From NCBI GenBank assembly GCA_025463765.1, contig JAODBC010000027.1:62001-126000 (forward strand): DNA of 64,000 bases, given 5' to 3'. Positions 1 to 64,000 of the stretch are shown here, in pieces. Source of the stretch: Subtercola sp. (lineage in GTDB: Bacteria; Actinomycetota; Actinomycetes; Actinomycetales; Microbacteriaceae). Under the pieces are notes generated by a model. It searched no databases, was not told where the DNA came from, and was given only the letters and a program-made list of their open reading frames with translations. A program made the position numbers and the translations under genes. Every line of letters begins with the position of its first letter. Within the stretch, counting starts at the first letter, position 1.

Positions 1-624
1 GACCGTGCTGAAGCTGATGTCGTCGGGCCCGAATACGCCGGTGGTCGACACTTGCACGAAGCCTGCCAGAGCGCCGACGCCCGAGCTGGCCGCGAAAGCC
101 ATGGTCTGCTGCCGTGACACATTGACGCCCAACGATGCGGCAAGGAGTTCGTCATGGCGGAGCGCCGACGTCGCCCGTCCGAGAACGCCGCGCTGTGTCA
201 GCCATACGATCAGCACGACAACCACGACGATGGCGATCATCGCCCCTTGGGGCAGAACTCGCCGAACACCGAACATGCCCTGCGCGCCCCCTGTGAAGGT
301 CGCCCAGGAGAGCGCTAGTGACTGGATGAAGAGGGTGAAGGCTAACGTGGCCATGGCCAGGAATAGGTGACGTAGCCGATTCAGCACCGGTGAGATGACC
401 AACGCAAAGACGAAACCGACGACGATGACGAGAGCCATCACGGCGACCCAGTTCCAACCCGCTTTCAGCAGGTTGGCGGTCACGTATCCACCGATGGCGT
501 AGAAGCCCACAGTGGCGAACGAGAACACGCCGGCCCGAAGCGCGAGTTGCACGCTGTAGCCGAGTAGGGCCAGCACCGAGATGTTCCTGAGTAGGGGTGC
601 ATTTGCAGCCAGCCAGTCGATCAT
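1..624 (-). CDS. livM: LIV-type ABC transporter permease LivM, C-terminus cut by window edge
   Basis: Inner-membrane permease of a branched-chain-amino-acid-type (HAAT) ABC importer. The visible first 208 residues are strongly hydrophobic, with several membrane segments and the LivM-like stretch SALRHDELLAASLGVN in a cytoplasmic loop. The gene runs off the left edge, so its 3' end is missing. Its ATG overlaps the stop of the upstream livH by four bases (TCAT at 621-624), which shows translational coupling. The ATPase genes of this system are presumably further left, outside the window. The substrate is unknown. HAAT systems also import aromatic and other organic acids, which would suit the catabolic genes next door. 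Confidence 0.9.
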   Translation of the reverse strand, partial: MIDWLAANAPLLRNISVLALLGYSVQLALRAGVFSFATVGFYAIGGYVTANLLKAGWNWVAVMALVIVVGFVFALVISPVLNRLRHLFLAMATLAFTLFIQSLALSWATFTGGAQGMFGVRRVLPQGAMIAIVVVVVLIVWLTQRGVLGRATSALRHDELLAASLGVNVSRQQTMAFAASSGVGALAGFVQVSTTGVFGPDDISFSTV

Positions 625-1511
625 GCGCGCTGCCAGCCCTTACTCGAGATGCCCTGCGGGCGCACCAGCAGGAACAGGATGATCAGGGCGAACACAACGA
701 CGTCTCGCAGATCGGATACCCAGTACGCAGCAACGAAGGTCTCGACCAGCGCGAGGGCGACAGCTGCCGCGACGGTCGCGCCGATGCTTCCGACACCAGC
801 GATGATGATGATCGCGAACGCTTTGAACAACAGCGCCTCACCCATGTGGGCCTCCACCGCATTGATCTGCACGGCGAGAAGAACTCCGGCTAGTCCCGCC
901 ATTGCTCCCGCACCGAACATGGTGAGGGCCGAGAGACGATCGGCTGAGACACCGACCAGCTTTGCCATGTCCCGATCGACAGAGAGCGCGCGAAGGGCCT
1001 GCCCCTGTCTGCCCCGCTTGATAAACCAGGCGACTGCGAATGAGAGAACCGCGGCGATCACGATGATCGCGATCTGGATGTTCGTGATCCGGATACCGAA
1101 CACCGTGTAGCCCGAGACGACGAACAGGTCCTGCGAGAGTCCCTGGGGCTGGCCGCCCGTGAACTGCTCGGCGATGGCGATCAGCAGCGAGGAGGTGGCA
1201 ACGGTCGCGATGACAGTCGTGAGGGTCTGCTGATTCCCATCGGACGTGCGGCGCCGGATCTGTCGGAACACCACCAGCTCCATTGCGAGCCCGATGAGCC
1301 CGCAGATGACCATGGCGATGACCAGCACCAGTAAAAAGGGAACGCCGGGAAGCTGTTCGGAGAGCAGCCATGCTGTCAGTGCGCCCACCATGAAAACGGT
1401 GCCGTGCGCGAGATTGAGGATGTTCAGGCCGGCCCACGAGATACTGAGACCGAGCGAGAACAAGGCGTAGATCGCTCCCAGCGACAGCCCATTGACTAGG
1501 TATTGCAACAC
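621..1511 (-). CDS. livH: LIV-type ABC transporter permease LivH
   Basis: Second membrane subunit of the importer at the left edge. The protein is about 296 residues, the usual LivH length. It opens with a typical hydrophobic N-terminus (QYLVNGLSLGAIYAL) and carries the conserved ALRALSVDRDMAKLVGV cytoplasmic loop. I prefer the GTG at 1511 because AAAGGA lies about 8 nt upstream. A longer frame opens at 1535 but lacks a ribosome site. It lies between the binding-protein gene and livM in the usual K-H-M order. It probably shares the substrate and regulation of the cyclic-ketone-type gene set to its right. Confidence 0.9.
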   Translation of the reverse strand: MLQYLVNGLSLGAIYALFSLGLSISWAGLNILNLAHGTVFMVGALTAWLLSEQLPGVPFLLVLVIAMVICGLIGLAMELVVFRQIRRRTSDGNQQTLTTVIATVATSSLLIAIAEQFTGGQPQGLSQDLFVVSGYTVFGIRITNIQIAIIVIAAVLSFAVAWFIKRGRQGQALRALSVDRDMAKLVGVSADRLSALTMFGAGAMAGLAGVLLAVQINAVEAHMGEALLFKAFAIIIIAGVGSIGATVAAAVALALVETFVAAYWVSDLRDVVVFALIILFLLVRPQGISSKGWQRA

Positions 1512-1550
1512 GTCGTTTTTCCTTTCTTCGCGCACGGACGGGTCAGGAGT

Positions 1551-2747
1551 TCACTGCCCAGGAGCGAGCGTCTCTTTGCCGTCTTCCCACTGGATGACAA
1601 CACCGGGCGTGTCTGCACTGCGGTCCTTGAACGTGATCGGGTCACCCTGGGCACCGGCGAAGCCACCTTTGCTGGCAACTTGCGCCATGCCGGAGACGAT
1701 GTCTGCACGTGAGACTTTGCCCGAAGCGATAACGGCGGCCCGGATCAGGCCGAACGCGTCATAGGTCTCGGCGTTGAAAGTGGTGGGCTGCTTTCCGGTC
1801 GCCGCTTCGTAGGCCTTGGTGAAGTCGTTTCCCGAGGCGTAGGGCAGCTGGTCGGAGCCGACGAACGACGAGTAGTAGACGATGCCGTTGGACTGGTCAG
1901 GTGAGAGCGCCGCCAGGGCGTTTGCGCCGAGGGACGTGCCGCCGCCGATACCGCCCGTGAATCCGGCCCGCCGGAGTTGGGTGATGAGGGCGATATTCTG
2001 GGCACCGATGGCCTGGGTCTGAATGTAGTCGGGGTGGCCGGCGAGCAGGCGCGAGACCGCTGTCGTGAGGTCGGTCTCGGTCGATGAGCTCGAGACCGAG
2101 TCGGTGATCGAGATTCCGACGTCTCCGAACGCCTTGGGCATGACCTCTGTGGCTAGGGTCACAGAGGGTGCGTTGTCTGTCACGTAGAAGACTGCAGCCG
2201 TCTTTGCCTTGAGTTGCTTCGAGACGTACTCCGCGAGCTTGGGGTAGAAGTTGCCCTGCGGCGGCGTGATGCGCCAGATAGCGTCTCCAGTCTCTGTGAT
2301 GCCGTCGGCGGCGGCTTGCACATTGATCATCGGTATGCCCGCATCTTGGGCGAGCGGTGCGATAGCGAGCGCCTCTTCAGAGAGAACGCCGAAGATGACG
2401 GCGTCGGTATTGTCGAGAATGGCATCGTTCATCAGCGACGACGCGGTCGCGGCACTTGAGGCGGTGTCTTTCACCGTGAGAGTGATCTGGTTGCCGTTGA
2501 TTCCGCCCTTGGCGTTGAGTTCGTCGACCGTATACTTCGAGGCTTCTTCAATAGCCGTACCGAAGAATGCCGCCTTGCCGGTGATGTCTGCGAGCACGGT
2601 GATTTTGATGCCGGCGCCGGCGCTGGAGCCGGGCGCGGCCGGGTCCGCGCTGCACCCGGAGACGATCAGGGCGGTCGCTACACCTAGGCCGAGGATTCCC
2701 AGAGCCCGTCTGCGCGCTGGAGCCTTTGTTGAACTTCTTTGTTTCAA
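1551..2747 (-). CDS. LIV-type ABC transporter substrate-binding lipoprotein
   Basis: Extracytoplasmic ligand-binding protein (Peripla_BP_6 / LivK type) of the left-edge importer. It has a basic N-terminus, a hydrophobic core and the lipobox LIVSGC, so it is secreted and lipid-anchored. The mature part has the two-lobe family pattern (ITVLADITGKAAFFG, VFGVLSEEALAIAPLA). I chose the TTG at 2747, giving 398 residues, because AGGAG lies 7 nt upstream. An ATG at 2798 would add 17 residues without a ribosome site. The gene diverges from the hydrolase at 3009, and the intergenic region holds repeated GTCGAC boxes. The ligand is not readable from sequence. Confidence 0.9.
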   Translation of the reverse strand: MKQRSSTKAPARRRALGILGLGVATALIVSGCSADPAAPGSSAGAGIKITVLADITGKAAFFGTAIEEASKYTVDELNAKGGINGNQITLTVKDTASSAATASSLMNDAILDNTDAVIFGVLSEEALAIAPLAQDAGIPMINVQAAADGITETGDAIWRITPPQGNFYPKLAEYVSKQLKAKTAAVFYVTDNAPSVTLATEVMPKAFGDVGISITDSVSSSSTETDLTTAVSRLLAGHPDYIQTQAIGAQNIALITQLRRAGFTGGIGGGTSLGANALAALSPDQSNGIVYYSSFVGSDQLPYASGNDFTKAYEAATGKQPTTFNAETYDAFGLIRAAVIASGKVSRADIVSGMAQVASKGGFAGAQGDPITFKDRSADTPGVVIQWEDGKETLAPGQ

Positions 2748-2871
2748 GACACTTCTCCTGTTCGAGTGGTTATGGAGTGAACCAGGAACATGTGTCAAGC
2801 GTCGATGAACCGACTTCCTTGGCAGCGTTCAGTGGTAACTGTCCACCAATGTAACAACAGAAAACACCGTT

Positions 2872-2974
2872 GTCGACCGTCGTCGACCGAAATATGCTCA
2901 CAGTCGCAGCAATAAAACCTTGTACATCGTCGACTGGACCGATTAGATGTAGACCGTAGTCGACCGTAGTCGAC
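2872..2974. promoter_or_regulatory. GTCGAC tandem boxes, site A
   Basis: The divergent promoter region between the transporter operon and the hydrolase holds GTCGAC at 2872 and 2882, a lone copy at 2929, then GTAGAC at 2949 and GTCGAC at 2959 and 2969. Within each group the spacing is exactly 10 bp, one helical turn, so the palindromes lie on one face of the DNA. The same arrangement recurs at 9483-9508 and 15751-15776. It is a likely operator for a pathway regulator. The identity of that regulator is inference: the GntR at 4936 or the PucR-like protein at 9563 are candidates. Confidence 0.7.
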
Positions 2975-3008
2975 GTCGTGGCCGATGAACTCAATGAGGA
3001 GAACACTG

Positions 3009-3875
3009 ATGACCGAAATCACCCACCACCAGCGCATGGTGAACGGATTCCGCATGCACTATGTCACCGCCGGGTCGGGTTACCCGCTCGTGCTCCTGCA
3101 CGGCTGGCCGCAGAGCTGGTACGAGTGGCGTCACATCATTCCCGCCCTTGCCGAAAAATACACTGTCATCGTTCCGGACCTGCGCGGGCTCGGCGATTCA
3201 GAAAAACCACAGACGGGCTTCGACAAGCGAACCATGGCCTCCGACGTAGCCGAGCTGGTCACTCAACTCGGCTACGACAAGATCGGCGTGGTCGGCCACG
3301 ACTGGGGCGGATCGGTTGCGTTCTACCTTGCATACGACAACCGCGACCTGGTCGAGAGACTCTTCATCCTGGACATGATTCCGGGCCTCATTCGCGAGGG
3401 CGACAGCTTCGCGCTCCCGACGACGCTATTCATCAACCATATTTTCTTCCACGGTGGCAACCCAGACAACGCGACCGCCCTGGTCAGTCAGAACATCGAT
3501 CAGTACATCCGCCGATTTCTGACCTCGCTAGACTTCAACTACAGCCCGGCCGTCTTCTCCCAGGAGGACATCGCAGAGTACGTACGCGTCAACTCCATCC
3601 CGGGTTCGATCCGCTCCGGGTTCCAGTGGTACGCAACGGGACTCCGAGAAGACACGGTGAACTACAAGAACGCAACTGACAAGCTCACCATCCCCGTACT
3701 CGCCTGGGGCGGTTCGCACTTCCTCGGCGACATCACCCCCGTGTGGGCAGAGGTGGCGCAGAACGTTACGGGGGGTGCCGTCGAAAACTGCGGGCACTTC
3801 GTGCCCGAAGAGAAGCCGGAGTTCGTCATCGACCAGGCCCTCGATTTCTTCGAGCCGCTCCTTTCGAATGACTGA
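3009..3875 (+). CDS. alpha/beta hydrolase, epoxide hydrolase / haloalkane dehalogenase-like
   Basis: Cytosolic alpha/beta-hydrolase of 288 residues. HGWP at 31-34 supplies the oxyanion hole. The nucleophile elbow GHDWGG (96-101) has Asp98 rather than Ser, as in epoxide hydrolases and dehalogenases, and His263 (CGHF) completes the triad. The ATG at 3009 is chosen because AGGAG at 2997-3001 lies 7 nt upstream; the ATG at 2985 has no such site. It is the first gene of a plus-strand pair and overlaps the amidohydrolase by 8 nt. It may open an epoxide or act on a strained ring intermediate. The substrate is unknown. Confidence 0.88.
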   Translation: MTEITHHQRMVNGFRMHYVTAGSGYPLVLLHGWPQSWYEWRHIIPALAEKYTVIVPDLRGLGDSEKPQTGFDKRTMASDVAELVTQLGYDKIGVVGHDWGGSVAFYLAYDNRDLVERLFILDMIPGLIREGDSFALPTTLFINHIFFHGGNPDNATALVSQNIDQYIRRFLTSLDFNYSPAVFSQEDIAEYVRVNSIPGSIRSGFQWYATGLREDTVNYKNATDKLTIPVLAWGGSHFLGDITPVWAEVAQNVTGGAVENCGHFVPEEKPEFVIDQALDFFEPLLSND

Positions 3876-4821
3876 CGCTAAACCCTCTGCCGGATACTCG
3901 GGCCCGGTCATAGACACCTTCCTGCATACCCCATGGCTGGGCCGCGACGATCCGGCAGATCCTCGCGGTGACTCGGTCGACTGGCAGGGAGACACCCGTC
4001 TTCAGCGTGTGATGCGCACCTTCAGCCACACCACAACCGACGGCAGTCCCGCTCCGATGTTGGATGTCGGTCAGATTCTGGCCGAGATGGATGCGAGCGG
4101 GGTCACTCGCGCGCTTCTCCCGGCTAAGGTCTACTATCCTTCCTCCGACCGCGGTGTGCGCGCCGTGCACCGACAACTTGCCGAGCTGGCAAGCGCTTCG
4201 GGCGGGCGCCTGAAGACGGTGGCGACGATCGCTCCCCCGCAGCTGGGGTCCGGCACGTACTGGGACTTCATGCAGGGTGTGCGCACCGTGAAGCATGCCA
4301 AGGCGGAGTATGACGTTGTGGGTGTGCACATCACACCGTCACCTTGGGGGATGGGGCCGGACCACAAATGGTTCTACCCTGTCTATGCGGCCTGTGCGGA
4401 ACTCGATCTGACACTCTTCGTGCATGTCGGGATGCCGGGTCCGCTTTGGCCTATGTCGCTCCAGAACCCCGAGCTCCTAGACGAAGTGGCACTCGCCTTT
4501 CCAGACCTGCGCATCGTGGCTCATCACATCGGGGACCCGTGGACCGACATTTCTGTGCGACTTGCAGCGCGGCATCCAAATTTTTACATCTGCACGTCAG
4601 CATGGTCGCCGAAACGATACCCGCAGGAACTTCTTGAGTTCATGGCAAGTAGTTGGCACAGCACCCCCGGTGCCTCAAAGGTCATTTTCGCCTCCGACTA
4701 CCCTCTGATGGATATGACACGAACGGTGCGGGACGCCCGTATGCTGCCACTCACGGCTCAGCAACTCGGCCAGATCATGCACGATACGGCCGAGCGCCTG
4801 TTCTGGGGCGAGGGGAAATAG
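3868..4821 (+). CDS. amidohydrolase family 2 (ACMSD-like) hydrolase or decarboxylase
   Basis: TIM-barrel metal-dependent hydrolase/decarboxylase of 317 residues, related to the ACMSD/amidohydrolase-2 family. Visible elements are VHIT, FVHVG, VAHHIGDPW and the late metal/acid residue in FASDYP. The usual N-terminal HxH is reduced to DTFLH, so the metal site may be altered. Translation starts at the ATG at 3868, inside the last codons of the hydrolase gene, which implies coupling. Family members hydrolyse lactones or amides or decarboxylate aromatic acids, and I cannot choose between these. It ends 114 bp before the GntR gene. Confidence 0.82.
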   Translation: MTDAKPSAGYSGPVIDTFLHTPWLGRDDPADPRGDSVDWQGDTRLQRVMRTFSHTTTDGSPAPMLDVGQILAEMDASGVTRALLPAKVYYPSSDRGVRAVHRQLAELASASGGRLKTVATIAPPQLGSGTYWDFMQGVRTVKHAKAEYDVVGVHITPSPWGMGPDHKWFYPVYAACAELDLTLFVHVGMPGPLWPMSLQNPELLDEVALAFPDLRIVAHHIGDPWTDISVRLAARHPNFYICTSAWSPKRYPQELLEFMASSWHSTPGASKVIFASDYPLMDMTRTVRDARMLPLTAQQLGQIMHDTAERLFWGEGK

Positions 4822-4935
4822 GGCGTGTCTCCCAATTGCGCGTCGAGCGAGCGAGGGTACGGTGGCGTAGAAGGACGTTCAGGTCTGGCTCATCGCCTGC
4901 AGAAGAGTCCGTAACAGAATGGAACATCGACGGCA

Positions 4936-5646
4936 GTGAAAACGACGACATCCGCACCAGAACCACGCAGGTCAGATAACAACTCCGCCGAGGGGACACT
5001 CTATGACAGACTCCGCGCACAGATAATCGGGGGAATAATCACCCCAGGTACCCAGCTGGTCGAGGGAGTTCTGGCGACGGAGTACGGCGTGAGCCGCAGC
5101 CCGGTCCGAGAGGCTCTGAGCAAACTCACCTACGACGGCCTGCTCGAGCGTCACGGTCGGGCGATGCGCGTACGGGTGCTGAAGGCCGAAGATGTGCTGG
5201 AGCTCTATGAAGTGCGCATCGCCCTTGAGCGGGCAGCAGCGCGGGCCGCGGCGGAGCGGCGCAGCGAACTCGACTTGGGTCGCATGACCATGCTCTTGCA
5301 AGAGATGCTCAATCTGCCCGAGGGCGAATCGGAGCGGCGGCCGAAGCTTGCTCACGCTTTCCATTTCGAGATTTGGCGCGCAAGCCACAACGCCACCCTC
5401 GAAGCGACGCTCGAGGCCGTGCACCTGCAGGTTCTCGGCCTCTCATCGACGACCCTGCACCATGAAGAGCGCTGGAAGGTATTCGTCGAGGAGAGCAGCG
5501 AGATTCTCGACGCCGTGAGACTGCGCGACAGTGTGCGCGCGGGCGACAGTGCCGAGAAACAGATGATCAGCGCCCGTGATTTCCGCGTGCAGCTGTACAG
5601 TATGTCTCCCGATTCACTGCCCGACAGGCACCCACTGGGCATGTAA
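4936..5646 (+). CDS. GntR family regulator, FadR/FCD subfamily
   Basis: Transcription factor of 236 residues. The N-terminal winged helix has the GntR signature (LYDRLRAQIIGGIITPGTQL, then SRSPVREALSKL). A C-terminal FCD ligand domain follows, with ELYEVRIALERAAA and a His in FHFEIWRASHN of the kind that binds metal in this subfamily. The start is GTG at 4936. FCD regulators usually sense small organic acids and bind short palindromes with a GT..AC core, which the nearby GTCGAC boxes would fit. That link is inference. It follows the hydrolase and amidohydrolase genes on the same strand. Confidence 0.9.
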   Translation: MKTTTSAPEPRRSDNNSAEGTLYDRLRAQIIGGIITPGTQLVEGVLATEYGVSRSPVREALSKLTYDGLLERHGRAMRVRVLKAEDVLELYEVRIALERAAARAAAERRSELDLGRMTMLLQEMLNLPEGESERRPKLAHAFHFEIWRASHNATLEATLEAVHLQVLGLSSTTLHHEERWKVFVEESSEILDAVRLRDSVRAGDSAEKQMISARDFRVQLYSMSPDSLPDRHPLGM

Positions 5647-5691
5647 CCGCTCGGTTCGCTCGCACGCAGAAAGGCCCCGTGGGAAGAACAG

Positions 5692-6645
5692 CTAGCGCGC
5701 GCTCGGCCCCGTCACGTGATCGACCTCGGCTGCGATGACATCAAGCGCGTCACGCGCGGCGTCGAGGTGATTGTGCAGACGCAGAAAACCGTGGGTCATC
5801 CCGGGCCAAACGCTCAGGGTGGTCGGCACTCCGGCTGCTTCGAGGCGCTCCGCATAGCGGCGACCGTCGTCTGCCAGCACGTCATACTCGGCCACGACGA
5901 CCAGCGAGCGAGGCAGCTCGGCGAGATCGTCTGAAATCAGTGGTACGACATCGGGGTCTGACCGTCCGTCGATACCGACATAGTGCCCGAAGAACCATTC
6001 CATGTCACCGCGAGTCAGCGGGTAGCCCGTTTTGAACTCACGGTAGCTTGGCGAATCAAGATCGCCACTGGTCACCGGGTACACGAGAATTTGGAGCGCC
6101 GCATCGATCTGGGAACCGAGCCGCCTGAGCGCGACAGTCACCAGATTGGCGCCGGCACTGTCGCCCGCCACAATGAGTGGCAGTCGCTCGGCGATCAAGG
6201 CCGAGGCGTTCAGCCCGGCGGGGCTGTCGCTGTCGTCGCCCGCGGCCCAGAGCAGAACGTCCTCGATGTCTTCGAGCCCCGCCGGGAACGGGTTCTCTGG
6301 GGCAAGGCGGTAATCGGGCAGTAACACTGCGCACCCGGTTCGCGCCCCCAGTTCACGACCGAGAGTATCGAAGTCATCGATGCCGCCGACGACCCATCCC
6401 CCGCCGTGCGCGTACACCAGAATCCCGCGCACAACACCCGACGGAATAAGCAGGCGGGCATTGATGCTGGTGTCAGACCGGGATGGGATGTGGATGTCGT
6501 GCACCTGCGCCATCTCCGGCCCCGGGCCGAGAGCCGCCCGGCCTCGCGCAACCATCGCACGAGCATCGTCGACGTCGCCGCCGCTGAGGCCCGGTTTGCC
6601 GGCCTGGTTCGCGATCATCGTTTTAAGAAACGGATGAAGCGGCAT
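5692..6645 (-). CDS. HSL-type alpha/beta hydrolase (esterase / lactonase)
   Basis: Hormone-sensitive-lipase family esterase of 317 residues. It shows the HGGG oxyanion motif (80-83), the nucleophile elbow GDSAG with Ser163, Asp255 (EYDVLADDG) and His285 (MTHGF), a complete triad. This is the family of caprolactone hydrolase ChnC. It is the last gene of the operon CaiB, aldehyde dehydrogenase, esterase, starting 9 bp after the dehydrogenase. With a Baeyer-Villiger monooxygenase nearby, opening the lactone or ester it produces is the natural role. That role is inference. Confidence 0.9.
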   Translation of the reverse strand: MPLHPFLKTMIANQAGKPGLSGGDVDDARAMVARGRAALGPGPEMAQVHDIHIPSRSDTSINARLLIPSGVVRGILVYAHGGGWVVGGIDDFDTLGRELGARTGCAVLLPDYRLAPENPFPAGLEDIEDVLLWAAGDDSDSPAGLNASALIAERLPLIVAGDSAGANLVTVALRRLGSQIDAALQILVYPVTSGDLDSPSYREFKTGYPLTRGDMEWFFGHYVGIDGRSDPDVVPLISDDLAELPRSLVVVAEYDVLADDGRRYAERLEAAGVPTTLSVWPGMTHGFLRLHNHLDAARDALDVIAAEVDHVTGPSAR

Positions 6646-6654
6646 GATGTTCTC

Positions 6655-8154
6655 CTACTCGGCGATGTCGATCCAGACAGTCTTCGTCTCGAGGTATTCC
6701 TCGACGTGCTCTGTTCCGCCCTCTTTGCCATAGCCGCTCATCTTGAAGCCGCCGAACGGAACAGCAGGATCGAGTGCATGGTAGGTGTTGATCCACACCG
6801 TACCCGCCTGGAGCGCGTTCGCGGTGCGGTGGGCCTTACCGACGTTCTCGGTGAACACACCGGCCGAAAGCCCGTAAGGTGTTGAGTTCGCACGGTGCAC
6901 AGCCTCGCCCAGCTCGTCGAAGGGCATGGCAGAGATGACGGGCCCGAAAATCTCCTCGCGCACCATCTTCATGTCGTCGTGTGCGTCGGCGAACACCGTC
7001 GGAGCCATGAAGAAGCCTGCGCCGAGGGAACCCTCCTGCAGCCGCTTGGCTCCCGCGACCGCCCGGGCACCTTGCGAGAGACCGCTATCGACGTACGACA
7101 GCACCTTTTCAAGCTGCCGCGCGCTTACCACCGGGCCGATCTCGGTGTCGGGATCTGTGCCGTCTCCGACGCGCAACTTCCGCGCAAAGTCCCCCAGCCG
7201 TTCGACGAACTCGTCATGGATGGAGCGCTCGACGAACAGTCGCGAACCGGCGATGCAGATTTGGCCTGAGTTGGCGAATGCTGCGAGGCCCACCCGGGGC
7301 ACGGCCTTATCGAGGTCGGCATCCGCGCAGACGATGATCGGTGATTTTCCGCCGAGTTCCAGCGACACTCGCTTGACGTTCTCGGCCGAGGCGCGAAGGA
7401 TGCTCTGGCCCGTCGCCGTCGACCCGGTGAAGGCGATCTTGTCGACATCGTGGTGGGCCGCAAGTGGAGCGCCGGCCTCCACTCCGTTGCCGGTCACGAC
7501 GTTGACCACGCCGGCAGGTACGCCCGCTTCTTCCATGATCCGCGCGATCATCAGCGGACTGAGGGGCGCCTCTTCAGACGGTTTCAAAATGATCGTGCAG
7601 CCGGTCGCGAGGGCCGGACCGATCTTCCAGACGGATGCAGCGATCGGCGCGTTCCACGGAATGATCGCGCCGACCACGCCGACTGGCTCTTTGCGCGTGA
7701 AGCTGTGGAACTCCCCCGGCAGCGAGTTCGAGATCGTTCGTCCGTCGAGCGTGGTCGCGAGTCCCGCGTAATACCGGAGCATCCCGGTCACTCGACCGCG
7801 GTCGGCCCGCGCGCGGGTCAGGGGCTTACCCATGTCGAGGGTGTCGCAGAGCGTGAGCTCGTCCCAGTGATCGTCGAACAGGTCGGCGATGGTGAGCAGC
7901 AGACGCTGTCGAGCCGCGGGTCGGAATCCGGCCCACTCACCACTGAACGCACGGCGTGCAGCGGTTACCGCAAGGTTCACGTCGGCGGCAGCGCTGCGAG
8001 GAACAGTTGCCAGAATCGCCCCCGTGGCGGGGTTGACCGTGGTCATCGACTCCCCCGAAATGGAATCCACCCACTGGCCGTCGATGTACATCTTCTGGTG
8101 CCGGCCGTCTAGCGTCAGCAGTCCGGTGGTTTGTGTCTCGAATGACGTTGTCAT
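6655..8154 (-). CDS. NAD(P)-dependent aldehyde dehydrogenase
   Basis: Full-length 499-residue aldehyde dehydrogenase that oxidises an aldehyde to its acid. Asn168 (PWNAP), Glu266 (ELGGK) and the catalytic Cys300 (SGQICIAG) are all present, as is the GSTATG cofactor loop. Its start overlaps the end of the CaiB gene by four bases and the esterase follows closely, so the three are co-expressed. In a ChnABCDE-like scheme it would be the ChnE step, oxoacid to diacid. The actual substrate is not known. Confidence 0.93.
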   Translation of the reverse strand: MTTSFETQTTGLLTLDGRHQKMYIDGQWVDSISGESMTTVNPATGAILATVPRSAAADVNLAVTAARRAFSGEWAGFRPAARQRLLLTIADLFDDHWDELTLCDTLDMGKPLTRARADRGRVTGMLRYYAGLATTLDGRTISNSLPGEFHSFTRKEPVGVVGAIIPWNAPIAASVWKIGPALATGCTIILKPSEEAPLSPLMIARIMEEAGVPAGVVNVVTGNGVEAGAPLAAHHDVDKIAFTGSTATGQSILRASAENVKRVSLELGGKSPIIVCADADLDKAVPRVGLAAFANSGQICIAGSRLFVERSIHDEFVERLGDFARKLRVGDGTDPDTEIGPVVSARQLEKVLSYVDSGLSQGARAVAGAKRLQEGSLGAGFFMAPTVFADAHDDMKMVREEIFGPVISAMPFDELGEAVHRANSTPYGLSAGVFTENVGKAHRTANALQAGTVWINTYHALDPAVPFGGFKMSGYGKEGGTEHVEEYLETKTVWIDIAE

Positions 8155-9362
8155 CTCACTCCTTCGCGTGCGACAGGTTCCGAGGCCCTCTGCAGAACGG
8201 CTTCGATCTGCTTCTCGTCATATCCCAGCTCTTCCAGTATGTGCTTGGAGTCGGCCCCGAGCGCAGGAGGCGACGCTTGGCGAAACGAGCGGGTGCCGTT
8301 ATAGGAAATCGGGTGATCGACTAGCCGGAACTCGGGAATGTCTTCATGCGGCCAGGGGCGGATCATCTTCAATGCCTCGACTTGGGGATCGACAACGACC
8401 TGGTCGATTGTTCGCACTCCGGAGCAGGGCAGACCGGTATCGGTGAGCATCCGTTCCCACTCCGCGGCGGTACGTGTGCGCAGAACCGCTCCCAGCGTGG
8501 CACTCAATTCATCCCGCAGAGCGACCCGCTGGGCATTCGTACGGTATCGCGGGTCGGCAGAAGTTTCGGGTAGCCCGAGCGCGGCACACAGTCTGACGAA
8601 GAGGCTGTCATTGAGCGCCGCGATGAAGATGAAGCCGTCTTTGGTGGGAAAACCCTCGTACGGTGCCATCTGGGCGTGCCGCGATCCCTGCGGGCTCGGG
8701 ATCACGCCTCCGGCGAAGTAGTTCGAGGCGAAGTACCCCATCCAGGCGACACCCGTCTCCATCAGACTGGTTTCGACCAGCTGGGCGGTACCGGTGGCGT
8801 CGCGCTGGCGCAGCGCTGCCAGAACACCGAGCGCGGCCCACATCCCGGTACCCTGGTCGATGATCGACGGCCCGACACGGCTTGGCAGGCCTCCCGGTTC
8901 CCCGTTGATGCTCATGACGCCAGAAGCCGCCTGCACGATGGTGTCGTAACCCGGGCGGTCTCGGTCGGGGCCGGTGCTGCCGAATCCGCTGATCGAACAG
9001 TAGACGATGTCCGGATTGATGGCCTTGATGTCTTCGAAGCCCAGGCCTCTTTTCGCCAAGCTGCCCGTGCGGTTCGATTCCACGAACACGTCGGCCTCGG
9101 CCGCCAGGTCGCGGATGGCTTGGGCACCGGGCTCCGTGTTGATATCGACGGCCAGGCTCTCTTTGTTGCGGTTCAGAGCCAGGAACAGGGCGCTGTGTTC
9201 ACCCCAGGTCGGCGGGGTCCACTGGCGGGTGTCGTCTCCGAACCCGGGTCGCTCCACCTTGATGATCCGCGCACCCAGATCTCCGAGCACCATGGTGCCA
9301 TAGGGACCAGCGAGATTCCGGGTGAGATCGAGCACAGTGACCCCGGACAATGGTGATGTCAT
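8151..9362 (-). CDS. CaiB/BaiF family (type III) CoA-transferase
   Basis: Family III CoA-transferase of 403 residues. It moves CoA from an acyl-CoA donor to a free acid through an aspartyl thioester. The catalytic aspartate aligns as Asp169 in SIIDQGTGM, and the N-terminal VTVLDLTRNLAGPYGTMVLGDLGA and FGSTGPDRDRPGYD segments are typical. It is the first gene of a three-gene operon with the aldehyde dehydrogenase and the esterase, and could activate the acid they release. Upstream lies GTCGAC site B, shared with the divergent PucR-like gene. Confidence 0.92.
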   Translation of the reverse strand: MTSPLSGVTVLDLTRNLAGPYGTMVLGDLGARIIKVERPGFGDDTRQWTPPTWGEHSALFLALNRNKESLAVDINTEPGAQAIRDLAAEADVFVESNRTGSLAKRGLGFEDIKAINPDIVYCSISGFGSTGPDRDRPGYDTIVQAASGVMSINGEPGGLPSRVGPSIIDQGTGMWAALGVLAALRQRDATGTAQLVETSLMETGVAWMGYFASNYFAGGVIPSPQGSRHAQMAPYEGFPTKDGFIFIAALNDSLFVRLCAALGLPETSADPRYRTNAQRVALRDELSATLGAVLRTRTAAEWERMLTDTGLPCSGVRTIDQVVVDPQVEALKMIRPWPHEDIPEFRLVDHPISYNGTRSFRQASPPALGADSKHILEELGYDEKQIEAVLQRASEPVAREGVR

Positions 9363-9482
9363 ATCAGCTCCCGAGCCGGTTGGTGCCCGTCACGGGCGGC
9401 GGGGGAGAACGACGGACAATGCCCGGTTCACCGACGTCGACAACGACGGATAGAAGTAGTGAGAAAAAGCATATCAGCTCTC

Positions 9483-9508
9483 GTCGACCGTAGTCGACAA
9501 TAGTCGAC
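9483..9508. promoter_or_regulatory. GTCGAC triplet, site B
   Basis: Three GTCGAC palindromes begin at 9483, 9493 and 9503, exactly 10 bp apart, between the divergent CaiB and PucR-like genes. On the minus strand a TATGCT hexamer resembling a -10 box follows within about 16 bp, so the boxes would overlap the -35 region of the CaiB operon. A further single GTCGAC sits at 9436. The arrangement matches sites A and C. Confidence 0.72.
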
Positions 9509-9562
9509 ACAAGCGATACCCTGGCAATGCGAAATGACGATCTTCGAGGGAGAGGAGTGGCG

Positions 9563-10639
9563 ATGACAACAACCCTCTCCGAGAGCGGCGTCCTTGATCT
9601 CTTCGACCGTCTGATTGAAGAAGGCGTAGAGATCAGGCCGCTGGTGGGACAGGTGGCCGCCTTCGTACAGGGGCGGCTCGGCGTGGTTCTTTCCGACGGC
9701 ACCGCCGTCTCGGGTGATGCGTTGGGGCACGTCAGCGACCAGGGCATGCCTCCGGATGCGCTCGTGCGCCAGAGTGGGCGACGCGACATCGTCTGGGTGG
9801 ACAGAGATTCCGGGCCGCTCGAGGAGAGCGACTTTCTGCTCCGGCGGCTCGCCGTTGCCGTTCAGGTGCTCGATCGACGTGAGGATCTTCACACGCGCGT
9901 CGCCTCTCCGGTCGAGCTCCTCTTGCAATCCCGAATCTCGCAACCGATGTTGGTCGAGACCCTGCGCCGGCTGAGGCTGCGAGCGACCGACCGGATCGCC
10001 GTCTACGTCGCGGAGGGATCGGACCGGGCTTGGGAGGAGTTTCGCCGAGAACACATTCCATTCGGTCTTGTCGCGGCGGCCGACTACGCGGGGCGTCACG
10101 TCGCCCTCCTGCGCTCCGGCTCTGAGATCGATGACGATTCGGTCACGCCCCCGGCCGGGCTCCGCGTCGCCCTCAGCACCGACAGACTTGCACGCGAAGG
10201 CAACCGGGCGTTCCGAGAGGCCGTCGCCGCCCTCCGTCTCGCTCGACCGCTCGCAATCCACGGGCGGCCGCGCGGACTCCTGGTGCGGTGCTCCGAGCTC
10301 GGGGCCCTCCACGCGCTGTCGGAACTGAGCCGGTCGGACATCGACGGCATCGCCGATGTCGCTGTCCTCGAAACGCTTGCTCGCCGACACGGCCCCATTG
10401 TTCTCGAAGCCCTAGAGGCCTACGCATCGACCCAGTCCCAGCGTGAGGCGGCTGCGCTCTTACACGTGCACCACAACTCGATTGCGCACTGGGTCAGACG
10501 CGCTGAGGATGCGCTGCACTGCCGGCTAACAGCCCCCTACCAGCGCACCCGGCTCCTGATTGCGCTGATGCTCCTCCGGATGCGCGATTCCGCACACCCA
10601 GGCCGGCCGGCCGGACCGACCGCGGACGTCCGGTTGTGA
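9563..10639 (+). CDS. PucR/CdaR-like transcriptional regulator
   Basis: Regulator of 358 residues with a variable N-terminal sensor part and a C-terminal PucR-type helix-turn-helix (STQSQREAAALLHVHHNSIA followed by HWVRRAEDAL). This class usually activates catabolic or purine-use operons. The ATG at 9563 is preferred because GAGGAG precedes it by 5 nt; an upstream ATG at 9527 lacks a site. It sits between the CaiB operon and the Baeyer-Villiger monooxygenase and shares GTCGAC site B with the former. That makes it a good candidate regulator of this module, alongside the GntR protein. Confidence 0.83.
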   Translation: MTTTLSESGVLDLFDRLIEEGVEIRPLVGQVAAFVQGRLGVVLSDGTAVSGDALGHVSDQGMPPDALVRQSGRRDIVWVDRDSGPLEESDFLLRRLAVAVQVLDRREDLHTRVASPVELLLQSRISQPMLVETLRRLRLRATDRIAVYVAEGSDRAWEEFRREHIPFGLVAAADYAGRHVALLRSGSEIDDDSVTPPAGLRVALSTDRLAREGNRAFREAVAALRLARPLAIHGRPRGLLVRCSELGALHALSELSRSDIDGIADVAVLETLARRHGPIVLEALEAYASTQSQREAAALLHVHHNSIAHWVRRAEDALHCRLTAPYQRTRLLIALMLLRMRDSAHPGRPAGPTADVRL

Positions 10640-10808
10640 ACGAACCATTCCGGACCCGAGGTCGCCTCCGGTCTCCAAATGGCCAAAACGTCGAGCTATC
10701 GTGCTCCAACTGGCGGGCACAGGCATGAGAGAGCTCTTGGATACTGGAGGCAGGACAGAGCCTCCCGAAACACACGAATCACCCCACCGCGACGAAGGAG
10801 TCACGACA

Positions 10809-12452
10809 ATGAAACAAGCCCCGCAGGTCGATGCGATTGTGATCGGCGCCGGATTCAGCGGGTTGTACCTCATCCGCAAGCTGCGCGACGAGCTCGGACT
10901 GAACGTGAAAGTGTTCGAACGAGGAACCGGTGTCGGCGGAACGTGGTTCTGGAACCGCTACCCTGGCGCACGCTGCGATGTCGAGTCGGTCTTCTACAGC
11001 TATTCATTTGACGAGCAGCTGCAGCAGGACTGGGTTTGGACGGAGCGTTACCCCGCGCAGGAAGAGATTCTGCGCTACATCAACCACGTTGCCGACCGCT
11101 TCGACCTGCGCCGCAGCATCGAGTTCGAGACGACCGTGGTCTCCTGCGAGTACGACGAAGACAAAAACCTCTGGACCGCCGAGACCGACACGGGCGATCG
11201 CACCTCGGCACCGTACCTGATCTCAGCGGTCGGCTGTCTCTCGGTCCCGCTCACCCCGGAGTTTCCCGGGCTGGAGTCGTTCGGCGGGCATGTGTACCAC
11301 ACCGGTGCGTGGCCGACCGAGGGCGCCGACGTGACCGGGCTGCGGGTCGGCGTGATCGGCACCGGTTCGTCCGGCATCCAGGTCATCCCTGAGCTCGCGC
11401 GCCAGGCCGCCGAGCTGACAGTGTTCCAGCGAACCGCCACTTTCACGGTGCCCGCCAGGAATCGGCCGCTGACCGACGACGAACGCACTCAGACGAAGAG
11501 CATCTACGCCGACATCCGCGAAGCCGCCCGCTACTCCGGAACCGGGCATCTGCTCGACCAGCCGATCGGATCAGGCCAGGAAGTCGACCGCACGATGGCG
11601 AAGATCGAGCTCGAGCGGCGCTGGTGGCGGGGCGGCATCACGGTGCCGGCGACGTTCAACGACACAACCGTGAACCTCGACTCCAATGAGTTCATCTCCG
11701 AGTTTGTGCGTGAGAAGATCCGTTCGATAGTGACCGATCCCGAGGTGGCCCGCCTCCTCGAACCGCACGATTATGCGATCGGAACCAAGCGGATCGTGCT
11801 TGATGCTGGCTACTACGACACCTATAACCGCGAGAACGTGACGCTCGTATCGACCCGGGCAAATCCCATCGAGCACTTCACCCCTACGGGTATCGTCGTG
11901 GGCGGCGTCGAACATCCTCTTGACGTGATTGTGCTCGCTACTGGCTACGACGCGATGACGGGCGCATTGAACCGCATCCGCATTCAGGGCCGCGACGGCG
12001 TGTTACTGCGCGAGAAATGGGCAGCGGGTCCGACGACTTACCTCGGCGTCGCCACGCACAGTTTCCCCAATTTCTTCACGGTGACCGGACCCGGCAGCCC
12101 CTCCGTGCTGTCGAATATGATCGCCTCGATCGAACAACACGTTGAGTGGATCGCGGCGTACGTCGATCATCTCCGCAGCAACGGCATCCGCTGCACAGAA
12201 CCGTCGGCGAACGCCGAGCAGAACTGGGTCGAACACGTCAACACACTCGCGAACGCCACCCTCTTACCGAAGGCAGCGTCGTGGTACATGGGCGCGAACG
12301 TTCCTGGTAAACCCCGGGTTTTCATGCCTTACCTCGGCGGCGTGGGAACCTATCGACGCATCTGCGACGAGGTGGCCGCGAACAACTACATGGGCTTCGT
12401 GCATGATTCGGCCGAGACGACCGTGCTGCCCGCGTTGATCAGAACGACGTGA
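10809..12452 (+). CDS. type I Baeyer-Villiger monooxygenase (cyclohexanone monooxygenase-like)
   Basis: FAD- and NADPH-dependent monooxygenase of 547 residues, close to the length of cyclohexanone monooxygenase. It inserts one oxygen next to a ketone, giving an ester or lactone. It has the FAD Rossmann motif GAGFSG (13-18) and the NADPH motif GTGSSG (184-189). The diagnostic fingerprint FGGHVYHTGAWP spans 158-169, with His164 and Trp168. The ATG at 10809 follows AAGGAG by 8 nt. It meets the zinc alcohol dehydrogenase tail to tail with a 14 bp overlap. It is the key enzyme of this module and suggests a cyclic or branched ketone intermediate. Confidence 0.95.
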   Translation: MKQAPQVDAIVIGAGFSGLYLIRKLRDELGLNVKVFERGTGVGGTWFWNRYPGARCDVESVFYSYSFDEQLQQDWVWTERYPAQEEILRYINHVADRFDLRRSIEFETTVVSCEYDEDKNLWTAETDTGDRTSAPYLISAVGCLSVPLTPEFPGLESFGGHVYHTGAWPTEGADVTGLRVGVIGTGSSGIQVIPELARQAAELTVFQRTATFTVPARNRPLTDDERTQTKSIYADIREAARYSGTGHLLDQPIGSGQEVDRTMAKIELERRWWRGGITVPATFNDTTVNLDSNEFISEFVREKIRSIVTDPEVARLLEPHDYAIGTKRIVLDAGYYDTYNRENVTLVSTRANPIEHFTPTGIVVGGVEHPLDVIVLATGYDAMTGALNRIRIQGRDGVLLREKWAAGPTTYLGVATHSFPNFFTVTGPGSPSVLSNMIASIEQHVEWIAAYVDHLRSNGIRCTEPSANAEQNWVEHVNTLANATLLPKAASWYMGANVPGKPRVFMPYLGGVGTYRRICDEVAANNYMGFVHDSAETTVLPALIRTT

Positions 12453-13530
12453 TCACCGAGCGGATGATGCCTCCGCGTTCCAGCTGAGCGTATGCCTCGT
12501 CGATCTCGCCTAGCGTTATCTCCTGGGACACGAGGTCGTCGAGGTTAAGGCGCCCCTGCAGATACAGTTCCGCGTACATCGGAATGTCTTTCTTGAGGTT
12601 GGTCGAACCCATGTGCACCCCGGTCACCGAGGAGTGGGCTCGAAGCATCTCGAGCGAGGAGCCCATCTGCACGCTTGCGCCGGGCTTAGCCAGACCGACG
12701 AAGTACGCTCCGCCGCCAGTTCCGACCATGTCGAGAGCCTGAGCCTGGGTCTGTTCGAGGCCGATGACCTCGAATACGTGCGTGGCCCCGCCGCCGGTGA
12801 GTGCGCGAACGACCTGCACAGCGTCGGTCTCGCGGGAGTTGATCGTCTCTGTCGCACCGAAGCGCTTCGCCACCTCGAGCTTGGTGTCGTCAATGTCGAT
12901 TGCGATGATCTGCAAGGCACCCGCGAGGCGTGCGCCACTAATCGTATTCAGGCCCACGCCCCCGGTGCCGATGACTACGACGGTGTCGCCAACCCGTACT
13001 GCGGCGCTGTTGATAGCGGCTCCGGCACCGGTGACGGTACCGCAGCCGAGAAGGCTCGCTTGAGCGAATGGAATCAACCGGTTCACGACGGCGAGTTGGT
13101 TCTCGTGCACCAGCACCGACTCCGCAAAACCGCCGATCCCATAAGCCTGGTTCAGCGCCTCGCCGTCCATGCTCAAACGCGGAGGTTGATTTGCTCGACG
13201 CAACGTCGCCTGCTTGTTCGGGCAGGCGTAGCTGCGACCCGAGGTACAGACCACGCACACTCCGCAAAACTGGATCAGACAGGCGACAACGTGATCTCCC
13301 GGCACCATCGTGGTCACTTCGGGACCGACAGCCTTCACAATCCCGGCCACCTCATGCCCGAAGACCGCGGGCATGGGTACGCCGAAGTCAGCTGAGACCA
13401 GGTGCATATCGCTGTGGCACAGGCCGGACGCCCGTACTTCCACAGCCACTTCGCGCCCGATCGGAGTGGCGATCGAGACGTCTCGAACGGTAAATCCTTT
13501 ACCAGTGCCCAGCGAAACCGAAGCCCTCAT
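12439..13530 (-). CDS. zinc-dependent medium-chain alcohol dehydrogenase
   Basis: MDR-superfamily dehydrogenase of 363 residues. It has the catalytic zinc Cys in GLCHSD and His in GHE, and a structural zinc set of four cysteines (FCGVCVVCTSGRSYAC). The NAD-binding motif is GTGGVGL. It interconverts an alcohol with an aldehyde or ketone. A 17 bp-stem hairpin lies between it and the upstream SDR, so it may have its own promoter. It overlaps the monooxygenase gene end to end. In a Chn-like route it would be ChnD, hydroxyacid to oxoacid. That assignment is inference. Confidence 0.92.
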   Translation of the reverse strand: MRASVSLGTGKGFTVRDVSIATPIGREVAVEVRASGLCHSDMHLVSADFGVPMPAVFGHEVAGIVKAVGPEVTTMVPGDHVVACLIQFCGVCVVCTSGRSYACPNKQATLRRANQPPRLSMDGEALNQAYGIGGFAESVLVHENQLAVVNRLIPFAQASLLGCGTVTGAGAAINSAAVRVGDTVVVIGTGGVGLNTISGARLAGALQIIAIDIDDTKLEVAKRFGATETINSRETDAVQVVRALTGGGATHVFEVIGLEQTQAQALDMVGTGGGAYFVGLAKPGASVQMGSSLEMLRAHSSVTGVHMGSTNLKKDIPMYAELYLQGRLNLDDLVSQEITLGEIDEAYAQLERGGIIRSVITSF

Positions 13531-13587
13531 TACACTTTCCAGCCTTCCTTATTACGGGGCATGCTCTGCGCTGCTCCGACAACCATG

Positions 13588-13626
13588 ACGAATGGGAAGG
13601 GCGACGCGATCGCCCTTCCCATTCGT
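13588..13626. terminator. 17-bp perfect hairpin, probable terminator
   Basis: A perfect inverted repeat has arms at 13588-13604 and 13610-13626 and a 5 nt CGCGA loop. It lies 10 bp beyond the SDR stop codon on the minus strand, upstream of the alcohol dehydrogenase. There is no T-run, as is common for actinobacterial hairpin terminators. It probably ends or attenuates the flavoprotein-SDR transcript. Confidence 0.7.
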
Positions 13627-13635
13627 ACCGAGCTG

Positions 13636-14481
13636 CTAGACCCGGGCACCGTCCAGGAACTCAGCCGATGCGCGAACCACATCGGGGCCGAAGGTGCCCT
13701 GCGTGATGGCGCTTGCGCCGCCATCGATGGGAATAACGGTACCTGTGACGTAGCGAGCCAGGTCGCTCGCCAAGAACACCGCTACATCGGCGATGTCCTC
13801 CGGCTCACCGACGCGGCCGAGCGGAATTTTCGGACCAAGTTCTTGAGACAGGTACGCCAGGAACTCTGTGGCGTCCTCGCGAGGCACACCGAACGCATTC
13901 GCCATGATCGGGGTCATGATCGTGCCAGGAGCGATGGCGTTCGAGCGGATGCCCAGCGGGGCGAACTCTGCCGCCGCTTGCCGTACGAGACCGATGACCG
14001 CGTGTTTGGCGGCCGTGTACGCCGCTCCCGCCCATGCGCCCTGCAGACCGGCGACGCTCGACGTCGAAATGATCACGCCGCCCCCGCCCTGCTTTTGGAA
14101 CTGCTGGCTTGCGTACTTGTGCCCGAGGGCGACGGAGCGCGTAAGAAGAGCGAGGGTGCGATCGAAGCCATCGGCATTCAACTCCGCCATCGCGGACGTG
14201 TCACCTTGGTTGCCTGCGTTATTGAACATGATGTCGAGCCGGCCGAATTTTTCGACCGCCACCGTAATGATGTTGGCGATCGCCGCCTCATCCGTCACAT
14301 CGGTGTGTACGAAGATCGCAGCATCCCCGAGCTCCTCGGCGATGCGAGCGCCCTGCTCGTCGGAGATGTCGCCGATCGCAACCCGGGCGCCTTCGGCCAC
14401 GAAGCGCTGTACGCTTGCCAGGCCGATGCCGCTCGCGCCACCGGTGATGACGGCGACGTTGCCGTTGAGTAGTCCGGTCAT
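13636..14481 (-). CDS. short-chain dehydrogenase/reductase (SDR)
   Basis: Classical SDR of 281 residues that oxidises an alcohol or reduces a carbonyl with NAD(P). The cofactor motif TGGASGIG is near residue 14, NNAG follows, and the catalytic Tyr and Lys are in AAYTAAKHA. A somewhat longer loop between the sheet and helix regions is ordinary. It starts 10 bp after the upstream flavoprotein gene with an AGGA site, so they form a unit. It could oxidise a cyclic alcohol to the ketone used by the Baeyer-Villiger monooxygenase (ChnA-like). Confidence 0.92.
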   Translation of the reverse strand: MTGLLNGNVAVITGGASGIGLASVQRFVAEGARVAIGDISDEQGARIAEELGDAAIFVHTDVTDEAAIANIITVAVEKFGRLDIMFNNAGNQGDTSAMAELNADGFDRTLALLTRSVALGHKYASQQFQKQGGGGVIISTSSVAGLQGAWAGAAYTAAKHAVIGLVRQAAAEFAPLGIRSNAIAPGTIMTPIMANAFGVPREDATEFLAYLSQELGPKIPLGRVGEPEDIADVAVFLASDLARYVTGTVIPIDGGASAITQGTFGPDVVRASAEFLDGARV

Positions 14482-14490
14482 CGGATCGTC

Positions 14491-15660
14491 CTAGACCGTG
14501 CGGTAGTGGTCGATGATGAACGGAGCGACCTCGACGACGTTATTGTGGTCGACGAGGGCATGTTGCTGGGCCACGTGGATGTCGAGCATCGCCCGGCCGA
14601 GCGTCGACCCCTGACGGACGCTGTTGGTGCCACCCCAGTAGTAGGCGAACTCCACGACCTCACGCACAACGTTATGAATGAGGTTGGCCGTCTGGCGGAG
14701 GCGCGAACGATCAAAGTCATCCATGCCCTCTCCCGATTCGATCTTGCTACGGGCGTTCTCGATGTTCTCGATCATCAGCGCTCGCGCCGCGGCAAGCTGG
14801 GCCTCTTTATACGCGAAGTCATGAAGGAAAATCTGCTGATCGATCACCGGCAGATGCGGTGGGCGCTGCTTGCCCTGGTCGGCGACCGCGACGATGTCTT
14901 CGAGGGCGCGTTTCGCGATGCCGCAGGCGACCGCAGAGTGGTACGTGACCGCAGTCCCGACGAAGTCCATTCGGCCGCCGGCACCTCCACGAAGAGGAAC
15001 GTACGCAGCGGGGCTGAAGACGTACTGCGAGGGAACGAACACATCGTTCACCTCGAAGTCGACACTGCCGCTGCCTTGCAGACCAATGACGTCCCAACCG
15101 CCTGTGACGGTCGCCTGCTCGCGCGGAACGATGGCTGTGACGACCTCGGTCATGTTGGTGCCGTCGACGAAGCCGCCCGCGGCAAAATACGATGCATGCA
15201 GCACGCCGCTTCCGAACCGGTACTTACCGGTGAGGCGATAGCCGCCCTCAACCGGAGTGGCGATACCGCCGGGTGCAGCGAAGCCGGCGGCAGTGGCACG
15301 CGACTCGCCGTCGACGTACATCTCGCGCACGGCGTCATCACCAAGGCCCACACTTGAATATCCGGCAAAGCCGGAGAGGGTCATGAACGACCAGCCGGTC
15401 GAGCCATCGTGGCGGGCGACTTCTTCGTAAACCTCGAAGCGCTTTTTCATGGGGATGTCTTCACCGCCGAGTTCGGCGGGGATGTCGATCCAGAAAAGCT
15501 CGGTCTCGCGAAAAGCCTCAATGACTTTTTCGCTGATTTGGCCGATCTCCTGAGTCGTGTCGGCCTCGGCGCGGATCAGGTCGCCAAGCGAACGGGCGCG
15601 GTCGAGGGGATCGCCGAGGCGCTCCTGAACCGAGACGGACGGGCTTTCCAGTGTTGACAT
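14491..15660 (-). CDS. acyl-CoA dehydrogenase-fold flavoprotein, possible class D monooxygenase
   Basis: Flavoprotein of 389 residues with the acyl-CoA dehydrogenase fold and a type-2 C-terminal domain. The segments GWSFMTLSGFAGY and WGGTNSVRQGSTLGRAMLDI look more like the HsaA/IacA/DszC hydroxylase-type group than beta-oxidation enzymes. If so, it uses reduced flavin and oxygen to hydroxylate a small substrate and needs a separate reductase. None is adjacent; the nearest is the fusion at 25726. An ordinary dehydrogenase remains possible. GGAG precedes the ATG. Upstream lies GTCGAC site C next to a TTGACA -35 box. Confidence 0.75.
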   Translation of the reverse strand: MSTLESPSVSVQERLGDPLDRARSLGDLIRAEADTTQEIGQISEKVIEAFRETELFWIDIPAELGGEDIPMKKRFEVYEEVARHDGSTGWSFMTLSGFAGYSSVGLGDDAVREMYVDGESRATAAGFAAPGGIATPVEGGYRLTGKYRFGSGVLHASYFAAGGFVDGTNMTEVVTAIVPREQATVTGGWDVIGLQGSGSVDFEVNDVFVPSQYVFSPAAYVPLRGGAGGRMDFVGTAVTYHSAVACGIAKRALEDIVAVADQGKQRPPHLPVIDQQIFLHDFAYKEAQLAAARALMIENIENARSKIESGEGMDDFDRSRLRQTANLIHNVVREVVEFAYYWGGTNSVRQGSTLGRAMLDIHVAQQHALVDHNNVVEVAPFIIDHYRTV

Positions 15661-15737
15661 TCATGGCTCCACTTCATCGGGGTGTCGCAGGCGCCATCGC
15701 TTGCGGTTTGAACCAACTTCTCATAGGCGCGAGTTGG

Positions 15738-15776
15738 TGTCAAGAAATTAGTCGACCTTGGTCGACTAAAGTCGAC
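15738..15776. promoter_or_regulatory. GTCGAC triplet, site C, beside a TTGACA -35 box
   Basis: GTCGAC occurs at 15751, 15761 and 15771, exactly 10 bp apart, between the divergent flavoprotein and SDR genes. On the minus strand a perfect -35 hexamer TTGACA (complement of 15738-15743) follows the triplet directly. The -10 position 17 bp further on (GAAGTT) is poor. That layout fits an activator bound just upstream of the -35 box. Activation is inference. Confidence 0.72.
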
Positions 15777-15812
15777 GATAGTCTTCTTGCTGGTGACCGA
15801 AAGGAGACGCAG

Positions 15813-16598
15813 GTGGAACGCTTGAACGGAAAGAGTGCTGTTATCACGGGCGGTGCCGCCGGCATCGGTCTCGCTATCGCCCAGTTGTTCGTCGCTGAGG
15901 GGGCGTGGGTGACGATCGTGGATCGCACGCAGCGCGATATCGATCGCGCCTTGGTCCAGTTGCGCGAAATCGGTGCCGATTCCCATGGCCGAACGGTGGG
16001 AGTGGTGGCAGATGTCTCCGTCGAGGAGGAAACCCACCACTACGTCGCCGCCGCCTTCAAGGCCTTTGGCCGTATCGATGTGCTCGTGAACAATGCAGGC
16101 ACGGTGGGAACAGTGGCCTCCATCATCGACACCGATCTCGCCCAGTTCCGCCGGGTGCTCGATGTCAATGTCGACGGGGTGCTGCTCGGCCTGAAGTACG
16201 TTCTGCCTGTGATGTTCGCCCAAAAAGCTGGGAGCATCATCAACATGGGCTCTGTGGCCTCCTTCGCAGGAACCGCAGGCCTCGCCGGTTATGTCACCTC
16301 GAAGCACGCTCTCGTCGGTTTGACGAAGACTGCCGCTCTGGAAGCAGCGCCGCACGGAGTGCGGGTGAATTCCGTGCATCCCACGGCGGTCGACACACAG
16401 ATGATGCGAAACATCGAAGCCGGTCTCTCGGATGATCCCGAGGCTCTGCGCGCTCGCATGGAGAGCCAGATTCCGCTCGGTCGCTACGCTAAGTCGCAGG
16501 ATGTCGCGCTTCTGACCTTGTTCCTCGCATCCGACGAGAGCACCCAGATCACCGGAGCGCAATACCGCATCGACGGAGGGCGCGGCGCCTCCTCCTGA
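15813..16598 (+). CDS. short-chain dehydrogenase/reductase (SDR)
   Basis: Classical SDR of 261 residues with TGGAAGIG (12-19), NNAG and the catalytic YVTSK. The GTG at 15813 is chosen because AAGGAG lies 6 nt upstream; the open frame extends to 15651 but without a site. The C-terminus ends in the usual GAQYRIDGG. It is the first plus-strand gene beyond GTCGAC site C and is probably co-regulated with the flavoprotein operon. It is a second candidate for alcohol-to-ketone oxidation. Confidence 0.92.
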   Translation: MERLNGKSAVITGGAAGIGLAIAQLFVAEGAWVTIVDRTQRDIDRALVQLREIGADSHGRTVGVVADVSVEEETHHYVAAAFKAFGRIDVLVNNAGTVGTVASIIDTDLAQFRRVLDVNVDGVLLGLKYVLPVMFAQKAGSIINMGSVASFAGTAGLAGYVTSKHALVGLTKTAALEAAPHGVRVNSVHPTAVDTQMMRNIEAGLSDDPEALRARMESQIPLGRYAKSQDVALLTLFLASDESTQITGAQYRIDGGRGASS

Positions 16599-16630
16599 CG
16601 ATGCGGCTCGATGAAGGCTGCGCTTCTGCG

Positions 16631-18406
16631 TCAGAAGTTCGACGCGTCGAAGTCGAGCCCGAGCGCCCGCACCTTGCGGTAGAGCGTCGAGCGCGCAATG
16701 CCGAGCGATTCCGCAGCACGAACCATGTTGCCGCTCTGGTCGCGAACAGCGCGGAGGATGGCTTCCGCCTCGGCCTTCTCTAGGCCGACCAGGGCACGTC
16801 GAGCGGCCAGCGATACGACCTCCGGGGGAAGCTCTGCGGTGTCGACGCGCGACGAATCGGTCAGCGAGAGAACACGCCCCACGAAGTAGTTCAGCGAATG
16901 GACGTTTGCCGGCCAGTCCAGCCGAGATAGCGCCCTCAACGCGTCGGGCGACCAGACCACCTCGCTCCGCGGATCGTTGAAGCGCTTCAACCATCGTGCA
17001 CTGAGCACCGAGACCAGTGCCGACAAATCGGGCAGACGATCGCTGATCGAAGGCACGCGCACAGCAGCGACGAAGTGGGCACGCAGACTGGCAGGGATGG
17101 CCGACTCTTCTCCTGTAAACGTCCCGACAATCCGGAGATCGGGAGCCTCCTCCTCAAGGATCCGGGCAAGACTCTCGGCCGCTTCTGAGGACAGGCGTTC
17201 CAGGTGCTTGAGGATGATTCGTCTTGACGAAGACCAGTCGGGCGTCGAACCGTAGAACCAATCGCGCACAGAGAGTGTTCCGAGGGTGCCCGTTTCGACG
17301 ACCCGGCATAAACCGCCAGCATTGATGCTACGCGCAACGGTCGACTTGCCGACGCCCGCCTCCCCCGTCAGGATGATCGAGCGCCCTGCCGCTGCCCGAA
17401 TCTCGCGCTCCATCTCGCGCCACCGCGGCGAAGTGCCCTCCAGACCGGGCAGGCCGATCACCCGACGGGGGCCCTCCGGCTTTCGAGTCATCGGGCGGGG
17501 CATGCGGATGAGCACACCCACCGTTCGACCATCATCGTCAATCGGTGAGCACTGCCAGGTGAAAGTACTCCCGTCGGGCCGGCTCACGGTCGTGACGGTT
17601 GGCGACCTCCCATACTTCACCTTTGACGCCGACTCCCACAGAGTCGCTTGATCGACGCGATCGAACAGCCGCGCGGCCGCAGCGTTCATCATGATCGTCT
17701 GCTCGTTGAGCGCGATGACTGCGTGCCTCGAGTCCCGATTCTCCCGCATGTAGCGCGCTAGGATGATCCGCTCGATCTCGGAAGCCTCTTCGAGGAACTC
17801 ATTCTCGATGCTACGTACCAACTCCGTGACCCAGTTGAGGGCGATGGCGCTGGTCTGCAAAAAGGAGTTGGTCAGGTGCAGACTGCCGAGCACGGCACGG
17901 GTCACGGGATGCCGAATCACCATGCCTGACGAGGTGATGTCGGTGAACAGCTCGGAGAAATGCTCTGGACCCCGAACGATTGCGGGCCGACGACTCACCA
18001 GAGTCATCGCACTGGTGGTGCCTATTGCACTCTCTGCAGCGCAGAACCCCGGCAAGAGACTGCTCTCGTGCAATCGGGTCAGCAGTTGTCCGTCACCAGC
18101 CCACTGGCGGATGATGATGCCGTCAGGGTCGGTGAGCGAAAGGCATCCGGCGCTGCGGTCGAGTTCAGCGGCGCTCGCGGCGGCGACCCGGCCGGCCAAC
18201 CGCGCCAGACGCCCGTCTTCGTCGGCATCCCTGCTCGCCCGGTAGGGGTGTCCCCCTACCGGGCGGAGCCCGAGGCCGAGCGACCGCTGCCACGAATCGA
18301 GCACCGACGAACTGAGCTCAATGCCGCTGCTCGCGAGAGGCTGCCGGCGGCTCTCGATGAGCTCGAACAGGCCGTCACGGACATCGACACTTACAGTTGG
18401 TTTCAT
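16631..18406 (-). CDS. AcoR-like regulator with GAF, degenerate AAA+ and Fis-type HTH domains
   Basis: Regulator of 591 residues. A GAF-like sensor covers about 80-220 and a PAS-like part follows to about 310. The AAA+ region has an intact Walker A (GEAGVGKST). The C-terminal Fis-type helix-turn-helix reads MVRAAESLGIARSTLYRKV. The sigma-54 contact loop GAFTGA is absent and the Walker B position (RRIILKHLERL) lacks the DE pair. It therefore cannot work as a classical sigma-54 activator, in line with actinobacteria lacking sigma-54. It is convergent with the SDR at 15813 and may regulate this module or the LLM gene behind it. Confidence 0.85.
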   Translation of the reverse strand: MKPTVSVDVRDGLFELIESRRQPLASSGIELSSSVLDSWQRSLGLGLRPVGGHPYRASRDADEDGRLARLAGRVAAASAAELDRSAGCLSLTDPDGIIIRQWAGDGQLLTRLHESSLLPGFCAAESAIGTTSAMTLVSRRPAIVRGPEHFSELFTDITSSGMVIRHPVTRAVLGSLHLTNSFLQTSAIALNWVTELVRSIENEFLEEASEIERIILARYMRENRDSRHAVIALNEQTIMMNAAAARLFDRVDQATLWESASKVKYGRSPTVTTVSRPDGSTFTWQCSPIDDDGRTVGVLIRMPRPMTRKPEGPRRVIGLPGLEGTSPRWREMEREIRAAAGRSIILTGEAGVGKSTVARSINAGGLCRVVETGTLGTLSVRDWFYGSTPDWSSSRRIILKHLERLSSEAAESLARILEEEAPDLRIVGTFTGEESAIPASLRAHFVAAVRVPSISDRLPDLSALVSVLSARWLKRFNDPRSEVVWSPDALRALSRLDWPANVHSLNYFVGRVLSLTDSSRVDTAELPPEVVSLAARRALVGLEKAEAEAILRAVRDQSGNMVRAAESLGIARSTLYRKVRALGLDFDASNF

Positions 18407-18445
18407 GTCTTCCTCAACATTGAGCAGACCTTACGATTTGACACC

Positions 18446-19513
18446 CTACATCGAACGCAGAACTGGCAGAACCTCTGAGGAAAAGAGTTCGAAGCTCTCG
18501 TGCGCCTTGTCACCGAACAAACCGCCGTACTGGAACACCATGATCGGCTCATATTCGCCCACTATCGACTTGCGTTCGATGTGCTTCTCGATCATCTGCT
18601 CGGGCGTTCCCCAAATCTGACCGTTGACGTAAAGATCAACGACGGCGTCCATGCCCATCGACTCGATGGCGTCCTTCGCCGCAGCGTACGAACCGTAGCC
18701 GGCAGTCTTCTCGAAGTGCTTGCCGCCGAATTCGTAGTGTTCCACGCAGGTCATGTAGTAGTTGCTGATCGCCTCGCGAGCAACGCTGGCAGCCTCATCT
18801 GCATCGCGGTGGCAATACGTGAGGTCGACCATCAGGATGGGCGGCGCCTCTTCGTCGTTCGAAGTGCGAAAGGCCTCCCGATACTGCTCGATCATCGGCA
18901 GGTGCATCGACTCGACAGGGCCCTGCACGAAGGCCATCATTGCGATACCGAGGCGGCCGACAGCCACGGCGGAATCCGGGCTCATCGCCACCCCGCTCAT
19001 ACGGCCCTTGAACGTTGCAGTGGGCTTCGGGTGCACTTCCACTCGTGCCTGCTTGTAGTACTTGCCGTCATTCTCGACGTAACCCGCTTCGAGGCCGCGC
19101 AAAACCATCTCTGCTGACTCGTCGAAACGTTCTCTCGACTCACCCATCGGAACGCCGAACCCCTCGAATTCGCGGCGGGCGAGGCCGCGGCCCATGCCGA
19201 AGATCAGGCGTCCGTCGGCGAGGTTGTCGAGCAGTGAGATCTTTTCTACCACCCGCAACGGGTCGTTCCAGGGCAGGATGACCGCGCTGGTCTGCATCTT
19301 GATCTTCGAGGTGCGCGCTGCGAGATACGACAGGAACTGGGTGTTGTCAGGGCACATCGAGTAGCCGGGATCGAAGTGGTGCTCGACGCATCCGACGCTC
19401 TCGTACTCATGGGAGTCCGCCGCGATCGAGAGCCGGAAGGCGTCTTCGAAGACATCCCAGTCTGGACGAGCGTTGTTGTAATTCTGCATAATGTTGCTGA
19501 TATGGACTTTCAT
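18446..19513 (-). CDS. LLM-class (luciferase-like) flavin-dependent oxidoreductase
   Basis: TIM-barrel flavoenzyme of 355 residues of the bacterial luciferase family, using FMNH2 or F420. Typical elements are CVEHHF, LPWNDPLRVVEKISLLDNL and GMGRGLARREFEGFGV. The ATG at 19513 follows AAGGAG; an upstream in-frame ATG at 19579 adds 22 residues without a site. Members include type II Baeyer-Villiger monooxygenases and aldehyde or amine oxygenases. The substrate is unknown. It ends 40 bp before the AcoR-like gene, which lies downstream on the same strand. Confidence 0.88.
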   Translation of the reverse strand: MKVHISNIMQNYNNARPDWDVFEDAFRLSIAADSHEYESVGCVEHHFDPGYSMCPDNTQFLSYLAARTSKIKMQTSAVILPWNDPLRVVEKISLLDNLADGRLIFGMGRGLARREFEGFGVPMGESRERFDESAEMVLRGLEAGYVENDGKYYKQARVEVHPKPTATFKGRMSGVAMSPDSAVAVGRLGIAMMAFVQGPVESMHLPMIEQYREAFRTSNDEEAPPILMVDLTYCHRDADEAASVAREAISNYYMTCVEHYEFGGKHFEKTAGYGSYAAAKDAIESMGMDAVVDLYVNGQIWGTPEQMIEKHIERKSIVGEYEPIMVFQYGGLFGDKAHESFELFSSEVLPVLRSM

Positions 19514-19659
19514 GCCATCTCCTTCGATGAACGGGGTGTGGCCAGTATCAAGCGGCTCCATTCGCCGAGGTTGTCCCAATACGCAACAATGGCCGGTCTA
19601 CTGCGTGCGCTCGGCCCGAGGAACAGCGGCACGCGCGCGCATACGCCTACTGTGTTGCC

Positions 19660-20421
19660 ATGACTGACTCACAGACAGAACCACACGACCTGGCCGACAC
19701 GGTGGCAGTCGTCACCGGCGGCGCCTCCGGCATCGGGTGGGCTACGGCACTCCTGCTCGAACGTCGGGGCGCGTCGGTCGTCATCGCCGACATCGACGTC
19801 GAAGCCGCCGAGCGAGCCGCCCTCACGGGGCACCGGATGATCGCCCAGCACCTCGACGTCACCGATCCCGTTTCGGCAGAACGAATGGTCGACGCCACGC
19901 TGGCCCGCTACGGCCGCATCGACATCGCGGTCAACAATGCGGGCGTCGGCGCACCTGAAAAGTACGACACGGCCGAGACACCGCTTGAGGTCTGGAACCG
20001 CGTCACCGCTACCAATCTCGACGGCGTCTTTCACTGCATGCGCGCCCAGATCCCCGCGATGCTGGCCGGCGGCGGCGGATCCATCGTCAACATCTCCTCG
20101 GTGATGGGCTCCGTCGGCACACGGGGCGCCGCCGCGTATGTGGCGGCCAAACACGGTGTTGTGGGGCTCACCAAGGCCGCTGCGGCGGAGTACGCAGCTC
20201 AGGGCATCCGGGTGAATTCCGTCGGGCCAGGCTTCATCGACACACCCCTGATTGCTTACCAAGACCCCGCGACGCGCAGCCGGATCGCGGCAGCGCATCC
20301 GGTCGGACGTCTCGGCACAGCCGAGGAGGTGGCCGAGGTTGTCGGGTTCCTCGCCTCGCCGTCAGCATCATTCGTGACCGGCGCGTACTACCTGGTCGAT
20401 GGCGGGTACACGGCCGTGTGA
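19660..20421 (+). CDS. short-chain dehydrogenase/reductase (SDR)
   Basis: Classical SDR of 253 residues with TGGASGIG near residue 19, NNAG and YVAAK, ending in the standard VDGGYTAV. No ribosome site precedes the ATG at 19660. A -10-like TACTGT at 19648-19653 places the likely transcript start at or next to the ATG, so the mRNA may be leaderless. It diverges from the LLM gene and converges with the 3-hydroxyacyl-CoA dehydrogenase gene. The substrate is not deducible. Confidence 0.9.
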   Translation: MTDSQTEPHDLADTVAVVTGGASGIGWATALLLERRGASVVIADIDVEAAERAALTGHRMIAQHLDVTDPVSAERMVDATLARYGRIDIAVNNAGVGAPEKYDTAETPLEVWNRVTATNLDGVFHCMRAQIPAMLAGGGGSIVNISSVMGSVGTRGAAAYVAAKHGVVGLTKAAAAEYAAQGIRVNSVGPGFIDTPLIAYQDPATRSRIAAAHPVGRLGTAEEVAEVVGFLASPSASFVTGAYYLVDGGYTAV

Positions 20422-20433
20422 GCGCCGTTCGCA

Positions 20434-21294
20434 TCAGGTGTAGTCGTAAAACCCCTTGCCGCTCTTGCGGCCAGTGTGTCCGGCCTCGACCATGCGCGAA
20501 AGCAGCGGCGGCGAGGTGAACTGCGCCTCGCCGTACTCGGTGAACAGCACGTCGGCGATCGACTTGACCGTGTCGAGACCAACGAGGTCCAACAGGGTCA
20601 GCGGCCCCATCGGGTGCGCACAACCCTGCACCATGCCCTGGTCGATATCTTCTTTTGTAGCGTGACCGCCGTCGAGCATCCGCACTGCAGATAGCAGGTA
20701 CGGCACGAGGAGGGCGTTGACGACGAAGCCTGCCCTGTCTTGCGCGTGGATGAACGACTTGCCGAGCGATTCCGTGGTGAATGCTTCGACGACGGCAAGG
20801 GTTTCGGCGCTGGTGGAGAGCGAAGGGATGAGCTCGACCAGAACCTGTACCGGCACCGGGTTGAAGAAGTGCATGCCCAGAACCCGGTCGGGGCGCTTCG
20901 TCGCGGCGGCGATCCGCGCGATCGGAATCGACGAGGTGTTCGAGGCCAGGATGGCGGCCGGGTTGATCACCGCCTCATCGAGGGCCCGGAAGATCGAGAG
21001 CTTTGCTTGCTCGTTCTCTGTGGCGGCCTCGATGACGATGTCGCGGTCGGCGAGGGCCGAGTAGTCGGTGGTCGCGGTGAGGCGGCCCAGAAGCGCGTCG
21101 GCAGCCGAACGATCGAGCTTGCCACGACTCACCGCGCGGTCGACGGAGGAAGTCACGCGCGCGAGCCCGGCCTCGACGGCCGACTCGTTGTACTCCACCG
21201 CGACCACGTCAAGCCCAGCCTTGGCGCACACTTCGGCGATACCACTGCCCATGAGTCCCAAACCCACGACCCCGACTTTCGAAATAGACGTCAT
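20434..21294 (-). CDS. 3-hydroxybutyryl-CoA dehydrogenase family protein
   Basis: NAD-dependent 3-hydroxyacyl-CoA dehydrogenase of 286 residues (PaaH/FadB2 type). It has the Rossmann motif GLGLMGSG near the start, GMHFFNPVP with the catalytic His, and the C-terminal GRKSGKGFYDY signature. It oxidises a 3-hydroxyacyl-CoA to the 3-oxoacyl-CoA. GAGGA precedes the ATG. The CoA-ester lyase gene lies 63 bp upstream on the same strand, so the two likely form an operon. The context suggests degradation of a CoA-activated acid. Confidence 0.93.
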   Translation of the reverse strand: MTSISKVGVVGLGLMGSGIAEVCAKAGLDVVAVEYNESAVEAGLARVTSSVDRAVSRGKLDRSAADALLGRLTATTDYSALADRDIVIEAATENEQAKLSIFRALDEAVINPAAILASNTSSIPIARIAAATKRPDRVLGMHFFNPVPVQVLVELIPSLSTSAETLAVVEAFTTESLGKSFIHAQDRAGFVVNALLVPYLLSAVRMLDGGHATKEDIDQGMVQGCAHPMGPLTLLDLVGLDTVKSIADVLFTEYGEAQFTSPPLLSRMVEAGHTGRKSGKGFYDYT

Positions 21295-21357
21295 TTTTTT
21301 CCTCTTTTCTGGTTGGGGTCGCGAGAAGGCGACCCGTGAAATCTGAAATGAAACGTC

Positions 21358-22407
21358 TTACTCGACGATAGAGCCGGCGGCGGCGCGGTCACGCTCGGCG
21401 ACAAGCGCTGCGAACTGGAGGATCTTCTGGCACTGCTTGTACGACGCGTCGTCTTGCATCTTGCCGTCGACCATGAACGCACCGGCACCGCCGACGAGCG
21501 TATCGACGACCTTTTGGGCCCAAGCGACCTGTGCCGGGTCAGGGGTGAATACCTTGCGCGCTACGTCGATCTGTTTGGGGTGCAGGCTCCACGCTCCGAC
21601 GCAGCCCATGATGTAAGCGTTTCGGAACTGGTCTTCGCAGGCCACAACATCGGCGATGTCGCCGAACGGGCCGTAGTAAGGCTGGATGCCCGCCAGGCGG
21701 CAGGCATCCACCATCCGTGCGACCGTGTAGTGCCACAGATCCTGCTGAGCAACGGCCCGCGGCGCGGTGTATTGACGGTCGGTCGGATCGGCGCGCACGA
21801 GATAGCCCGGGTGCCCTCCGCCCACGTTGGTGGTCTTCATCTCGCGGTCGGCCGCCAGGTCGGCGGGACCGAGCGAGACGCCCTGCAATCGGGGGCTTGA
21901 GATGCAGATCTCCTCCACGTTCGCGACTCCTCGCGCCGTCTCGAGTATGGCGTGCACCAAAATGGGGTGGGTGAGGCCCGCCTTCGCTTCGAGCTGTGCG
22001 AGGACGCGGTCGACGAACAGAATGTCCTCGGCTCCCTGCACCTTCGGAATCATCAAGACGTCAATCCGGTCGCCGGCCTCTAAAATCAGCTCGGTGAGGT
22101 CGTCCAGTATCCACGGCGAATCGAGTGCATTGATTCGCGCCCACAGCGACGTAGAGCCGAGATCGGTCGAGCGTGCGAAGTCGATCAGGCCTCGCCTCGC
22201 GGCGTGTTTCTTATCGATTTCGATCGCATCTTCGAGGTTGCCCAGCAGCACGTCGACCGACGGGGCAAGTCCCGGCATTTTGGCCAACATCCGCTCGTTC
22301 GACGGATCGAAGAAATGGATCATGCGTGAGGCGATCGGCTCGATCGCCCGGAGCGGCTCAGGTGCCCCGATGGCCAGCGGCTTGAAGAAATCCCGAGGAC
22401 TGCGCAT
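21358..22407 (-). CDS. HpcH/HpaI-type CoA-ester lyase (malyl/citramalyl-CoA lyase-like)
   Basis: Lyase of 349 residues that cleaves or forms 3-hydroxyacyl-CoA thioesters, in the class of malyl-CoA, beta-methylmalyl-CoA and citramalyl-CoA lyases. Visible motifs are LGNLEDAI (metal-binding acid), LWARIN, MIPKV, LETARGV and the closing WSLHPKQI. It is longer than the CitE protein at 28654 and belongs to the Mcl branch. AAGGAG precedes the ATG. It diverges from the citrate-synthase-like gene, and a perfect TTCAAAC palindrome lies between them. Confidence 0.88.
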   Translation of the reverse strand: MRSPRDFFKPLAIGAPEPLRAIEPIASRMIHFFDPSNERMLAKMPGLAPSVDVLLGNLEDAIEIDKKHAARRGLIDFARSTDLGSTSLWARINALDSPWILDDLTELILEAGDRIDVLMIPKVQGAEDILFVDRVLAQLEAKAGLTHPILVHAILETARGVANVEEICISSPRLQGVSLGPADLAADREMKTTNVGGGHPGYLVRADPTDRQYTAPRAVAQQDLWHYTVARMVDACRLAGIQPYYGPFGDIADVVACEDQFRNAYIMGCVGAWSLHPKQIDVARKVFTPDPAQVAWAQKVVDTLVGGAGAFMVDGKMQDDASYKQCQKILQFAALVAERDRAAAGSIVE

Positions 22408-22455
22408 CTATGGCTCCTTCGTTCCATGAACCGCTCGTTGCGGCGTACACTGGTA

Positions 22456-22472
22456 TTCAAACGCTGTTTGAA
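22456..22472. promoter_or_regulatory. TTCAAAC-GCT-GTTTGAA palindrome, probable TetR operator
   Basis: A perfect 7+7 inverted repeat with a 3 bp centre lies in the divergent promoter region between the CoA-ester lyase and the citrate-synthase-like gene. The TetR gene at 23367 is the second gene of the plus-strand unit, so autoregulation plus control of both directions is the simplest reading. Confidence 0.72.
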
Positions 22473-22547
22473 AATTCACGCAAGTCGGTACGACCGACCG
22501 CGAGTTTGTGACACCACCTCACTACGCACTCACCGAGGAGACGAGCG

Positions 22548-23354
22548 ATGACAGACATGACCTGGACGACGGCGATCGCGGAGGTGACCGTCGACGACGT
22601 GATCATCCGAGGCAACCGGCTGAGCGACCTGGTCGGGTCGGCCACGTACGCCGACATGGCCTTCCTGCTGATCCGCGGTGACCGGGCGAGCGACGCCGAG
22701 CGACGAATGCTCGACGCGATCCTGGTCACGCTCGCTGACCACGGCATCTCCCCTACGTCGATCGTCGCTCGAACCCTCGCCTCCTGCGGCACACCGATCC
22801 AGGCCAGCATCGCGGGAGCAATGCTGAGTGTGGCCGACTGGCACGGCGGCACCGGCGAGGCGGTCGGACAGATCTTGGCACGACTGCTTGCTTCCAGCGA
22901 CCCTCTTGGCAGCGGCCAGAATGCGGGCTCCGTTGATGGCCGGGCGCTCTCTGAGGAGTGTGACCGCTTCGTGGCAGGGGAGCGTGCTCTCAAACAGCAG
23001 ATCCCGGGCTTCGGCCACCCCCAGCACACCGGAGGCGACCCGCGCGCGATTCAGCTGCTCGACCTTGCCCGCTCGCTTGGCGTCGCCGGCCGCAACTGCG
23101 AAGCCCTCGTTGTTCTTGGCCTGTCTCTTGAAAAGGCGACAGGCCGACCGGCGCTGCGCTCAGCGAACGTCACCGGCGCCCTCGCCGCCGTGCTGCTCGA
23201 CCTCGGCTTCCCCTGGCAGGCCATCCGGGGCATCGTGATCTCGGCGCGATCGCTCGGCCTGACTGCGCACATCGTCGAAGAGCTCGAGCAAGGCAACAAG
23301 TGGCGGCACGTTCCCGCTGAGTTGGTGACGTACACCGGCGCGATGCCCGAGTGA
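22548..23354 (+). CDS. citrate synthase-like / citryl-CoA lyase family protein
   Basis: Short citrate-synthase-fold protein of 268 residues. Full citrate synthases have about 370-430, so it corresponds to the citryl-CoA lyase-type group. The active-site segment IPGFGHPQH parallels the GFGHRVYK motif of citrate synthase, and an earlier His sits in VADWHGG. It could cleave or form a 3-hydroxy-3-carboxyacyl-CoA. It is divergent from the CoA-ester lyase and 12 bp upstream of the TetR gene. The exact reaction is unknown. Confidence 0.8.
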   Translation: MTDMTWTTAIAEVTVDDVIIRGNRLSDLVGSATYADMAFLLIRGDRASDAERRMLDAILVTLADHGISPTSIVARTLASCGTPIQASIAGAMLSVADWHGGTGEAVGQILARLLASSDPLGSGQNAGSVDGRALSEECDRFVAGERALKQQIPGFGHPQHTGGDPRAIQLLDLARSLGVAGRNCEALVVLGLSLEKATGRPALRSANVTGALAAVLLDLGFPWQAIRGIVISARSLGLTAHIVEELEQGNKWRHVPAELVTYTGAMPE

Positions 23355-23366
23355 GACGACGAGATC

Positions 23367-23984
23367 GTGGCGAAGCGCAACGAGAACCATGCACCGGGCG
23401 CGAAGAGGCTGCGCCGGCAGCAGGAAATTCTCACAGCCGCAACCGAATTGTTTACCACAAAGGGCTACGAGAAGACGACGATCGAAGACATTGCCGACGA
23501 GGTCGGAGTGCTGAAGGGCAGCCTTTACTATTACTTCGCGTCGAAGGAAGAGCTGCTCTTCGAAGTAGTCTCTGCCAACCATGAGTCTCTACACCGGCAT
23601 GTCGTCACCGATGCGGACTACACGTCAGTTCAGGGCCTCGACACGGTACGGCTGTTCACTAGCCGCCACGTGCGCTTCGTGCTGACCCACCGCGCCGTCT
23701 CGTCGCTCTACAGCCAGGAATTCGACGTCGTTCGCTCAGTCGAAACGTGGTGGCACTCCCTCAGCCGAGCACGGCGCGACCACGAGAACGTCCTCGTCGA
23801 ACTCATTCGGCAAGCCCAGGCGAGCGGGGTGGCATCCGATCAACTCGATCCGGTGCTCTCAGGCCGGGCCATATTGTCGATGGCTAACTCCACCGTGCGA
23901 TGGTTCAGGCCAGATGGCCCGTCTGAGATCGAAGAGGTCGTCAGCCACCACACCACGCTGGCGGCAAACGGGATTCGAGCGTGA
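23367..23984 (+). CDS. TetR family regulator
   Basis: Repressor of 205 residues. The N-terminal helix-turn-helix reads ILTAATELFTTKGYEKTTIE followed by DIADEVGVLKGSLYYYFASK, a textbook TetR pattern. The C-terminal ligand domain is variable and resembles the fatty-acid-type TetR_C group. The start is GTG at 23367, 12 bp after the citrate-synthase-like gene, so the two are co-transcribed. Its probable operator is the palindrome at 22456-22472. An acyl-CoA ligand would suit the neighbours but is a guess. Confidence 0.9.
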   Translation: MAKRNENHAPGAKRLRRQQEILTAATELFTTKGYEKTTIEDIADEVGVLKGSLYYYFASKEELLFEVVSANHESLHRHVVTDADYTSVQGLDTVRLFTSRHVRFVLTHRAVSSLYSQEFDVVRSVETWWHSLSRARRDHENVLVELIRQAQASGVASDQLDPVLSGRAILSMANSTVRWFRPDGPSEIEEVVSHHTTLAANGIRA

Positions 23985-24017
23985 CGAGAGCCTTGGCGCT
24001 CGTGCATCGTGAGAAAT

Positions 24018-24665
24018 TCAGAGTCGGGCAGATCCATTCACCGCGGCCCGCAGGCGTGTCTGCCACAGACGCACACCTTCTTTGACGGCGTTCGGATCAG
24101 CAGACGCGAGTGCGCCTGAATCGCGCGCGAGTCTGGCCTCGAGCTCATCGGGTTGAACGACTTCCGAAACAAGACCGATCGACTGAGCGTCAACAGCCCC
24201 GATTGGAGTGGCACGGAACGCTAGATCGAAAGCACCGCGTACTCCGAGAACCGCGACTTGCAAGTCGATCACGTCGGTTGGGAAGAAGCCCTTCGCGAGT
24301 TCGGGAAGACCGAATGTCGCCTCGGGCGTGGCCAGCACGCGCGGACAGGCGGCCAGAAGCGACAAAGCCGCCCCCCGAGCGGCGCCGGCAACTGCTGCGG
24401 TCCAGTGAACCGGAACCGACAGCATCGCTTCAACAACTGAATCCACGGCCGCAGTCGCTGTTTCCAATTCGCTGAGGTCCGCGCCGGCGCAGAACGCCGG
24501 TCCCTGGGCATCGAGCACCGCCACAATAACTCCTTCACGCTCAAGCGACCCGATGACAGCCACGAGTTCCGCGGCCAGTGCTGCGTTGATGGCGTTCCGC
24601 TGGGCCCCACGGGCTAGCGTGATGCGTGCAATACCCGGCGTGAAGCGAACAGAAATGTATTCCAC
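24018..24665 (-). CDS. short enoyl-CoA hydratase/isomerase family protein
   Basis: Crotonase-fold protein of 215 residues, about 40 shorter than usual. The first half is clear (GIARITLARGAQRNAINAAL, AFCAGADLSEL). The oxyanion-hole region VAGAARGAALSLLAACPRVL and the catalytic-Glu region GLPELAKGFFP are present. The shortfall is at the C-terminus, which normally forms trimer contacts. It starts at a GTG preceded by AGGAGG. It lies 13 bp after the LLM monooxygenase gene and is the last gene of that operon. It may hydrate or isomerise the oxygenated product. Confidence 0.82.
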   Translation of the reverse strand: MEYISVRFTPGIARITLARGAQRNAINAALAAELVAVIGSLEREGVIVAVLDAQGPAFCAGADLSELETATAAVDSVVEAMLSVPVHWTAAVAGAARGAALSLLAACPRVLATPEATFGLPELAKGFFPTDVIDLQVAVLGVRGAFDLAFRATPIGAVDAQSIGLVSEVVQPDELEARLARDSGALASADPNAVKEGVRLWQTRLRAAVNGSARL

Positions 24666-24678
24666 GGCGCCTCCTGCC

Positions 24679-25698
24679 CTAGACCAACTCGCGGCGCATG
24701 CGATCGACGAACGGTGCCAGGTCTTGGTGCCATTCGCCCCCGACGCCTGAAATCACGAATGTATCTACTCCGATTTCCCTGTACGCTGCCAGCGCCTTGA
24801 TAACACGGTCTTCAGTGCCGACGAGCGCGGATGAATTTCCGAGCCCGTTCATCGCGGCGACGATACCCATCCAGAGACAATCGTCGTGCACTTCACCCTG
24901 CTGGGCGACTTTGAGCTGTCTGGTTCGACCAGCATCGTCGGCATGAGACCGCGTCGGCACTTCGCCGCCCTTGGCAATGAATGCCTGGTAGACCGGCTCT
25001 GATTTGGCTGCATCCCACGCCTTCTCATCGGTGTCGGCGAGATAAAGCCTCAGACTGAGGCTGATACGCGGCCGCGGATTTCCGTAACCGACAGCCTTTT
25101 GCTCGATCTCCGTGATGCGATCCCGTACCTCAGAGAGGGGCTCACCCCACAGCATATACACGTCAGCTTTGGCCGCTCCGAACTCAAGCGCGGCACCACT
25201 GGCACCCCCCATGTGGATGCGGATGCCTTCGGGCTGCAGCTCGTTCGGCCGCGCTTTCTCGAACTTGTAGAACTCCCCTTCGTGAGACACCGGCTCCGTT
25301 GCGTTCCACAGAAGCCGCAAAGCGTCTACGTATTCCGTGGCGCGACGATAGCGGTCATCGTGGCTCACGTAGTCACCCTCTCGGAGCTGGTCACCTGGGG
25401 CACCGCCCGCCAAGATATGCACGTCTACACGTCCACCCGAGATGCGGCTCAGGGTGCCGAGTGCGCGCGCAGCGACTGCAGGCTCCATCACCCCGGGACG
25501 ATGCGCGATCAGCACGTTCAGTTCGGGTTGCGCGGCTAGGCTGATGCCGGCCAGTACCAGCCCGTCAGGGCCGAAGCTGTGGTAACCGATAAGGACACGA
25601 TCGGGGCCCGCGATCGCTGCAACGCCCTTCTGGATATCGGCGATTGAATCACCGAATTCGGTGGGGCTCAGATAGCTGTAAATCTCGAGTTCAGACAC
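24679..25698 (-). CDS. LLM-class flavin-dependent monooxygenase (SsuD-like)
   Basis: Luciferase-fold monooxygenase of 339 residues, closest in pattern to the alkanesulfonate monooxygenase (SsuD) branch. Features are LIAHRPGVMEPAVAARALGT, the GGRVDVHILAGG barrel strand and DDRYRRATEYVDALRLLW. It would use FMNH2 and oxygen. The upstream gene in the same operon contains a flavin reductase domain that could supply reduced flavin. Whether it desulfonates or oxidises a different substrate is not known. Confidence 0.87.
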   Translation of the reverse strand: MSELEIYSYLSPTEFGDSIADIQKGVAAIAGPDRVLIGYHSFGPDGLVLAGISLAAQPELNVLIAHRPGVMEPAVAARALGTLSRISGGRVDVHILAGGAPGDQLREGDYVSHDDRYRRATEYVDALRLLWNATEPVSHEGEFYKFEKARPNELQPEGIRIHMGGASGAALEFGAAKADVYMLWGEPLSEVRDRITEIEQKAVGYGNPRPRISLSLRLYLADTDEKAWDAAKSEPVYQAFIAKGGEVPTRSHADDAGRTRQLKVAQQGEVHDDCLWMGIVAAMNGLGNSSALVGTEDRVIKALAAYREIGVDTFVISGVGGEWHQDLAPFVDRMRRELV

Positions 25699-25725
25699 GG
25701 GTTCCTCTTTCGTTTCGGTATCGGT

Positions 25726-26694
25726 TCAGGCGTTCGCTTCGACGGCTTCGGCGAGCTGTCGTCCATCGAAGAACGCACCGTCGGTATAGATCAGAGCGGG
25801 GGTCTCGGCAATGGCGACGGCGCGAACGCGGCCGATGAAGATCGTGTGGGTCTGGGCATGCAGCGTGTCTTGCAACTCGACCTCCATCGCTGCCGACGCA
25901 CCATCTATCAAGGGCGTGCCGTACTCGCCTGTGTGCCAGGGAACGAGATCGAACTTGCGATCTTGCTTTGTGGCGAAGACGCGAGCGACCGCGACCTGGT
26001 CGGCCGCAAGCACGTTTACCGAGAAGAACGGGCTGGACAGGAGGCGCGAGTACGTGGAGCTGGTCTTCTGCACACACACCAGCACCAGTGGCGGATCGAA
26101 CGAAACGCTAGAGAAAGCGTTGACCGCGAGGCCGCGAGGCTCCCCCTCTGCGTTGACTGCCACCACGGTCACCCCGGTGACCACCTTGCGATGCATCGAT
26201 CGGAGCACATCGACTCCGATGGTCGGGGCGACGCCGACCTCCTCGTCGGAACGGGCACCGCTCAGCGGCACGCCCAGCGATGAGTACTGGCCGCGTCGAT
26301 CGTAAACAACAGTCTCGCTCACCACGAGATCGCCCTCGAAACGTGAGAAAGTAGCCCCCGTCACCGAATATTGGCGTCCTGTCGCAGGAAGACCGAGATA
26401 CTCATCGCTGAGAGTGCCGGTGCTGTTCCAGTGCACTGCAACCTCGTCCGCACTCTCGACCACCCGGAGAACCGTCATTTCGAGGTCGGGGAATGCTCGC
26501 CGCATATCGAGGATCGAGGCTTTGATCTGCTCTCGATCCTGATGGTGTTTGCGCCCCGAGCGCATGAAATTCGCTGCGAGAACAGAGTCGAGCGCCGAGA
26601 CGTCGCCGGCGCCCCATGCCCGGTCGAGCGCGTTGAGCAAGGCTCGGGTGCGCGGCTGCAGTTCGGAATCGTTCGATGTTCTGTCGTCGCTCAT
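25726..26694 (-). CDS. SnoaL-like / flavin reductase fusion protein
   Basis: Two-domain protein of 322 residues. Residues about 15-145 form an NTF2/SnoaL-like domain (ALDRAWGAGDVSALDSVLAA, VVESADEVAVHWNSTGT), a fold used by polyketide cyclases and small hydratases or isomerases. Residues about 160-318 form an HpaC-like flavin reductase (TGVTVVAV, GLAVNAFSSVSFDPPLVLVC, SPFFSVNVLA). The two parts are in one frame with no internal start obvious. It is first in an operon with an LLM monooxygenase and a hydratase. The reductase half likely feeds FMNH2 to that monooxygenase. AAGGAG precedes the ATG. Confidence 0.83.
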   Translation of the reverse strand: MSDDRTSNDSELQPRTRALLNALDRAWGAGDVSALDSVLAANFMRSGRKHHQDREQIKASILDMRRAFPDLEMTVLRVVESADEVAVHWNSTGTLSDEYLGLPATGRQYSVTGATFSRFEGDLVVSETVVYDRRGQYSSLGVPLSGARSDEEVGVAPTIGVDVLRSMHRKVVTGVTVVAVNAEGEPRGLAVNAFSSVSFDPPLVLVCVQKTSSTYSRLLSSPFFSVNVLAADQVAVARVFATKQDRKFDLVPWHTGEYGTPLIDGASAAMEVELQDTLHAQTHTIFIGRVRAVAIAETPALIYTDGAFFDGRQLAEAVEANA

Positions 26695-26758
26695 CGCGAA
26701 TCTCCTTCGTCGACGTCACGGGTCGTGTAATCGACGGCCACTCTGACCATTTCAAGAT

Positions 26759-26772
26759 ATGTGAAATATCAG
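26759..26772 (-). promoter_or_regulatory. CTGATATTTCACAT motif, copy 1 (possible GntR operator)
   Basis: The minus-strand motif CTGATATTTCACAT lies 65 bp upstream of the SnoaL/flavin-reductase fusion. It matches CTGATATATTACAT at 28558-28571 at 12 of 14 positions, and part of it recurs upstream of the GntR gene at 27598. Three units around one GntR gene carrying the motif suggests a local regulon. Confidence 0.5.
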
Positions 26773-26838
26773 ATTTCAGCAACCAGCAGAATATCCGGCT
26801 TCGAATTCGACTGCCAGCGACGAACGGTCTGCCTGGGC

Positions 26839-27594
26839 TCAGTTCTTGTCGGGCTCCGCGTCGTCGGGGCCATTTCGCAAGTGCGCGCGCAGCCTGACCG
26901 ATGCATCGCGGAAGTGGGCTTCTGTGAGCATCTGCGCCTTCAACCGGTCACCTGCACAGATAGCATCCACGAGGGCAGCGTGTTCGGGAAGGCTGCACCC
27001 CACCTGCTCCGGCATGACATCTGAGAATCGCTCCGGGAATAAGCGCGCAGTTTGAGCGATGAGGGCCATGACGCGTGGCGAATGGCTCGCCTGATTGATC
27101 CTTCGATGAAACTCGAAGTTGGCAAGCGCGACATCACCTCCGGATTCGGATGCCGCAACGACCGCATCACGAAACTCCCGAATGCGTTCGATGTCTTCGG
27201 GGCGCGCGCGCTCGGCCGCCCACCCCGCAGCGGTTCCAGAGAGCGACGCCATGATCTCGAAGTTATCGAGGAGATCTCGCTCTGTGAGGCCGACGACGGT
27301 GACGCCGCTGCGTGGTGCGACCTTGACGAGGTTGTCGTTTGCTAACTCGAGGATGGCTTCGCGAACGGGAGTGCGACTGGTACCGAACTCCACAGCCAAG
27401 GCGTCGAGATCGATTCGGTCGCCCGCAGCGAGAACACCGAGCAGAACGCGGCTGCGAATTTCCCGCGCCACCCGGTCGCGTACTGTCATGCCGAACTTCA
27501 GATTGTCGTTGCTCGACGCGGGCGGCCCCCACGGGCTACCTATCGACGATGTGTTACGACCGGTCGTGCCGCTCACGTCTGAACCCCGAAGCAT
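26839..27594 (-). CDS. GntR family regulator, FCD subfamily
   Basis: Regulator of 251 residues. A winged helix (VAREIRSRVLLGVLAAGDRI, SRTPVREAILELAND) is followed by an FCD domain with the metal-binding FEFHRRINQAS and a late His in LPEHAALVDAI. The first 35 residues are an unusual low-complexity tail, so the true start could be the Met at residue 36. The ATG at 27594 has no ribosome site, but a TGTATT hexamer 7 nt upstream would allow a leaderless mRNA. The CTG(A)TATTTCAC motif overlaps that hexamer, suggesting autoregulation. Confidence 0.87.
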   Translation of the reverse strand: MLRGSDVSGTTGRNTSSIGSPWGPPASSNDNLKFGMTVRDRVAREIRSRVLLGVLAAGDRIDLDALAVEFGTSRTPVREAILELANDNLVKVAPRSGVTVVGLTERDLLDNFEIMASLSGTAAGWAAERARPEDIERIREFRDAVVAASESGGDVALANFEFHRRINQASHSPRVMALIAQTARLFPERFSDVMPEQVGCSLPEHAALVDAICAGDRLKAQMLTEAHFRDASVRLRAHLRNGPDDAEPDKN

Positions 27595-27597
27595 GAA

Positions 27598-27608
27598 GTG
27601 AAATACAG
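27598..27608 (-). promoter_or_regulatory. CTGTATTTCAC motif, copy 2
   Basis: The partial motif CTGTATTTCAC on the minus strand begins only 4 bp upstream of the GntR start codon and contains the -10-like TGTATT. Compared with the copies at 26759 and 28558 it lacks one base after CTG. It is the likely autoregulatory site. Confidence 0.4.
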
Positions 27609-27725
27609 CATGTCATGAGCCTACCCGCACTCGCCATAGCGGTGAATGTGAGGACCGGCCGCCGTACTTCGACCCCGTGCGGGCACCGCGTAACAGGTGG
27701 CGCGCCATTGCTCACACGCCAGGCG

Positions 27726-28529
27726 TCACTTGCCGGTCCACTGGGCAACGCGCTTCTCTATGAATGCGAGTGGACCCTCGATGGCGTCTGCCGAAGAAAA
27801 GACTGCGGCCACCTGGCTGTCGTTGATTTGCCAGGCGGCCCCATCGAGGTGCGACGTCTCTTCAGCCCGGTAAACGACGCGCTTGATCGCTTGAGTCGAC
27901 AGCGGCGCATTCGCAGCAATCAGCTCCGCCAGGGCCAGAGCCCCCTCCAACGACTTCCCGGAGGACGCGACACGGTTGACCAAACCCCACGACAGCGCCT
28001 CAGACGCTGTGAACCGGCGGCCGGTGAGAAGCAGTTCGAGAGCGATCTTCTGAGGAATCAACTGACCAAGACGAACCACCCCGCCCTCGGCCGGGAAAAT
28101 TCCGAAACTCGCTTCTGGCAATGCAAACAAGGCATTCTCGTCAGCAACGATGAGGTCGCAGGCCAGCGCAACTTCTGCGCCTCCGCCGAATGCGCCTCCG
28201 TTTACGGCTGCAATAACCGGTTTAGTGATCAAACGCCGGGTTATGCCCGCAAAACCCCACTCCGGATGCCCGGCGGCCGTAGGAATGGCTTTGTCGACGC
28301 TCGCGGAAAATGCCTTCAGATCCATCCCGGCACAGAATGCAGAACCGGCACCCGTAAGAACGGCAACACGGAGGTCACCATCGGCCTCGAAAAGGTCGAT
28401 CGCCTCGGCGAGAGCAGTTGACATCTCGGCAAAGACAACATTCCGAATTTCGGGCCGATTGAGAGTGAGAAGAGCAACCTTCCCGCGTCGTTCAAAGAGA
28501 ACGTAGGGTTCTGAATTTATATCGGTCAC
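27726..28529 (-). CDS. enoyl-CoA hydratase/isomerase
   Basis: Crotonase-family protein of 267 residues, full length. It shows LLTLNRPEIRN, the oxyanion-hole segments AFCAGMDL and NGGAFGGGAEVALACDLIV, and the acid residue in LPEASFGIFPAEG. It hydrates or isomerises an enoyl-CoA. The GTG at 28529 is chosen because GAGGA lies just upstream; the frame stays open to 28688 but would include the promoter. It lies 131 bp upstream of the GntR gene on the same strand, with its own promoter region behind it. Confidence 0.88.
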   Translation of the reverse strand: MTDINSEPYVLFERRGKVALLTLNRPEIRNVVFAEMSTALAEAIDLFEADGDLRVAVLTGAGSAFCAGMDLKAFSASVDKAIPTAAGHPEWGFAGITRRLITKPVIAAVNGGAFGGGAEVALACDLIVADENALFALPEASFGIFPAEGGVVRLGQLIPQKIALELLLTGRRFTASEALSWGLVNRVASSGKSLEGALALAELIAANAPLSTQAIKRVVYRAEETSHLDGAAWQINDSQVAAVFSSADAIEGPLAFIEKRVAQWTGK

Positions 28530-28557
28530 GGCATTCCTCACGTCCAAAGGGTCTAGC

Positions 28558-28571
28558 ATGTAATATATCAG
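28558..28571 (-). promoter_or_regulatory. CTGATATATTACAT motif, copy 3, overlapping a -10 box
   Basis: On the minus strand CTGATATATTACAT lies 29 bp upstream of the enoyl-CoA hydratase start. It contains TATATT, a good -10 hexamer, so a bound regulator would block the promoter. It matches copy 1 at 12 of 14 positions. Confidence 0.5.
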
Positions 28572-28653
28572 AAGCCCACCGACCTGGTCGCGGTCGCCTC
28601 CCGAACCGCCGAATCCGCCTCGCTTCGGCGACGAGTTCGCATCGAGACACTGA

Positions 28654-29496
28654 TCATCGGTGCAGGCCTGTCTGGCTCCTGCCCTCATTCAGTGCGGGGC
28701 TGTCACTGCCTGCGAGAATTCGTCGTGCTTGGCGAAGAACAGGTTCGTCGACCATGTGGCCATCTAGCGCGAAGACTCCGTTCGGCGAGGCAGAAGCCGC
28801 ATCGAGTACGCGGTGCGCCCAGAGAACGGCTTCGGTTGTCGGTCGAAAGGCAGCCCGGATGATCGATACCTGCTTGGGGTGGATGCACATAGCACCCGCA
28901 AAGCCTGACGCTGCAGCATCCGTCACCTCGTCGTGAAGCCCGGCCTCGTCTGCGATGTCAAGGTGAACCGTGTCGAAGGCCGGCTTGCCGAGGCTCGCCG
29001 CCGCTATGAGCACCCGCGAGCGCGCGTACAGGGCGAATTGGCGATAGCGGCCGTTCGAGTCGCGACTGGAACTGCCTCCCATGGCGGCCACGAGATCTTC
29101 AGCCCCCCATGTCAGCGCCACGACTGCCGGATGCTCGGCGAGCAGGTCGGCATTTCGCACGCCGAGCGGGCTTTCGCAGATCGCGATGACGTCGAAACCG
29201 TCGAGCAATACGAGGTCTTCTTCGGTCTCGACTTTGGCTACCATCACCGTTCGGAAGTCGGTGCGCTGAAGTGCAGCGATGTCGTCGCGGAGTAAGGCCG
29301 AGGCGGCAGGATTCACACGCACGATGGTTCGTGCCGGGTCGAGGGTCGACTCGATGAGCGAGCCCCGCGCCGAAGCTTTTGCACCCGGTGCCACTGCGTC
29401 TTCTAGGTCGAGAATGACCGCGTCGGCGCTGGAGGCAGCCTTCGCATAACGATCGGGGCGGTCGGCGGGGCAGAACAGAAGTGCTGGTCCGAACAT
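28654..29496 (-). CDS. CitE-like HpcH/HpaI CoA-ester lyase
   Basis: Lyase of 280 residues of the CitE-like branch, without the other citrate lyase subunits nearby. Features are LLFCPADRPDRY, AVILDLEDAVAPG, IVRVNP, VAKVET and the Mg-binding CESPLGV. It is the last gene of the MaoC and acyl-CoA carboxylase operon. In Mycobacterium tuberculosis the equivalent protein Rv2498c lies beside MaoC, AccA1 and AccD1 and has been reported as an (R)-3-hydroxyacyl-CoA lyase linked to leucine breakdown. The same role is inferred here from gene order. Confidence 0.87.
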   Translation of the reverse strand: MFGPALLFCPADRPDRYAKAASSADAVILDLEDAVAPGAKASARGSLIESTLDPARTIVRVNPAASALLRDDIAALQRTDFRTVMVAKVETEEDLVLLDGFDVIAICESPLGVRNADLLAEHPAVVALTWGAEDLVAAMGGSSSRDSNGRYRQFALYARSRVLIAAASLGKPAFDTVHLDIADEAGLHDEVTDAAASGFAGAMCIHPKQVSIIRAAFRPTTEAVLWAHRVLDAASASPNGVFALDGHMVDEPVLRQARRILAGSDSPALNEGRSQTGLHR

Positions 29497-29500
29497 GCTC

Positions 29501-29980
29501 TCAGCCCTCCTCTGGTGTGCACAGCATCAAAGTCGACCGCCGCGCTACGGCGACGATCTCGCCACGCTGGTTCGTCGCAGTGTGCTCGAATTCGAGTACG
29601 CCCTGGCCAGCCCGGCTTTTCGACAGCCGTTTCGACAGCACGCGGGTTTCGGAATACAGGGTGTCTCCCACGCGCAGGGGGTGCGGGAACCGCACATCGG
29701 AGAACCCGAGATTGGCGACGATGGTGCCCTGGGTCAGCTGCGCGACAGACGTTCCGACAAGCGTGGCCAGGGTGAACATGCTGTTGACCAGCCGCTCGCC
29801 GAATTCGGTGTGGCTTGCCCATTCGGCATCGAGGTGCAGCGACTGCGTGTTCATGGTGAGCGTCGTGAAGATCACGTTGTCTGCCTCGGTCACGGTGCGG
29901 CCGGGGCTGTGCACGTACACGGCATCTTCGTCGAACTCCTCGAAGTACAGCCCGCGTTGCTCGATTCGTTTCGCAGTCAT
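29501..29980 (-). CDS. MaoC-type hotdog dehydratase
   Basis: Single-hotdog protein of 159 residues in the (R)-enoyl-CoA hydratase group. It shows the conserved VTEADNVIFTTLTMNTQSLH hydratase signature, the LVNSMFTLATLVG helix and PLRVGDTLYSETRVL. Its ATG overlaps the stop of the carboxylase alpha gene by four bases. In the mycobacterial leucine locus a MaoC protein (Rv2499c) occupies the same place. It probably hydrates a 2-enoyl-CoA for the CitE-like lyase that follows. Confidence 0.88.
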   Translation of the reverse strand: MTAKRIEQRGLYFEEFDEDAVYVHSPGRTVTEADNVIFTTLTMNTQSLHLDAEWASHTEFGERLVNSMFTLATLVGTSVAQLTQGTIVANLGFSDVRFPHPLRVGDTLYSETRVLSKRLSKSRAGQGVLEFEHTATNQRGEIVAVARRSTLMLCTPEEG

Positions 29981-32010
29981 GATGCCGCTCCTTTCGCAGC
30001 CAATTCAGCTGGAACCGATGTGTCAGGCTCATCTTTCTCTGCGATCTGGATGATCGAGGCGACGATCTGGTCGCCAGACACCTGCTCCCCGACGGTCGTC
30101 ATCAACGAAACCGTGCCGCGCACCGAAGCCTTCAGCACGTGCTCCATCTTCATCGCCTCAATGCTGAGTACCGGGGAACCCGGCTCGACCAGCGCACCAT
30201 CGGAGACGAAGATCGCCACCACAGCACCCGGCATCGGCGAACGGAGCTCTGGCGCCCGGGTTTTACTATCGGCACCATCACGAACGGCCTGCACCTCGAC
30301 GATCGTGTAGGCCCGACCCCCGGTGGCGAGCAGAAGCCGGTCTCCGTCTCGAGCGAAGTGAAGCGCGGTCGAGGAACCGTCGAACGTGAGCCGAGCGGTC
30401 TGGCCGTCGACGGTGATGCTGGCGACAACTTCGGGTGCATCGTCGATCGATGTGTACGTCGCGCTATCTCGCAGCACTGTTCGCACCGAGCGGATTCTCG
30501 ACGACGGCACCGTGTCGAATCGATAGTGGCACGCCGCCGACGCCCCGACGCGCCACCCTCCGCGGTCGCCCCACGGACCGGCCGAGGCAGATTCTGCATC
30601 ACGGTGCTGCAGAAGCAATGCGGCCGCCGCCAGCATGCGCTCGTCGACCGCACGGAAGCCGAAATCGGGCAACTGACGTTCGATCAATTCAGTGTCGAGT
30701 CGGCCGGCCACCACATCGGCGTCTGACAGCAAAAGCGCGAGAAACTCGACGTTGTTCGTCACGCCGAGCGTGACCGTCTCGGCCAGCGCCGCTCGTAATC
30801 GCTGCAAAGCGCCTGAACGGTCGGGGGCCCAGGCGATCACCTTGGCGAGCATCGGGTCATAGTCTGACGAAACAACGAGACCTTCACGCAGCGAACTATC
30901 GACCCTCACGCCCTCGCCCGTCGGTTCGGTCAGTGAGAGCACGCGCCCACCGGTGGGAAGAAAGCCGTGTTCGGGGTCTTCGGCGTAGATTCGCGCCTCG
31001 ATGGCGTGCCCTGTCAACACAACATCGTCTTGACCGAAGTCGAGGGGCTCCCCCGCCGCAACCCGCAGCTGCCATTCGACGAGGTCGAGGCCGGTGATGA
31101 GCTCGGTAACCGGATGCTCGACCTGCAACCGTGTATTCATCTCCATGAAAAAAAATTCATCGGGCGAGTCGGCCGACACGATGAATTCGACGGTGCCCGC
31201 GCCGCGGTAGCCGACGCTCTTCGCCGTTTCGATCGCGGCGCGGCCGATGCGCTCCCGCGTCGCTTCGTCGAGAAGCGGAGACGGCGCCTCTTCGATCACC
31301 TTCTGGTGTCGGCGCTGCAATGAGCACTCCCTCTCGCCCAGGTGAACCGTGTTCCCCTGCTGGTCGGCGAGCACCTGTACCTCTATATGGCGAGGGTTCT
31401 GCACGAACCTCTCGATGAACAAAGTGTCGTCACCGAACGACGCCGCCGCCTCGCGCCGGGCCGCAGCGATCGCAGCAACTACCTCTCCGGGTGCCCGCAC
31501 CAGATGCATGCCCTTGCCGCCGCCGCCGGCGCTCGGCTTGATGAGTGCTGGAAAACCGATTGCAGCGATTGCCTCCGCGAGCTCGTCGTTTGTGAGCCCC
31601 GGTTCGGCCAGCCCCGGAACGATCGGCACGTTGCGCTTCACGACCTGCGCCTTCGCGCTGATCTTGTCGCCCATCACCTCGATCGAGTCGGGGGTCGGAC
31701 CGATGAACACCAGACCAGCGGCCTCACAGGCGGCGGCGAAACCGGCATTTTCGGCGAGGAATCCGTAACCCGGATGAATGGCCTGAGCTCCGTGCGCCAG
31801 CGCCGCGGAGATGATTTTGTCGCCGTTCAGGTAGCTGTCGGCCGCGGAAGCAGTGCCCAATCGCACGGCGATGTCTGCCAGTGCCACATGGCGTGCCCCG
31901 GCATCCGCATCGCTGTAGACGGCAACAGAGGTGATGCCCAAGCGATCGAGCGTGCCGATGATGCGGCAGGCGATTTCGCCGCGGTTGGCGATCAGTACGG
32001 TATCGAACAT
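29977..32010 (-). CDS. acyl-CoA carboxylase alpha subunit (biotin carboxylase + BCCP), MCC-like
   Basis: Biotin-dependent carboxylase subunit of 677 residues. The N-terminal biotin carboxylase starts MFDTVLIANRGEIACR and contains PSAGGGGKGM and EMNTRLQVEHPVTE. The C-terminal biotin carrier domain has EAMKMEHV, with Lys621 as the biotin site. The length and its partner fit 3-methylcrotonyl-CoA or geranyl-CoA carboxylase rather than acetyl-CoA carboxylase. The ATG at 32010 is 4 nt after the beta gene's stop, with AGGA ahead; the frame stays open to 32286 but would run into the beta gene. Confidence 0.93.
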   Translation of the reverse strand: MFDTVLIANRGEIACRIIGTLDRLGITSVAVYSDADAGARHVALADIAVRLGTASAADSYLNGDKIISAALAHGAQAIHPGYGFLAENAGFAAACEAAGLVFIGPTPDSIEVMGDKISAKAQVVKRNVPIVPGLAEPGLTNDELAEAIAAIGFPALIKPSAGGGGKGMHLVRAPGEVVAAIAAARREAAASFGDDTLFIERFVQNPRHIEVQVLADQQGNTVHLGERECSLQRRHQKVIEEAPSPLLDEATRERIGRAAIETAKSVGYRGAGTVEFIVSADSPDEFFFMEMNTRLQVEHPVTELITGLDLVEWQLRVAAGEPLDFGQDDVVLTGHAIEARIYAEDPEHGFLPTGGRVLSLTEPTGEGVRVDSSLREGLVVSSDYDPMLAKVIAWAPDRSGALQRLRAALAETVTLGVTNNVEFLALLLSDADVVAGRLDTELIERQLPDFGFRAVDERMLAAAALLLQHRDAESASAGPWGDRGGWRVGASAACHYRFDTVPSSRIRSVRTVLRDSATYTSIDDAPEVVASITVDGQTARLTFDGSSTALHFARDGDRLLLATGGRAYTIVEVQAVRDGADSKTRAPELRSPMPGAVVAIFVSDGALVEPGSPVLSIEAMKMEHVLKASVRGTVSLMTTVGEQVSGDQIVASIIQIAEKDEPDTSVPAELAAKGAAS

Positions 32011-32014
32011 GGTG

Positions 32015-33622
32015 TCACATCCTGAAAACGCCGTAGGAGACGTCTTCCATCGGGGCGCGCGAGCACACGTCGAGAGCGAGCCCGACGATTCTTCTGGTGT
32101 CTGCAGGGTCGATGATTCCATCGTCCCAGAGGCGCGCGGTGGCGTAGTAAGGGCTGCCCTGCTCCTCGAACTGCTCGAGAAGCGGGCGCTTGAATTCGGA
32201 TTCCGCGTCGGCCGACCATTCGGTGCCCTTCGACTCGAGCTGGTCGCGGTGCACAGTGGCGAGAACGGATGCGGCCTGCGGGCCACCCATCACCGAGATA
32301 CGGCTGGCCGGCCACATCCACATGAACCGTGGTGAGTACGCTCGACCGCTCATCGAGTAGTTGCCGGCGCCGAACGATCCACCGACCACGACAGTGAGCT
32401 TGGGCACCCGGGCGCAGGCGACGGCGTTGACCATCTTGGCACCGTGTTTTGCGATGCCGCCCATTTCGTACTCCCGCCCGACCATGAAGCCCGTGATGTT
32501 CTGCAAAAAGAGGAGAGGGATTTTTCTTCTGTCACAGAGTTCGATGAAGTGCGCGCCCTTCAGTGCCGACTCGGCGAACAGCACGCCATTGTTGGCGATG
32601 ATTCCGACCGGATGACCCTCGATGTGGGCGAAGCCCGTGACCAGAGTTCTGCCGTAGTTCTGTTTGAACTCATGGAACGTGCTGGCGTCGACGATGCGGG
32701 CGATGATCTCGCGCGCGTCATAAGGAACCTGTAGGCCCGTGGGCACGACCCCGTAGAGCTGCGCGGGGTCGACCGTGGGTTCTGCGGACTCTTTGACTAT
32801 CCACTCACGCTCGCGCGGCGGTGGAAGCTGGGCGATGATGTCGCGAACGATCTGAAGCGCGTGTTCGTCGTCTTCAGCGAGGTGATCGGCCACTCCCGAG
32901 TACTTGGTGTGCGTGACGCCACCGCCGAGGTCTTCAGCTGTGACGACCTCGCCCGTCGCTGCCTTCACGAGTGGCGGGCCGCCGAGAAAGATCGTTCCCT
33001 GGTTTCGAACGATGATGGTCTCGTCGCTCATCGCAGGCACGTAGGCCCCGCCGGCCGTGCTGGAGCCCATGACGGCAGCGATCTGCGCAATGCCGCGTGA
33101 CGACATCCGGGCCTGGTTGTAGAAGATGCGACCGAAATGTTCGCGGTCGGGAAAGACCTCGTCTTGCCGGGGCAGGAAGGCACCGCCCGAATCCACCAGG
33201 TAGACGCAGGGCAGCTCGTTCTCGGCCGCGATCTCTTGCGCCCGCAGATGCTTCTTCACAGTCATCGGCAGATAGGTTCCGCCCTTGACGGTGGCGTCAT
33301 TGCAGACGATCATCACCTGGCGCCCGTGAATGACGCCGATCCCTGCGATGACGCCGGCTCCGGGAATCTCGTCGTCGTACATGCCGTATGCGGCCAGAGG
33401 TGCCACTTCGAGAAAGGGGCTGCCCCGATCAACGAGGTGGTCGATTCGATCGCGAGGCAGGAGTTTGCCGCGCGCGACATGCCGCTCACGAGAGGCGAGC
33501 GGACCACCGAGTGCCGTCTGAGCCAACCGCTCGCGAAGCTCGGTCACCGCAGCGTGCTGGGCGGCTTCGTTCGCCCGGAACTCAGCGCTTGCGGGCCGCG
33601 CATGGCTTGTAAGCGTCTCCAT
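32015..33622 (-). CDS. acyl-CoA carboxylase beta subunit (carboxyltransferase), MCC-like
   Basis: Carboxyltransferase of 535 residues. Segments such as [38 protein letters not shown] and [11 protein letters not shown] are typical of 3-methylcrotonyl-CoA and geranyl-CoA carboxylase beta subunits. It pairs with the alpha subunit directly downstream, so the complex would carboxylate a 3-methyl-branched enoyl-CoA. It diverges from a TetR gene, and two TTASTGATYGCTAA boxes lie in between. No isovaleryl-CoA dehydrogenase is in the operon, unlike the mycobacterial locus. Confidence 0.93.
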
Positions 33623-33639
33623 TGACGAATCCGTTTCGG

Positions 33640-33678
33640 TTAGTGATTGCTAATTGTTTTTAACTTACTGATCGCTAA
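33640..33678. promoter_or_regulatory. paired TTASTGATYGCTAA boxes, probable TetR operators
   Basis: TTAGTGATTGCTAA at 33640-33653 and TTACTGATCGCTAA at 33665-33678 agree at 12 of 14 positions and start 25 bp apart. Each has TTA/TAA ends arranged as an imperfect palindrome. They fill the gap between the divergent carboxylase and TetR genes and are probably bound by that TetR protein. Confidence 0.65.
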
Positions 33679-33710
33679 CCGAATTGTCCAGTGACGATTT
33701 TTCTCTCGCG

Positions 33711-33716
33711 TACAAT
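33711..33716 (+). promoter_or_regulatory. TACAAT -10 box for a leaderless TetR mRNA
   Basis: TACAAT ends 6 bp before the GTG at 33723, so transcription would begin at or beside the start codon. No ribosome binding site is visible before that GTG, which fits a leaderless transcript. I see no convincing -35 box at the standard distance. Confidence 0.45.
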
Positions 33717-33722
33717 CGGGCT

Positions 33723-34313
33723 GTGGCGGAGACGTGGCGTGCGACCGAAAAGGCGCATCGGAGGGAAAGGTACCTGACGGCTGCCGGGCATCTCTTCGCA
33801 GAACGGGGATACCACGCCGTCTCCATCGAAGATCTCGGGGCGGCCGTTGGTGTGAGCGGCCCTGCTCTCTACAATCACTTCGCGAGCAAAGAGAGCATGC
33901 TCATCGAGCTGCTCACGAGCGCCAGCGAACGGCTGACAGCCGGCTTCGAGAAAATCGTGGCCGAAGGAGCTCCCGACCTCCAGGCGCTGCAGAACCTGGT
34001 GGCGTTCCACCTCGACTTTGCGCTTTCCGAACCCGACATCATCCGCATCCAAGACAGAGAACTGGCGAGCCTGCCGGCAGAGGCCAACCACCGAGTCCGC
34101 CAATTGCAGCGGCAATACATGAGTGGATGGCAAGCCGTCGTCGCTCGGCTGCGCCCAGACACTCCGGCCGCAGAACTCGAGGTGAAGATGCATGCTCTCT
34201 TCGGCGTTCTCAACTCGACACCGTACAACGTGCAGCTCGAGCCGAGCGCAGACGTTCGGGCGGTCCTTTCGGAATCGGCGCTCGTTCTGCTGCTCGGCTC
34301 GCGCGCAGACTAA
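33723..34313 (+). CDS. TetR family regulator of the carboxylase operon
   Basis: TetR repressor of 196 residues with the helix-turn-helix YLTAAGHLFAERGYHAVSIE followed by DLGAAVGVSGPALYNHFASK. The C-terminal ligand domain is of the TetR_C group often linked to branched acyl-CoA metabolism. I chose the GTG at 33723, consistent with the leaderless promoter; a TTG at 33684 would add 13 residues but lies next to the operator boxes. It is divergent from the carboxylase operon and its stop overlaps the dehydratase gene by 4 bp, tail to tail. It likely represses both directions. Confidence 0.87.
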   Translation: MAETWRATEKAHRRERYLTAAGHLFAERGYHAVSIEDLGAAVGVSGPALYNHFASKESMLIELLTSASERLTAGFEKIVAEGAPDLQALQNLVAFHLDFALSEPDIIRIQDRELASLPAEANHRVRQLQRQYMSGWQAVVARLRPDTPAAELEVKMHALFGVLNSTPYNVQLEPSADVRAVLSESALVLLLGSRAD

Positions 34314-35437
34314 TCAGCCAGTTCGACCACCGCGGTTCCCTCGGCCGTGATGTCGTCGAGCTGATTGCGGGCCTTCAGCTCGATACTGACCGATCGCCCG
34401 TCGATGCCCGTCACTGTGCCGCCACACCACACGGTGTCGCCGAAGATGTCTGGTCGGCGAAGGCGAACCGTCAGGTTCGTCAGCTTCGCCTCGTCGCCCA
34501 TCCAGCTCAAGACAGGGTGCGCCATCCATCCGCACTTCTGGGGGCCGTTGTTGTAGGCGCCTGGCATTCCGATCTCTCGCGCGACATCAGAATTCTGGTG
34601 CCCGAGGCTCGGCAGCACGCGTTCACTGAAGTAGGTCGCGTCGTAATTGTTGGGTAGCTTATCGGGGTTGCTGACCGCCCACGTTCGATAGCGCCACGCC
34701 ATCTCCGAGGCCTTGTACCCCGGCGATCCAATGCAGCCGGCGTAGTAGGCCGTCATCGTGATCTGGTCGATCGGACCCTTGACCACCTCGGGAATCGAAT
34801 CACCGACGGCCGCCTCTGCGACGGTCAGCCGATCTGCGCCACGCCAGTTCTCTGCCACCGCATGGGCCCGGATGCTCTCGATCTGTTCGTCGGTGTACAC
34901 CTGCTCGTCCCGTGCCTCGTAGCTGAGGCCCCCGCTGGCGCCGGCTCGCGGAACGCGGAACGTCGAGGCCTCTGCCGTCGCGAGCAGCGCACCATCTGAC
35001 TCGCGGTAATAATCGGTGGTGACGCGCTGAATCGCGAACTGATCGGAGTGTCGTCCGGTGTGCAGGGTGACGGCGCCCATTCGAGCTTCGGGGCGGATGC
35101 GGTCGCCGAGCCGAATCTGCTCGTGAAATGCCCATGACGTTCCGGCGTAGATCGGCTGCACGCCCGCAAAACCAAGGCCGATCGCACCGTCGAAGCTCGA
35201 GTACAAGAAGGTGGGTGGAGCCAGTACAGTCGCCCATTTCGACGTGGCGGCGTACTGTTCGTCGGAGTACAGCGGGTTCGCGTCACCGATCCCCCACGCG
35301 TAGTGCCGAATGCTGTCGAGGCTGGCCTCGCGATTCCATGGCTCCACTCTGATCACGAGGCCTTCGAGCTGCTTCGCTTCATCGATCATCTGATCGGTGA
35401 TCTGCTCGCTGAATTCGAGGTGCTTCATGGTGGTCAT
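34310..35437 (-). CDS. FAS1-like double-hotdog dehydratase (MaoC superfamily)
   Basis: Protein of 375 residues with two hotdog halves. The first half reads SIRHYAWGIGDANPLYSDEQ then LAPPTFLYS, the second YNNGPQKCGWMAHPVLSWMG then LRRPDIFGDTVW. Such proteins hydrate or dehydrate acyl-CoAs. The ATG at 35437 overlaps the upstream CMD-family gene by 4 nt, with GGGAG ahead. It is the last gene of the ten-gene transporter operon running from 44884. It probably acts on the CoA ester made by the NDP-forming synthetase. The exact substrate is unknown. Confidence 0.85.
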   Translation of the reverse strand: MTTMKHLEFSEQITDQMIDEAKQLEGLVIRVEPWNREASLDSIRHYAWGIGDANPLYSDEQYAATSKWATVLAPPTFLYSSFDGAIGLGFAGVQPIYAGTSWAFHEQIRLGDRIRPEARMGAVTLHTGRHSDQFAIQRVTTDYYRESDGALLATAEASTFRVPRAGASGGLSYEARDEQVYTDEQIESIRAHAVAENWRGADRLTVAEAAVGDSIPEVVKGPIDQITMTAYYAGCIGSPGYKASEMAWRYRTWAVSNPDKLPNNYDATYFSERVLPSLGHQNSDVAREIGMPGAYNNGPQKCGWMAHPVLSWMGDEAKLTNLTVRLRRPDIFGDTVWCGGTVTGIDGRSVSIELKARNQLDDITAEGTAVVELAD

Positions 35438-35820
35438 CGTTGCGCTCCCTTGTCTGCTTCGTTCCATTCCTGCCACGTCTCCCAGAGGTGGTACCCCACC
35501 TTGCCCCATCCCGAAACACCCATCACCAAGAAGGCGATCATGAGCGCCTCGTAAAGCGCGGTCTCGGTGAGGCCGGCGCGACGAGCCGCACTGAGGTGGT
35601 TGATCGCACCGTCTTTGTTGCTCACGGCGAGATCGAACATCACCAGCAGCAGTTCTTTCTGTGCCAAGGGCATGCCGTCGCTGCGATCGGTGTAGATCAG
35701 CTCGCGGATGTCGGTGTATGCGTTCGCGAAGTTCTCGTCCATGGCGAACATGGCCCCGATGGCCGCAGGAACGCTACCCATCGAGTTCTCATAGTGCTTC
35801 AGACGATCCGAGTTGCTCAT
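35434..35820 (-). CDS. carboxymuconolactone decarboxylase (CMD) family protein without cysteines
   Basis: All-alpha CMD/AhpD-family protein of 128 residues. The core LPLAQKELLLVMFDLAV-like helix and KDGAINHLSAARRAGLTETA match the family. No cysteine is present, so it is not an AhpD-type peroxidase and is nearer to the decarboxylase branch. It overlaps the synthetase gene by one base (TAATG) and the dehydratase gene by four. Its role could be a lactone decarboxylase or accessory step, which fits an enolase-superfamily cycloisomerase-like enzyme in the same operon. This is tentative. Confidence 0.78.
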   Translation of the reverse strand: MSNSDRLKHYENSMGSVPAAIGAMFAMDENFANAYTDIRELIYTDRSDGMPLAQKELLLVMFDLAVSNKDGAINHLSAARRAGLTETALYEALMIAFLVMGVSGWGKVGYHLWETWQEWNEADKGAQR

Positions 35821-37919
35821 TATTTTTCCGTCTCCTTTGTGGTGGTGTAGGCGAGCGCGTCAACGGCGAGAACGCCGTCGGGCGACACGATGATGGGGTT
35901 CAGTTCGAGCAGGCTGATCTCGGTTGCGGCCAACGCCTCGAAAAGTACATCGATGGTCGCGCAGAGCCGATCGATGTCACCTGCCGGGTTGCCTCGATAG
36001 CCAGCCAGGATGCGACCGACGCGTGACGATCGCAGCACGTCTCGCAGCTCGTCATTCGACCACCCAGACCACAGCATGACCTGGTCGTCGAGAAGCTCGA
36101 CGAGTACTCCACCCAGACGCACGATGGCCACCAGGCCATACTCAGCATCGCGAACGATCGCGACCAGCATCTCGTGCCCGGCTCCGGCGCCCGATTGAAT
36201 GACGACCGCGTCACCGTGCACTTCGCAGACGGTAGCAACGCGAGCGAAGGCGTCGTCGAGGTCGACGGCGTTGCGCACAACAGCGACCGCGCCGAGTTCT
36301 GACCGGTGCGAAATGGTGCGGCCCGCCGCTTTGACCGCGACCGGCAGCCCGTAGTGCGAAGCGGCCTGGCGAGCCTCGTCGAGGTCGGAGACCACAGTCC
36401 ATGTCGCCCACGGAAAGTCCTGAGGCAGCAAGGCCGCGATCTCTTCCAAACCGAATTGTGTGCCCGCCGGGTCTGGTTCGGGTATCGGCTCAGTCACAGC
36501 AGGCTGCTCTCGGAGGTCGGATACCGCGAGCAGGTCGAGAGCGCGAACCGCGCGCTCAGGCGTCGGTATGACCGCGACACGTTTCTCTGCGAAATCGGCG
36601 ACGACATCTGCGTCGATCTGGTCGTCTTCGCTCAGATGGGTCAGCACGATGGCAGCCCCTGCGGGTCTGCCCGCATCCAGCCGAGCGGCCAAGATGCCTC
36701 GATCGTGGGCGAGCGACGACTCGACAGCCAAAACGACATCTGTTCCCGGCGCTGCCGAAAGCGCACTCAGCAGATCGGCGAAGACCTCCGTCTCGCCGAG
36801 AAACGGAACGTCGAGCGGATTGTGCACCTCGCTGAGCCGCCCCCCGCTGATCTGGCCGAGCCGGTCGGTGATGTCGGTGTTCCATTCGGCCAGTTCGAGC
36901 TTGGCTGACCCATGAACCGCGTCGGAGACGATCACCGCACTGGCTCCCGACACTGACGCTACCGAGAGCCGAACGGGCGACCGCACAGAGCCCACGATGT
37001 CTGTGAGCACGAGACAATCGCACAACTCGGCAATGCTGCTCACCCGTACGAAACCTGCATGGTCGAGTACGGCGTGCGAAACATCTGCAGAGCCGACCAC
37101 ACGTCCGGTGTGACTGCCGGCCGCGGCTTGGCCGAGATCACTCTCGGCCACCTTGACCACAAACACTCTCTTGCCCGTCGATTCGATCAGTCGAGTGACC
37201 GACGCCAGCCAATCGAGGTCGGTCACTGCCTCCAAGAACAGCCCCACTGCTGACACATCCTCGCGCGGGAGGAGCCCGGCGACGATCTCGAGTGCACCGG
37301 TATCCATCTCGTTTCCCGTACTGAACCAGTGGGAAATGCCGATGCCTCTGCGCAGCAGCGACATGAGAATCCCGTTTCCCGTCGCCCCGCTCTGGGTGAC
37401 GAGAGCGATCGACCCGACCCGCGGTGCGGCATTCTGCAGCACGCTCGAGAAGTTGAGATGGGCGCCGGTTCGAGAGCTCATCGTGCCAACACAATTCGGG
37501 CCGATCACCCGAAGACGGCGATCTTCCTGCGCCAAGAACGACAGAAGATCGGCACGGGGCGCACTGTCGCTCCGCTCGAATCCACTGCCGATAACGACGG
37601 CAGCACCGACGTCGAGGGCGTCGAGCTGGCGCAGAATGTCGGTGACGTGAGGGGCCGCCACGCTGACAATGGCGGCGGACGCACTGCCTGGCGTCATCGC
37701 CGAGAGAGCGGGAATCGTGTCGAAGCCGAACACCGATGAACGATTCGGATTTACAACGACAGTCGAGCCCTGGTACCCATATTTCGCCAGATACCTCAAC
37801 GGCCGCGACGACGACTTCGACGGGTCCGACGAGGCACCCACCACCACCACGCTCACCGGGTCGACCAGCGTATCGACGAGCTCGACTGAGGCCAGTCGAG
37901 GTTCGGTCACCACGTTCAT
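35820..37919 (-). CDS. NDP-forming acyl-CoA synthetase, fused alpha-beta
   Basis: ATP-dependent acyl-CoA synthetase (ADP-forming) of 699 residues. The N-terminal CoA-binding domain includes VVVVGASSDPSK. The succinyl-CoA-ligase-like part has GPNCVG (140-145) and the swinging phosphohistidine loop GSHTG with His270. The C-terminal ATP-grasp domain follows from about residue 490. It makes an acyl-CoA from a free acid. The gene overlaps the iron alcohol dehydrogenase and the CMD gene, so it is tightly coupled. It would activate the acid produced earlier in the operon. Confidence 0.92.
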   Translation of the reverse strand: MNVVTEPRLASVELVDTLVDPVSVVVVGASSDPSKSSSRPLRYLAKYGYQGSTVVVNPNRSSVFGFDTIPALSAMTPGSASAAIVSVAAPHVTDILRQLDALDVGAAVVIGSGFERSDSAPRADLLSFLAQEDRRLRVIGPNCVGTMSSRTGAHLNFSSVLQNAAPRVGSIALVTQSGATGNGILMSLLRRGIGISHWFSTGNEMDTGALEIVAGLLPREDVSAVGLFLEAVTDLDWLASVTRLIESTGKRVFVVKVAESDLGQAAAGSHTGRVVGSADVSHAVLDHAGFVRVSSIAELCDCLVLTDIVGSVRSPVRLSVASVSGASAVIVSDAVHGSAKLELAEWNTDITDRLGQISGGRLSEVHNPLDVPFLGETEVFADLLSALSAAPGTDVVLAVESSLAHDRGILAARLDAGRPAGAAIVLTHLSEDDQIDADVVADFAEKRVAVIPTPERAVRALDLLAVSDLREQPAVTEPIPEPDPAGTQFGLEEIAALLPQDFPWATWTVVSDLDEARQAASHYGLPVAVKAAGRTISHRSELGAVAVVRNAVDLDDAFARVATVCEVHGDAVVIQSGAGAGHEMLVAIVRDAEYGLVAIVRLGGVLVELLDDQVMLWSGWSNDELRDVLRSSRVGRILAGYRGNPAGDIDRLCATIDVLFEALAATEISLLELNPIIVSPDGVLAVDALAYTTTKETEK

Positions 37920-39100
37920 GCTGCGACCGCAGACAGTGTGCCCGTGTAGGCGTTCTCGAGCACTGATCGCACCATCCGGGCATCCGTGACGACCTTCGGG
38001 TTGAAGAACAGCCCCCGGTCTTGCATGACCAAGGTCGCGACCCGATCGAGGTCTTCGTGATGAACGCCCGCCTGCTCGAGGGTGTTCGGCACCCCACAGG
38101 CAAACTGGATGTCACGAACCAGTGAGCTCGCCGGCCGCCCGGGTTGCACCTGCAACCCGGCGCTCAGCGCCGAAGCGAATAGCTCCTGTTTGGCTGCCGT
38201 CTCATCTGCGTTGAACTCGAGCACGTACGGCAGCATGACGGAGTTGGCAACCCCGTGCGGCACCCCCAGAGAGGCGCCGAGCACGTGGCACACGGCATGA
38301 TGCAGCCCGACTCGGGCATTAGAGATCACCAGCCCACCCAAGTAGGCCGCGAGAAGCAGCTCAGTCACCAATTCGTCGTTGCGCGCTCCCTGAGCGTAGG
38401 CCGGCAACGCTGAAGCGAACCGTCGAGCTCCTTCGAGAGCGAGCGCATCAGTGACAGCAGAGGCGCTGCGCGAGTACAGTGCTTCGGCGCAGTGCGCCAG
38501 TGCGTTCATCCCCGAGGTGAGCACAAGGTCGGCCGGAACATCGGCGAGAGCCAGCGGATCGAAGATAAGCAGGCGTGACGCGATCTTCGAGTCCCAGAAC
38601 ACTCGTTTGATGCCCGCGGCATCGGTCGCTCCGCCGCCTGGAGTCACTTCGGCGCCCGAGAGGGTCGTCGGGATGCTCACCACCGGCAGCTTGGGCTTGA
38701 GCAACTGGAGCTGGAACAGCTGGTCGGGAGGCGTGAACGTGCTGCAGTGGCTGCTCAGCGGGAGGCCCTCTGCCAGCACAATCGAGACCCCCTTCGCCGT
38801 ATCACTGACGCTGCCTCCGCCATAGGCGATGAACGCGTCGGCCCGGAGGCCCCTGACCGCAGCGGCGAGTTCTTCGGTGTCGGTGATCGGCGCGTGAGGA
38901 CGCACATTCGTGAACTCGTAGACGATCTCGAAACCCTCGAGTACCTGCTTGAGCGATTCGAAACCTCTCGATCGAGATGCCCGGGGGCTGCTCACCAGCA
39001 CGACCCGCGTGACGCCGATCTGGCTGAGCTCTGCAGCGAGCGCGGCGATGCTTCCGGGCCCGCACAGAAGCGTCTGTCTGGCTTGGTCGTTTCGAATCAT
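37916..39100 (-). CDS. iron-containing alcohol dehydrogenase / maleylacetate reductase-like
   Basis: Fe-ADH family protein of 394 residues. The NAD motif GGGSVSDTAK and the metal-ligand region GLHHAVCHVLGASLGVPHG are complete. The latter pattern resembles maleylacetate reductases. It would reduce a carbonyl or enone, or oxidise an alcohol, with NAD(P)H. It lies one base after the enolase-superfamily gene and overlaps the synthetase gene by four bases. A cycloisomerase followed by a maleylacetate reductase would match the end of a modified aromatic or lactone route. That reading is inference. Confidence 0.88.
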   Translation of the reverse strand: MIRNDQARQTLLCGPGSIAALAAELSQIGVTRVVLVSSPRASRSRGFESLKQVLEGFEIVYEFTNVRPHAPITDTEELAAAVRGLRADAFIAYGGGSVSDTAKGVSIVLAEGLPLSSHCSTFTPPDQLFQLQLLKPKLPVVSIPTTLSGAEVTPGGGATDAAGIKRVFWDSKIASRLLIFDPLALADVPADLVLTSGMNALAHCAEALYSRSASAVTDALALEGARRFASALPAYAQGARNDELVTELLLAAYLGGLVISNARVGLHHAVCHVLGASLGVPHGVANSVMLPYVLEFNADETAAKQELFASALSAGLQVQPGRPASSLVRDIQFACGVPNTLEQAGVHHEDLDRVATLVMQDRGLFFNPKVVTDARMVRSVLENAYTGTLSAVAA

Positions 39101-39101
39101 T

Positions 39102-40211
39102 TCAGTCCTTGTCGGTTCGGTAGTGATTCAGCGTGTCTTTGTCGATCGCGATACCGAATCCGGGCTGGCTGCTGACCGCGAGCCGACCGTCTCTGATGAC
39201 GGGTGGCACCGTCATCAGATCGTTCTCGAGATGGAGGAAGTAGGCGAGTTCAGCGGGCAGTGTCGCCGTGCTCGCTTGGGCCGCAGCGAACGAGGCCGAG
39301 ACATTCGTTCCGATTCCGCTGTCACCCTGGCTCGCGACGAGAACAGGCACACCCAGCGCCGTACAGAATTCCCGGATGCGTTGCGATTGCGTGATTCCCG
39401 TGCGTTGAAGCTTGAGCCCGATCATCGAGGAACGGGCCCCCAGCACTTCGTTTACCACTTCGCGAGTGGTGATACAGCTCTCATCACCGAGAACCGGCAC
39501 CGTCGAGGCAGAAACGACGGCCGCCCGGCCGAGCACTTCCTCGGCCGCACACGGCTCTTCGATCCAGTCGAGCATTCCCTCGGTGGCACGAACGAACCTG
39601 ATCGCCTCTGCCGCTGTGAAGCCGTGATTCGCGTCGACGTAGATGACGGCCTGTGGAGAATGTTCGCGCACTCGTGTGACCAGCTCGATGTCTTTAGTCA
39701 CGTCGAGCCCCACCTTCACCTTGAGACTGGTGATTCCCAACGTGTCATGCAGTTCGTCGACTTCGGCGATGAGGGTTGCCGCGTCGCCCGACCCGAGAAT
39801 CGCCGTGCACCGCACGTCGTGAGCGAAGCCGCCCAGCAGGCTGTGACACGAAACGCCCAGGGCGTTGCCGATCGCGTCGAAGATGGCGATCTCGACCGAC
39901 GACTTTGCAGCGACATTCCCCGCGAGGTGCCGCAGCCGGTGCTCGATCTGCGCGGTCTCGAAGATACTCATGCCCATCAAAGCTGGCGCGATGAGGGTTT
40001 CGATCGCGTACGCAAGAGAAACGCCTGTCTCGCCGTAGATCATCGGGCGCGGAATCGCCTCTGCCGTGCCGGTCACTCCGCTGTCGGTGTGAACGGTCAC
40101 CAGCAGGTGCTCGGCAGCCGACAGAGTACCCGTGGCGAATTTCACCGTACCCGTGAGCGGGATGGCAAAGGGCAGGACTTCTATGCGTTCGATGCGATGC
40201 TGGCCATTCAT
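39102..40211 (-). CDS. mandelate racemase / muconate lactonizing enzyme family protein
   Basis: Enolase-superfamily enzyme of 369 residues of the MLE subgroup. The active-site set is complete: Lys164 and Lys166 (SLKVKVG), metal ligands Asp193 (VDAN), Glu219 (WIEEP) and Asp243 (GDES), and Lys267 (GLKLQ). Spacing matches muconate cycloisomerases. Members include cycloisomerases, o-succinylbenzoate synthases and N-acylamino-acid or dipeptide racemases, so the substrate cannot be fixed. AGGAG precedes the ATG. It is the first enzyme gene after the LIV transporter genes in the operon. Confidence 0.9.
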   Translation of the reverse strand: MNGQHRIERIEVLPFAIPLTGTVKFATGTLSAAEHLLVTVHTDSGVTGTAEAIPRPMIYGETGVSLAYAIETLIAPALMGMSIFETAQIEHRLRHLAGNVAAKSSVEIAIFDAIGNALGVSCHSLLGGFAHDVRCTAILGSGDAATLIAEVDELHDTLGITSLKVKVGLDVTKDIELVTRVREHSPQAVIYVDANHGFTAAEAIRFVRATEGMLDWIEEPCAAEEVLGRAAVVSASTVPVLGDESCITTREVVNEVLGARSSMIGLKLQRTGITQSQRIREFCTALGVPVLVASQGDSGIGTNVSASFAAAQASTATLPAELAYFLHLENDLMTVPPVIRDGRLAVSSQPGFGIAIDKDTLNHYRTDKD

Positions 40212-40259
40212 TCAGATCTCCTTTGATTGCTGACGTGCTGCGTACTCGAGGCGTCTCAC

Positions 40260-40967
40260 TTACAAGAAGGCCGCCTCAATTGCCTCGCGAGTCAATACGA
40301 CATTCGCCGCTCCCAGCTCGACCTGCTTGCCGAGACTGAGCACCAGAACCCGCTCACACGTCTCGCGCACGACGGTGAGGCTCTGCTCCGCGATGACCAC
40401 CGCCATCGAATCGAGTTCGCGCATAGTGCCCAGACTCTCGACGAGCTGCTCCACAGCTATGGGTGAAAGCCCGAGCGAAGGTTCGTCGAGCAAGAGCACC
40501 TTCGGCCTCGAAACCGCAGCGCGCGCTATCGCGAGAGTCTGCTGCTGACCACCCGACAACTGGCCGGCAGCCCGCGAGCGCAAGTCGGTCAAGATCGGAA
40601 AGAGCTCATACGCCAGATCGAGCGCCTCACGCGCAGCGAGCCCCTTGGCGTTCACGACACCACCCCTGATGTGGTCTTCTACCGTGAGGTCTGGCCACAA
40701 TTCCCGGGCTTCCGGCACCAATACGAGCCCTTCACTCCACCGTCGCCACGGCATGTGACGGGTGATGTCGATTCCCGCGAGCTCGATCGTGCCGCGCAGC
40801 GACGGAAGCAGCCCGGCGATGGCCTGCATCAATGCACTCTTTCCAGCGCCGTTCGAACCCACGATGCCCAGGTAGCGCCCCGGCTCCACACTGAACGCCA
40901 CGTCTTCGACGACGGCGACCTGCGTGTAACCAGAGCTCAGACCCTTCACCTCCAATGCGGCGGTCAT
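40260..40967 (-). CDS. livF: LIV-type ABC transporter ATPase LivF
   Basis: Cytoplasmic ATPase of 235 residues. Walker A reads GSNGAGKSA, with Ala after the Ser where Thr is usual. The signature LSGGQQQTLAIARA and Walker B VLLLDEPSLGLSP are normal. Its ATG overlaps the livG stop by four bases. It is the fifth gene of the minus-strand operon that starts with the binding protein at 44884, and energises uptake of the operon's substrate. Confidence 0.94.
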   Translation of the reverse strand: MTAALEVKGLSSGYTQVAVVEDVAFSVEPGRYLGIVGSNGAGKSALMQAIAGLLPSLRGTIELAGIDITRHMPWRRWSEGLVLVPEARELWPDLTVEDHIRGGVVNAKGLAAREALDLAYELFPILTDLRSRAAGQLSGGQQQTLAIARAAVSRPKVLLLDEPSLGLSPIAVEQLVESLGTMRELDSMAVVIAEQSLTVVRETCERVLVLSLGKQVELGAANVVLTREAIEAAFL

Positions 40968-41758
40968 AACATCTCCTTCGCGGCTGCTCGCCCGATATAC
41001 GCCTCGAGCACCGCCGGCTCACGCAGAACAGATTCAGGAGCTCCTTCCGCGATGATCGCACCCTCAGCGAGCACCACGGTTCGGCTGGTGAGGGTGCGCA
41101 CGAACCGCATGTCGTGTTCGACCAAGACGACGGTCGTGCCGTGCCGGGCAACCGATTCGGTGACCACGTCGACGACGCGTTGTTTATCGGCCGGCGGCAT
41201 CCCCGCTCCGATCTCGTCGAGCAAGAGCAGTCGCGGCCGAGACATCAGGGCCCGGCCGAGGTCGACGAGACGACGGGCAGGCGCCGATAAGAACTCCACG
41301 TCGATCGCACGGCTCTCGCTCAACCCCAGCCACTCCATCGTCTCCTCAGCCCGGTGCATGATGTCGCGCTCAGACCTCACGAACCCTGGCAATCGAAGCA
41401 GCCCGCCGCGGCTGACCTTGTGCCCTAGCGCACCGGTGGCAAGCTGGTCGGAGACGGGTAGACCAGTGATCAGGCGCGAGTCTTGGAAAGTGCGACTTAT
41501 TCCGAGACCGGCACGCCGCCATGCGCCCATCCGGTCGAGGCGCGCTTCCCTGTCGCCTGTGCGAAAACCGATCTCGCCGGAAGCAAGCCGTACTAGTCCG
41601 CTGATCGCGTTGAATAAGGTCGTCTTGCCTGCCCCGTTCGGGCCGACCAAGCCGACGACTTCTCCCTGTGCCACAGAGAACGAGACATCGTTCACGGCGA
41701 CCAGGCCGCCGAACCGCACTCGAGCGGCCCGAATATCGATGATGGGGTGCTCACTCAC
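40964..41758 (-). CDS. livG: LIV-type ABC transporter ATPase LivG
   Basis: ATPase of 264 residues with Walker A GPNGAGKTT and Walker B RLLLLDEIGAGMPP. The ABC signature is unusual: LSAPARRLVDLGRAL replaces the standard LSxGQQRRLEIARAL and lacks the glycine. Since LivG pairs with a normal LivF, one ATP site may be degenerate. The gene overlaps livM by 8 bp and livF by 4 bp. It is part of the complete transporter in the ten-gene operon. Confidence 0.93.
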   Translation of the reverse strand: MSEHPIIDIRAARVRFGGLVAVNDVSFSVAQGEVVGLVGPNGAGKTTLFNAISGLVRLASGEIGFRTGDREARLDRMGAWRRAGLGISRTFQDSRLITGLPVSDQLATGALGHKVSRGGLLRLPGFVRSERDIMHRAEETMEWLGLSESRAIDVEFLSAPARRLVDLGRALMSRPRLLLLDEIGAGMPPADKQRVVDVVTESVARHGTTVVLVEHDMRFVRTLTSRTVVLAEGAIIAEGAPESVLREPAVLEAYIGRAAAKEML

Positions 41759-42791
41759 GGGGGCTCCTTTGTCGCACGCGCAGTCGAATGAGCGATCGTA
41801 GACCTGCAGGCCTCAGCAGCAAGATCACGAAAAGAAGACCACCGTCGATGTAGGCGCCGACATCGCCGATCCCAGGGATGAGCTGACGCACGGCGGTGAT
41901 CAGCAGCACACCAGCCACCGTGCCCCAGACGCTCGCTATGCCTCCGACCACGATCATCGTCAAGAGCATGAGGGTCAGCTCGAGCGTGAAGTTGGCCGGA
42001 GTCACGAACGTCAGCACCCCCGCGAGCAGCACCCCGGCAATTCCACCGAGGAACGCGCTGAGTGCGAAGACCTTGACACGAGTCAACACGACGTTCACAC
42101 CCATTGCGGCGGCAGCAGTCTCATCTGTTCGGATCATGGCGAGCTGGCGACCGAAGGGCGACCGCACGAGTCGCAAGACCACGATCATGGCGAGGGCCGC
42201 GCCGACGATGGTGAAGACATACGTGAACGAACCACCCAGGTCGACGAAGATGCCGTTGTCACCCTGCGTGGGCGGCCACAATTGGATTGCCAGCAGGGTC
42301 GCCTGAGCGAAAGCGAGAGTGATCAGCGCCAAGTAGATCTCGCGGGTTCTGATGATCGCGAGTCCGACCAGCGCACCCATGACTGGAGTCACGACGGCGG
42401 CGGCCACGATGGCCAGAATCGAACCGATATCGGGCGCCAAGACGGCGTATGTATAGGCGCCGATCGCCATGAAGGCGCTCTGGCAGAACGCGAATTGACC
42501 ACCGAATCCAAGAACGAGGTTGTACCCGAGCGCAGCTATGAGATAGCAGCAGAACAGGCCGACCAGGGTCTGAACATACAGACCAGCAGACGCCGACACC
42601 AGCCACACGACAAGAGCAACAAGTACGACCGAGACAGACGGAACCAGTCCACCGATGCCGGGCTTGTCGCGATCTGCCACTGTTTCGTTGGTGAGTGCGG
42701 GCAACCGCATCAGTCGCATGACTCCCGACGCGGGGATGCTCGCCCCCCGCACTCGGGCACGGGTGGCGGCCAGCGTGTCGTGCACGCTCAT
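41751..42791 (-). CDS. livM: LIV-type ABC transporter permease LivM
   Basis: Permease of 346 residues with about ten hydrophobic segments and the family loop LAMIRTDETAAAAMGVNV. The ATG at 42791 overlaps the livH stop by four bases (TCAT at 42788-42791), which fixes the start; the reading frame is open far upstream to 43244 only as a shadow of livH. The N-terminus has about 40 polar residues before the first membrane segment. It is part of the complete transporter of the ten-gene operon. Confidence 0.92.
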   Translation of the reverse strand: MSVHDTLAATRARVRGASIPASGVMRLMRLPALTNETVADRDKPGIGGLVPSVSVVLVALVVWLVSASAGLYVQTLVGLFCCYLIAALGYNLVLGFGGQFAFCQSAFMAIGAYTYAVLAPDIGSILAIVAAAVVTPVMGALVGLAIIRTREIYLALITLAFAQATLLAIQLWPPTQGDNGIFVDLGGSFTYVFTIVGAALAMIVVLRLVRSPFGRQLAMIRTDETAAAAMGVNVVLTRVKVFALSAFLGGIAGVLLAGVLTFVTPANFTLELTLMLLTMIVVGGIASVWGTVAGVLLITAVRQLIPGIGDVGAYIDGGLLFVILLLRPAGLRSLIRLRVRQRSPRE

Positions 42792-43645
42792 GCGCTCTTT
42801 CCCAACAGGCCCGCGGGCTTCACGAGCAGCACCACGAGCATCACAGCCAGCGACACGAACGGGGCATAGCTTCCTCCGAATTGACCGGCTACGAGGGCTT
42901 GAAGCACTCCGGTGAGGAGGCCGCCGATGACGGCACCCGGAAAGCTGCCGAATCCGCCCAGCACTACAGCGGCGAAGCTGTCGAAGGTGTACTGCTGCCC
43001 CAGCGCTGGAACGAGCAGAAAGGTCGGAAAGATCAGCGCGCCACTCAGTGCGGCGAGGCAGCCGCCGACGCTCCAGGCGATCGCCGATGTGCGAGCCGGG
43101 TTCACACCCGCGACTACGGCGCCGGTGCGGTTGCTGGCCACCATGCGCATTCGAAGTCCTTCTTTCGATCGGCGCAAGGTGATCGTCAGGGCGACAACGA
43201 GGATGCACGCCACGACGATGAGAACGATATCCATACCCGACCATCCCAGTGAGGGAATCAGCGGTGATCGGCTTGCATACGGCGCCATGGCTTGTGCTTC
43301 CGGGCCGAAAGCCTGCAGGAACGCTGTGCTGCTCACCTCGGTAATGGCGAGTAGCACGATCACCTGCGATAGCAGGCTCGCCGACTGCAGGGGGCGCATC
43401 GCAAACCGATTGATCACATATCCCGACAACCCGCCAACGACGACGGCGATGACTATCGCGAGCGGGATCGGCAGACCGATGACTGTTCCGAACTCCCAGG
43501 CGACGTAACCGCCGAGCACCATCTGACTTCCATTGGCAAAGTTGACCACACCGGTGGCACGGTAGACGATGGTGAATCCCAGTGCCACGAGAACGAGCGC
43601 GAAACCGTTGACGAGGCCGCTTCCGAGTGCTGAACCGAGGTCCAT
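42788..43645 (-). CDS. livH: LIV-type ABC transporter permease LivH
   Basis: Permease of 285 residues with the typical opening GLVNGFALVLVALGFTIVYR and the loop GLRMRMVASNRTGAVVAGVN. It follows the binding-protein gene after 33 bp and overlaps livM by four bases. It forms the transmembrane channel with LivM in the ten-gene operon. Confidence 0.93.
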   Translation of the reverse strand: MDLGSALGSGLVNGFALVLVALGFTIVYRATGVVNFANGSQMVLGGYVAWEFGTVIGLPIPLAIVIAVVVGGLSGYVINRFAMRPLQSASLLSQVIVLLAITEVSSTAFLQAFGPEAQAMAPYASRSPLIPSLGWSGMDIVLIVVACILVVALTITLRRSKEGLRMRMVASNRTGAVVAGVNPARTSAIAWSVGGCLAALSGALIFPTFLLVPALGQQYTFDSFAAVVLGGFGSFPGAVIGGLLTGVLQALVAGQFGGSYAPFVSLAVMLVVLLVKPAGLLGKSA

Positions 43646-43678
43646 CAGCAGATCATCCGCCCGCGGTTGCTGCGACCG

Positions 43679-44884
43679 TTACTTGGCATCAGTCAAGGTG
43701 TTGTCGGTGACATCGTTCCCGAAGAAGCTCACCGCTCCACCGGTGATGCCATAGAAGTTCGTGCAGCTGTTGCCTTTGTGCGAGGTCGATGAGAACTGAA
43801 TCGGGCACGGCAGCTCGGGAGACGAATACGGTTGCATCGACTGCAAGCCGGTCACGATTCCGTCGGGCGTGTAGTCCTTGGCATTCTGCAATCCCGCCAC
43901 GAACGCTTGGGCCGCGACATATGCCTGAACCGTCCACACGATCGGAGTCTGGTTCGGGTAAGCCGCCGTCCACTTCTTCATGAAATCATCTGTGCAGGCC
44001 GCACCCACGGGGCAGGCAAGCGGGGTCAGCGCGTAGTACTGAATCTTGGGATCCGACGTCGCCAGCGTATCGAGTGAGGTGTTCGATCCCGCAAATGTCA
44101 CGAGCGGAATATAGGCCGACTGACCGATCTCGGCGTTGAGCGCGGCTGCAATCGCCGGCGCGGTCACGCCGAGAAGAATGACTTGCGCCCCGGCCTGTTT
44201 CAGGGCGCTGATCTGGCTGGTTGCGTCTGTGGCCGTGGCAGCGATCTTCTGCTGCGAGTTCACCGACAGCCCGACTGCTCCGAGCGCCGTTTGCGCACCA
44301 CTCAAGGCCGATGTGCCGTAGGCGTCGTCTTCGACGAGCATGCCGACATTCTGCACGTTCATCGACTTGACGAGCTTCGCGATTCCGGTAGCAACGTCGG
44401 CAGAAGAGAAATTGGGGGCGAAGACGTATTGGTTGAAGGGTGTCGTCAGACCGGGGTTGATGCTGCCTGGAGTATAGAACGGAACCTTCGAGCTCGTTGC
44501 CACCTGCATGGTGGAAAGGGCGGTCGTGGTGAACGCGGGGCCATAGAGTGCCGAAACCTGGTCTTGTGTCACATACTTTCGCGCCAACGAGACGGCCGTC
44601 GCAGGGTCACTGGCGTCGTCACCGTACAGAAACGAGACGGACTTGCCATTGATGCCCGACGACGCCACATCGGCGAAGGCCAGCTTGGCGGCATCTTGAT
44701 ACGTCGAGTCGAAGCCGGCGTCTGCGCCGGTCAGGCCGAATTGCACGCCAATCTTGATCGAGCTCGAATCGGTCGATGACGATCCGCCCGATGAACATGC
44801 CGAGACGGCGAGCCCGATCGCGAGCATCCCGCCCACCACGCTCATCAGCCTCGAGAGGCGCTTTCGTTCCGTCGAAATTGTCAT
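43679..44884 (-). CDS. LIV-type ABC transporter substrate-binding lipoprotein
   Basis: Secreted binding lipoprotein of 401 residues with a signal peptide ending in the lipobox AVSAC, then a Ser/Gly-rich linker and a Peripla_BP_6 domain (IKIGVQFGLTGADAG). Of two adjacent ATGs, 44884 is better spaced from GGAG than 44887. It is the promoter-proximal gene of the ten-gene operon 44884-34310. The promoter with TTGACA and TAAAAC lies at 44955-44983. It captures the operon's unknown substrate. Confidence 0.92.
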   Translation of the reverse strand: MTISTERKRLSRLMSVVGGMLAIGLAVSACSSGGSSSTDSSSIKIGVQFGLTGADAGFDSTYQDAAKLAFADVASSGINGKSVSFLYGDDASDPATAVSLARKYVTQDQVSALYGPAFTTTALSTMQVATSSKVPFYTPGSINPGLTTPFNQYVFAPNFSSADVATGIAKLVKSMNVQNVGMLVEDDAYGTSALSGAQTALGAVGLSVNSQQKIAATATDATSQISALKQAGAQVILLGVTAPAIAAALNAEIGQSAYIPLVTFAGSNTSLDTLATSDPKIQYYALTPLACPVGAACTDDFMKKWTAAYPNQTPIVWTVQAYVAAQAFVAGLQNAKDYTPDGIVTGLQSMQPYSSPELPCPIQFSSTSHKGNSCTNFYGITGGAVSFFGNDVTDNTLTDAK

Positions 44885-44954
44885 CATTGCTCCATTCGAG
44901 TGGGCGACCCTAGCTGCATCGTTGCGGCGAGCTAATAAGGTTTGGGTAAAGCAA

Positions 44955-44983
44955 GTTTTACTGTGAGAATATAACAATGTCAA
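44955..44983 (-). promoter_or_regulatory. promoter of the ten-gene operon, with ACAGTAAAA operator candidate
   Basis: On the minus strand TTGACA (complement of 44978-44983) is followed after exactly 17 bp by TAAAAC (complement of 44955-44960). The -10 box lies inside ACAGTAAAA (44956-44964). The same nonamer occurs in the opposite orientation at 45044-45052 ahead of the divergent regulator, so the XRE-cupin protein may bind both. Confidence 0.68.
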
Positions 44984-45043
44984 GAGGGCCGCGAATTTTA
45001 CGGTCACCTAAGTTCCGGCCTCGGGATTTTTGCGAGTTGCGTG

Positions 45044-45052
45044 ACAGTAAAA
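45044..45052 (+). promoter_or_regulatory. ACAGTAAAA box ahead of the XRE-cupin gene
   Basis: ACAGTAAAA on the plus strand contains TAAAA, continuing to TAAAAT as a -10-like hexamer at 45048-45053, 51 bp before the regulator's start codon. It is the inverted copy of the box in the divergent operon promoter. A repressor acting on both promoters is the simple reading. Confidence 0.5.
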
Positions 45053-45104
45053 TCATGAATAGCCTGCACGACACACGAGCTAGAGACCCAAGGGAGGTGT
45101 GAGC

Positions 45105-45707
45105 TTGACCGATTCCAAGCCGAACGCAGAGGCGAGCGGTGTCTCGAGTGAGGGCCTGCACATCGGAACCAAAATCCGCGAATGGCGAAATGAGAATGGT
45201 GCGACGCTGGCAGCGATCGCGAAGGCGACCGACCTCTCCACGGGTTACGTGAGCCAGGTCGAGCGAGGGTTGGCAAACCCCTCTCTCGAGACACTGAAGC
45301 GCCTCACCGACGCTCTGGGGCACGCCGTCGCCGAGTTGTTCAGCAACGAGCCAGCGGCCCAGGGCACCACCTATTTCGTATCGCGTCAAGGACAACGCAA
45401 AAAGATTCAGTTTCCGGGCTCGGGCATCATGAATGAATTGCTCAGCCCAGATCTTCAGCACGCCATGGAGGTCATCTGGGTCGAGGCGCCGTCGGGCGCC
45501 TCGAGCGGCGTTCACGCTCATCTGCATGAAGGAGAAGAGTGCGGGGTCATCATTCAAGGTCAGATGATTCTGTGGCTCGACTCTGAAGAGATCGTGCTGA
45601 ATGGCGGCGACGCGATCTACTTCGACTCCCGAACGCCTCACCGGTGGATCGCGGGTGACGGATCGCAGCTCCGCGCCATCTGGCTCATCACGCCTCCGTC
45701 TTTCTGA
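45105..45707 (+). CDS. XRE-family regulator with C-terminal cupin domain
   Basis: Regulator of 200 residues. The helix-turn-helix spans about residues 20-75 (IREWRNENGATLAAIAKATD, then LSTGYVSQVERGLANPS). A cupin_2 ligand domain covers about 110-195 (HAHLHEGEECGVIIQG, GDAIYFDSRTPHRW). I prefer the TTG at 45105 because AGGGAGG lies 7 nt upstream; a GTG at 45099 would leave one base of spacing. It diverges from the ten-gene operon and is its probable ligand-responsive regulator. Such proteins commonly control amino-acid or polyamine uptake and use. Confidence 0.9.
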   Translation: MTDSKPNAEASGVSSEGLHIGTKIREWRNENGATLAAIAKATDLSTGYVSQVERGLANPSLETLKRLTDALGHAVAELFSNEPAAQGTTYFVSRQGQRKKIQFPGSGIMNELLSPDLQHAMEVIWVEAPSGASSGVHAHLHEGEECGVIIQGQMILWLDSEEIVLNGGDAIYFDSRTPHRWIAGDGSQLRAIWLITPPSF

Positions 45708-45747
45708 GCGTTGCCCGGAGAATTGCCGATCGGCACGTTGTGGCTTT

Positions 45748-47277
45748 TCACACGATGGCGTCGGCTGATGCACCAGTGACCGCCCGGGTCAGTTCGTACT
45801 CCGTGAGGTCGGCTCCTGACAGTTCCGCGGTCATTTCGCCGCGCCGAATGACGAGAACACGCTGACAGAGCACGACGAGCTCACTGGGATCTGACGACCC
45901 GACGACGATGCCCATTCCACGGCTCGCCAAATTTCGGAGAACGTCATGCAGATCTTGTCTCGCCGAGATGTCGACACCCACGGTGGGGTCTTCGAGTACG
46001 AGAAAGTGCGGCTCTGAGAGAACTCGACCTCCGACTAGCGCCCGCTGTTGATTGCCACCAGACAGCTGTCCGATGCGTTGCGAGAACACGGGCGTCAGCC
46101 CCAGGAGGTCAGCGACCGGCTGGCAGAACCGTCTGATCATGCCGGCCGAGACGAAGCTGAACCGAGAACTCGACCCCAGAGCACCTAACGCCATATTCTC
46201 AGGCACCGGCTCGTGATCTAAAATGACGTCTCGCCGAGACGCGGGAAGCGACGCCACGCCCAATCGAACCGCTTTTCGCACCGACCCGAAGGTATCTGTG
46301 CCGCGACGCACGACGCCGACGCTCGGGCGCCGTTGGCCCGACAGCACCGCGAAGGCCGTCTCGACGCCAGAACCCGGAAGTCCAGCGATGCCGACCACTT
46401 CGCCCGGGGCGACATCGATCGAGAAATTCTTCAGGAAGCCGTCTGTGACTCCATGGGCACAGAGGTGGTCTCGTCCGCCTAACGCAGACAGCGGCTCCGC
46501 GACATCTCGCAGAGCCGTGGCGTCTTGTGTGGAGTGAGTGTCAGAACCGTCGGCCTGCAGCATCATGCCGACCAGCATTTCCTTGTCGAACTCCTCGCGA
46601 CCCAGCGTGGCGAGACGTTCGCCGTCTCTCAACACAGTGACGTTGTCGCACAACCTCACAACTTCTTCTAAGCGATGGCTGATGTACAGAATCGCCACGT
46701 CGTGAGAACGCAGATCCTCGATCAGCTGCAGAACTCGTTCGGCGTCTTCGGGATTCATGGCGGATGTCGGCTCATCGAAGGCGATCACTCGCGCGCCGCG
46801 GTAGAGCAGTTGTGCAACGAGCACGATTTTCTGCCAGGAGACGGGAAGCGACGAAACGGCCGCGCCAGTATCGATGTCGATTCCGAGACTGTCGAGCACC
46901 TCTCTGACGCGTCGGCGCTCGCTTCGTCGATTGATAAAGCCCCAGGTGTTGGGCTCGAACCCCAAGGTGACCGCTTCTTGAACCGTCATCTGCATCGGCA
47001 AAACGAGTTCTTGCGTCACTGCCCTGATTCCGAGTGACGCAGCTCGAGCCGGCGAGTCGAGCGTACGTTCGGTACCACCGACCAGAATCGAACCGGTACT
47101 CGGCAGATGTCGCCCTGTCAGGATGCCGACGAGCGTGCTCTTGCCCGCTCCGTTTCGCCCGATCAGACCGTGCACCTCTCCAGACCGCAGGGCGAGGTCG
47201 ACGTTCGCAAGAACCGTCGTTTCACCGTACGTCTTGCCGATACCTCGGAGCTCTACGACGGGAGAATTGTCGCTCAT
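45748..47277 (-). CDS. sugar-type (RbsA-like) ABC transporter ATPase, tandem domains
   Basis: ATPase of 509 residues with two nucleotide-binding domains in tandem, as in RbsA/XylG. The first has Walker A GRNGAGKST, but its signature region (LPVSWQKIVLVAQLL) is degenerate. The second lacks a good Walker A (GLPGSGVE) but has the signature LSGGNQQRALVGGRVL. The pattern is normal for this family. Its ATG overlaps the permease stop by four bases. It is the last gene of the transporter unit and its substrate may be a sugar, polyol or autoinducer-like molecule. Confidence 0.92.
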   Translation of the reverse strand: MSDNSPVVELRGIGKTYGETTVLANVDLALRSGEVHGLIGRNGAGKSTLVGILTGRHLPSTGSILVGGTERTLDSPARAASLGIRAVTQELVLPMQMTVQEAVTLGFEPNTWGFINRRSERRRVREVLDSLGIDIDTGAAVSSLPVSWQKIVLVAQLLYRGARVIAFDEPTSAMNPEDAERVLQLIEDLRSHDVAILYISHRLEEVVRLCDNVTVLRDGERLATLGREEFDKEMLVGMMLQADGSDTHSTQDATALRDVAEPLSALGGRDHLCAHGVTDGFLKNFSIDVAPGEVVGIAGLPGSGVETAFAVLSGQRRPSVGVVRRGTDTFGSVRKAVRLGVASLPASRRDVILDHEPVPENMALGALGSSSRFSFVSAGMIRRFCQPVADLLGLTPVFSQRIGQLSGGNQQRALVGGRVLSEPHFLVLEDPTVGVDISARQDLHDVLRNLASRGMGIVVGSSDPSELVVLCQRVLVIRRGEMTAELSGADLTEYELTRAVTGASADAIV

Positions 47278-48275
47278 GCGCGCCTCTCCTGCCGTGCGAG
47301 GATGACTGCGAGAATCAGTACGCCGCCTTCGATCAATTGGATGACTGCGCTGGGATAGTTCAGCATCACCAACCCGGTGTCGAGCGCTGCCAAGAAGAAC
47401 ACGCCGAACACGGTCGCAAGAACCGAGAAGCGCCCTCGTCCGACGAGCGCCGCACCCAAGAAAACGGCCGCATAGGGTGGCAGCAGAAGACCGGCACCGC
47501 TATTGGGATACGACGAAGCGCTCTGCGACGTAACGAAGACACCGACGAGCCCCGCGAACAGCCCCATGAGCACGAATGCCGAGATCCGCACCGACTGCAC
47601 CGAGATTCCGGCAAGACGAACCGCCGTCGGATTGATGCCGGTTGCTTTGACTCTCCGGCCGTAGGTGGTTCTTCCGAGCGCTATGGCCAGCGCGACGACA
47701 AGGAATATCCCCGCCCAGGTGGAGAAGGGAAACCCGAGGTGGTTCACAAGCGTCAAGTCGATGTAGGAGTCTGTGACCCCGTTGGTGATCGTCTTGCTCC
47801 CTGTGAGAAACTCTTCCAGCCCGCTCGCAACGAACCCGACCGCGAGAGTCACGATGAATGCTGGTGCACGACCGGATGTGATCGCAACGCCGTTGACGAC
47901 TCCGACCGCGATTCCGATGATCGCAGCGACGAGCACGGCCTCGAAGGTCGAGCCCCCTAGAGCCGACATCGTCAGAATGGCGCACGAGCCGGACAAGCCG
48001 ATGGTCGAGGCGAAAGACAGATCGAATTCGCCGATCAGCAGCACCACCGTCACACCGAGCGCCAAGACGAGCAACCCGATCTGCTGATTGGCGACTGATT
48101 GGAAGTTCGCCCAAGTGGCGTAGGTACCCGGAAGATTGATGCTGAAGTACCCGATCATCAGCACTGCAAGAACGACTCCCGGAGCCCACCCCACGTGCCC
48201 TAGCCAAGGAGGCCGACTCCGAGAACTACGCACTGGCGCTTCGGCCGCCTTCTGCGGCTCAACAACTGTTGTCAC
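47274..48275 (-). CDS. sugar-type (RbsC-like) ABC transporter permease
   Basis: Permease of 333 residues with about ten membrane segments and the family loop GRTTYGRRVKATGINPTAVR. The GTG at 48275 is chosen because AGGAG lies 6 nt upstream; the open frame continues to 48386 but crosses the intergenic hairpin. It carries a basic, proline-rich cytoplasmic N-terminus of about 40 residues. It pairs with the RbsA-like ATPase and the binding lipoprotein upstream. Confidence 0.92.
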   Translation of the reverse strand: MTTVVEPQKAAEAPVRSSRSRPPWLGHVGWAPGVVLAVLMIGYFSINLPGTYATWANFQSVANQQIGLLVLALGVTVVLLIGEFDLSFASTIGLSGSCAILTMSALGGSTFEAVLVAAIIGIAVGVVNGVAITSGRAPAFIVTLAVGFVASGLEEFLTGSKTITNGVTDSYIDLTLVNHLGFPFSTWAGIFLVVALAIALGRTTYGRRVKATGINPTAVRLAGISVQSVRISAFVLMGLFAGLVGVFVTSQSASSYPNSGAGLLLPPYAAVFLGAALVGRGRFSVLATVFGVFFLAALDTGLVMLNYPSAVIQLIEGGVLILAVILARQERRA

Positions 48276-48308
48276 GATTGACTCCTCTTCATGAGTTGCG
48301 TTCGAAGC

Positions 48309-48347
48309 GTGCCCGGCCAACGGATCACAGATCCACTGACCGGGCAC
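48309..48347. terminator. nested hairpin between binding-protein and permease genes
   Basis: GTGCCCGG (48309-48316) pairs with CCGGGCAC (48340-48347), and an inner GGATC-ACA-GATCC stem (48322-48334) sits inside. There is no T-run. Such hairpins between a binding-protein gene and its permease often stabilise or attenuate mRNA so that more binding protein is made. That role is inference. Confidence 0.55.
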
Positions 48348-48361
48348 AGGGGCACGGAGTG

Positions 48362-49432
48362 TTAGAGCCCGTAGCTCGCCTTCCACTTCGCGAGGTACGG
48401 AGCCAATGCGTCGTCGATGCTCACGGGGCCGTTCTGGCTTCCGGGAACGAGTCGGTTCACGTCGTCGAGCCGTAGAGATTGAAGCTTGTAGACGCCATCA
48501 GCTGCTTTCGGATCGATAGCCTGCTTGGCCACGAAGAACTTCAGAAGCTGATCCATCGCGATGAGCGGACTTTCCAAAAGATTTCCGTCTACGAGAGCCG
48601 GAATGATGTCTGGGTTGTCCCGCATCTGCTGGACGTTGGTCGGATCTGCTTCGAACGGGTACACCTTGATGTCTTTGCCTGAAGCCTTCACCGCCTGCAC
48701 GCATGCAGCGGTCCACAGGTCGAAAACCGGAACGATCGCCTTGAGGTTGGGATTCTGAGCGATAAGGGCATTTGCGTTGGCGAGAGCACTCTGAAAATCG
48801 AAGCCGGTGTCGAGTACGCCGACGACGTTGATGCCGGCGGCGGGCAGCTCCTGCTTGAAAACGTCTGATCGACGCGGACCACTGATGAGCTGAGACGACG
48901 TCAGTACTCCGACGTCGTCTCCGGGCTTCAGGTCGCTGATCATCGCGTCTGCGACCGGCTTGGCGAGCAGACTCGAATCCGCACCCATGAAGGTGAGACC
49001 GAGCTCCGAGTTCAGAGATCCGTCGACGTCGCCACCCACCATGATCACGGGGATGTTGCTCTGCTGTGCTTTCACCAGCCCAGCGCGCACGGTCGATGGT
49101 TCGATCGACGACATGATGATGGCGTCGACTCTCTGGTTGAGCAGATTGGTTATGCCCGAAGCTGCCTTGGTCGGGTCTCCGGCCGTGTCGACTGTGTTGA
49201 TCGTCCAGCCGAGCTTGGCGGCCGCCGCCTCCGCGGTGTCATGGATGCGCTGGTCGAATCCGCCGTCGAGAGTGGCGTCGACCCAGCCGATGGTCTTCGT
49301 CGGAACCCCTCCTGCGCTCGCGGCGGGTGTCGAGGCTGTCGCGCCGGCACTGCATCCTGAAATGGATGCTCCGACGACGCAGAACGCGACAAGCATTCCG
49401 AATCGTTTGCGGGTCTTGATGGAGAACTTCAT
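48362..49432 (-). CDS. sugar-type ABC transporter substrate-binding lipoprotein
   Basis: RbsB-type (Peripla_BP_4) binding protein of 356 residues. It has a signal sequence with lipobox SISGC, then IGWVDATLDGGFDQRIHDTA and NLLNQRVDAIIMSS. The ATG at 49432 follows AGGA by 6 nt; an upstream in-frame ATG at 49564 adds 44 residues without signal-peptide character. It is followed by a hairpin and the permease. A 198 bp gap upstream, after the aldehyde dehydrogenase gene, holds no gene and could contain its own promoter, though I see no convincing boxes. Confidence 0.9.
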   Translation of the reverse strand: MKFSIKTRKRFGMLVAFCVVGASISGCSAGATASTPAASAGGVPTKTIGWVDATLDGGFDQRIHDTAEAAAAKLGWTINTVDTAGDPTKAASGITNLLNQRVDAIIMSSIEPSTVRAGLVKAQQSNIPVIMVGGDVDGSLNSELGLTFMGADSSLLAKPVADAMISDLKPGDDVGVLTSSQLISGPRRSDVFKQELPAAGINVVGVLDTGFDFQSALANANALIAQNPNLKAIVPVFDLWTAACVQAVKASGKDIKVYPFEADPTNVQQMRDNPDIIPALVDGNLLESPLIAMDQLLKFFVAKQAIDPKAADGVYKLQSLRLDDVNRLVPGSQNGPVSIDDALAPYLAKWKASYGL

Positions 49433-49630
49433 TGTTGTCCTGCTTTCTAGGGCTATGTGTTGGAGCGGAGTGACTTTCTTGTGCGTTCTGCGATGGAACA
49501 GTGAGACCACTGGCGGGCATGGGGCATCGACATCGCCTGCCAGGTGGGCAGCGAGCATCGACACCGCAGGTCAGCGCGGTGACGTATGAGGCGAAAGAGA
49601 CCTCTTAGATGAAAGAGTCGTGCGGCAGAG

Positions 49631-51085
<1,455 letters not shown>

Positions 51086-51117
51086 GGCTAACTCTTTCTC
51101 GATCGACGATTGACGCA

Positions 51118-52239
51118 TCAGTCGTCGTAGACGATGACGCCACGAATGTTGCTGCCTGCGCGTAGGTCTGTGAAGGCCTCGTTGATGTCTTCCAGCCGAT
51201 ACGTTTTGGTGATGAGCTCATCCAGCTTGAGAGCGCCGCTTTTGTACAGATTGATGAGCAGCGGGATATCCCTCCTCGCCACGACCGACCCGTAGACAGT
51301 GCCCTGAAGGCGCTTGCCCGACATCGCGAACGTGTAGAGGTCGAAGTCGATCTGACGCTGAGACATGGGAGCCACAGACGTCAGAACAAGCGTGCCGCCC
51401 ACTCGCACCAGGAGTTGCGCTGGGTTCATCAAGTTGCCGTAGGCGATGTCGACGGTCATGACAACGACGTCTGCGCCCTGACCGTTTGTCAGGTGAGCGA
51501 CGATGCCCGCCGCTTCCTCAATGCTGGCAGCGACGTGGGTCGCACCGAAGAGGTGAGCTTTTTCGCGCTTGAACGCGATCGGATCGACGGCGATGAGGTT
51601 CAATGCTCCGGCGTGCTTCGCGCCCTGTACGGCGTTCATGCCGACGCCGCCGGTGCCGATCACCACGACCGTGTCGCCGATCTTCACTTCACCGGCGCGC
51701 ACCGCGCTTCCCCACCCTGTAGGCACCCCGCACCCGATGAGCGCAGCCTTGTCGAGAGGAATCTCGTCGGGAATGACGATCAGGCAGTCGACGGGAGCCA
51801 CCACGTAGGGCGAGAACGTTCCGAGAAACGCGAACGCTCCCACGTCTCGGCCTCGAGCGTGAATGCGCTTCGTACCATCAGGCGCAAGCCCGCTGATCAC
51901 CCCTGCGCTGACGACACAGAAGTTGGAGTGACCGGTCATGCACGGGAGGCACTTTCCACACGACGGCAGAAAAGAAAGCACGACATGCTGACCGACGTGG
52001 TAGTCGGTCACGCCGGGCCCTACCTCGACAATCACTCCGGCACCTTCATGACCGCCGAGTACAGGTGCGAAGTCGACCGCCATGTCCCCGGTGTCCAAAT
52101 GGTCGTCACTATGGCAGATGCCCGAAGCGGCGAGCTTCACAACCACTTCATTGGCCTTCGGCGGGTCGAGCTCGATATCTTCGACGCTCCAGCCCGATCT
52201 CGTACCCGGCTCCCACAGCAACGCGCCCACGGTCTTCAT
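51118..52239 (-). CDS. NDMA-dependent-type zinc alcohol dehydrogenase
   Basis: Medium-chain zinc alcohol dehydrogenase of 373 residues. It shows GICHSDDH and GGHEGAG (catalytic zinc), four structural cysteines in SCGKCLPCMTGHSNFC and GTGGVGM. The N-terminus KTVGALLWEPGTRSGWSVED is characteristic of the actinobacterial NDMA-dependent group, whose electrons are passed through mycofactocin. No mycofactocin genes are in the window. The ATG at 52239 follows GGAGG. It is promoter-proximal and co-expressed with the aldehyde dehydrogenase. Confidence 0.9.
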   Translation of the reverse strand: MKTVGALLWEPGTRSGWSVEDIELDPPKANEVVVKLAASGICHSDDHLDTGDMAVDFAPVLGGHEGAGVIVEVGPGVTDYHVGQHVVLSFLPSCGKCLPCMTGHSNFCVVSAGVISGLAPDGTKRIHARGRDVGAFAFLGTFSPYVVAPVDCLIVIPDEIPLDKAALIGCGVPTGWGSAVRAGEVKIGDTVVVIGTGGVGMNAVQGAKHAGALNLIAVDPIAFKREKAHLFGATHVAASIEEAAGIVAHLTNGQGADVVVMTVDIAYGNLMNPAQLLVRVGGTLVLTSVAPMSQRQIDFDLYTFAMSGKRLQGTVYGSVVARRDIPLLINLYKSGALKLDELITKTYRLEDINEAFTDLRAGSNIRGVIVYDD

Positions 52240-52548
52240 GACATCCTCCAAAGTCTCTATGCACGCGAAGCGCGTACATCACACACGATTTGCTGCACGG
52301 GCATGGAGGTCCTCGATCTCAAGTCGCTCCGCCCCGATCGGAGGTGAGCATGCCGCTAGTCGACTGTGACCTTTCGGGTAGGTCCACTCCGACCGTGTCT
52401 AAAGTATGCTGACAGATAACAAAATCGTCAAGTGTTAACTCAGAGATGATTTGAATCGCTCAGCGGGCGAAGATGAAACACCGCAGAGAGGGCGCCGATC
52501 GGCGAGAATCCCGACGCGACGCGAACTGTCGAAATCCCGGAAACGGCC
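52240..52548. promoter_or_regulatory. 309-bp intergenic region with a consensus promoter for the ADH-ALDH unit
   Basis: No gene is visible. On the minus strand TTGACG (complement of 52426-52431) and CATACT (complement of 52403-52408) are separated by exactly 17 bp, a good sigma-70-type promoter. The predicted transcript begins near 52396 and has a leader of about 155 nt before the alcohol dehydrogenase. A single GTCGAC occurs at 52360 but without the 10 bp repeats seen at sites A-C. The rest, up to the CaiB stop, shows nothing I can name. Confidence 0.65.
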
Positions 52549-53721
52549 TCACGCGATCACACCCTCGGCCACCAGTTGGGCGATCTGCGCCTCGTCGAGG
52601 CCCAGCAGCTCCGACATCACCTCGCCAGAATGCTCGCCCAGATTCGGGCCGGCCCAGCGCACTTCGCCCGGAGTGCCCTGCAGCATCGGCACAACGTTCG
52701 GCATTGGAATGCTGCGCCCGTTGCTGTCGGCGGCGGTCACGATGTTCCCCCGTGCGGCGAGGTGCGGATCAGACGTCATGTCGGCCGCCCCGTGCACCGG
52801 CCCCACAACCACGTCGTAGTGTCGGAGCACGCGCATTGCCTCATCGCGAGGCAACGTCTTCACCCACGCTCGAAGGTGCGGCGCCATATCGAGCACTGTG
52901 GCGGCCGTGTCAGTTATGAGATCGTGCTCGAGCAGCAGCGACCGGATGCTCGCCAGAGACTTCGTCGTAGCGGCTGAGATCACGATGTTGTAGCCATCGC
53001 TGGTGGCGCAGATGTCGGTGAGGAACGCCTCGTTGAACGGAAACTGGGTTCCGGTGCGATGCACCTCCCAGCCTTGCAGTTCGTTCAGCGGAATCTGCCA
53101 CTCGATCATGCGGAAGAGCGTTTCGTAGAGCGCAAGGTCGATGCTCTGCCCGATGCCCGATCTGGCTCGTTCGTGCATCGCTACCATGATGCCGAATGCG
53201 CCCATCAATCCGGTGGTCGCATCGCCGAGCGAGTAACCCGGGTGCGTGGGCGGCTGCTCGGCCTCGCCGGTGAGATGCGTCGCACCGCTGAACGCTTCGG
53301 CGATCTTGCCGAACCCCGGGCGGTCGCTGTAAGGACCACCGCGGCCGTACCCTGAGATGCTCAGCATGATGAGCTGCGGGTACGCGGCGTGCAGTTCCTC
53401 CCAGCCGAGCCCGGCCCGGTCGAGCACGCCGGGCCTGAAATTCTCAACCAATACGTCTGCGTCTTCGAGCAGAGCCCGCACCAGTTCGAGGCCGCGCGGT
53501 TTCTTGAAGTCGATGCAGACCGAGCGCTTGTTCCGGCCCGTAACAGACCACCACACGCTCGACGAGTCGAGCTGGGGGCCCATCGCTCGCAGACTGTCGC
53601 CGTGGCCGGGCTGCTCGATCTTGATGATGTCGGCGCCGAAGTCGCCGAGCAACGATCCGGCGAACGGGGCGGCAAGCGCGTGCCCTAATTCGACAACGCG
53701 CATTCCGGTAAGTGGGCCCAC
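52549..53721 (-). CDS. CaiB/BaiF family (type III) CoA-transferase
   Basis: Family III CoA-transferase of 390 residues with RVVELGHALAAPFAGSLLGD, ISGYGRGGPYSDRPGFG and the catalytic Asp167 in SLGDATTG. I chose the GTG at 53721, 5 nt after GGAG; the open frame runs to a TTG at 53754 inside the operator repeats. It is a monocistronic minus-strand gene, divergent from an IclR regulator. Two GYAACTAYCAT repeats lie directly upstream. It presumably activates the acid degraded by the plus-strand operon beyond. Confidence 0.9.
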   Translation of the reverse strand: MGPLTGMRVVELGHALAAPFAGSLLGDFGADIIKIEQPGHGDSLRAMGPQLDSSSVWWSVTGRNKRSVCIDFKKPRGLELVRALLEDADVLVENFRPGVLDRAGLGWEELHAAYPQLIMLSISGYGRGGPYSDRPGFGKIAEAFSGATHLTGEAEQPPTHPGYSLGDATTGLMGAFGIMVAMHERARSGIGQSIDLALYETLFRMIEWQIPLNELQGWEVHRTGTQFPFNEAFLTDICATSDGYNIVISAATTKSLASIRSLLLEHDLITDTAATVLDMAPHLRAWVKTLPRDEAMRVLRHYDVVVGPVHGAADMTSDPHLAARGNIVTAADSNGRSIPMPNVVPMLQGTPGEVRWAGPNLGEHSGEVMSELLGLDEAQIAQLVAEGVIA

Positions 53722-53730
53722 AAGATCTCC

Positions 53731-53761
53731 GTAACTATCATCTGCTGATTGCAACTACCAT
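53731..53761. promoter_or_regulatory. two GYAACTAYCAT repeats, probable IclR operator
   Basis: GTAACTATCAT at 53731-53741 and GCAACTACCAT at 53751-53761 are 20 bp apart, two helical turns, just upstream of the CaiB gene. A third copy stands at 55635-55645 before the thiolase operon. The IclR gene between them is the natural binder. Confidence 0.6.
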
Positions 53762-53913
53762 AGAACGATAGCGCAAAGATCGAGCGATACAAGGGCCGAA
53801 ATCGCATTGCAAGGACGCGATGGTGCTGAGCTGGGCGCCCGCGCGGTCACCCGACGATAAAGTGGGTTCGTCGTCACCGCCCGACGGCGGAATTCTCACG
53901 CAGGAAGGCACTG

Positions 53914-54624
53914 GTGCAAGCCTTACAACGCCTCACCGCGATTCTCGACATCGTCGCCGCCCACGGCCCCATCGCCCCGGCCGAGATCGGCCTGCGAATG
54001 GATGTTCCTTTCTCAACCGTTGCGCGCCTGACCCGACAACTCTTCGACGAAGGAATGGTGAGCCGCGTCCCCGACAGCGGCAAGTACGTGATCGGCTGGC
54101 GCATCTTCGACCTCGCTTCCGCAGGGCAGGGCAGTGTCGATCTGGCGACACTGGCGGTGCCGGTCATGACGAGATTGCGCACCCTCACCGGTGAGACGGT
54201 GTCGCTCCATGTGCTGCGCGGCGACCAGCGGCTCTGCATCGCCGAAGTGCAGAGCACACAGGAATTGAGGCGCGTGGTCGCCCCCGGCACGATTCAGGGA
54301 TTGGCGGGCACAACCGGTGGCGAGGTACTTCTTTCTGGCATGACCGACGCCGAAATCGCCGACTACGCTCAGCGCACCGGAATTCGGGGCGAAGAGCGCA
54401 CGAAGCTCGTCGAGCGCATCGCCGAGATCCGGGCAATCGGATTCGCCGTGATCACTCGCACCGACATGGGCATCGTGGCGCTTTCTGTTCCAGTAGCCCG
54501 AGCGGGGCGCGTTCGCGCAACCCTCAGCGTCTCGGGTCCGCTCTCACGATTCTCCGGCAGCGTTGCCGCCGGCTTTGCCGACGCGGCGAAACTCGCGGCC
54601 GACGACATCGCGCGCATCGCCTGA
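53914..54624 (+). CDS. IclR family transcriptional regulator
   Basis: Regulator of 236 residues. The winged helix-turn-helix is at the N-terminus (LTAILDIVAAHGPIAPAEIG, MDVPFSTVARLTRQLFDEG). The IclR effector domain follows, with ETVSLHVLRGDQRLCIAEVQ. It starts at a GTG with AGGAAGG 5 nt upstream. IclR proteins sense small acids and control degradation operons. It converges with the TIM-barrel gene and likely binds the GYAACTAYCAT repeats before the CaiB and thiolase genes. Confidence 0.92.
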   Translation: MQALQRLTAILDIVAAHGPIAPAEIGLRMDVPFSTVARLTRQLFDEGMVSRVPDSGKYVIGWRIFDLASAGQGSVDLATLAVPVMTRLRTLTGETVSLHVLRGDQRLCIAEVQSTQELRRVVAPGTIQGLAGTTGGEVLLSGMTDAEIADYAQRTGIRGEERTKLVERIAEIRAIGFAVITRTDMGIVALSVPVARAGRVRATLSVSGPLSRFSGSVAAGFADAAKLAADDIARIA

Positions 54625-54626
54625 AA

Positions 54627-55553
54627 TCAGGCGCCCACGCCGAAGGCGTGTTCGAGCGATTCATGGATTATCGAGGCCACGTCGTCTGCCGAGTCGAAAT
54701 GCACCCCGTACGAAAGCACCTCTGCGCTCACAACACCGTCGTACCCCGTGACCCGCAGCGCCTCGACAAAAGCAGAAATGTCGAACGTGCCGGCACCGGG
54801 AGGCTGCCGGCCCCAGCGACTTGCCGTGAAGAACTCGCCAGCATCCGCTGCCCGCCGGGTACCGTCACTGACCTGAACCAGTGCGATCTGCGAGGCGTCG
54901 AGTGCGGCAACCTCCGAAAGCGCAGTGCCACTATGCACGACGTGCCAGCTGTCGAGCAGTAGCCCGGCGCGATCCCAGCCGATCGTGGCGCAGAGTTCGG
55001 CTGCGTCATCGAGACGACCGAGAGGGCCGTAGGCCATGAATTCCACCGCCATGCGGCACCGGGATGCCCAGAGCACGTCAGCGCAGATGCGCAACTGCTC
55101 GATCACGGCGGCGGTCAGCGGTGCATCCACGATCACTCCGCAACAGGGCACCCGGCGATCGCCGCCGACACCGTGACGCGCACTCCTTGAACCGAGTTCT
55201 GAAGCGAGCGCTGCGAATGCCGCAGCAGATTCGAGCCCGTCGCTCTGGCCGACACGGAGCACTCCGATGTCGGTGCAGACGAGTTTGCGCGCCGAAACGG
55301 CGTCAGCCACATCGCTTCGACCCGCGGGCGTCAGCATCGCGGACCCGAGTGCGACAGAGTCGAGCCCCACGGCCGCGAAACCCTCGGCAGCCGCTGCGTC
55401 GAGCACGACACCGAAGGGAGCGCTTGAGAACGGAACCAACGGCTCAGAAAGCTCCGCAAGCGCAGATGTCACCGCCGGCAGCGGAAACGTCAGCCAGTTC
55501 AGAGTCGAGAGCGAGAAGATCACCGTGACCACCTTGTGTCGCATATCGTTCAT
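54627..55553 (-). CDS. sugar phosphate isomerase/epimerase-like TIM-barrel protein
   Basis: AP-endonuclease-2 superfamily protein of up to 308 residues. Probable metal ligands are Glu in VEFMAYGP, Asp and His in LLLDSWH, and Glu in VSAEVLS, in the usual order. Members are isomerases, epimerases or dehydratases. GTG codons at 55532 or 55523 (before VTVIFSLSTLN and IFSLSTLN) are reasonable alternative starts, since no site precedes the ATG at 55553. It is divergent from the thiolase operon and may share its control region. The substrate is unknown. Confidence 0.8.
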   Translation of the reverse strand: MNDMRHKVVTVIFSLSTLNWLTFPLPAVTSALAELSEPLVPFSSAPFGVVLDAAAAEGFAAVGLDSVALGSAMLTPAGRSDVADAVSARKLVCTDIGVLRVGQSDGLESAAAFAALASELGSRSARHGVGGDRRVPCCGVIVDAPLTAAVIEQLRICADVLWASRCRMAVEFMAYGPLGRLDDAAELCATIGWDRAGLLLDSWHVVHSGTALSEVAALDASQIALVQVSDGTRRAADAGEFFTASRWGRQPPGAGTFDISAFVEALRVTGYDGVVSAEVLSYGVHFDSADDVASIIHESLEHAFGVGA

Positions 55554-55630
55554 CGCCGCTCGATGCGCATTCGGCGAAGAATGCAGCTTGCGCGATGGCT
55601 GGTGACTAGCCTACGCTCAGATCACAGAAC

Positions 55631-55645
55631 GATTGTAACTATCAT
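55631..55645. promoter_or_regulatory. GATTGTAACTATCAT motif before the thiolase operon
   Basis: This site matches GATTGCAACTACCAT at 53747-53761 at 13 of 15 positions and contains the GTAACTATCAT core found at 53731. It lies 55 bp upstream of the preferred thiolase start, in the region shared with the divergent TIM-barrel gene. Confidence 0.58.
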
Positions 55646-55699
55646 TCAATGAGATTTAGGCGTTCGAGAATCACAGGCCGCTCGATGACGAAGGAACCC

Positions 55700-56977
55700 A
55701 TGAGAGACGTCTATCTGCTCGGCGCGTACTCCACACGCTTTGGTCGCTATGGGCAGCTCACATTCCGTGACCTCACCCGGGCCGCCGTTGAGGGGGTGCT
55801 CGCCGACGCCGGCGGGGCGCACCTCGGTTCAGCGGTCGAAAGCATCTGGTTCGGCAACGTGATGATGGACTACTGGGGCCAGCACAGCACGCGTGGCCAG
55901 TTCTGCCTCATTCCTCTGATCCAAGACAACACGCTCGCAGAGCGCACCCCCATCACCAACGTCGAGGGAGCCTGTGCCACTGGTTCTATGGCTTTTCAAG
56001 GGGCACTGAAAGACATTGCGAGTGGCGACACAGAAGTGAGCCTCGCCGTCGGTGTCGAAAAGATCTTTCGGCCCGACGCCGACCCGCAGCAGAGCTTCGA
56101 AATGTTTCGTGCGGCCGAGAACTCGCTCTACCCCGACGAAACGCTCGATGAGTACCGTGCGCTCATGCGCGGCCTCGGGGGGTCGTTCGAGACCGGCCCC
56201 GGGCGAACGATGTTCATGGACACTTACGCTGCCCAGGCTCAATTCCATATGCACCGCTACGGCACCACCCGCGAACAGCTGGCCATCGTCGCTTCGAAGA
56301 ACCACCACTTCGCAACCCAGAACGAGAGGGCGCAGTACCGCTTCGAGGTCTCAGTGGCGGATGCTCTCGCCGACCGTCTGGTCAGCGAGCCTCTGACGCG
56401 GTCGATGTGTGCTCCCATCGGCGACGGTTCTGCCGCAGCCGTATTGTGCTCGCAGCAGTATCTCGATGAGCAGCCCCCCGAGGTTCGACGCCGCGCAGTG
56501 CGCGTTGCCGCATCGACTCTCACCAGCGGCATCTATCGCACGCCAGAGCAGCTGAGCCTGAGCTCCGTTGCGGCCGAACGAGCGTACCGTCGTGCGGGCA
56601 TCCGGCCTGCGGCTGTTGATGTCGCCGAGGTGCATGACGCCACCGCGTTCGGCGAGATCTACCAGAGCGAAATGTTGGGCTTCTGCGCTGTGGGTGAAGG
56701 CGGCGCCTTCGCCGAGGCCGGCGAGACGGCATTGGGCGGCAGCATTCCCATCAATACGTCGGGTGGCTTGATCTCGAAGGGACACCCCGTCGCGGCGAGC
56801 GGGCTCTCGATGATCACCGAAGTCGCCGAACAACTGCGAGGCGAAGCCGGCGAACGCCAGGTGACAGCAGCGCGCTGGGGCCTCATTGAGAACGGCGGCG
56901 GCATCATGGGCCTCGAGGAGGCCGCCTGCGCTGTGACGATTCTCGAAGCGAACACACCAGCGGGCGCTCGCGCCTGA
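55700..56977 (+). CDS. SCP-type thiolase / thiolase-like acyltransferase
   Basis: Thiolase-fold protein of 425 residues of the lipid-transfer-type (SCP-x) group. It has Cys92 in EGACATGS, His in EVHDA and SKGHP, and the late NGGG. The catalytic set looks complete, so it may cleave a 3-oxoacyl-CoA. The ATG at 55700 follows AAGGA; in-frame ATGs at 55685 and 55649 are possible. It is first in a plus-strand operon with the DszA-like monooxygenase. Branched or sterol-like substrates are common for this group, but nothing here fixes that. Confidence 0.87.
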   Translation: MRDVYLLGAYSTRFGRYGQLTFRDLTRAAVEGVLADAGGAHLGSAVESIWFGNVMMDYWGQHSTRGQFCLIPLIQDNTLAERTPITNVEGACATGSMAFQGALKDIASGDTEVSLAVGVEKIFRPDADPQQSFEMFRAAENSLYPDETLDEYRALMRGLGGSFETGPGRTMFMDTYAAQAQFHMHRYGTTREQLAIVASKNHHFATQNERAQYRFEVSVADALADRLVSEPLTRSMCAPIGDGSAAAVLCSQQYLDEQPPEVRRRAVRVAASTLTSGIYRTPEQLSLSSVAAERAYRRAGIRPAAVDVAEVHDATAFGEIYQSEMLGFCAVGEGGAFAEAGETALGGSIPINTSGGLISKGHPVAASGLSMITEVAEQLRGEAGERQVTAARWGLIENGGGIMGLEEAACAVTILEANTPAGARA

Positions 56978-57000
56978 GTTTTCTGCAGTACAGATTCACC

Positions 57001-57024
57001 CTCGGTATCGACGACGACACCGAG
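57001..57024. other. small inverted repeat between thiolase and monooxygenase genes
   Basis: CTCGGT (57001-57006) pairs with ACCGAG (57019-57024). After one mismatch, TCG pairs with CGA around an ACGA loop. It could form a weak hairpin ahead of the monooxygenase's ribosome site and adjust expression within the operon. There is no T-run, so it is not a strong terminator. Confidence 0.35.
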
Positions 57025-57048
57025 TCAGAACGAGAAAGGTGCACAACG

Positions 57049-58437
57049 ATGAGCGACCACTCCGCATTCACCGGCAAAGAGATTCGTCTCAATATGCTCG
57101 AGCAGTGCAATCCGAGCTTTCAGGCCTTCGGACTCTGGAGTCACCCCCGTGACATCGGGGCCCGGTACACGTCGATCGATTACTGGGTGGACTACGCGAA
57201 GATGCTCGAGAAGGGGCTGTTCGACAACTTCTTTCTCGCCGATGTGTACGGCATCCCCGACGTGTATGAAGGAAAAGCCGACGGGGCGCTGCGCAACGGA
57301 ACGCAGGGCCCGAGCCTCGACCCGGCCATGCTCATCTCGGCCATGGCCTACGCCACCACCGAACTCTGCTTCACGATCACCGGCAGCGCAACCTACGAGA
57401 TGCCCTACACCTTTGCACGCAAGATGTCCACGCTCGACCACATGACGAATGGCCGCATCGGCTGGAACATCGTGACCAGCTATCTCACCAGTGGTGCAAC
57501 GGCCATGGGTCGCGACGGCCTGAAAGCACACGACCACCGCTACGAGGTGGCCGACGAATTTCTCGACGGCGTCTACCAGCTCTGGGAGGACTCGTGGGGC
57601 GACAACGCACTGGTGAAAGATAAAGAGAGCCGCGTCTACGTCGACGCGTCAGAGGTGCATCCGATCGACTTCGAAGGCGAGTTCTACCGCTTTCACGCCA
57701 TTCACCAGGTCGAGACGTCGCCTCAGCGCACGCCTGTGCTCTTTCAGGCCGGCGCCTCTGCTCGCGGTCGGCAATTCGCGGCCCAGCACGCCGAGGGCGT
57801 GTACCTCAACGGCAGCTCGAAGACCATCGTGGCCGAACAGGTGGCAAGTTTTCGGCGCCTCGCCGAAGAGGCAGGCCGGGCTCCGGATGACCTCAAGATC
57901 TTCGCGGGTGTCTCGATCTTCGTCGACAAGACCGAAGAGCTCGCCCGCGCCCGGCATGCCGAGTACCTCGAGTACGCCAGCGTCGAAGGCCTGATGGCCA
58001 TGATGTCGGGCGCCATGGGAATCGACCTCTCGCAGTACCCGCTCGACGAGCCCATCACCTATCAAGAGAACGACGGCAATCGCTCGGTGATGGAGGCGAT
58101 GACTCGCAACAACAACCTCACCCTGCGCGAGGTGCTCGCCAGCCGGGCGCTGAACGGCACCAACCTCGCGCTGATCGGTTCTCCGACGCAGATCGCCGAC
58201 GAACTGATCAGCTGGATGGACGAAACCGACCTCGACGGCTTCAACATCGCACACATCGTGAACCACGAGACCACGCAGAACTTCATCGACCTGGTGATTC
58301 CCGAGCTGCAGAAGCGCGGCCGGTACAAGACCGCCTACTCGAGCGGTACGTTCCGCGAGAAGCTGTTCGGCAACGGCGCCCGCATCAAGCTCACACACCC
58401 GGCGTCGAAGAACCACGCAGCCGTGACGGCGGCCTGA
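57049..58437 (+). CDS. NtaA/SnaA/DszA-family FMNH2-dependent monooxygenase
   Basis: Luciferase-superfamily monooxygenase of 462 residues of the NtaA/SnaA/DszA branch. Typical segments are DYWVDYAKMLEKGLFDNFFL, YTFARKMSTLDHMTNGRIGW, NIVTSYL and PQRTPVLFQAGASARGRQFA. These two-component enzymes oxidise aminopolycarboxylates, dibenzothiophene sulfone or similar and need a flavin reductase. One is encoded at 60474 in the same operon. The ATG follows AAAGG. The chemistry could be C-N or C-S cleavage or Baeyer-Villiger-like. The substrate is unknown. Confidence 0.92.
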   Translation: MSDHSAFTGKEIRLNMLEQCNPSFQAFGLWSHPRDIGARYTSIDYWVDYAKMLEKGLFDNFFLADVYGIPDVYEGKADGALRNGTQGPSLDPAMLISAMAYATTELCFTITGSATYEMPYTFARKMSTLDHMTNGRIGWNIVTSYLTSGATAMGRDGLKAHDHRYEVADEFLDGVYQLWEDSWGDNALVKDKESRVYVDASEVHPIDFEGEFYRFHAIHQVETSPQRTPVLFQAGASARGRQFAAQHAEGVYLNGSSKTIVAEQVASFRRLAEEAGRAPDDLKIFAGVSIFVDKTEELARARHAEYLEYASVEGLMAMMSGAMGIDLSQYPLDEPITYQENDGNRSVMEAMTRNNNLTLREVLASRALNGTNLALIGSPTQIADELISWMDETDLDGFNIAHIVNHETTQNFIDLVIPELQKRGRYKTAYSSGTFREKLFGNGARIKLTHPASKNHAAVTAA

Positions 58438-58440
58438 CTC

Positions 58441-58725
58441 GTGTTCGTGGTGATTGGTGAGAACGTACGCGAGTGGAGCAAGAGCGACACTGTGTACGAG
58501 AAGCATCGTGCACATATGGTGACGCACATCGAGGCGCACGACTTCTTGGTGTCAGGGCCACGTGCGGGCGGCGGATCGGTGATCGTGGCGCTCGGCGACG
58601 ATGAGGCCGCTCTGCAGGCGATACTCGACACAGACCCGCTCGTCACCGACGGATTCATGGTCTTCACCGTGCATCCGTTCATCCCGGGGCTTCACGACCC
58701 GGCCGTAGATCTCACATTCGTATGA
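58441..58725 (+). CDS. YCII-domain protein
   Basis: Small protein of 94 residues with a ferredoxin-like YciI fold. It has the conserved RAHMVTHIEAHDFLVSGPRA with its His, then DPLVTDGFMVFTVHPF. It starts at GTG 3 bp after the monooxygenase stop, so it is translated with it. YciI proteins include dehydrochlorinases and lactone-processing or muconolactone-isomerase-like enzymes. Here it may act on the monooxygenase product. Confidence 0.82.
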   Translation: MFVVIGENVREWSKSDTVYEKHRAHMVTHIEAHDFLVSGPRAGGGSVIVALGDDEAALQAILDTDPLVTDGFMVFTVHPFIPGLHDPAVDLTFV

Positions 58726-58753
58726 TTCAGAGCGCACAGAAAGGCCCCGCACA

Positions 58754-59830
58754 ATGACCGACCCTTCTCCGGCACTCGTCGCCGTCAGCAGCACAACCGG
58801 CCTGCATCTCGATTTGTTCGACGCCGTCACCGGCGCCTCGCACGGCCGCATCTCCGACCTCAGCGCGCAGCCGCATGAAATCGCCTGGGATGCCGCTCGG
58901 CGCCTGATGTACCTCACCCACACCTACCGTTCGGGCGGTTACGGCGAGGGGCAAGAGAAGTCGCACGAGATCAGCGTTATCAGCCCGGACGCCCAGCGGG
59001 TCGTCGAGGTCATCGACATCGCTCCTTTCGGCGCCCCGCACGACGTGGAGTACGACCCGCGCCGCGATCTGATCTACACCGGCGTCGAGAACTACAACGG
59101 CCGCAACGGAATCGTGATTATCGACGCGGCTTCGCGTGAGGTCGTGGGGCACATTCCGCTCTCGGGCCCGAACGCCCACTGGCTCGCGCTGAGCCCCGAC
59201 GGGGAGCGGCTCTTCGTGGCACACAAGGAGGCTCCGATCCTCTCGATTGTCAGCCTGGTCGAACGCCGGGAGATCGCCACCGTCGCCTGCGCCGGCGGCG
59301 CCGAAGAGATCGACTACGACGCGGCGGGCGACTACGTCTACGTGGCGACCCCACTCATGAACGTCACGATCAACGTCACACAGGGCGCGCTCAATCGCAG
59401 GCCCACCGTTGCCGGCGACCCTCAGCCGCGGCTGCTGAAGATCGACGCCCGGTCGGGTGACGTGGTCGGTGCGCTCGACTTCGACGAGATCATCTGCGCT
59501 CTCACCGTCGCCCCGAACGGCGACGTGCTGGTGAGCGAGATGCACTTTCCAGCCCCAAACGACCCTGACCCCGCGCCATCGCTCGGCCGGATGCACGTGG
59601 TCGACTCCGCAGTCATGAGCCGCCGCGCGGCCGTGACGGTCGGCGAACTGCCGTTCACCATCCGCTGCACCCCCGATGGCCGCACTGCGTTCGTCGCCAA
59701 CCTGAAGTCGGGCACCGTTTCGGTTGTCGACCTGACTGCGAACGAAGTCACCGCGACCTGGGCGAACAATGTCGGCGTGAAACTCGGTGGCACGCATGGG
59801 CTCTGCTACATTCCGGCGCGCGACTCGTGA
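58754..59830 (+). CDS. YVTN-type beta-propeller protein, possible lactonase
   Basis: Seven-bladed propeller-like protein of 358 residues. Repeats of the form DPRRDLIYTGVEN, SPDGERLFVAHKE, APNGDVLVSE and TPDGRTAFVANLKSGTVSVV recur roughly every 45-50 residues. There is no signal peptide, so it appears cytosolic. Related proteins bind ligands or hydrolyse lactones. Its gene overlaps the CMD gene by four bases (GTGA). In this operon a lactonase or ring-opening role is plausible but not shown. Confidence 0.78.
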   Translation: MTDPSPALVAVSSTTGLHLDLFDAVTGASHGRISDLSAQPHEIAWDAARRLMYLTHTYRSGGYGEGQEKSHEISVISPDAQRVVEVIDIAPFGAPHDVEYDPRRDLIYTGVENYNGRNGIVIIDAASREVVGHIPLSGPNAHWLALSPDGERLFVAHKEAPILSIVSLVERREIATVACAGGAEEIDYDAAGDYVYVATPLMNVTINVTQGALNRRPTVAGDPQPRLLKIDARSGDVVGALDFDEIICALTVAPNGDVLVSEMHFPAPNDPDPAPSLGRMHVVDSAVMSRRAAVTVGELPFTIRCTPDGRTAFVANLKSGTVSVVDLTANEVTATWANNVGVKLGGTHGLCYIPARDS

Positions 59831-60417
59831 CTGTGCACGAGGAGGGCTGGCCCGTTCATCCGCTGCGCCTGCCTCCGGTTCACACGCCCGATTCCGCTCA
59901 GGCCGAGGCCCTGGCCAAGACCCCGACTCTGCCTGACGGAACCATTCGCAATTTGTTTCTAACCCTCGCCTGGCAACCCGTATTGCTCAAGCGCTTCAAC
60001 GTGTTCATGGGCACGTTCATGGTCTTCAACACCATCACTTCTTATGAGCGCGAAGTGGTGGTGCTGCGTGTCGCAACGATCGGCCGCAGCCGCTACGAGC
60101 TGGCCCAGCACATTCCTCTCGCCCAACAGGCAGGCATCACCGATGACACGATCAGAGCGCTTCTCGCTTACCCCTCGCTCGACGGCCTGAACGACGACGA
60201 CCGCATGCTCGCCGCCCTCACCGACGAAATCGACGAACTCGGTCACCTCACCGAGGTGACCTGGATTGCGCTCCGGGCCAGGTTCGCCGAACCGTCGATC
60301 GTCGAACTGATCGCCCTGGTGACGCAATATCGCATGGTCGCCGAGTTCTTGAACACCCTCGGGGTCGAACTGGAGCCCGATTTGCGCGCCACTATCGAGA
60401 GCTGGATCGGCGCCTGA
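59827..60417 (+). CDS. carboxymuconolactone decarboxylase (CMD) family protein
   Basis: CMD-family all-alpha protein of 196 residues. The core is LAWQPVLLKRFNVFMGTFMV, ITSYEREVVVLRVATIGRSR and YELAQHIPLAQQAGITDDTI. Like the protein at 35434 it has no cysteine, so it lacks the AhpD CxxC peroxidase site. It starts at GTG overlapping the propeller stop. It is usually found next to lactone or aromatic degradation genes and may act in decarboxylation or as a binding protein. Confidence 0.85.
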   Translation: MTVHEEGWPVHPLRLPPVHTPDSAQAEALAKTPTLPDGTIRNLFLTLAWQPVLLKRFNVFMGTFMVFNTITSYEREVVVLRVATIGRSRYELAQHIPLAQQAGITDDTIRALLAYPSLDGLNDDDRMLAALTDEIDELGHLTEVTWIALRARFAEPSIVELIALVTQYRMVAEFLNTLGVELEPDLRATIESWIGA

Positions 60418-60473
60418 GCCGTTTCGATCGGCCCAACGATGAGAGCTTCATTTTCATAGAAAGTGACAAAAGC

Positions 60474-61211
60474 ATGTCGATTCACGATTCATCTGCCTCA
60501 TCTGTCGCGGCATCACCCCTCAACCCTCACCCGGTGGCCGAACAGGCACGCTCGACCATAACGTCAGATCAGTTCAGGTCTGCTTTTCGTAACCACGCTG
60601 GCGGAGTCGCGGTTATCACTGCTGATGCCGGCCATGGCCCCGTGGGCCTGACGGCGACTTCGGTCATCTCGGTCAGCCTTGACCCTCCGCTTGTGGTGTT
60701 CTCGGTCTCAGAACTGTCGTCGAGTACACCAACCATCCTCGAAGCCGACACAGTCGTCATTCACCTTCTGGGTGCCGACCAGATCCACATCGCCAAGCTG
60801 TGCTCGACAAGCGGCATCGATCGATTCGCCGACACCTCCATCTGGTCGCGTCTCGTCACCGGAGAACCGTTCTTCCCATCGGCACATGCCTGGATCAGAG
60901 GCAAAGTCGTCAACAAGATGGCGGCGGGAGGCTCAACGGTCATCGCAGTGCAAGCACTGCAGGCACGCTCCCCAGACGCGAACGACGCGTCAGTGCCCCT
61001 CGCTGCTCCGCTGGTCTACCACAACCGCACGTGGCACATTCTGGGCGAATACTCCAAACACCAAGCGCCAGCGGCATCACCACAAACTCAGGAGGCAGTC
61101 GGCACCAGTGCGGGAAAGTGCCAATCGTCTGCCGAACCAGGCGCACCCGAGGCCTGTGTAATCCGGCTGGACGAAAGCGGGACGGTCAATCGTCGAAACG
61201 CTGAGCGGTGA
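60474..61211 (+). CDS. HpaC-like flavin reductase with extended C-terminus
   Basis: Flavin reductase of 245 residues. The core (about 30-190) has GGVAVITADAGHGPVGLTAT and SVSLDPPLVVFSVSELSSST, and ends near LVYHNRTWHILGEY. It supplies reduced FMN or FAD, most likely to the DszA-like monooxygenase upstream in the operon. About 50 extra residues after the core are low in structure and overlap the minus-strand reductase gene for 124 bp, tail to tail. A shorter functional protein is possible if these residues are dispensable. Confidence 0.88.
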   Translation: MSIHDSSASSVAASPLNPHPVAEQARSTITSDQFRSAFRNHAGGVAVITADAGHGPVGLTATSVISVSLDPPLVVFSVSELSSSTPTILEADTVVIHLLGADQIHIAKLCSTSGIDRFADTSIWSRLVTGEPFFPSAHAWIRGKVVNKMAAGGSTVIAVQALQARSPDANDASVPLAAPLVYHNRTWHILGEYSKHQAPAASPQTQEAVGTSAGKCQSSAEPGAPEACVIRLDESGTVNRRNAER

Positions 61212-61702
61212 TAAATAAGGGGCTCAGCGTCACGATCTACGGCGACATCGCGTACCTGTAAGAGAACGATGTGATGATCACCCGCAGGTATCTCCGCCAC
61301 CACGGTGCACTCAAGCAGACAGGCCGAGTTGGCCACAAAGAGTGCGCCTTTTTCTGAGCGAATGGTTTCGAGTCCATCGAACCGATTGCGGCTTCGCGAG
61401 GCGAGTTGAAGGCACGCTTCCTCTTGGCTTCGCGCCAAGATCGATATGCCAAGACGCTCTGCTGAGCGCAAGACGGGCCATGTCGATGAGGTGTTTTGCG
61501 CCGAAAAGAGCACGATGGGTGGGTCGAAAGATATGCCTACCGAGAAGGATGAAGCCACGAACCCTACAGGCTCACCGTTGACCTCTGCGCAGATCGCCGC
61601 GACGCCCGAGGGCACGTTGCCTAGCGCCGAGCGAATCGAACCCGGGTCGAGGTCTACTTTGCTGAGGAATGCTGCTTGGTCGGAGTGGCTAGTGATCAGC
61701 AT
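61088..61702 (-). CDS. flavin reductase (HpaC-like)
   Basis: Flavin reductase of 204 residues with SGVAAICAEVNGEPVGFVAS and SVGISFDPPIVLFSAQNTSS, closing near LIYHRSAFRRL. The ATG at 61702 overlaps the livF stop region by 14 bp with GAGG ahead; a longer open frame to 61816 is a shadow of livF. Its last 30 residues overlap the plus-strand reductase gene. It is the last gene of the minus-strand LIV unit at the right edge. Its monooxygenase partner is not adjacent on the visible side. Confidence 0.87.
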   Translation of the reverse strand: MLITSHSDQAAFLSKVDLDPGSIRSALGNVPSGVAAICAEVNGEPVGFVASSFSVGISFDPPIVLFSAQNTSSTWPVLRSAERLGISILARSQEEACLQLASRSRNRFDGLETIRSEKGALFVANSACLLECTVVAEIPAGDHHIVLLQVRDVAVDRDAEPLIYHRSAFRRLTVPLSSSRITQASGAPGSADDWHFPALVPTAS

Positions 61703-62432
61703 GAGACCTCGAATCGGAGGTGGATGCCACCGAGAGCAGCTGATGCTGCAGGCCAGTGGAATTGGCGAACTCGGTTGATGACCCTTCGTGGGCCATCCGC
61801 CCGGTGTCGAGTACATAGACCCGAGAGGTGAGGCTGAGTACGAATTGCAGGTTCTGCTCCGCGAGAATGATGCTGACGTCGAACTTGGCCGGCAAGCTGA
61901 GAATCGACTCGTGGAGCTGTTGCACCACCAACGGCGATAGACCCTCCGTTGGTTCGTCTAGCAAGAGAAGTCGTGGTTTGCCGGCAAGAGCACGTGCTAT
62001 GGCTACGGCCTGCTTCTCTCCGCCAGAAAGCTGATATCCCCGACGCGGCAGAAGGCGTTCGAGTATAGGCACGGCGTCGACGAGGCGGTCGACGTCGAGC
62101 GGCTGCCTTCGCGCTCTGGCTGCGAGCGCGAGATTTTCGCGCACCGAGAGGGCCGGAAAGATACGTCGATCTGGAGGCACCCATGCCACCCCCGATCGCG
62201 CAATGGTCTCGGTGCGAAGTCGACTGATCTCGCGATCTTGGAAGACAATGGTTCCCAAGCGCCGGGCTTCGATGCCCATGATCGCCTTGAATGTCGTACT
62301 CTTACCGGCGCCGTTTCGGCCGAGAAGGCCTACAACTTCTCGTTCTGCAACAGCGATATCGATGCCGAAAAGCGCCTGCGCGGTGCCATACCAAGCCTCA
62401 AGATGGGAAACGGTCAATGTCTTCGCGGTCAT
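61689..62432 (-). CDS. livF: LIV-type ABC transporter ATPase LivF
   Basis: ATPase of 247 residues with Walker A GRNGAGKST, signature LSGGEKQAVAIARA and Walker B RLLLLDEPTEGLSP. It overlaps livG by four bases and the flavin reductase gene by 14. It energises the third LIV importer of the window. Confidence 0.94.
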   Translation of the reverse strand: MTAKTLTVSHLEAWYGTAQALFGIDIAVAEREVVGLLGRNGAGKSTTFKAIMGIEARRLGTIVFQDREISRLRTETIARSGVAWVPPDRRIFPALSVRENLALAARARRQPLDVDRLVDAVPILERLLPRRGYQLSGGEKQAVAIARALAGKPRLLLLDEPTEGLSPLVVQQLHESILSLPAKFDVSIILAEQNLQFVLSLTSRVYVLDTGRMAHEGSSTEFANSTGLQHQLLSVASTSDSRSHADH

Positions 62433-63196
62433 GATGCGGACACCCCCAAGTACAGTTCTTTCGTCAGGGGCGCTGCCTCTACTTCTGCAGGTGTCCCTTC
62501 CAATAACAGTTTTCCCTGGCCCATCAAAAGCACCCGGTCGCTCACTGAGAAGATCACCTCCATGTCATGCGCGGTCAGCACGATGGCCAGTTGCGGGTTG
62601 GCTTCCTTCACCGATCGGAGCATGTCGATTGTCTGTTGGATGTCTTCGAGCGACATACCCGCGGTCGGCTCGTCAAGCAGCAGAAGTTTGGGCTGCTGCA
62701 CCAATGCCATTGCAAACTCCAGCCGTTTGCGATCACCTTGGGCAAGCCTGTCGGCACGAAGAGCCGAGTAGTCGTGCAGAGAGAGTCTGACGAGCATTTC
62801 GTCGACCCGCGTTGCCTTCTGGTGGCCCGAAGAGAATGTGTCCCAGAAGGCGAAGGGATGCCCGCGAGCAGATTCGACGGCGAGAAGCAGGTTCTCACGA
62901 ACGGTCCGTGTGCCGAAAAAACTGGCAACCTGGAACGTTCTGCTGAGGCCGTTTCTGCACCGGCGCGACGCAGGCCAACGTGTAGCGTTATGGCCCTGAT
63001 AGCTGATCGTACCTTTGTCTGCGCGGTGCTCTCCCGCGGCCAGCCCGAACATGGTCGACTTGCCCGCACCGTTAGGGCCGATCAGCGCCAGAGTCTCACC
63101 GGCTCGTACGGTGAAGCTCACGCCCTGAACAGCGTGCGATGGTCCGAAAGATTTGTAGACGTCCTGGACTTCGAGTACGGGCGTTTCGGCATTCAC
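62429..63196 (-). CDS. livG: LIV-type ABC transporter ATPase LivG
   Basis: ATPase of 255 residues with Walker A GPNGAGKST, signature LAQGDRKRLEFAMAL and Walker B LLLLDEPTAGMS. It overlaps livF and livM by four bases each. It is part of the third LIV importer, whose permeases and binding protein continue past the right edge. Confidence 0.94.
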   Translation of the reverse strand: MNAETPVLEVQDVYKSFGPSHAVQGVSFTVRAGETLALIGPNGAGKSTMFGLAAGEHRADKGTISYQGHNATRWPASRRCRNGLSRTFQVASFFGTRTVRENLLLAVESARGHPFAFWDTFSSGHQKATRVDEMLVRLSLHDYSALRADRLAQGDRKRLEFAMALVQQPKLLLLDEPTAGMSLEDIQQTIDMLRSVKEANPQLAIVLTAHDMEVIFSVSDRVLLMGQGKLLLEGTPAEVEAAPLTKELYLGVSAS

Positions 63197-64000
63197 GAGA
63201 GCACCTTCTGACGTCTTGTCATTCGCTTAGAGATCATTGGCACTAGACCAAGGAGGCCTTCGGGCAAGACGAGCACGATGACGAGCAGTCCTAACCCGAA
63301 GTACAGCTCCGGTGAGCTCGTCGAGTTAGAGAGCGCCCAATTCGCGACCGTGAAGATGACGGCTCCGATGGCAGGCCCCCAATAGGTATGCATGCCGCCG
63401 ATCAGGCACATTATTATCACTTCGCCTGAGACTGTCCACGACATGATGTCGGGGCTCGCGATTCCTTGCAGCTGCGCATAAAGGGCTCCGGCGACACCAG
63501 CGAGCAGTCCGGCCACGGTGAATGCGACGATGCGACTCAATTTGACGTTGATGCCGAGCGCGGATGCGCGGAGCGGATTATCGCGCACGGCCGTCAGACT
63601 CGCGCCAAAGGTGGAGCCGCGGAGGCGCCTGATCACAATGGCGAGCACACCAGTAATGGCTATGGCGTACCACCAGAATGTCTTGTCGGAAAATAACGAG
63701 GTTCCGAAAATTGCCCCCCGTGGAATTCCGGGAAGTCCGCTCTCACCGCCGAGCGCGGGTATCCGATAGAGCAGAAGCGAGATACTCTCCCCGAATACGA
63801 GGGTGAGCATGGCGAACTCGACGCCGGTCACGCGGTTGGCGACCAGGCTGAAGATCATCGCAAGGATGGCGCCGACGGCAGCCCCGACGAACAACTGTAT
63901 GAGGGGCGGAAGAGCGATCGGCGCAAGAAGTCCGACCGTGTATGCGCCGGCGCCGAAGAATGCCGCTTGCCCAAACGAGGTAATACCCGTCCAGCCGAGC
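63193..64000 (-). CDS. livM: LIV-type ABC transporter permease LivM, N-terminus beyond window edge
   Basis: C-terminal part of about 269 residues of a LivM permease. The open frame continues to the right edge without a start, and the in-frame Met at 63894 is internal because upstream codons encode the family motif GWTGITSFGQAAFFGAGAY. The loop ALTAVRDNPLRASALGINV is typical. It overlaps livG by four bases. The 5' end, livH and the binding protein would lie to the right. Confidence 0.92.
   Translation of the reverse strand, partial: LGWTGITSFGQAAFFGAGAYTVGLLAPIALPPLIQLFVGAAVGAILAMIFSLVANRVTGVEFAMLTLVFGESISLLLYRIPALGGESGLPGIPRGAIFGTSLFSDKTFWWYAIAITGVLAIVIRRLRGSTFGASLTAVRDNPLRASALGINVKLSRIVAFTVAGLLAGVAGALYAQLQGIASPDIMSWTVSGEVIIMCLIGGMHTYWGPAIGAVIFTVANWALSNSTSSPELYFGLGLLVIVLVLPEGLLGLVPMISKRMTRRQKVLS

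Follow-up and report, generated by a model that had tools for sequence, protein, structure and literature searches.

GTCGAC boxes one helical turn apart as candidate operators of a GntR-type regulator in an actinobacterial Baeyer-Villiger catabolic cluster

The Baeyer-Villiger catabolic cluster of a Subtercola sp. carries GTCGAC boxes repeated at a fixed short distance and encodes three regulators, raising the question of whether the boxes are operators and, if so, which protein reads them. We analysed a window of 64,000 nucleotides (contig JAODBC010000027.1, positions 62,001 to 126,000, forward strand), and positions below are those of the window. A sequence-only reading of the window had proposed a candidate regulon marked by triplet boxes at three divergent promoters, sites A, B, and C, and had named GntR-FCD, PucR-like, and AcoR-like proteins as possible binders. 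The arrays and the genes around them are as follows.

1551..2747, minus strand: ABC-transporter substrate-binding protein gene, likely TTG start at 2747; putative target of array A1
2872..2887, no strand: array A1, a GTCGAC pair (boxes at 2872 and 2882) 5' of the transporter binding-protein gene
2949..2974, no strand: array A2, GTAGAC at 2949 and GTCGAC at 2959 and 2969; 34 bp from array end to the hydrolase ATG
3009..3875, plus strand: alpha/beta hydrolase gene behind array A2, its putative target
3868..4821, plus strand: amidohydrolase-family gene between the hydrolase gene and gntR; its ATG at 3868 falls within the last bases of the hydrolase gene
4936..5646, plus strand: GntR/FCD regulator gene (Pfam GntR and FCD), third gene after A2; proposed array binder
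8151..9362, minus strand: CoA-transferase (CaiB family) gene; putative target of array B
9483..9508, no strand: array B, GTCGAC at 9483, 9493, and 9503, between the CoA-transferase and PucR-like genes
9563..10639, plus strand: PucR-like regulator gene (Pfam HTH_30); rival binder, read here as a target of array B
14491..15660, minus strand: acyl-CoA-dehydrogenase-like gene; putative target of array C
15751..15786, no strand: array C, GTCGAC at 15751, 15761, and 15771 plus a weak in-register fourth box, GTCTTC, at 15781
15813..16598, plus strand: short-chain dehydrogenase gene, likely GTG start at 15813; putative target of array C
16631..18406, minus strand: AcoR-like regulator; rival binder

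When we rechecked the sequence, every box coordinate claimed for sites A, B, and C was borne out, as was the exact 10 bp spacing. The boxes of site A were placed correctly, and their structure proved to be a pair and, at a distance of 77 bp, a triplet of its own. The claim that the window holds no further triplet also stood, because the only other match with two or fewer mismatches was site C itself read in a shifted register. Single copies of GTCGAC are already enriched in the window (73 observed versus 46.5 expected), and the signal is thus the spacing and not the hexamer alone. In a comparison of all 4096 hexamers, GTCGAC alone formed three or more pairs spaced by 10 bp in the window, with six such pairs. 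The arrays lie between genes, and the four-base spacers between the boxes differ. We conclude that the GTCGAC boxes 10 bp apart at the three sites are real and far beyond chance.

The sequence-only reading had held that many random pairs inside coding regions would count against it. In the 4.3 Mb draft genome, which is 88% complete in 118 contigs so that genome-wide counts are lower bounds, GTCGAC-N4-GTCGAC occurred at 10 places. Six are the intergenic pairs described here, and only four are coding pairs, all inside open reading frames of at least 195 aa; a reversed-pattern control gave 0 matches in the same genome. This outcome does not refute the sequence-only reading. A search of the 4.3 Mb for the full triplet with up to two mismatches gave five matches, all of them in 19.6 kb of this contig: one each at sites A and B, two overlapping ones at site C, and one at a new operator, G000:C90:58203-58228. 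This fifth operator lies 3.8 kb to the left of the window. The motif is therefore specific enough to find regulon members by sequence, as the genome-wide search gave an operator outside the window.

Orthologous clusters had been suggested as a place to look for the same triplets, and four further clusters were indeed found with arrays in the promoters of the same genes. We compared five clusters, those of the window, CH12i, R. opacus (plasmids), G531, and Klenkia, and the promoters in the other actinobacteria also bear two or three GTCGAC copies. An array lies 5' of the hydrolase orthologues in CH12i and R. opacus, and arrays lie 5' of the transporter binding-protein gene in CH12i, G531, and Klenkia. 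Together the five clusters hold 22 GTCGAC pairs at 10 bp spacing; every other spacing up to 40 gave at most one pair, except for 20, which gave six that derive from the triplets. Simulating each cluster 100 times with a first-order Markov model gave a mean of 0.00-0.04 pairs, never more than 1, and zero triplets. One of the 22 pairs, in CH12i (L168 13193), belongs to a perfect inverted repeat of 27 bp; its meaning may differ from that of the other pairs.

With the amidohydrolase as an anchor, the only match was the window's own genome, both among 396 genomes of the order (E 1e-40) and among 394 genomes of the class (E 1e-80), two samples that overlap. Three distant amidohydrolase relatives from the order of Klenkia (38-41% identical; L169-L171) had no close cluster and no arrays. 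A blind triplet scan of public genomes gave at least 117 stretches, many of them simple repeats or located within long frames; among the matches listed, two encode the same cluster.

Among the three local regulators, the cross-cluster comparison points to the GntR-FCD protein and not to the PucR-like or AcoR-like protein. The GntR regulator has an N-terminal GntR winged-helix domain (PF00392, 61.1 bits, cut-off 27) and a C-terminal FCD domain (PF07729, 67.5 bits, cut-off 24.3). Close relatives of it (62-76%) occur in each of the other four clusters or their genomes or plasmids, which holds for neither of the other two regulators, and it accompanies the sites in four of the four further clusters, with the Klenkia gntR on a different contig from the main cluster. 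The gntR gene lies 3' of an array on the same strand in the window, CH12i, R. opacus, and G531. In its DNA-binding part, the residues GVSR-x-P-x-REAL are identical in all five proteins. A more distant GntR relative in Nonomuraea (40%) has neither the cluster nor arrays within 12 kb. The sequence-only reading had also associated GntR-FCD proteins with GT..AC cores. The published FadR-subfamily operator consensus is GTM-N0-1-KAC, a form that GTCGAC and GTAGAC fit, and a 2-nt gap is known in several groups (PMC4494728). The same source cautions that an identity of even 60-70% between GntR proteins does not guarantee a shared motif.

We considered whether another factor could account for the arrays. 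The PucR-like protein adjoins array B, and its CH12i relative adjoins two arrays, so it could bind them and activate the cluster. However, that relative is just 38% identical, and a PucR-like protein is found beside only one of the four further clusters. The G531 match is distant (E 5.5e-25), about 370 kb away, and without an array in its 4 kb locus; a search of the incomplete Klenkia genome gave no match at E 0.001, and the R. opacus search, which covered a 41 kb stretch, gave none at E 1e-8. At E 0.001, the PucR-like protein matched 12 of 99 near-relative genomes, a count that includes the window's own; the best of the other matches reached E 9.1e-11. PucR-type sites are also reported to be either inverted repeats of 17-24 bp or non-palindromic (PMC7652997), and binding by the PucR-like protein is improbable. 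The case for the AcoR-like protein is weaker still. It adjoins the CH12i cluster and has a 38% relative elsewhere in Klenkia, but it too is beside one of four further clusters, its G531 match is weak and partial (E 6.4e-20), and the R. opacus stretch has none at E 1e-8; we regard it as a very improbable binder. A box pair lies 5' of the gene for its CH12i relative, and we read both rival regulator genes, PucR-like and AcoR-like, as probable targets of the arrays.

A regulator encoded outside the cluster is about as improbable as the PucR-like protein. The candidates compared were the window's three regulators only, which leaves room for it, but in the window's own genome the triplet (two or fewer mismatches) does not occur outside a single region of 19.6 kb, and the plasmid-borne R. 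opacus cluster keeps its arrays. The over-representation of GTCGAC in the window and the many simple repeats and long-frame matches among the public triplet stretches would favour chance or simple tandem repeats. Against this, the arrays lie between genes, their spacers are not alike, and the same promoters carry them in five clusters; we judge this explanation refuted by that recurrence and the spacing counts, with a negligible probability.

We then asked how the boxes are placed relative to promoters. Using a looser pattern of our own making (TCGACN, then TAnnnT 16-18 bp on), we found a box at the -35 position in 8 of 19 array-facing promoters and no such pattern in the other 11. By gene, the pattern was present for the transporter (4/4), the CoA-transferase (2/2), and the PucR-like regulator (2/2), and for none of the 11 others. 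A control over distances of 22-60 also peaked at 8, at 25-27 bp, where neighbouring boxes apparently pick up the same -10 elements again. At A1, minus-strand TCGACA is followed after 17 bp by TACATT at 2853-2848; the boxes of array B occupy -35 positions toward both flanking genes, and a box holds this position at the fifth operator as well. A consensus promoter scanner run on three intergenic regions returned one promoter-like site.

A location over the -35 element is also compatible with activators that touch RNA polymerase at that point, and GntR could bind the arrays and activate the promoters. The sequence-only reading had seen a hint of activation in a TTGACA abutting the triplet at site C. 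This element is present, just past the array, but on the minus strand, at 15743 to 15738. However, the gap between the array and the start codon of the hydrolase gene is 34 bp in the window, 42 bp in R. opacus, and 39 bp in CH12i, leaving little room for a promoter downstream, and GntR-family proteins are mostly repressors. Activation is therefore disfavoured overall and unlikely, while the single promoter at site C is still compatible with it.

Taken together, these results support the first reading of a candidate regulon with triplet boxes, and the two or three GTCGAC copies one helix turn apart are most likely docking sites of one GntR-type switch protein. Our preferred reading, to which we give a probability of about 0.72 on sequence grounds, is that the arrays are candidate operators of a local, autoregulating repressor of the GntR-FCD type, with its dimers aligned along palindromes one turn apart. 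Each GTCGAC or GTAGAC would be a GT-N2-AC palindrome binding one GntR dimer, and two or three palindromes at helical-turn spacing would set dimers side by side on one DNA face, making cooperative binding probable. Some boxes overlap a likely -35 element, and GntR would most likely repress by excluding RNA polymerase. Repression could be lifted when a pathway intermediate binds the FCD domain; our guess is a carboxylic acid or CoA ester. Because gntR lies downstream of an array, it probably regulates itself. Several points count against the GntR reading: dimers at 10-bp spacing would be crowded, the minus-strand TTGACA past array C would suit an activator, the Klenkia gntR is on a separate contig, 11 of the 19 promoters lack the -35 pattern, whose control reached an equal maximum, and closely similar GntR proteins may differ in their motifs.

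More tentatively, and at somewhat less than even odds, the findings may be read jointly as a new GntR-FCD operator grammar. Complete GT-CG-AC palindromes at exactly one helical turn would let two or three whole dimers stack along one face of the DNA, forming a short filament that covers the core promoter, and the number and quality of boxes would grade occupancy and hence set a promoter-by-promoter order of induction. The catabolic regulon would be plasmid-mobile and would also control two further regulators.

A search of titles and the beginnings of abstracts, with supplements and most subscription journals outside its scope, found no regulatory study of this Baeyer-Villiger catabolic cluster, and in a word search of the text of the R. 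opacus S8 and 3D papers, "Baeyer" and "GntR" were absent from both. The arrays and GntR offer a directly testable candidate regulator-operator pair for the cluster.

How does this candidate compare with known systems? Published GT-N2-AC sites share the palindrome, and for many groups additional, weaker boxes are reported at 7-12 nt from the centre of the site (PMC4494728). Those extra boxes are weaker half-sites, whereas the arrays described here consist of two or three full palindromes set exactly 10 bp apart. FarR also reads 10-letter unit repeats (TGTATTAWTT direct repeats) as a GntR-family binder, but it belongs to another subfamily, HutC, and its unit is not palindromic (PMC4494728). E. 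coli NanR binds its (GGTATA)3 operator as three cooperative dimers and requires defined spacing (PMC8012715). Like NanR, the system described here would pair a GntR-family regulator and a catabolic regulon with three close repeats in fixed register, a register that we found, with just two good boxes in some arrays. Unlike the direct GGTATA repeats of NanR, the boxes here are GTCGAC palindromes and not direct repeats. NanR cooperativity needs a 32-residue N-terminal extension (PMC8012715), whereas the local GntR has about 20 poorly conserved residues before its GntR domain. Finally, NanR dimers sit about half a turn apart, whereas here full palindromes are one turn apart, which would make these arrays a clean case for GntR dimer packing at one-turn spacing as opposed to the half-turn packing of NanR.

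The GTCGAC boxes described at 10-bp spacing in the sequence-only reading were found in the window at the positions it gave. GTCGAC forms six 10-bp-spaced pairs there and is the sole hexamer to reach three or more. The genome-wide count proposed in that reading, applied to the whole assembly (4.3 Mb in 118 contigs, 88% complete), gave ten places with GTCGAC-N4-GTCGAC, six in this cluster and four elsewhere. All four outlying pairs lie inside open reading frames, which we take, from the appearance of their translations, to encode an ABC transporter, a HAD-type phosphatase, a DAHP-synthase-like protein and an unknown protein. When up to two mismatches are allowed, the genome has five places with the full triplet, all on the window's contig from 58203 to 77786. 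One of these, with a single mismatch, is 3.8 kb beyond the left edge of the window and is referred to here as the fifth operator:

G000:C90:58203-58228 (own contig; 1501-1526 of stretch L185), flanked by genes for an alpha/beta hydrolase and a luciferase-like monooxygenase

The fifth operator ends 64 bp upstream of the luciferase-like monooxygenase gene. TAGCGT stands 18 bp past its last box.

Scanning an 84,980-species collection for exact triplets returned at least 117 stretches, many of which are simple repeats or fall inside long frames. Two among the matches listed encode the same cluster, L127 from Microbacterium sp. CH12i and L089 from a Klenkia MAG, with identities to the window of 72-74% for the CoA-transferase, 75-80% for the aldehyde dehydrogenase and 52-80% for the Baeyer-Villiger oxygenase. 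A search anchored on the amidohydrolase led to genome G531 and to a plasmid-borne cluster of Rhodococcus opacus, present in two records (S8 and 3D) that are counted once, with gene order and arrays as in the window. On the S8 plasmid the amidohydrolase match is split in two (L156, 19989-20940), and the annotation covers the second half only. The cluster is rare among the genomes sampled: beyond the own genome, none was found among 396 genomes of the order or 394 of the class. In Klenkia's order, five of 397 genomes match the amidohydrolase at E 1e-40; the only close matches are Klenkia and G531 (64-65%), and the remaining three are without cluster and without arrays.

As the sequence-only reading had suggested looking for, arrays accompany the related clusters in CH12i, R. 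opacus, Klenkia and G531:

CH12i: CoA-transferase/PucR gap, two arrays
CH12i: one array each before the hydrolase, transporter, AcoR-like and acyl-CoA-dehydrogenase-like genes
R. opacus: oxygenase/acyl-CoA-dehydrogenase gap; hydrolase
Klenkia and G531: transporter/oxygenase gap, two arrays

Across 92.5 kb of the five clusters, in segments picked by hand, 22 pairs of boxes are spaced by 10 bp and six by 20 bp, the latter because triplets are present, and any other distance up to 40 bp occurs at most once. The pair before the CH12i acyl-CoA-dehydrogenase-like gene sits within a 27-bp inverted repeat that is perfect and has a loop of 4 nt (L168, 13172-13229). GTATCC or GGATAC, perhaps a weak box type, also stands in 10-bp register next to GTCGAC pairs in CH12i, G531 and Klenkia (L167 9385-9420, L164 15438-15443 and L172 1661-1666).

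We then consider triplets with up to two mismatches across the whole genomes of three relatives. CH12i has three such places, every one within the cluster. G531 also has three: the already known operator, a second about 9 kb from it, with 65 bp between its end and the downstream ATG of a luciferase-like monooxygenase gene, and a third elsewhere in the genome, unexplained. Klenkia has five, of which two are known operators and two are counterparts of G531's luciferase-like and unexplained sites. The fifth, with one mismatch, is on the gntR contig (L194; contig C66, 5507-5532), and 22 bp separate its end from the downstream ATG of a gene read as amidohydrolase-like. At the luciferase-like sites (L196 and L199) the array is weak, with an exact central box. 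The 65-bp gap agrees with the 64 bp at the own genome's fifth operator, to which these sites are parallel. We regard the luciferase-like and amidohydrolase-like sites in G531 and Klenkia as further candidate operators, less certain than the rest.

The window holds three candidate regulators, GntR-FCD, PucR-like and AcoR-like, all named in the sequence-only reading; of these, GntR-FCD is favoured, being the only one with a close relative (62-76% identity) for every related cluster, on it or elsewhere in its genome. GntR identities are 76% in CH12i, 64% in R. opacus, 63% in G531 and 62-63% in Klenkia, where the gene is on a contig separate from the main cluster. The PucR-like protein has a 38% relative in CH12i, no match in Klenkia at E 0.001, and in G531 only a distant match (E 5.5e-25) about 370 kb away, with no arrays in its 4 kb locus. 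AcoR-like relatives of 38% adjoin the CH12i cluster and lie elsewhere in Klenkia, and the G531 match is partial and weak. Neither protein has a match within the R. opacus plasmid stretch at E 1e-8, nor does the window GntR match a second GntR-FCD gene there at that threshold. Around the next nearest GntR among plasmid records, from Nonomuraea (40%), neither cluster nor arrays occur over 12 kb. FadR-subfamily sites are given as GTM-N0-1-KAC, a 2-nt gap being present in some, and commonly have weaker boxes at 7-12 nt off the site centre (PMC4494728); for PucR-type sites, inverted repeats of 17-24 bp or non-palindromic sequences are described (PMC7652997). The FadR-subfamily form agrees with the boxes, which further supports the GntR-FCD protein as the best candidate for the putative array binder.

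How this protein would act is suggested by the placement of the arrays. A box occupies the expected -35 position in 8 of 19 array-facing promoters. The control for this count has a weakness: over three-base windows between 22 and 60 the mean is 1.0, yet a value of 8 appears at 25-27, where the -10s are apparently the same ones viewed from neighbouring boxes.

Array-facing promoters with a box at the -35 position
Transporter: 4 of 4
CoA-transferase: 2 of 2
PucR-like: 2 of 2
Others: 0 of 11

The fifth operator likewise has a box at the -35 position, and the distance from the end of the hydrolase array to the downstream start codon is 34 bp in the window, 42 bp in R. opacus and 39 bp in CH12i. 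Together, boxes at -35 and the short gap to the hydrolase start are compatible with RNA polymerase exclusion, in which GntR-FCD on the arrays would shut the polymerase out. The putative binder could act instead as an activator, which would suit the minus-strand TTGACA past array C, and an operator covering -35 is compatible with activation too; we infer that repression is more likely. In four of the clusters (window, CH12i, R. opacus, G531) gntR lies downstream of an array and on the strand that reads away from it, so autoregulation is probable, with gntR probably controlling its own expression. FadR-subfamily proteins take small ligands, for example carboxylic acids (PMC4494728).

Taken together, the GTCGAC observation and the candidate regulon reading both hold. 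A known comparison is NanR, which shows three GntR dimers crowding cooperatively on three close repeats (PMC8012715). NanR dimers are about half a turn apart, whereas the boxes here are one full turn apart; possibly one dimer bridges two adjacent boxes rather than each box taking its own. With all protein-DNA steps as we infer them, the arrays are a variation on an already known type of operator system.
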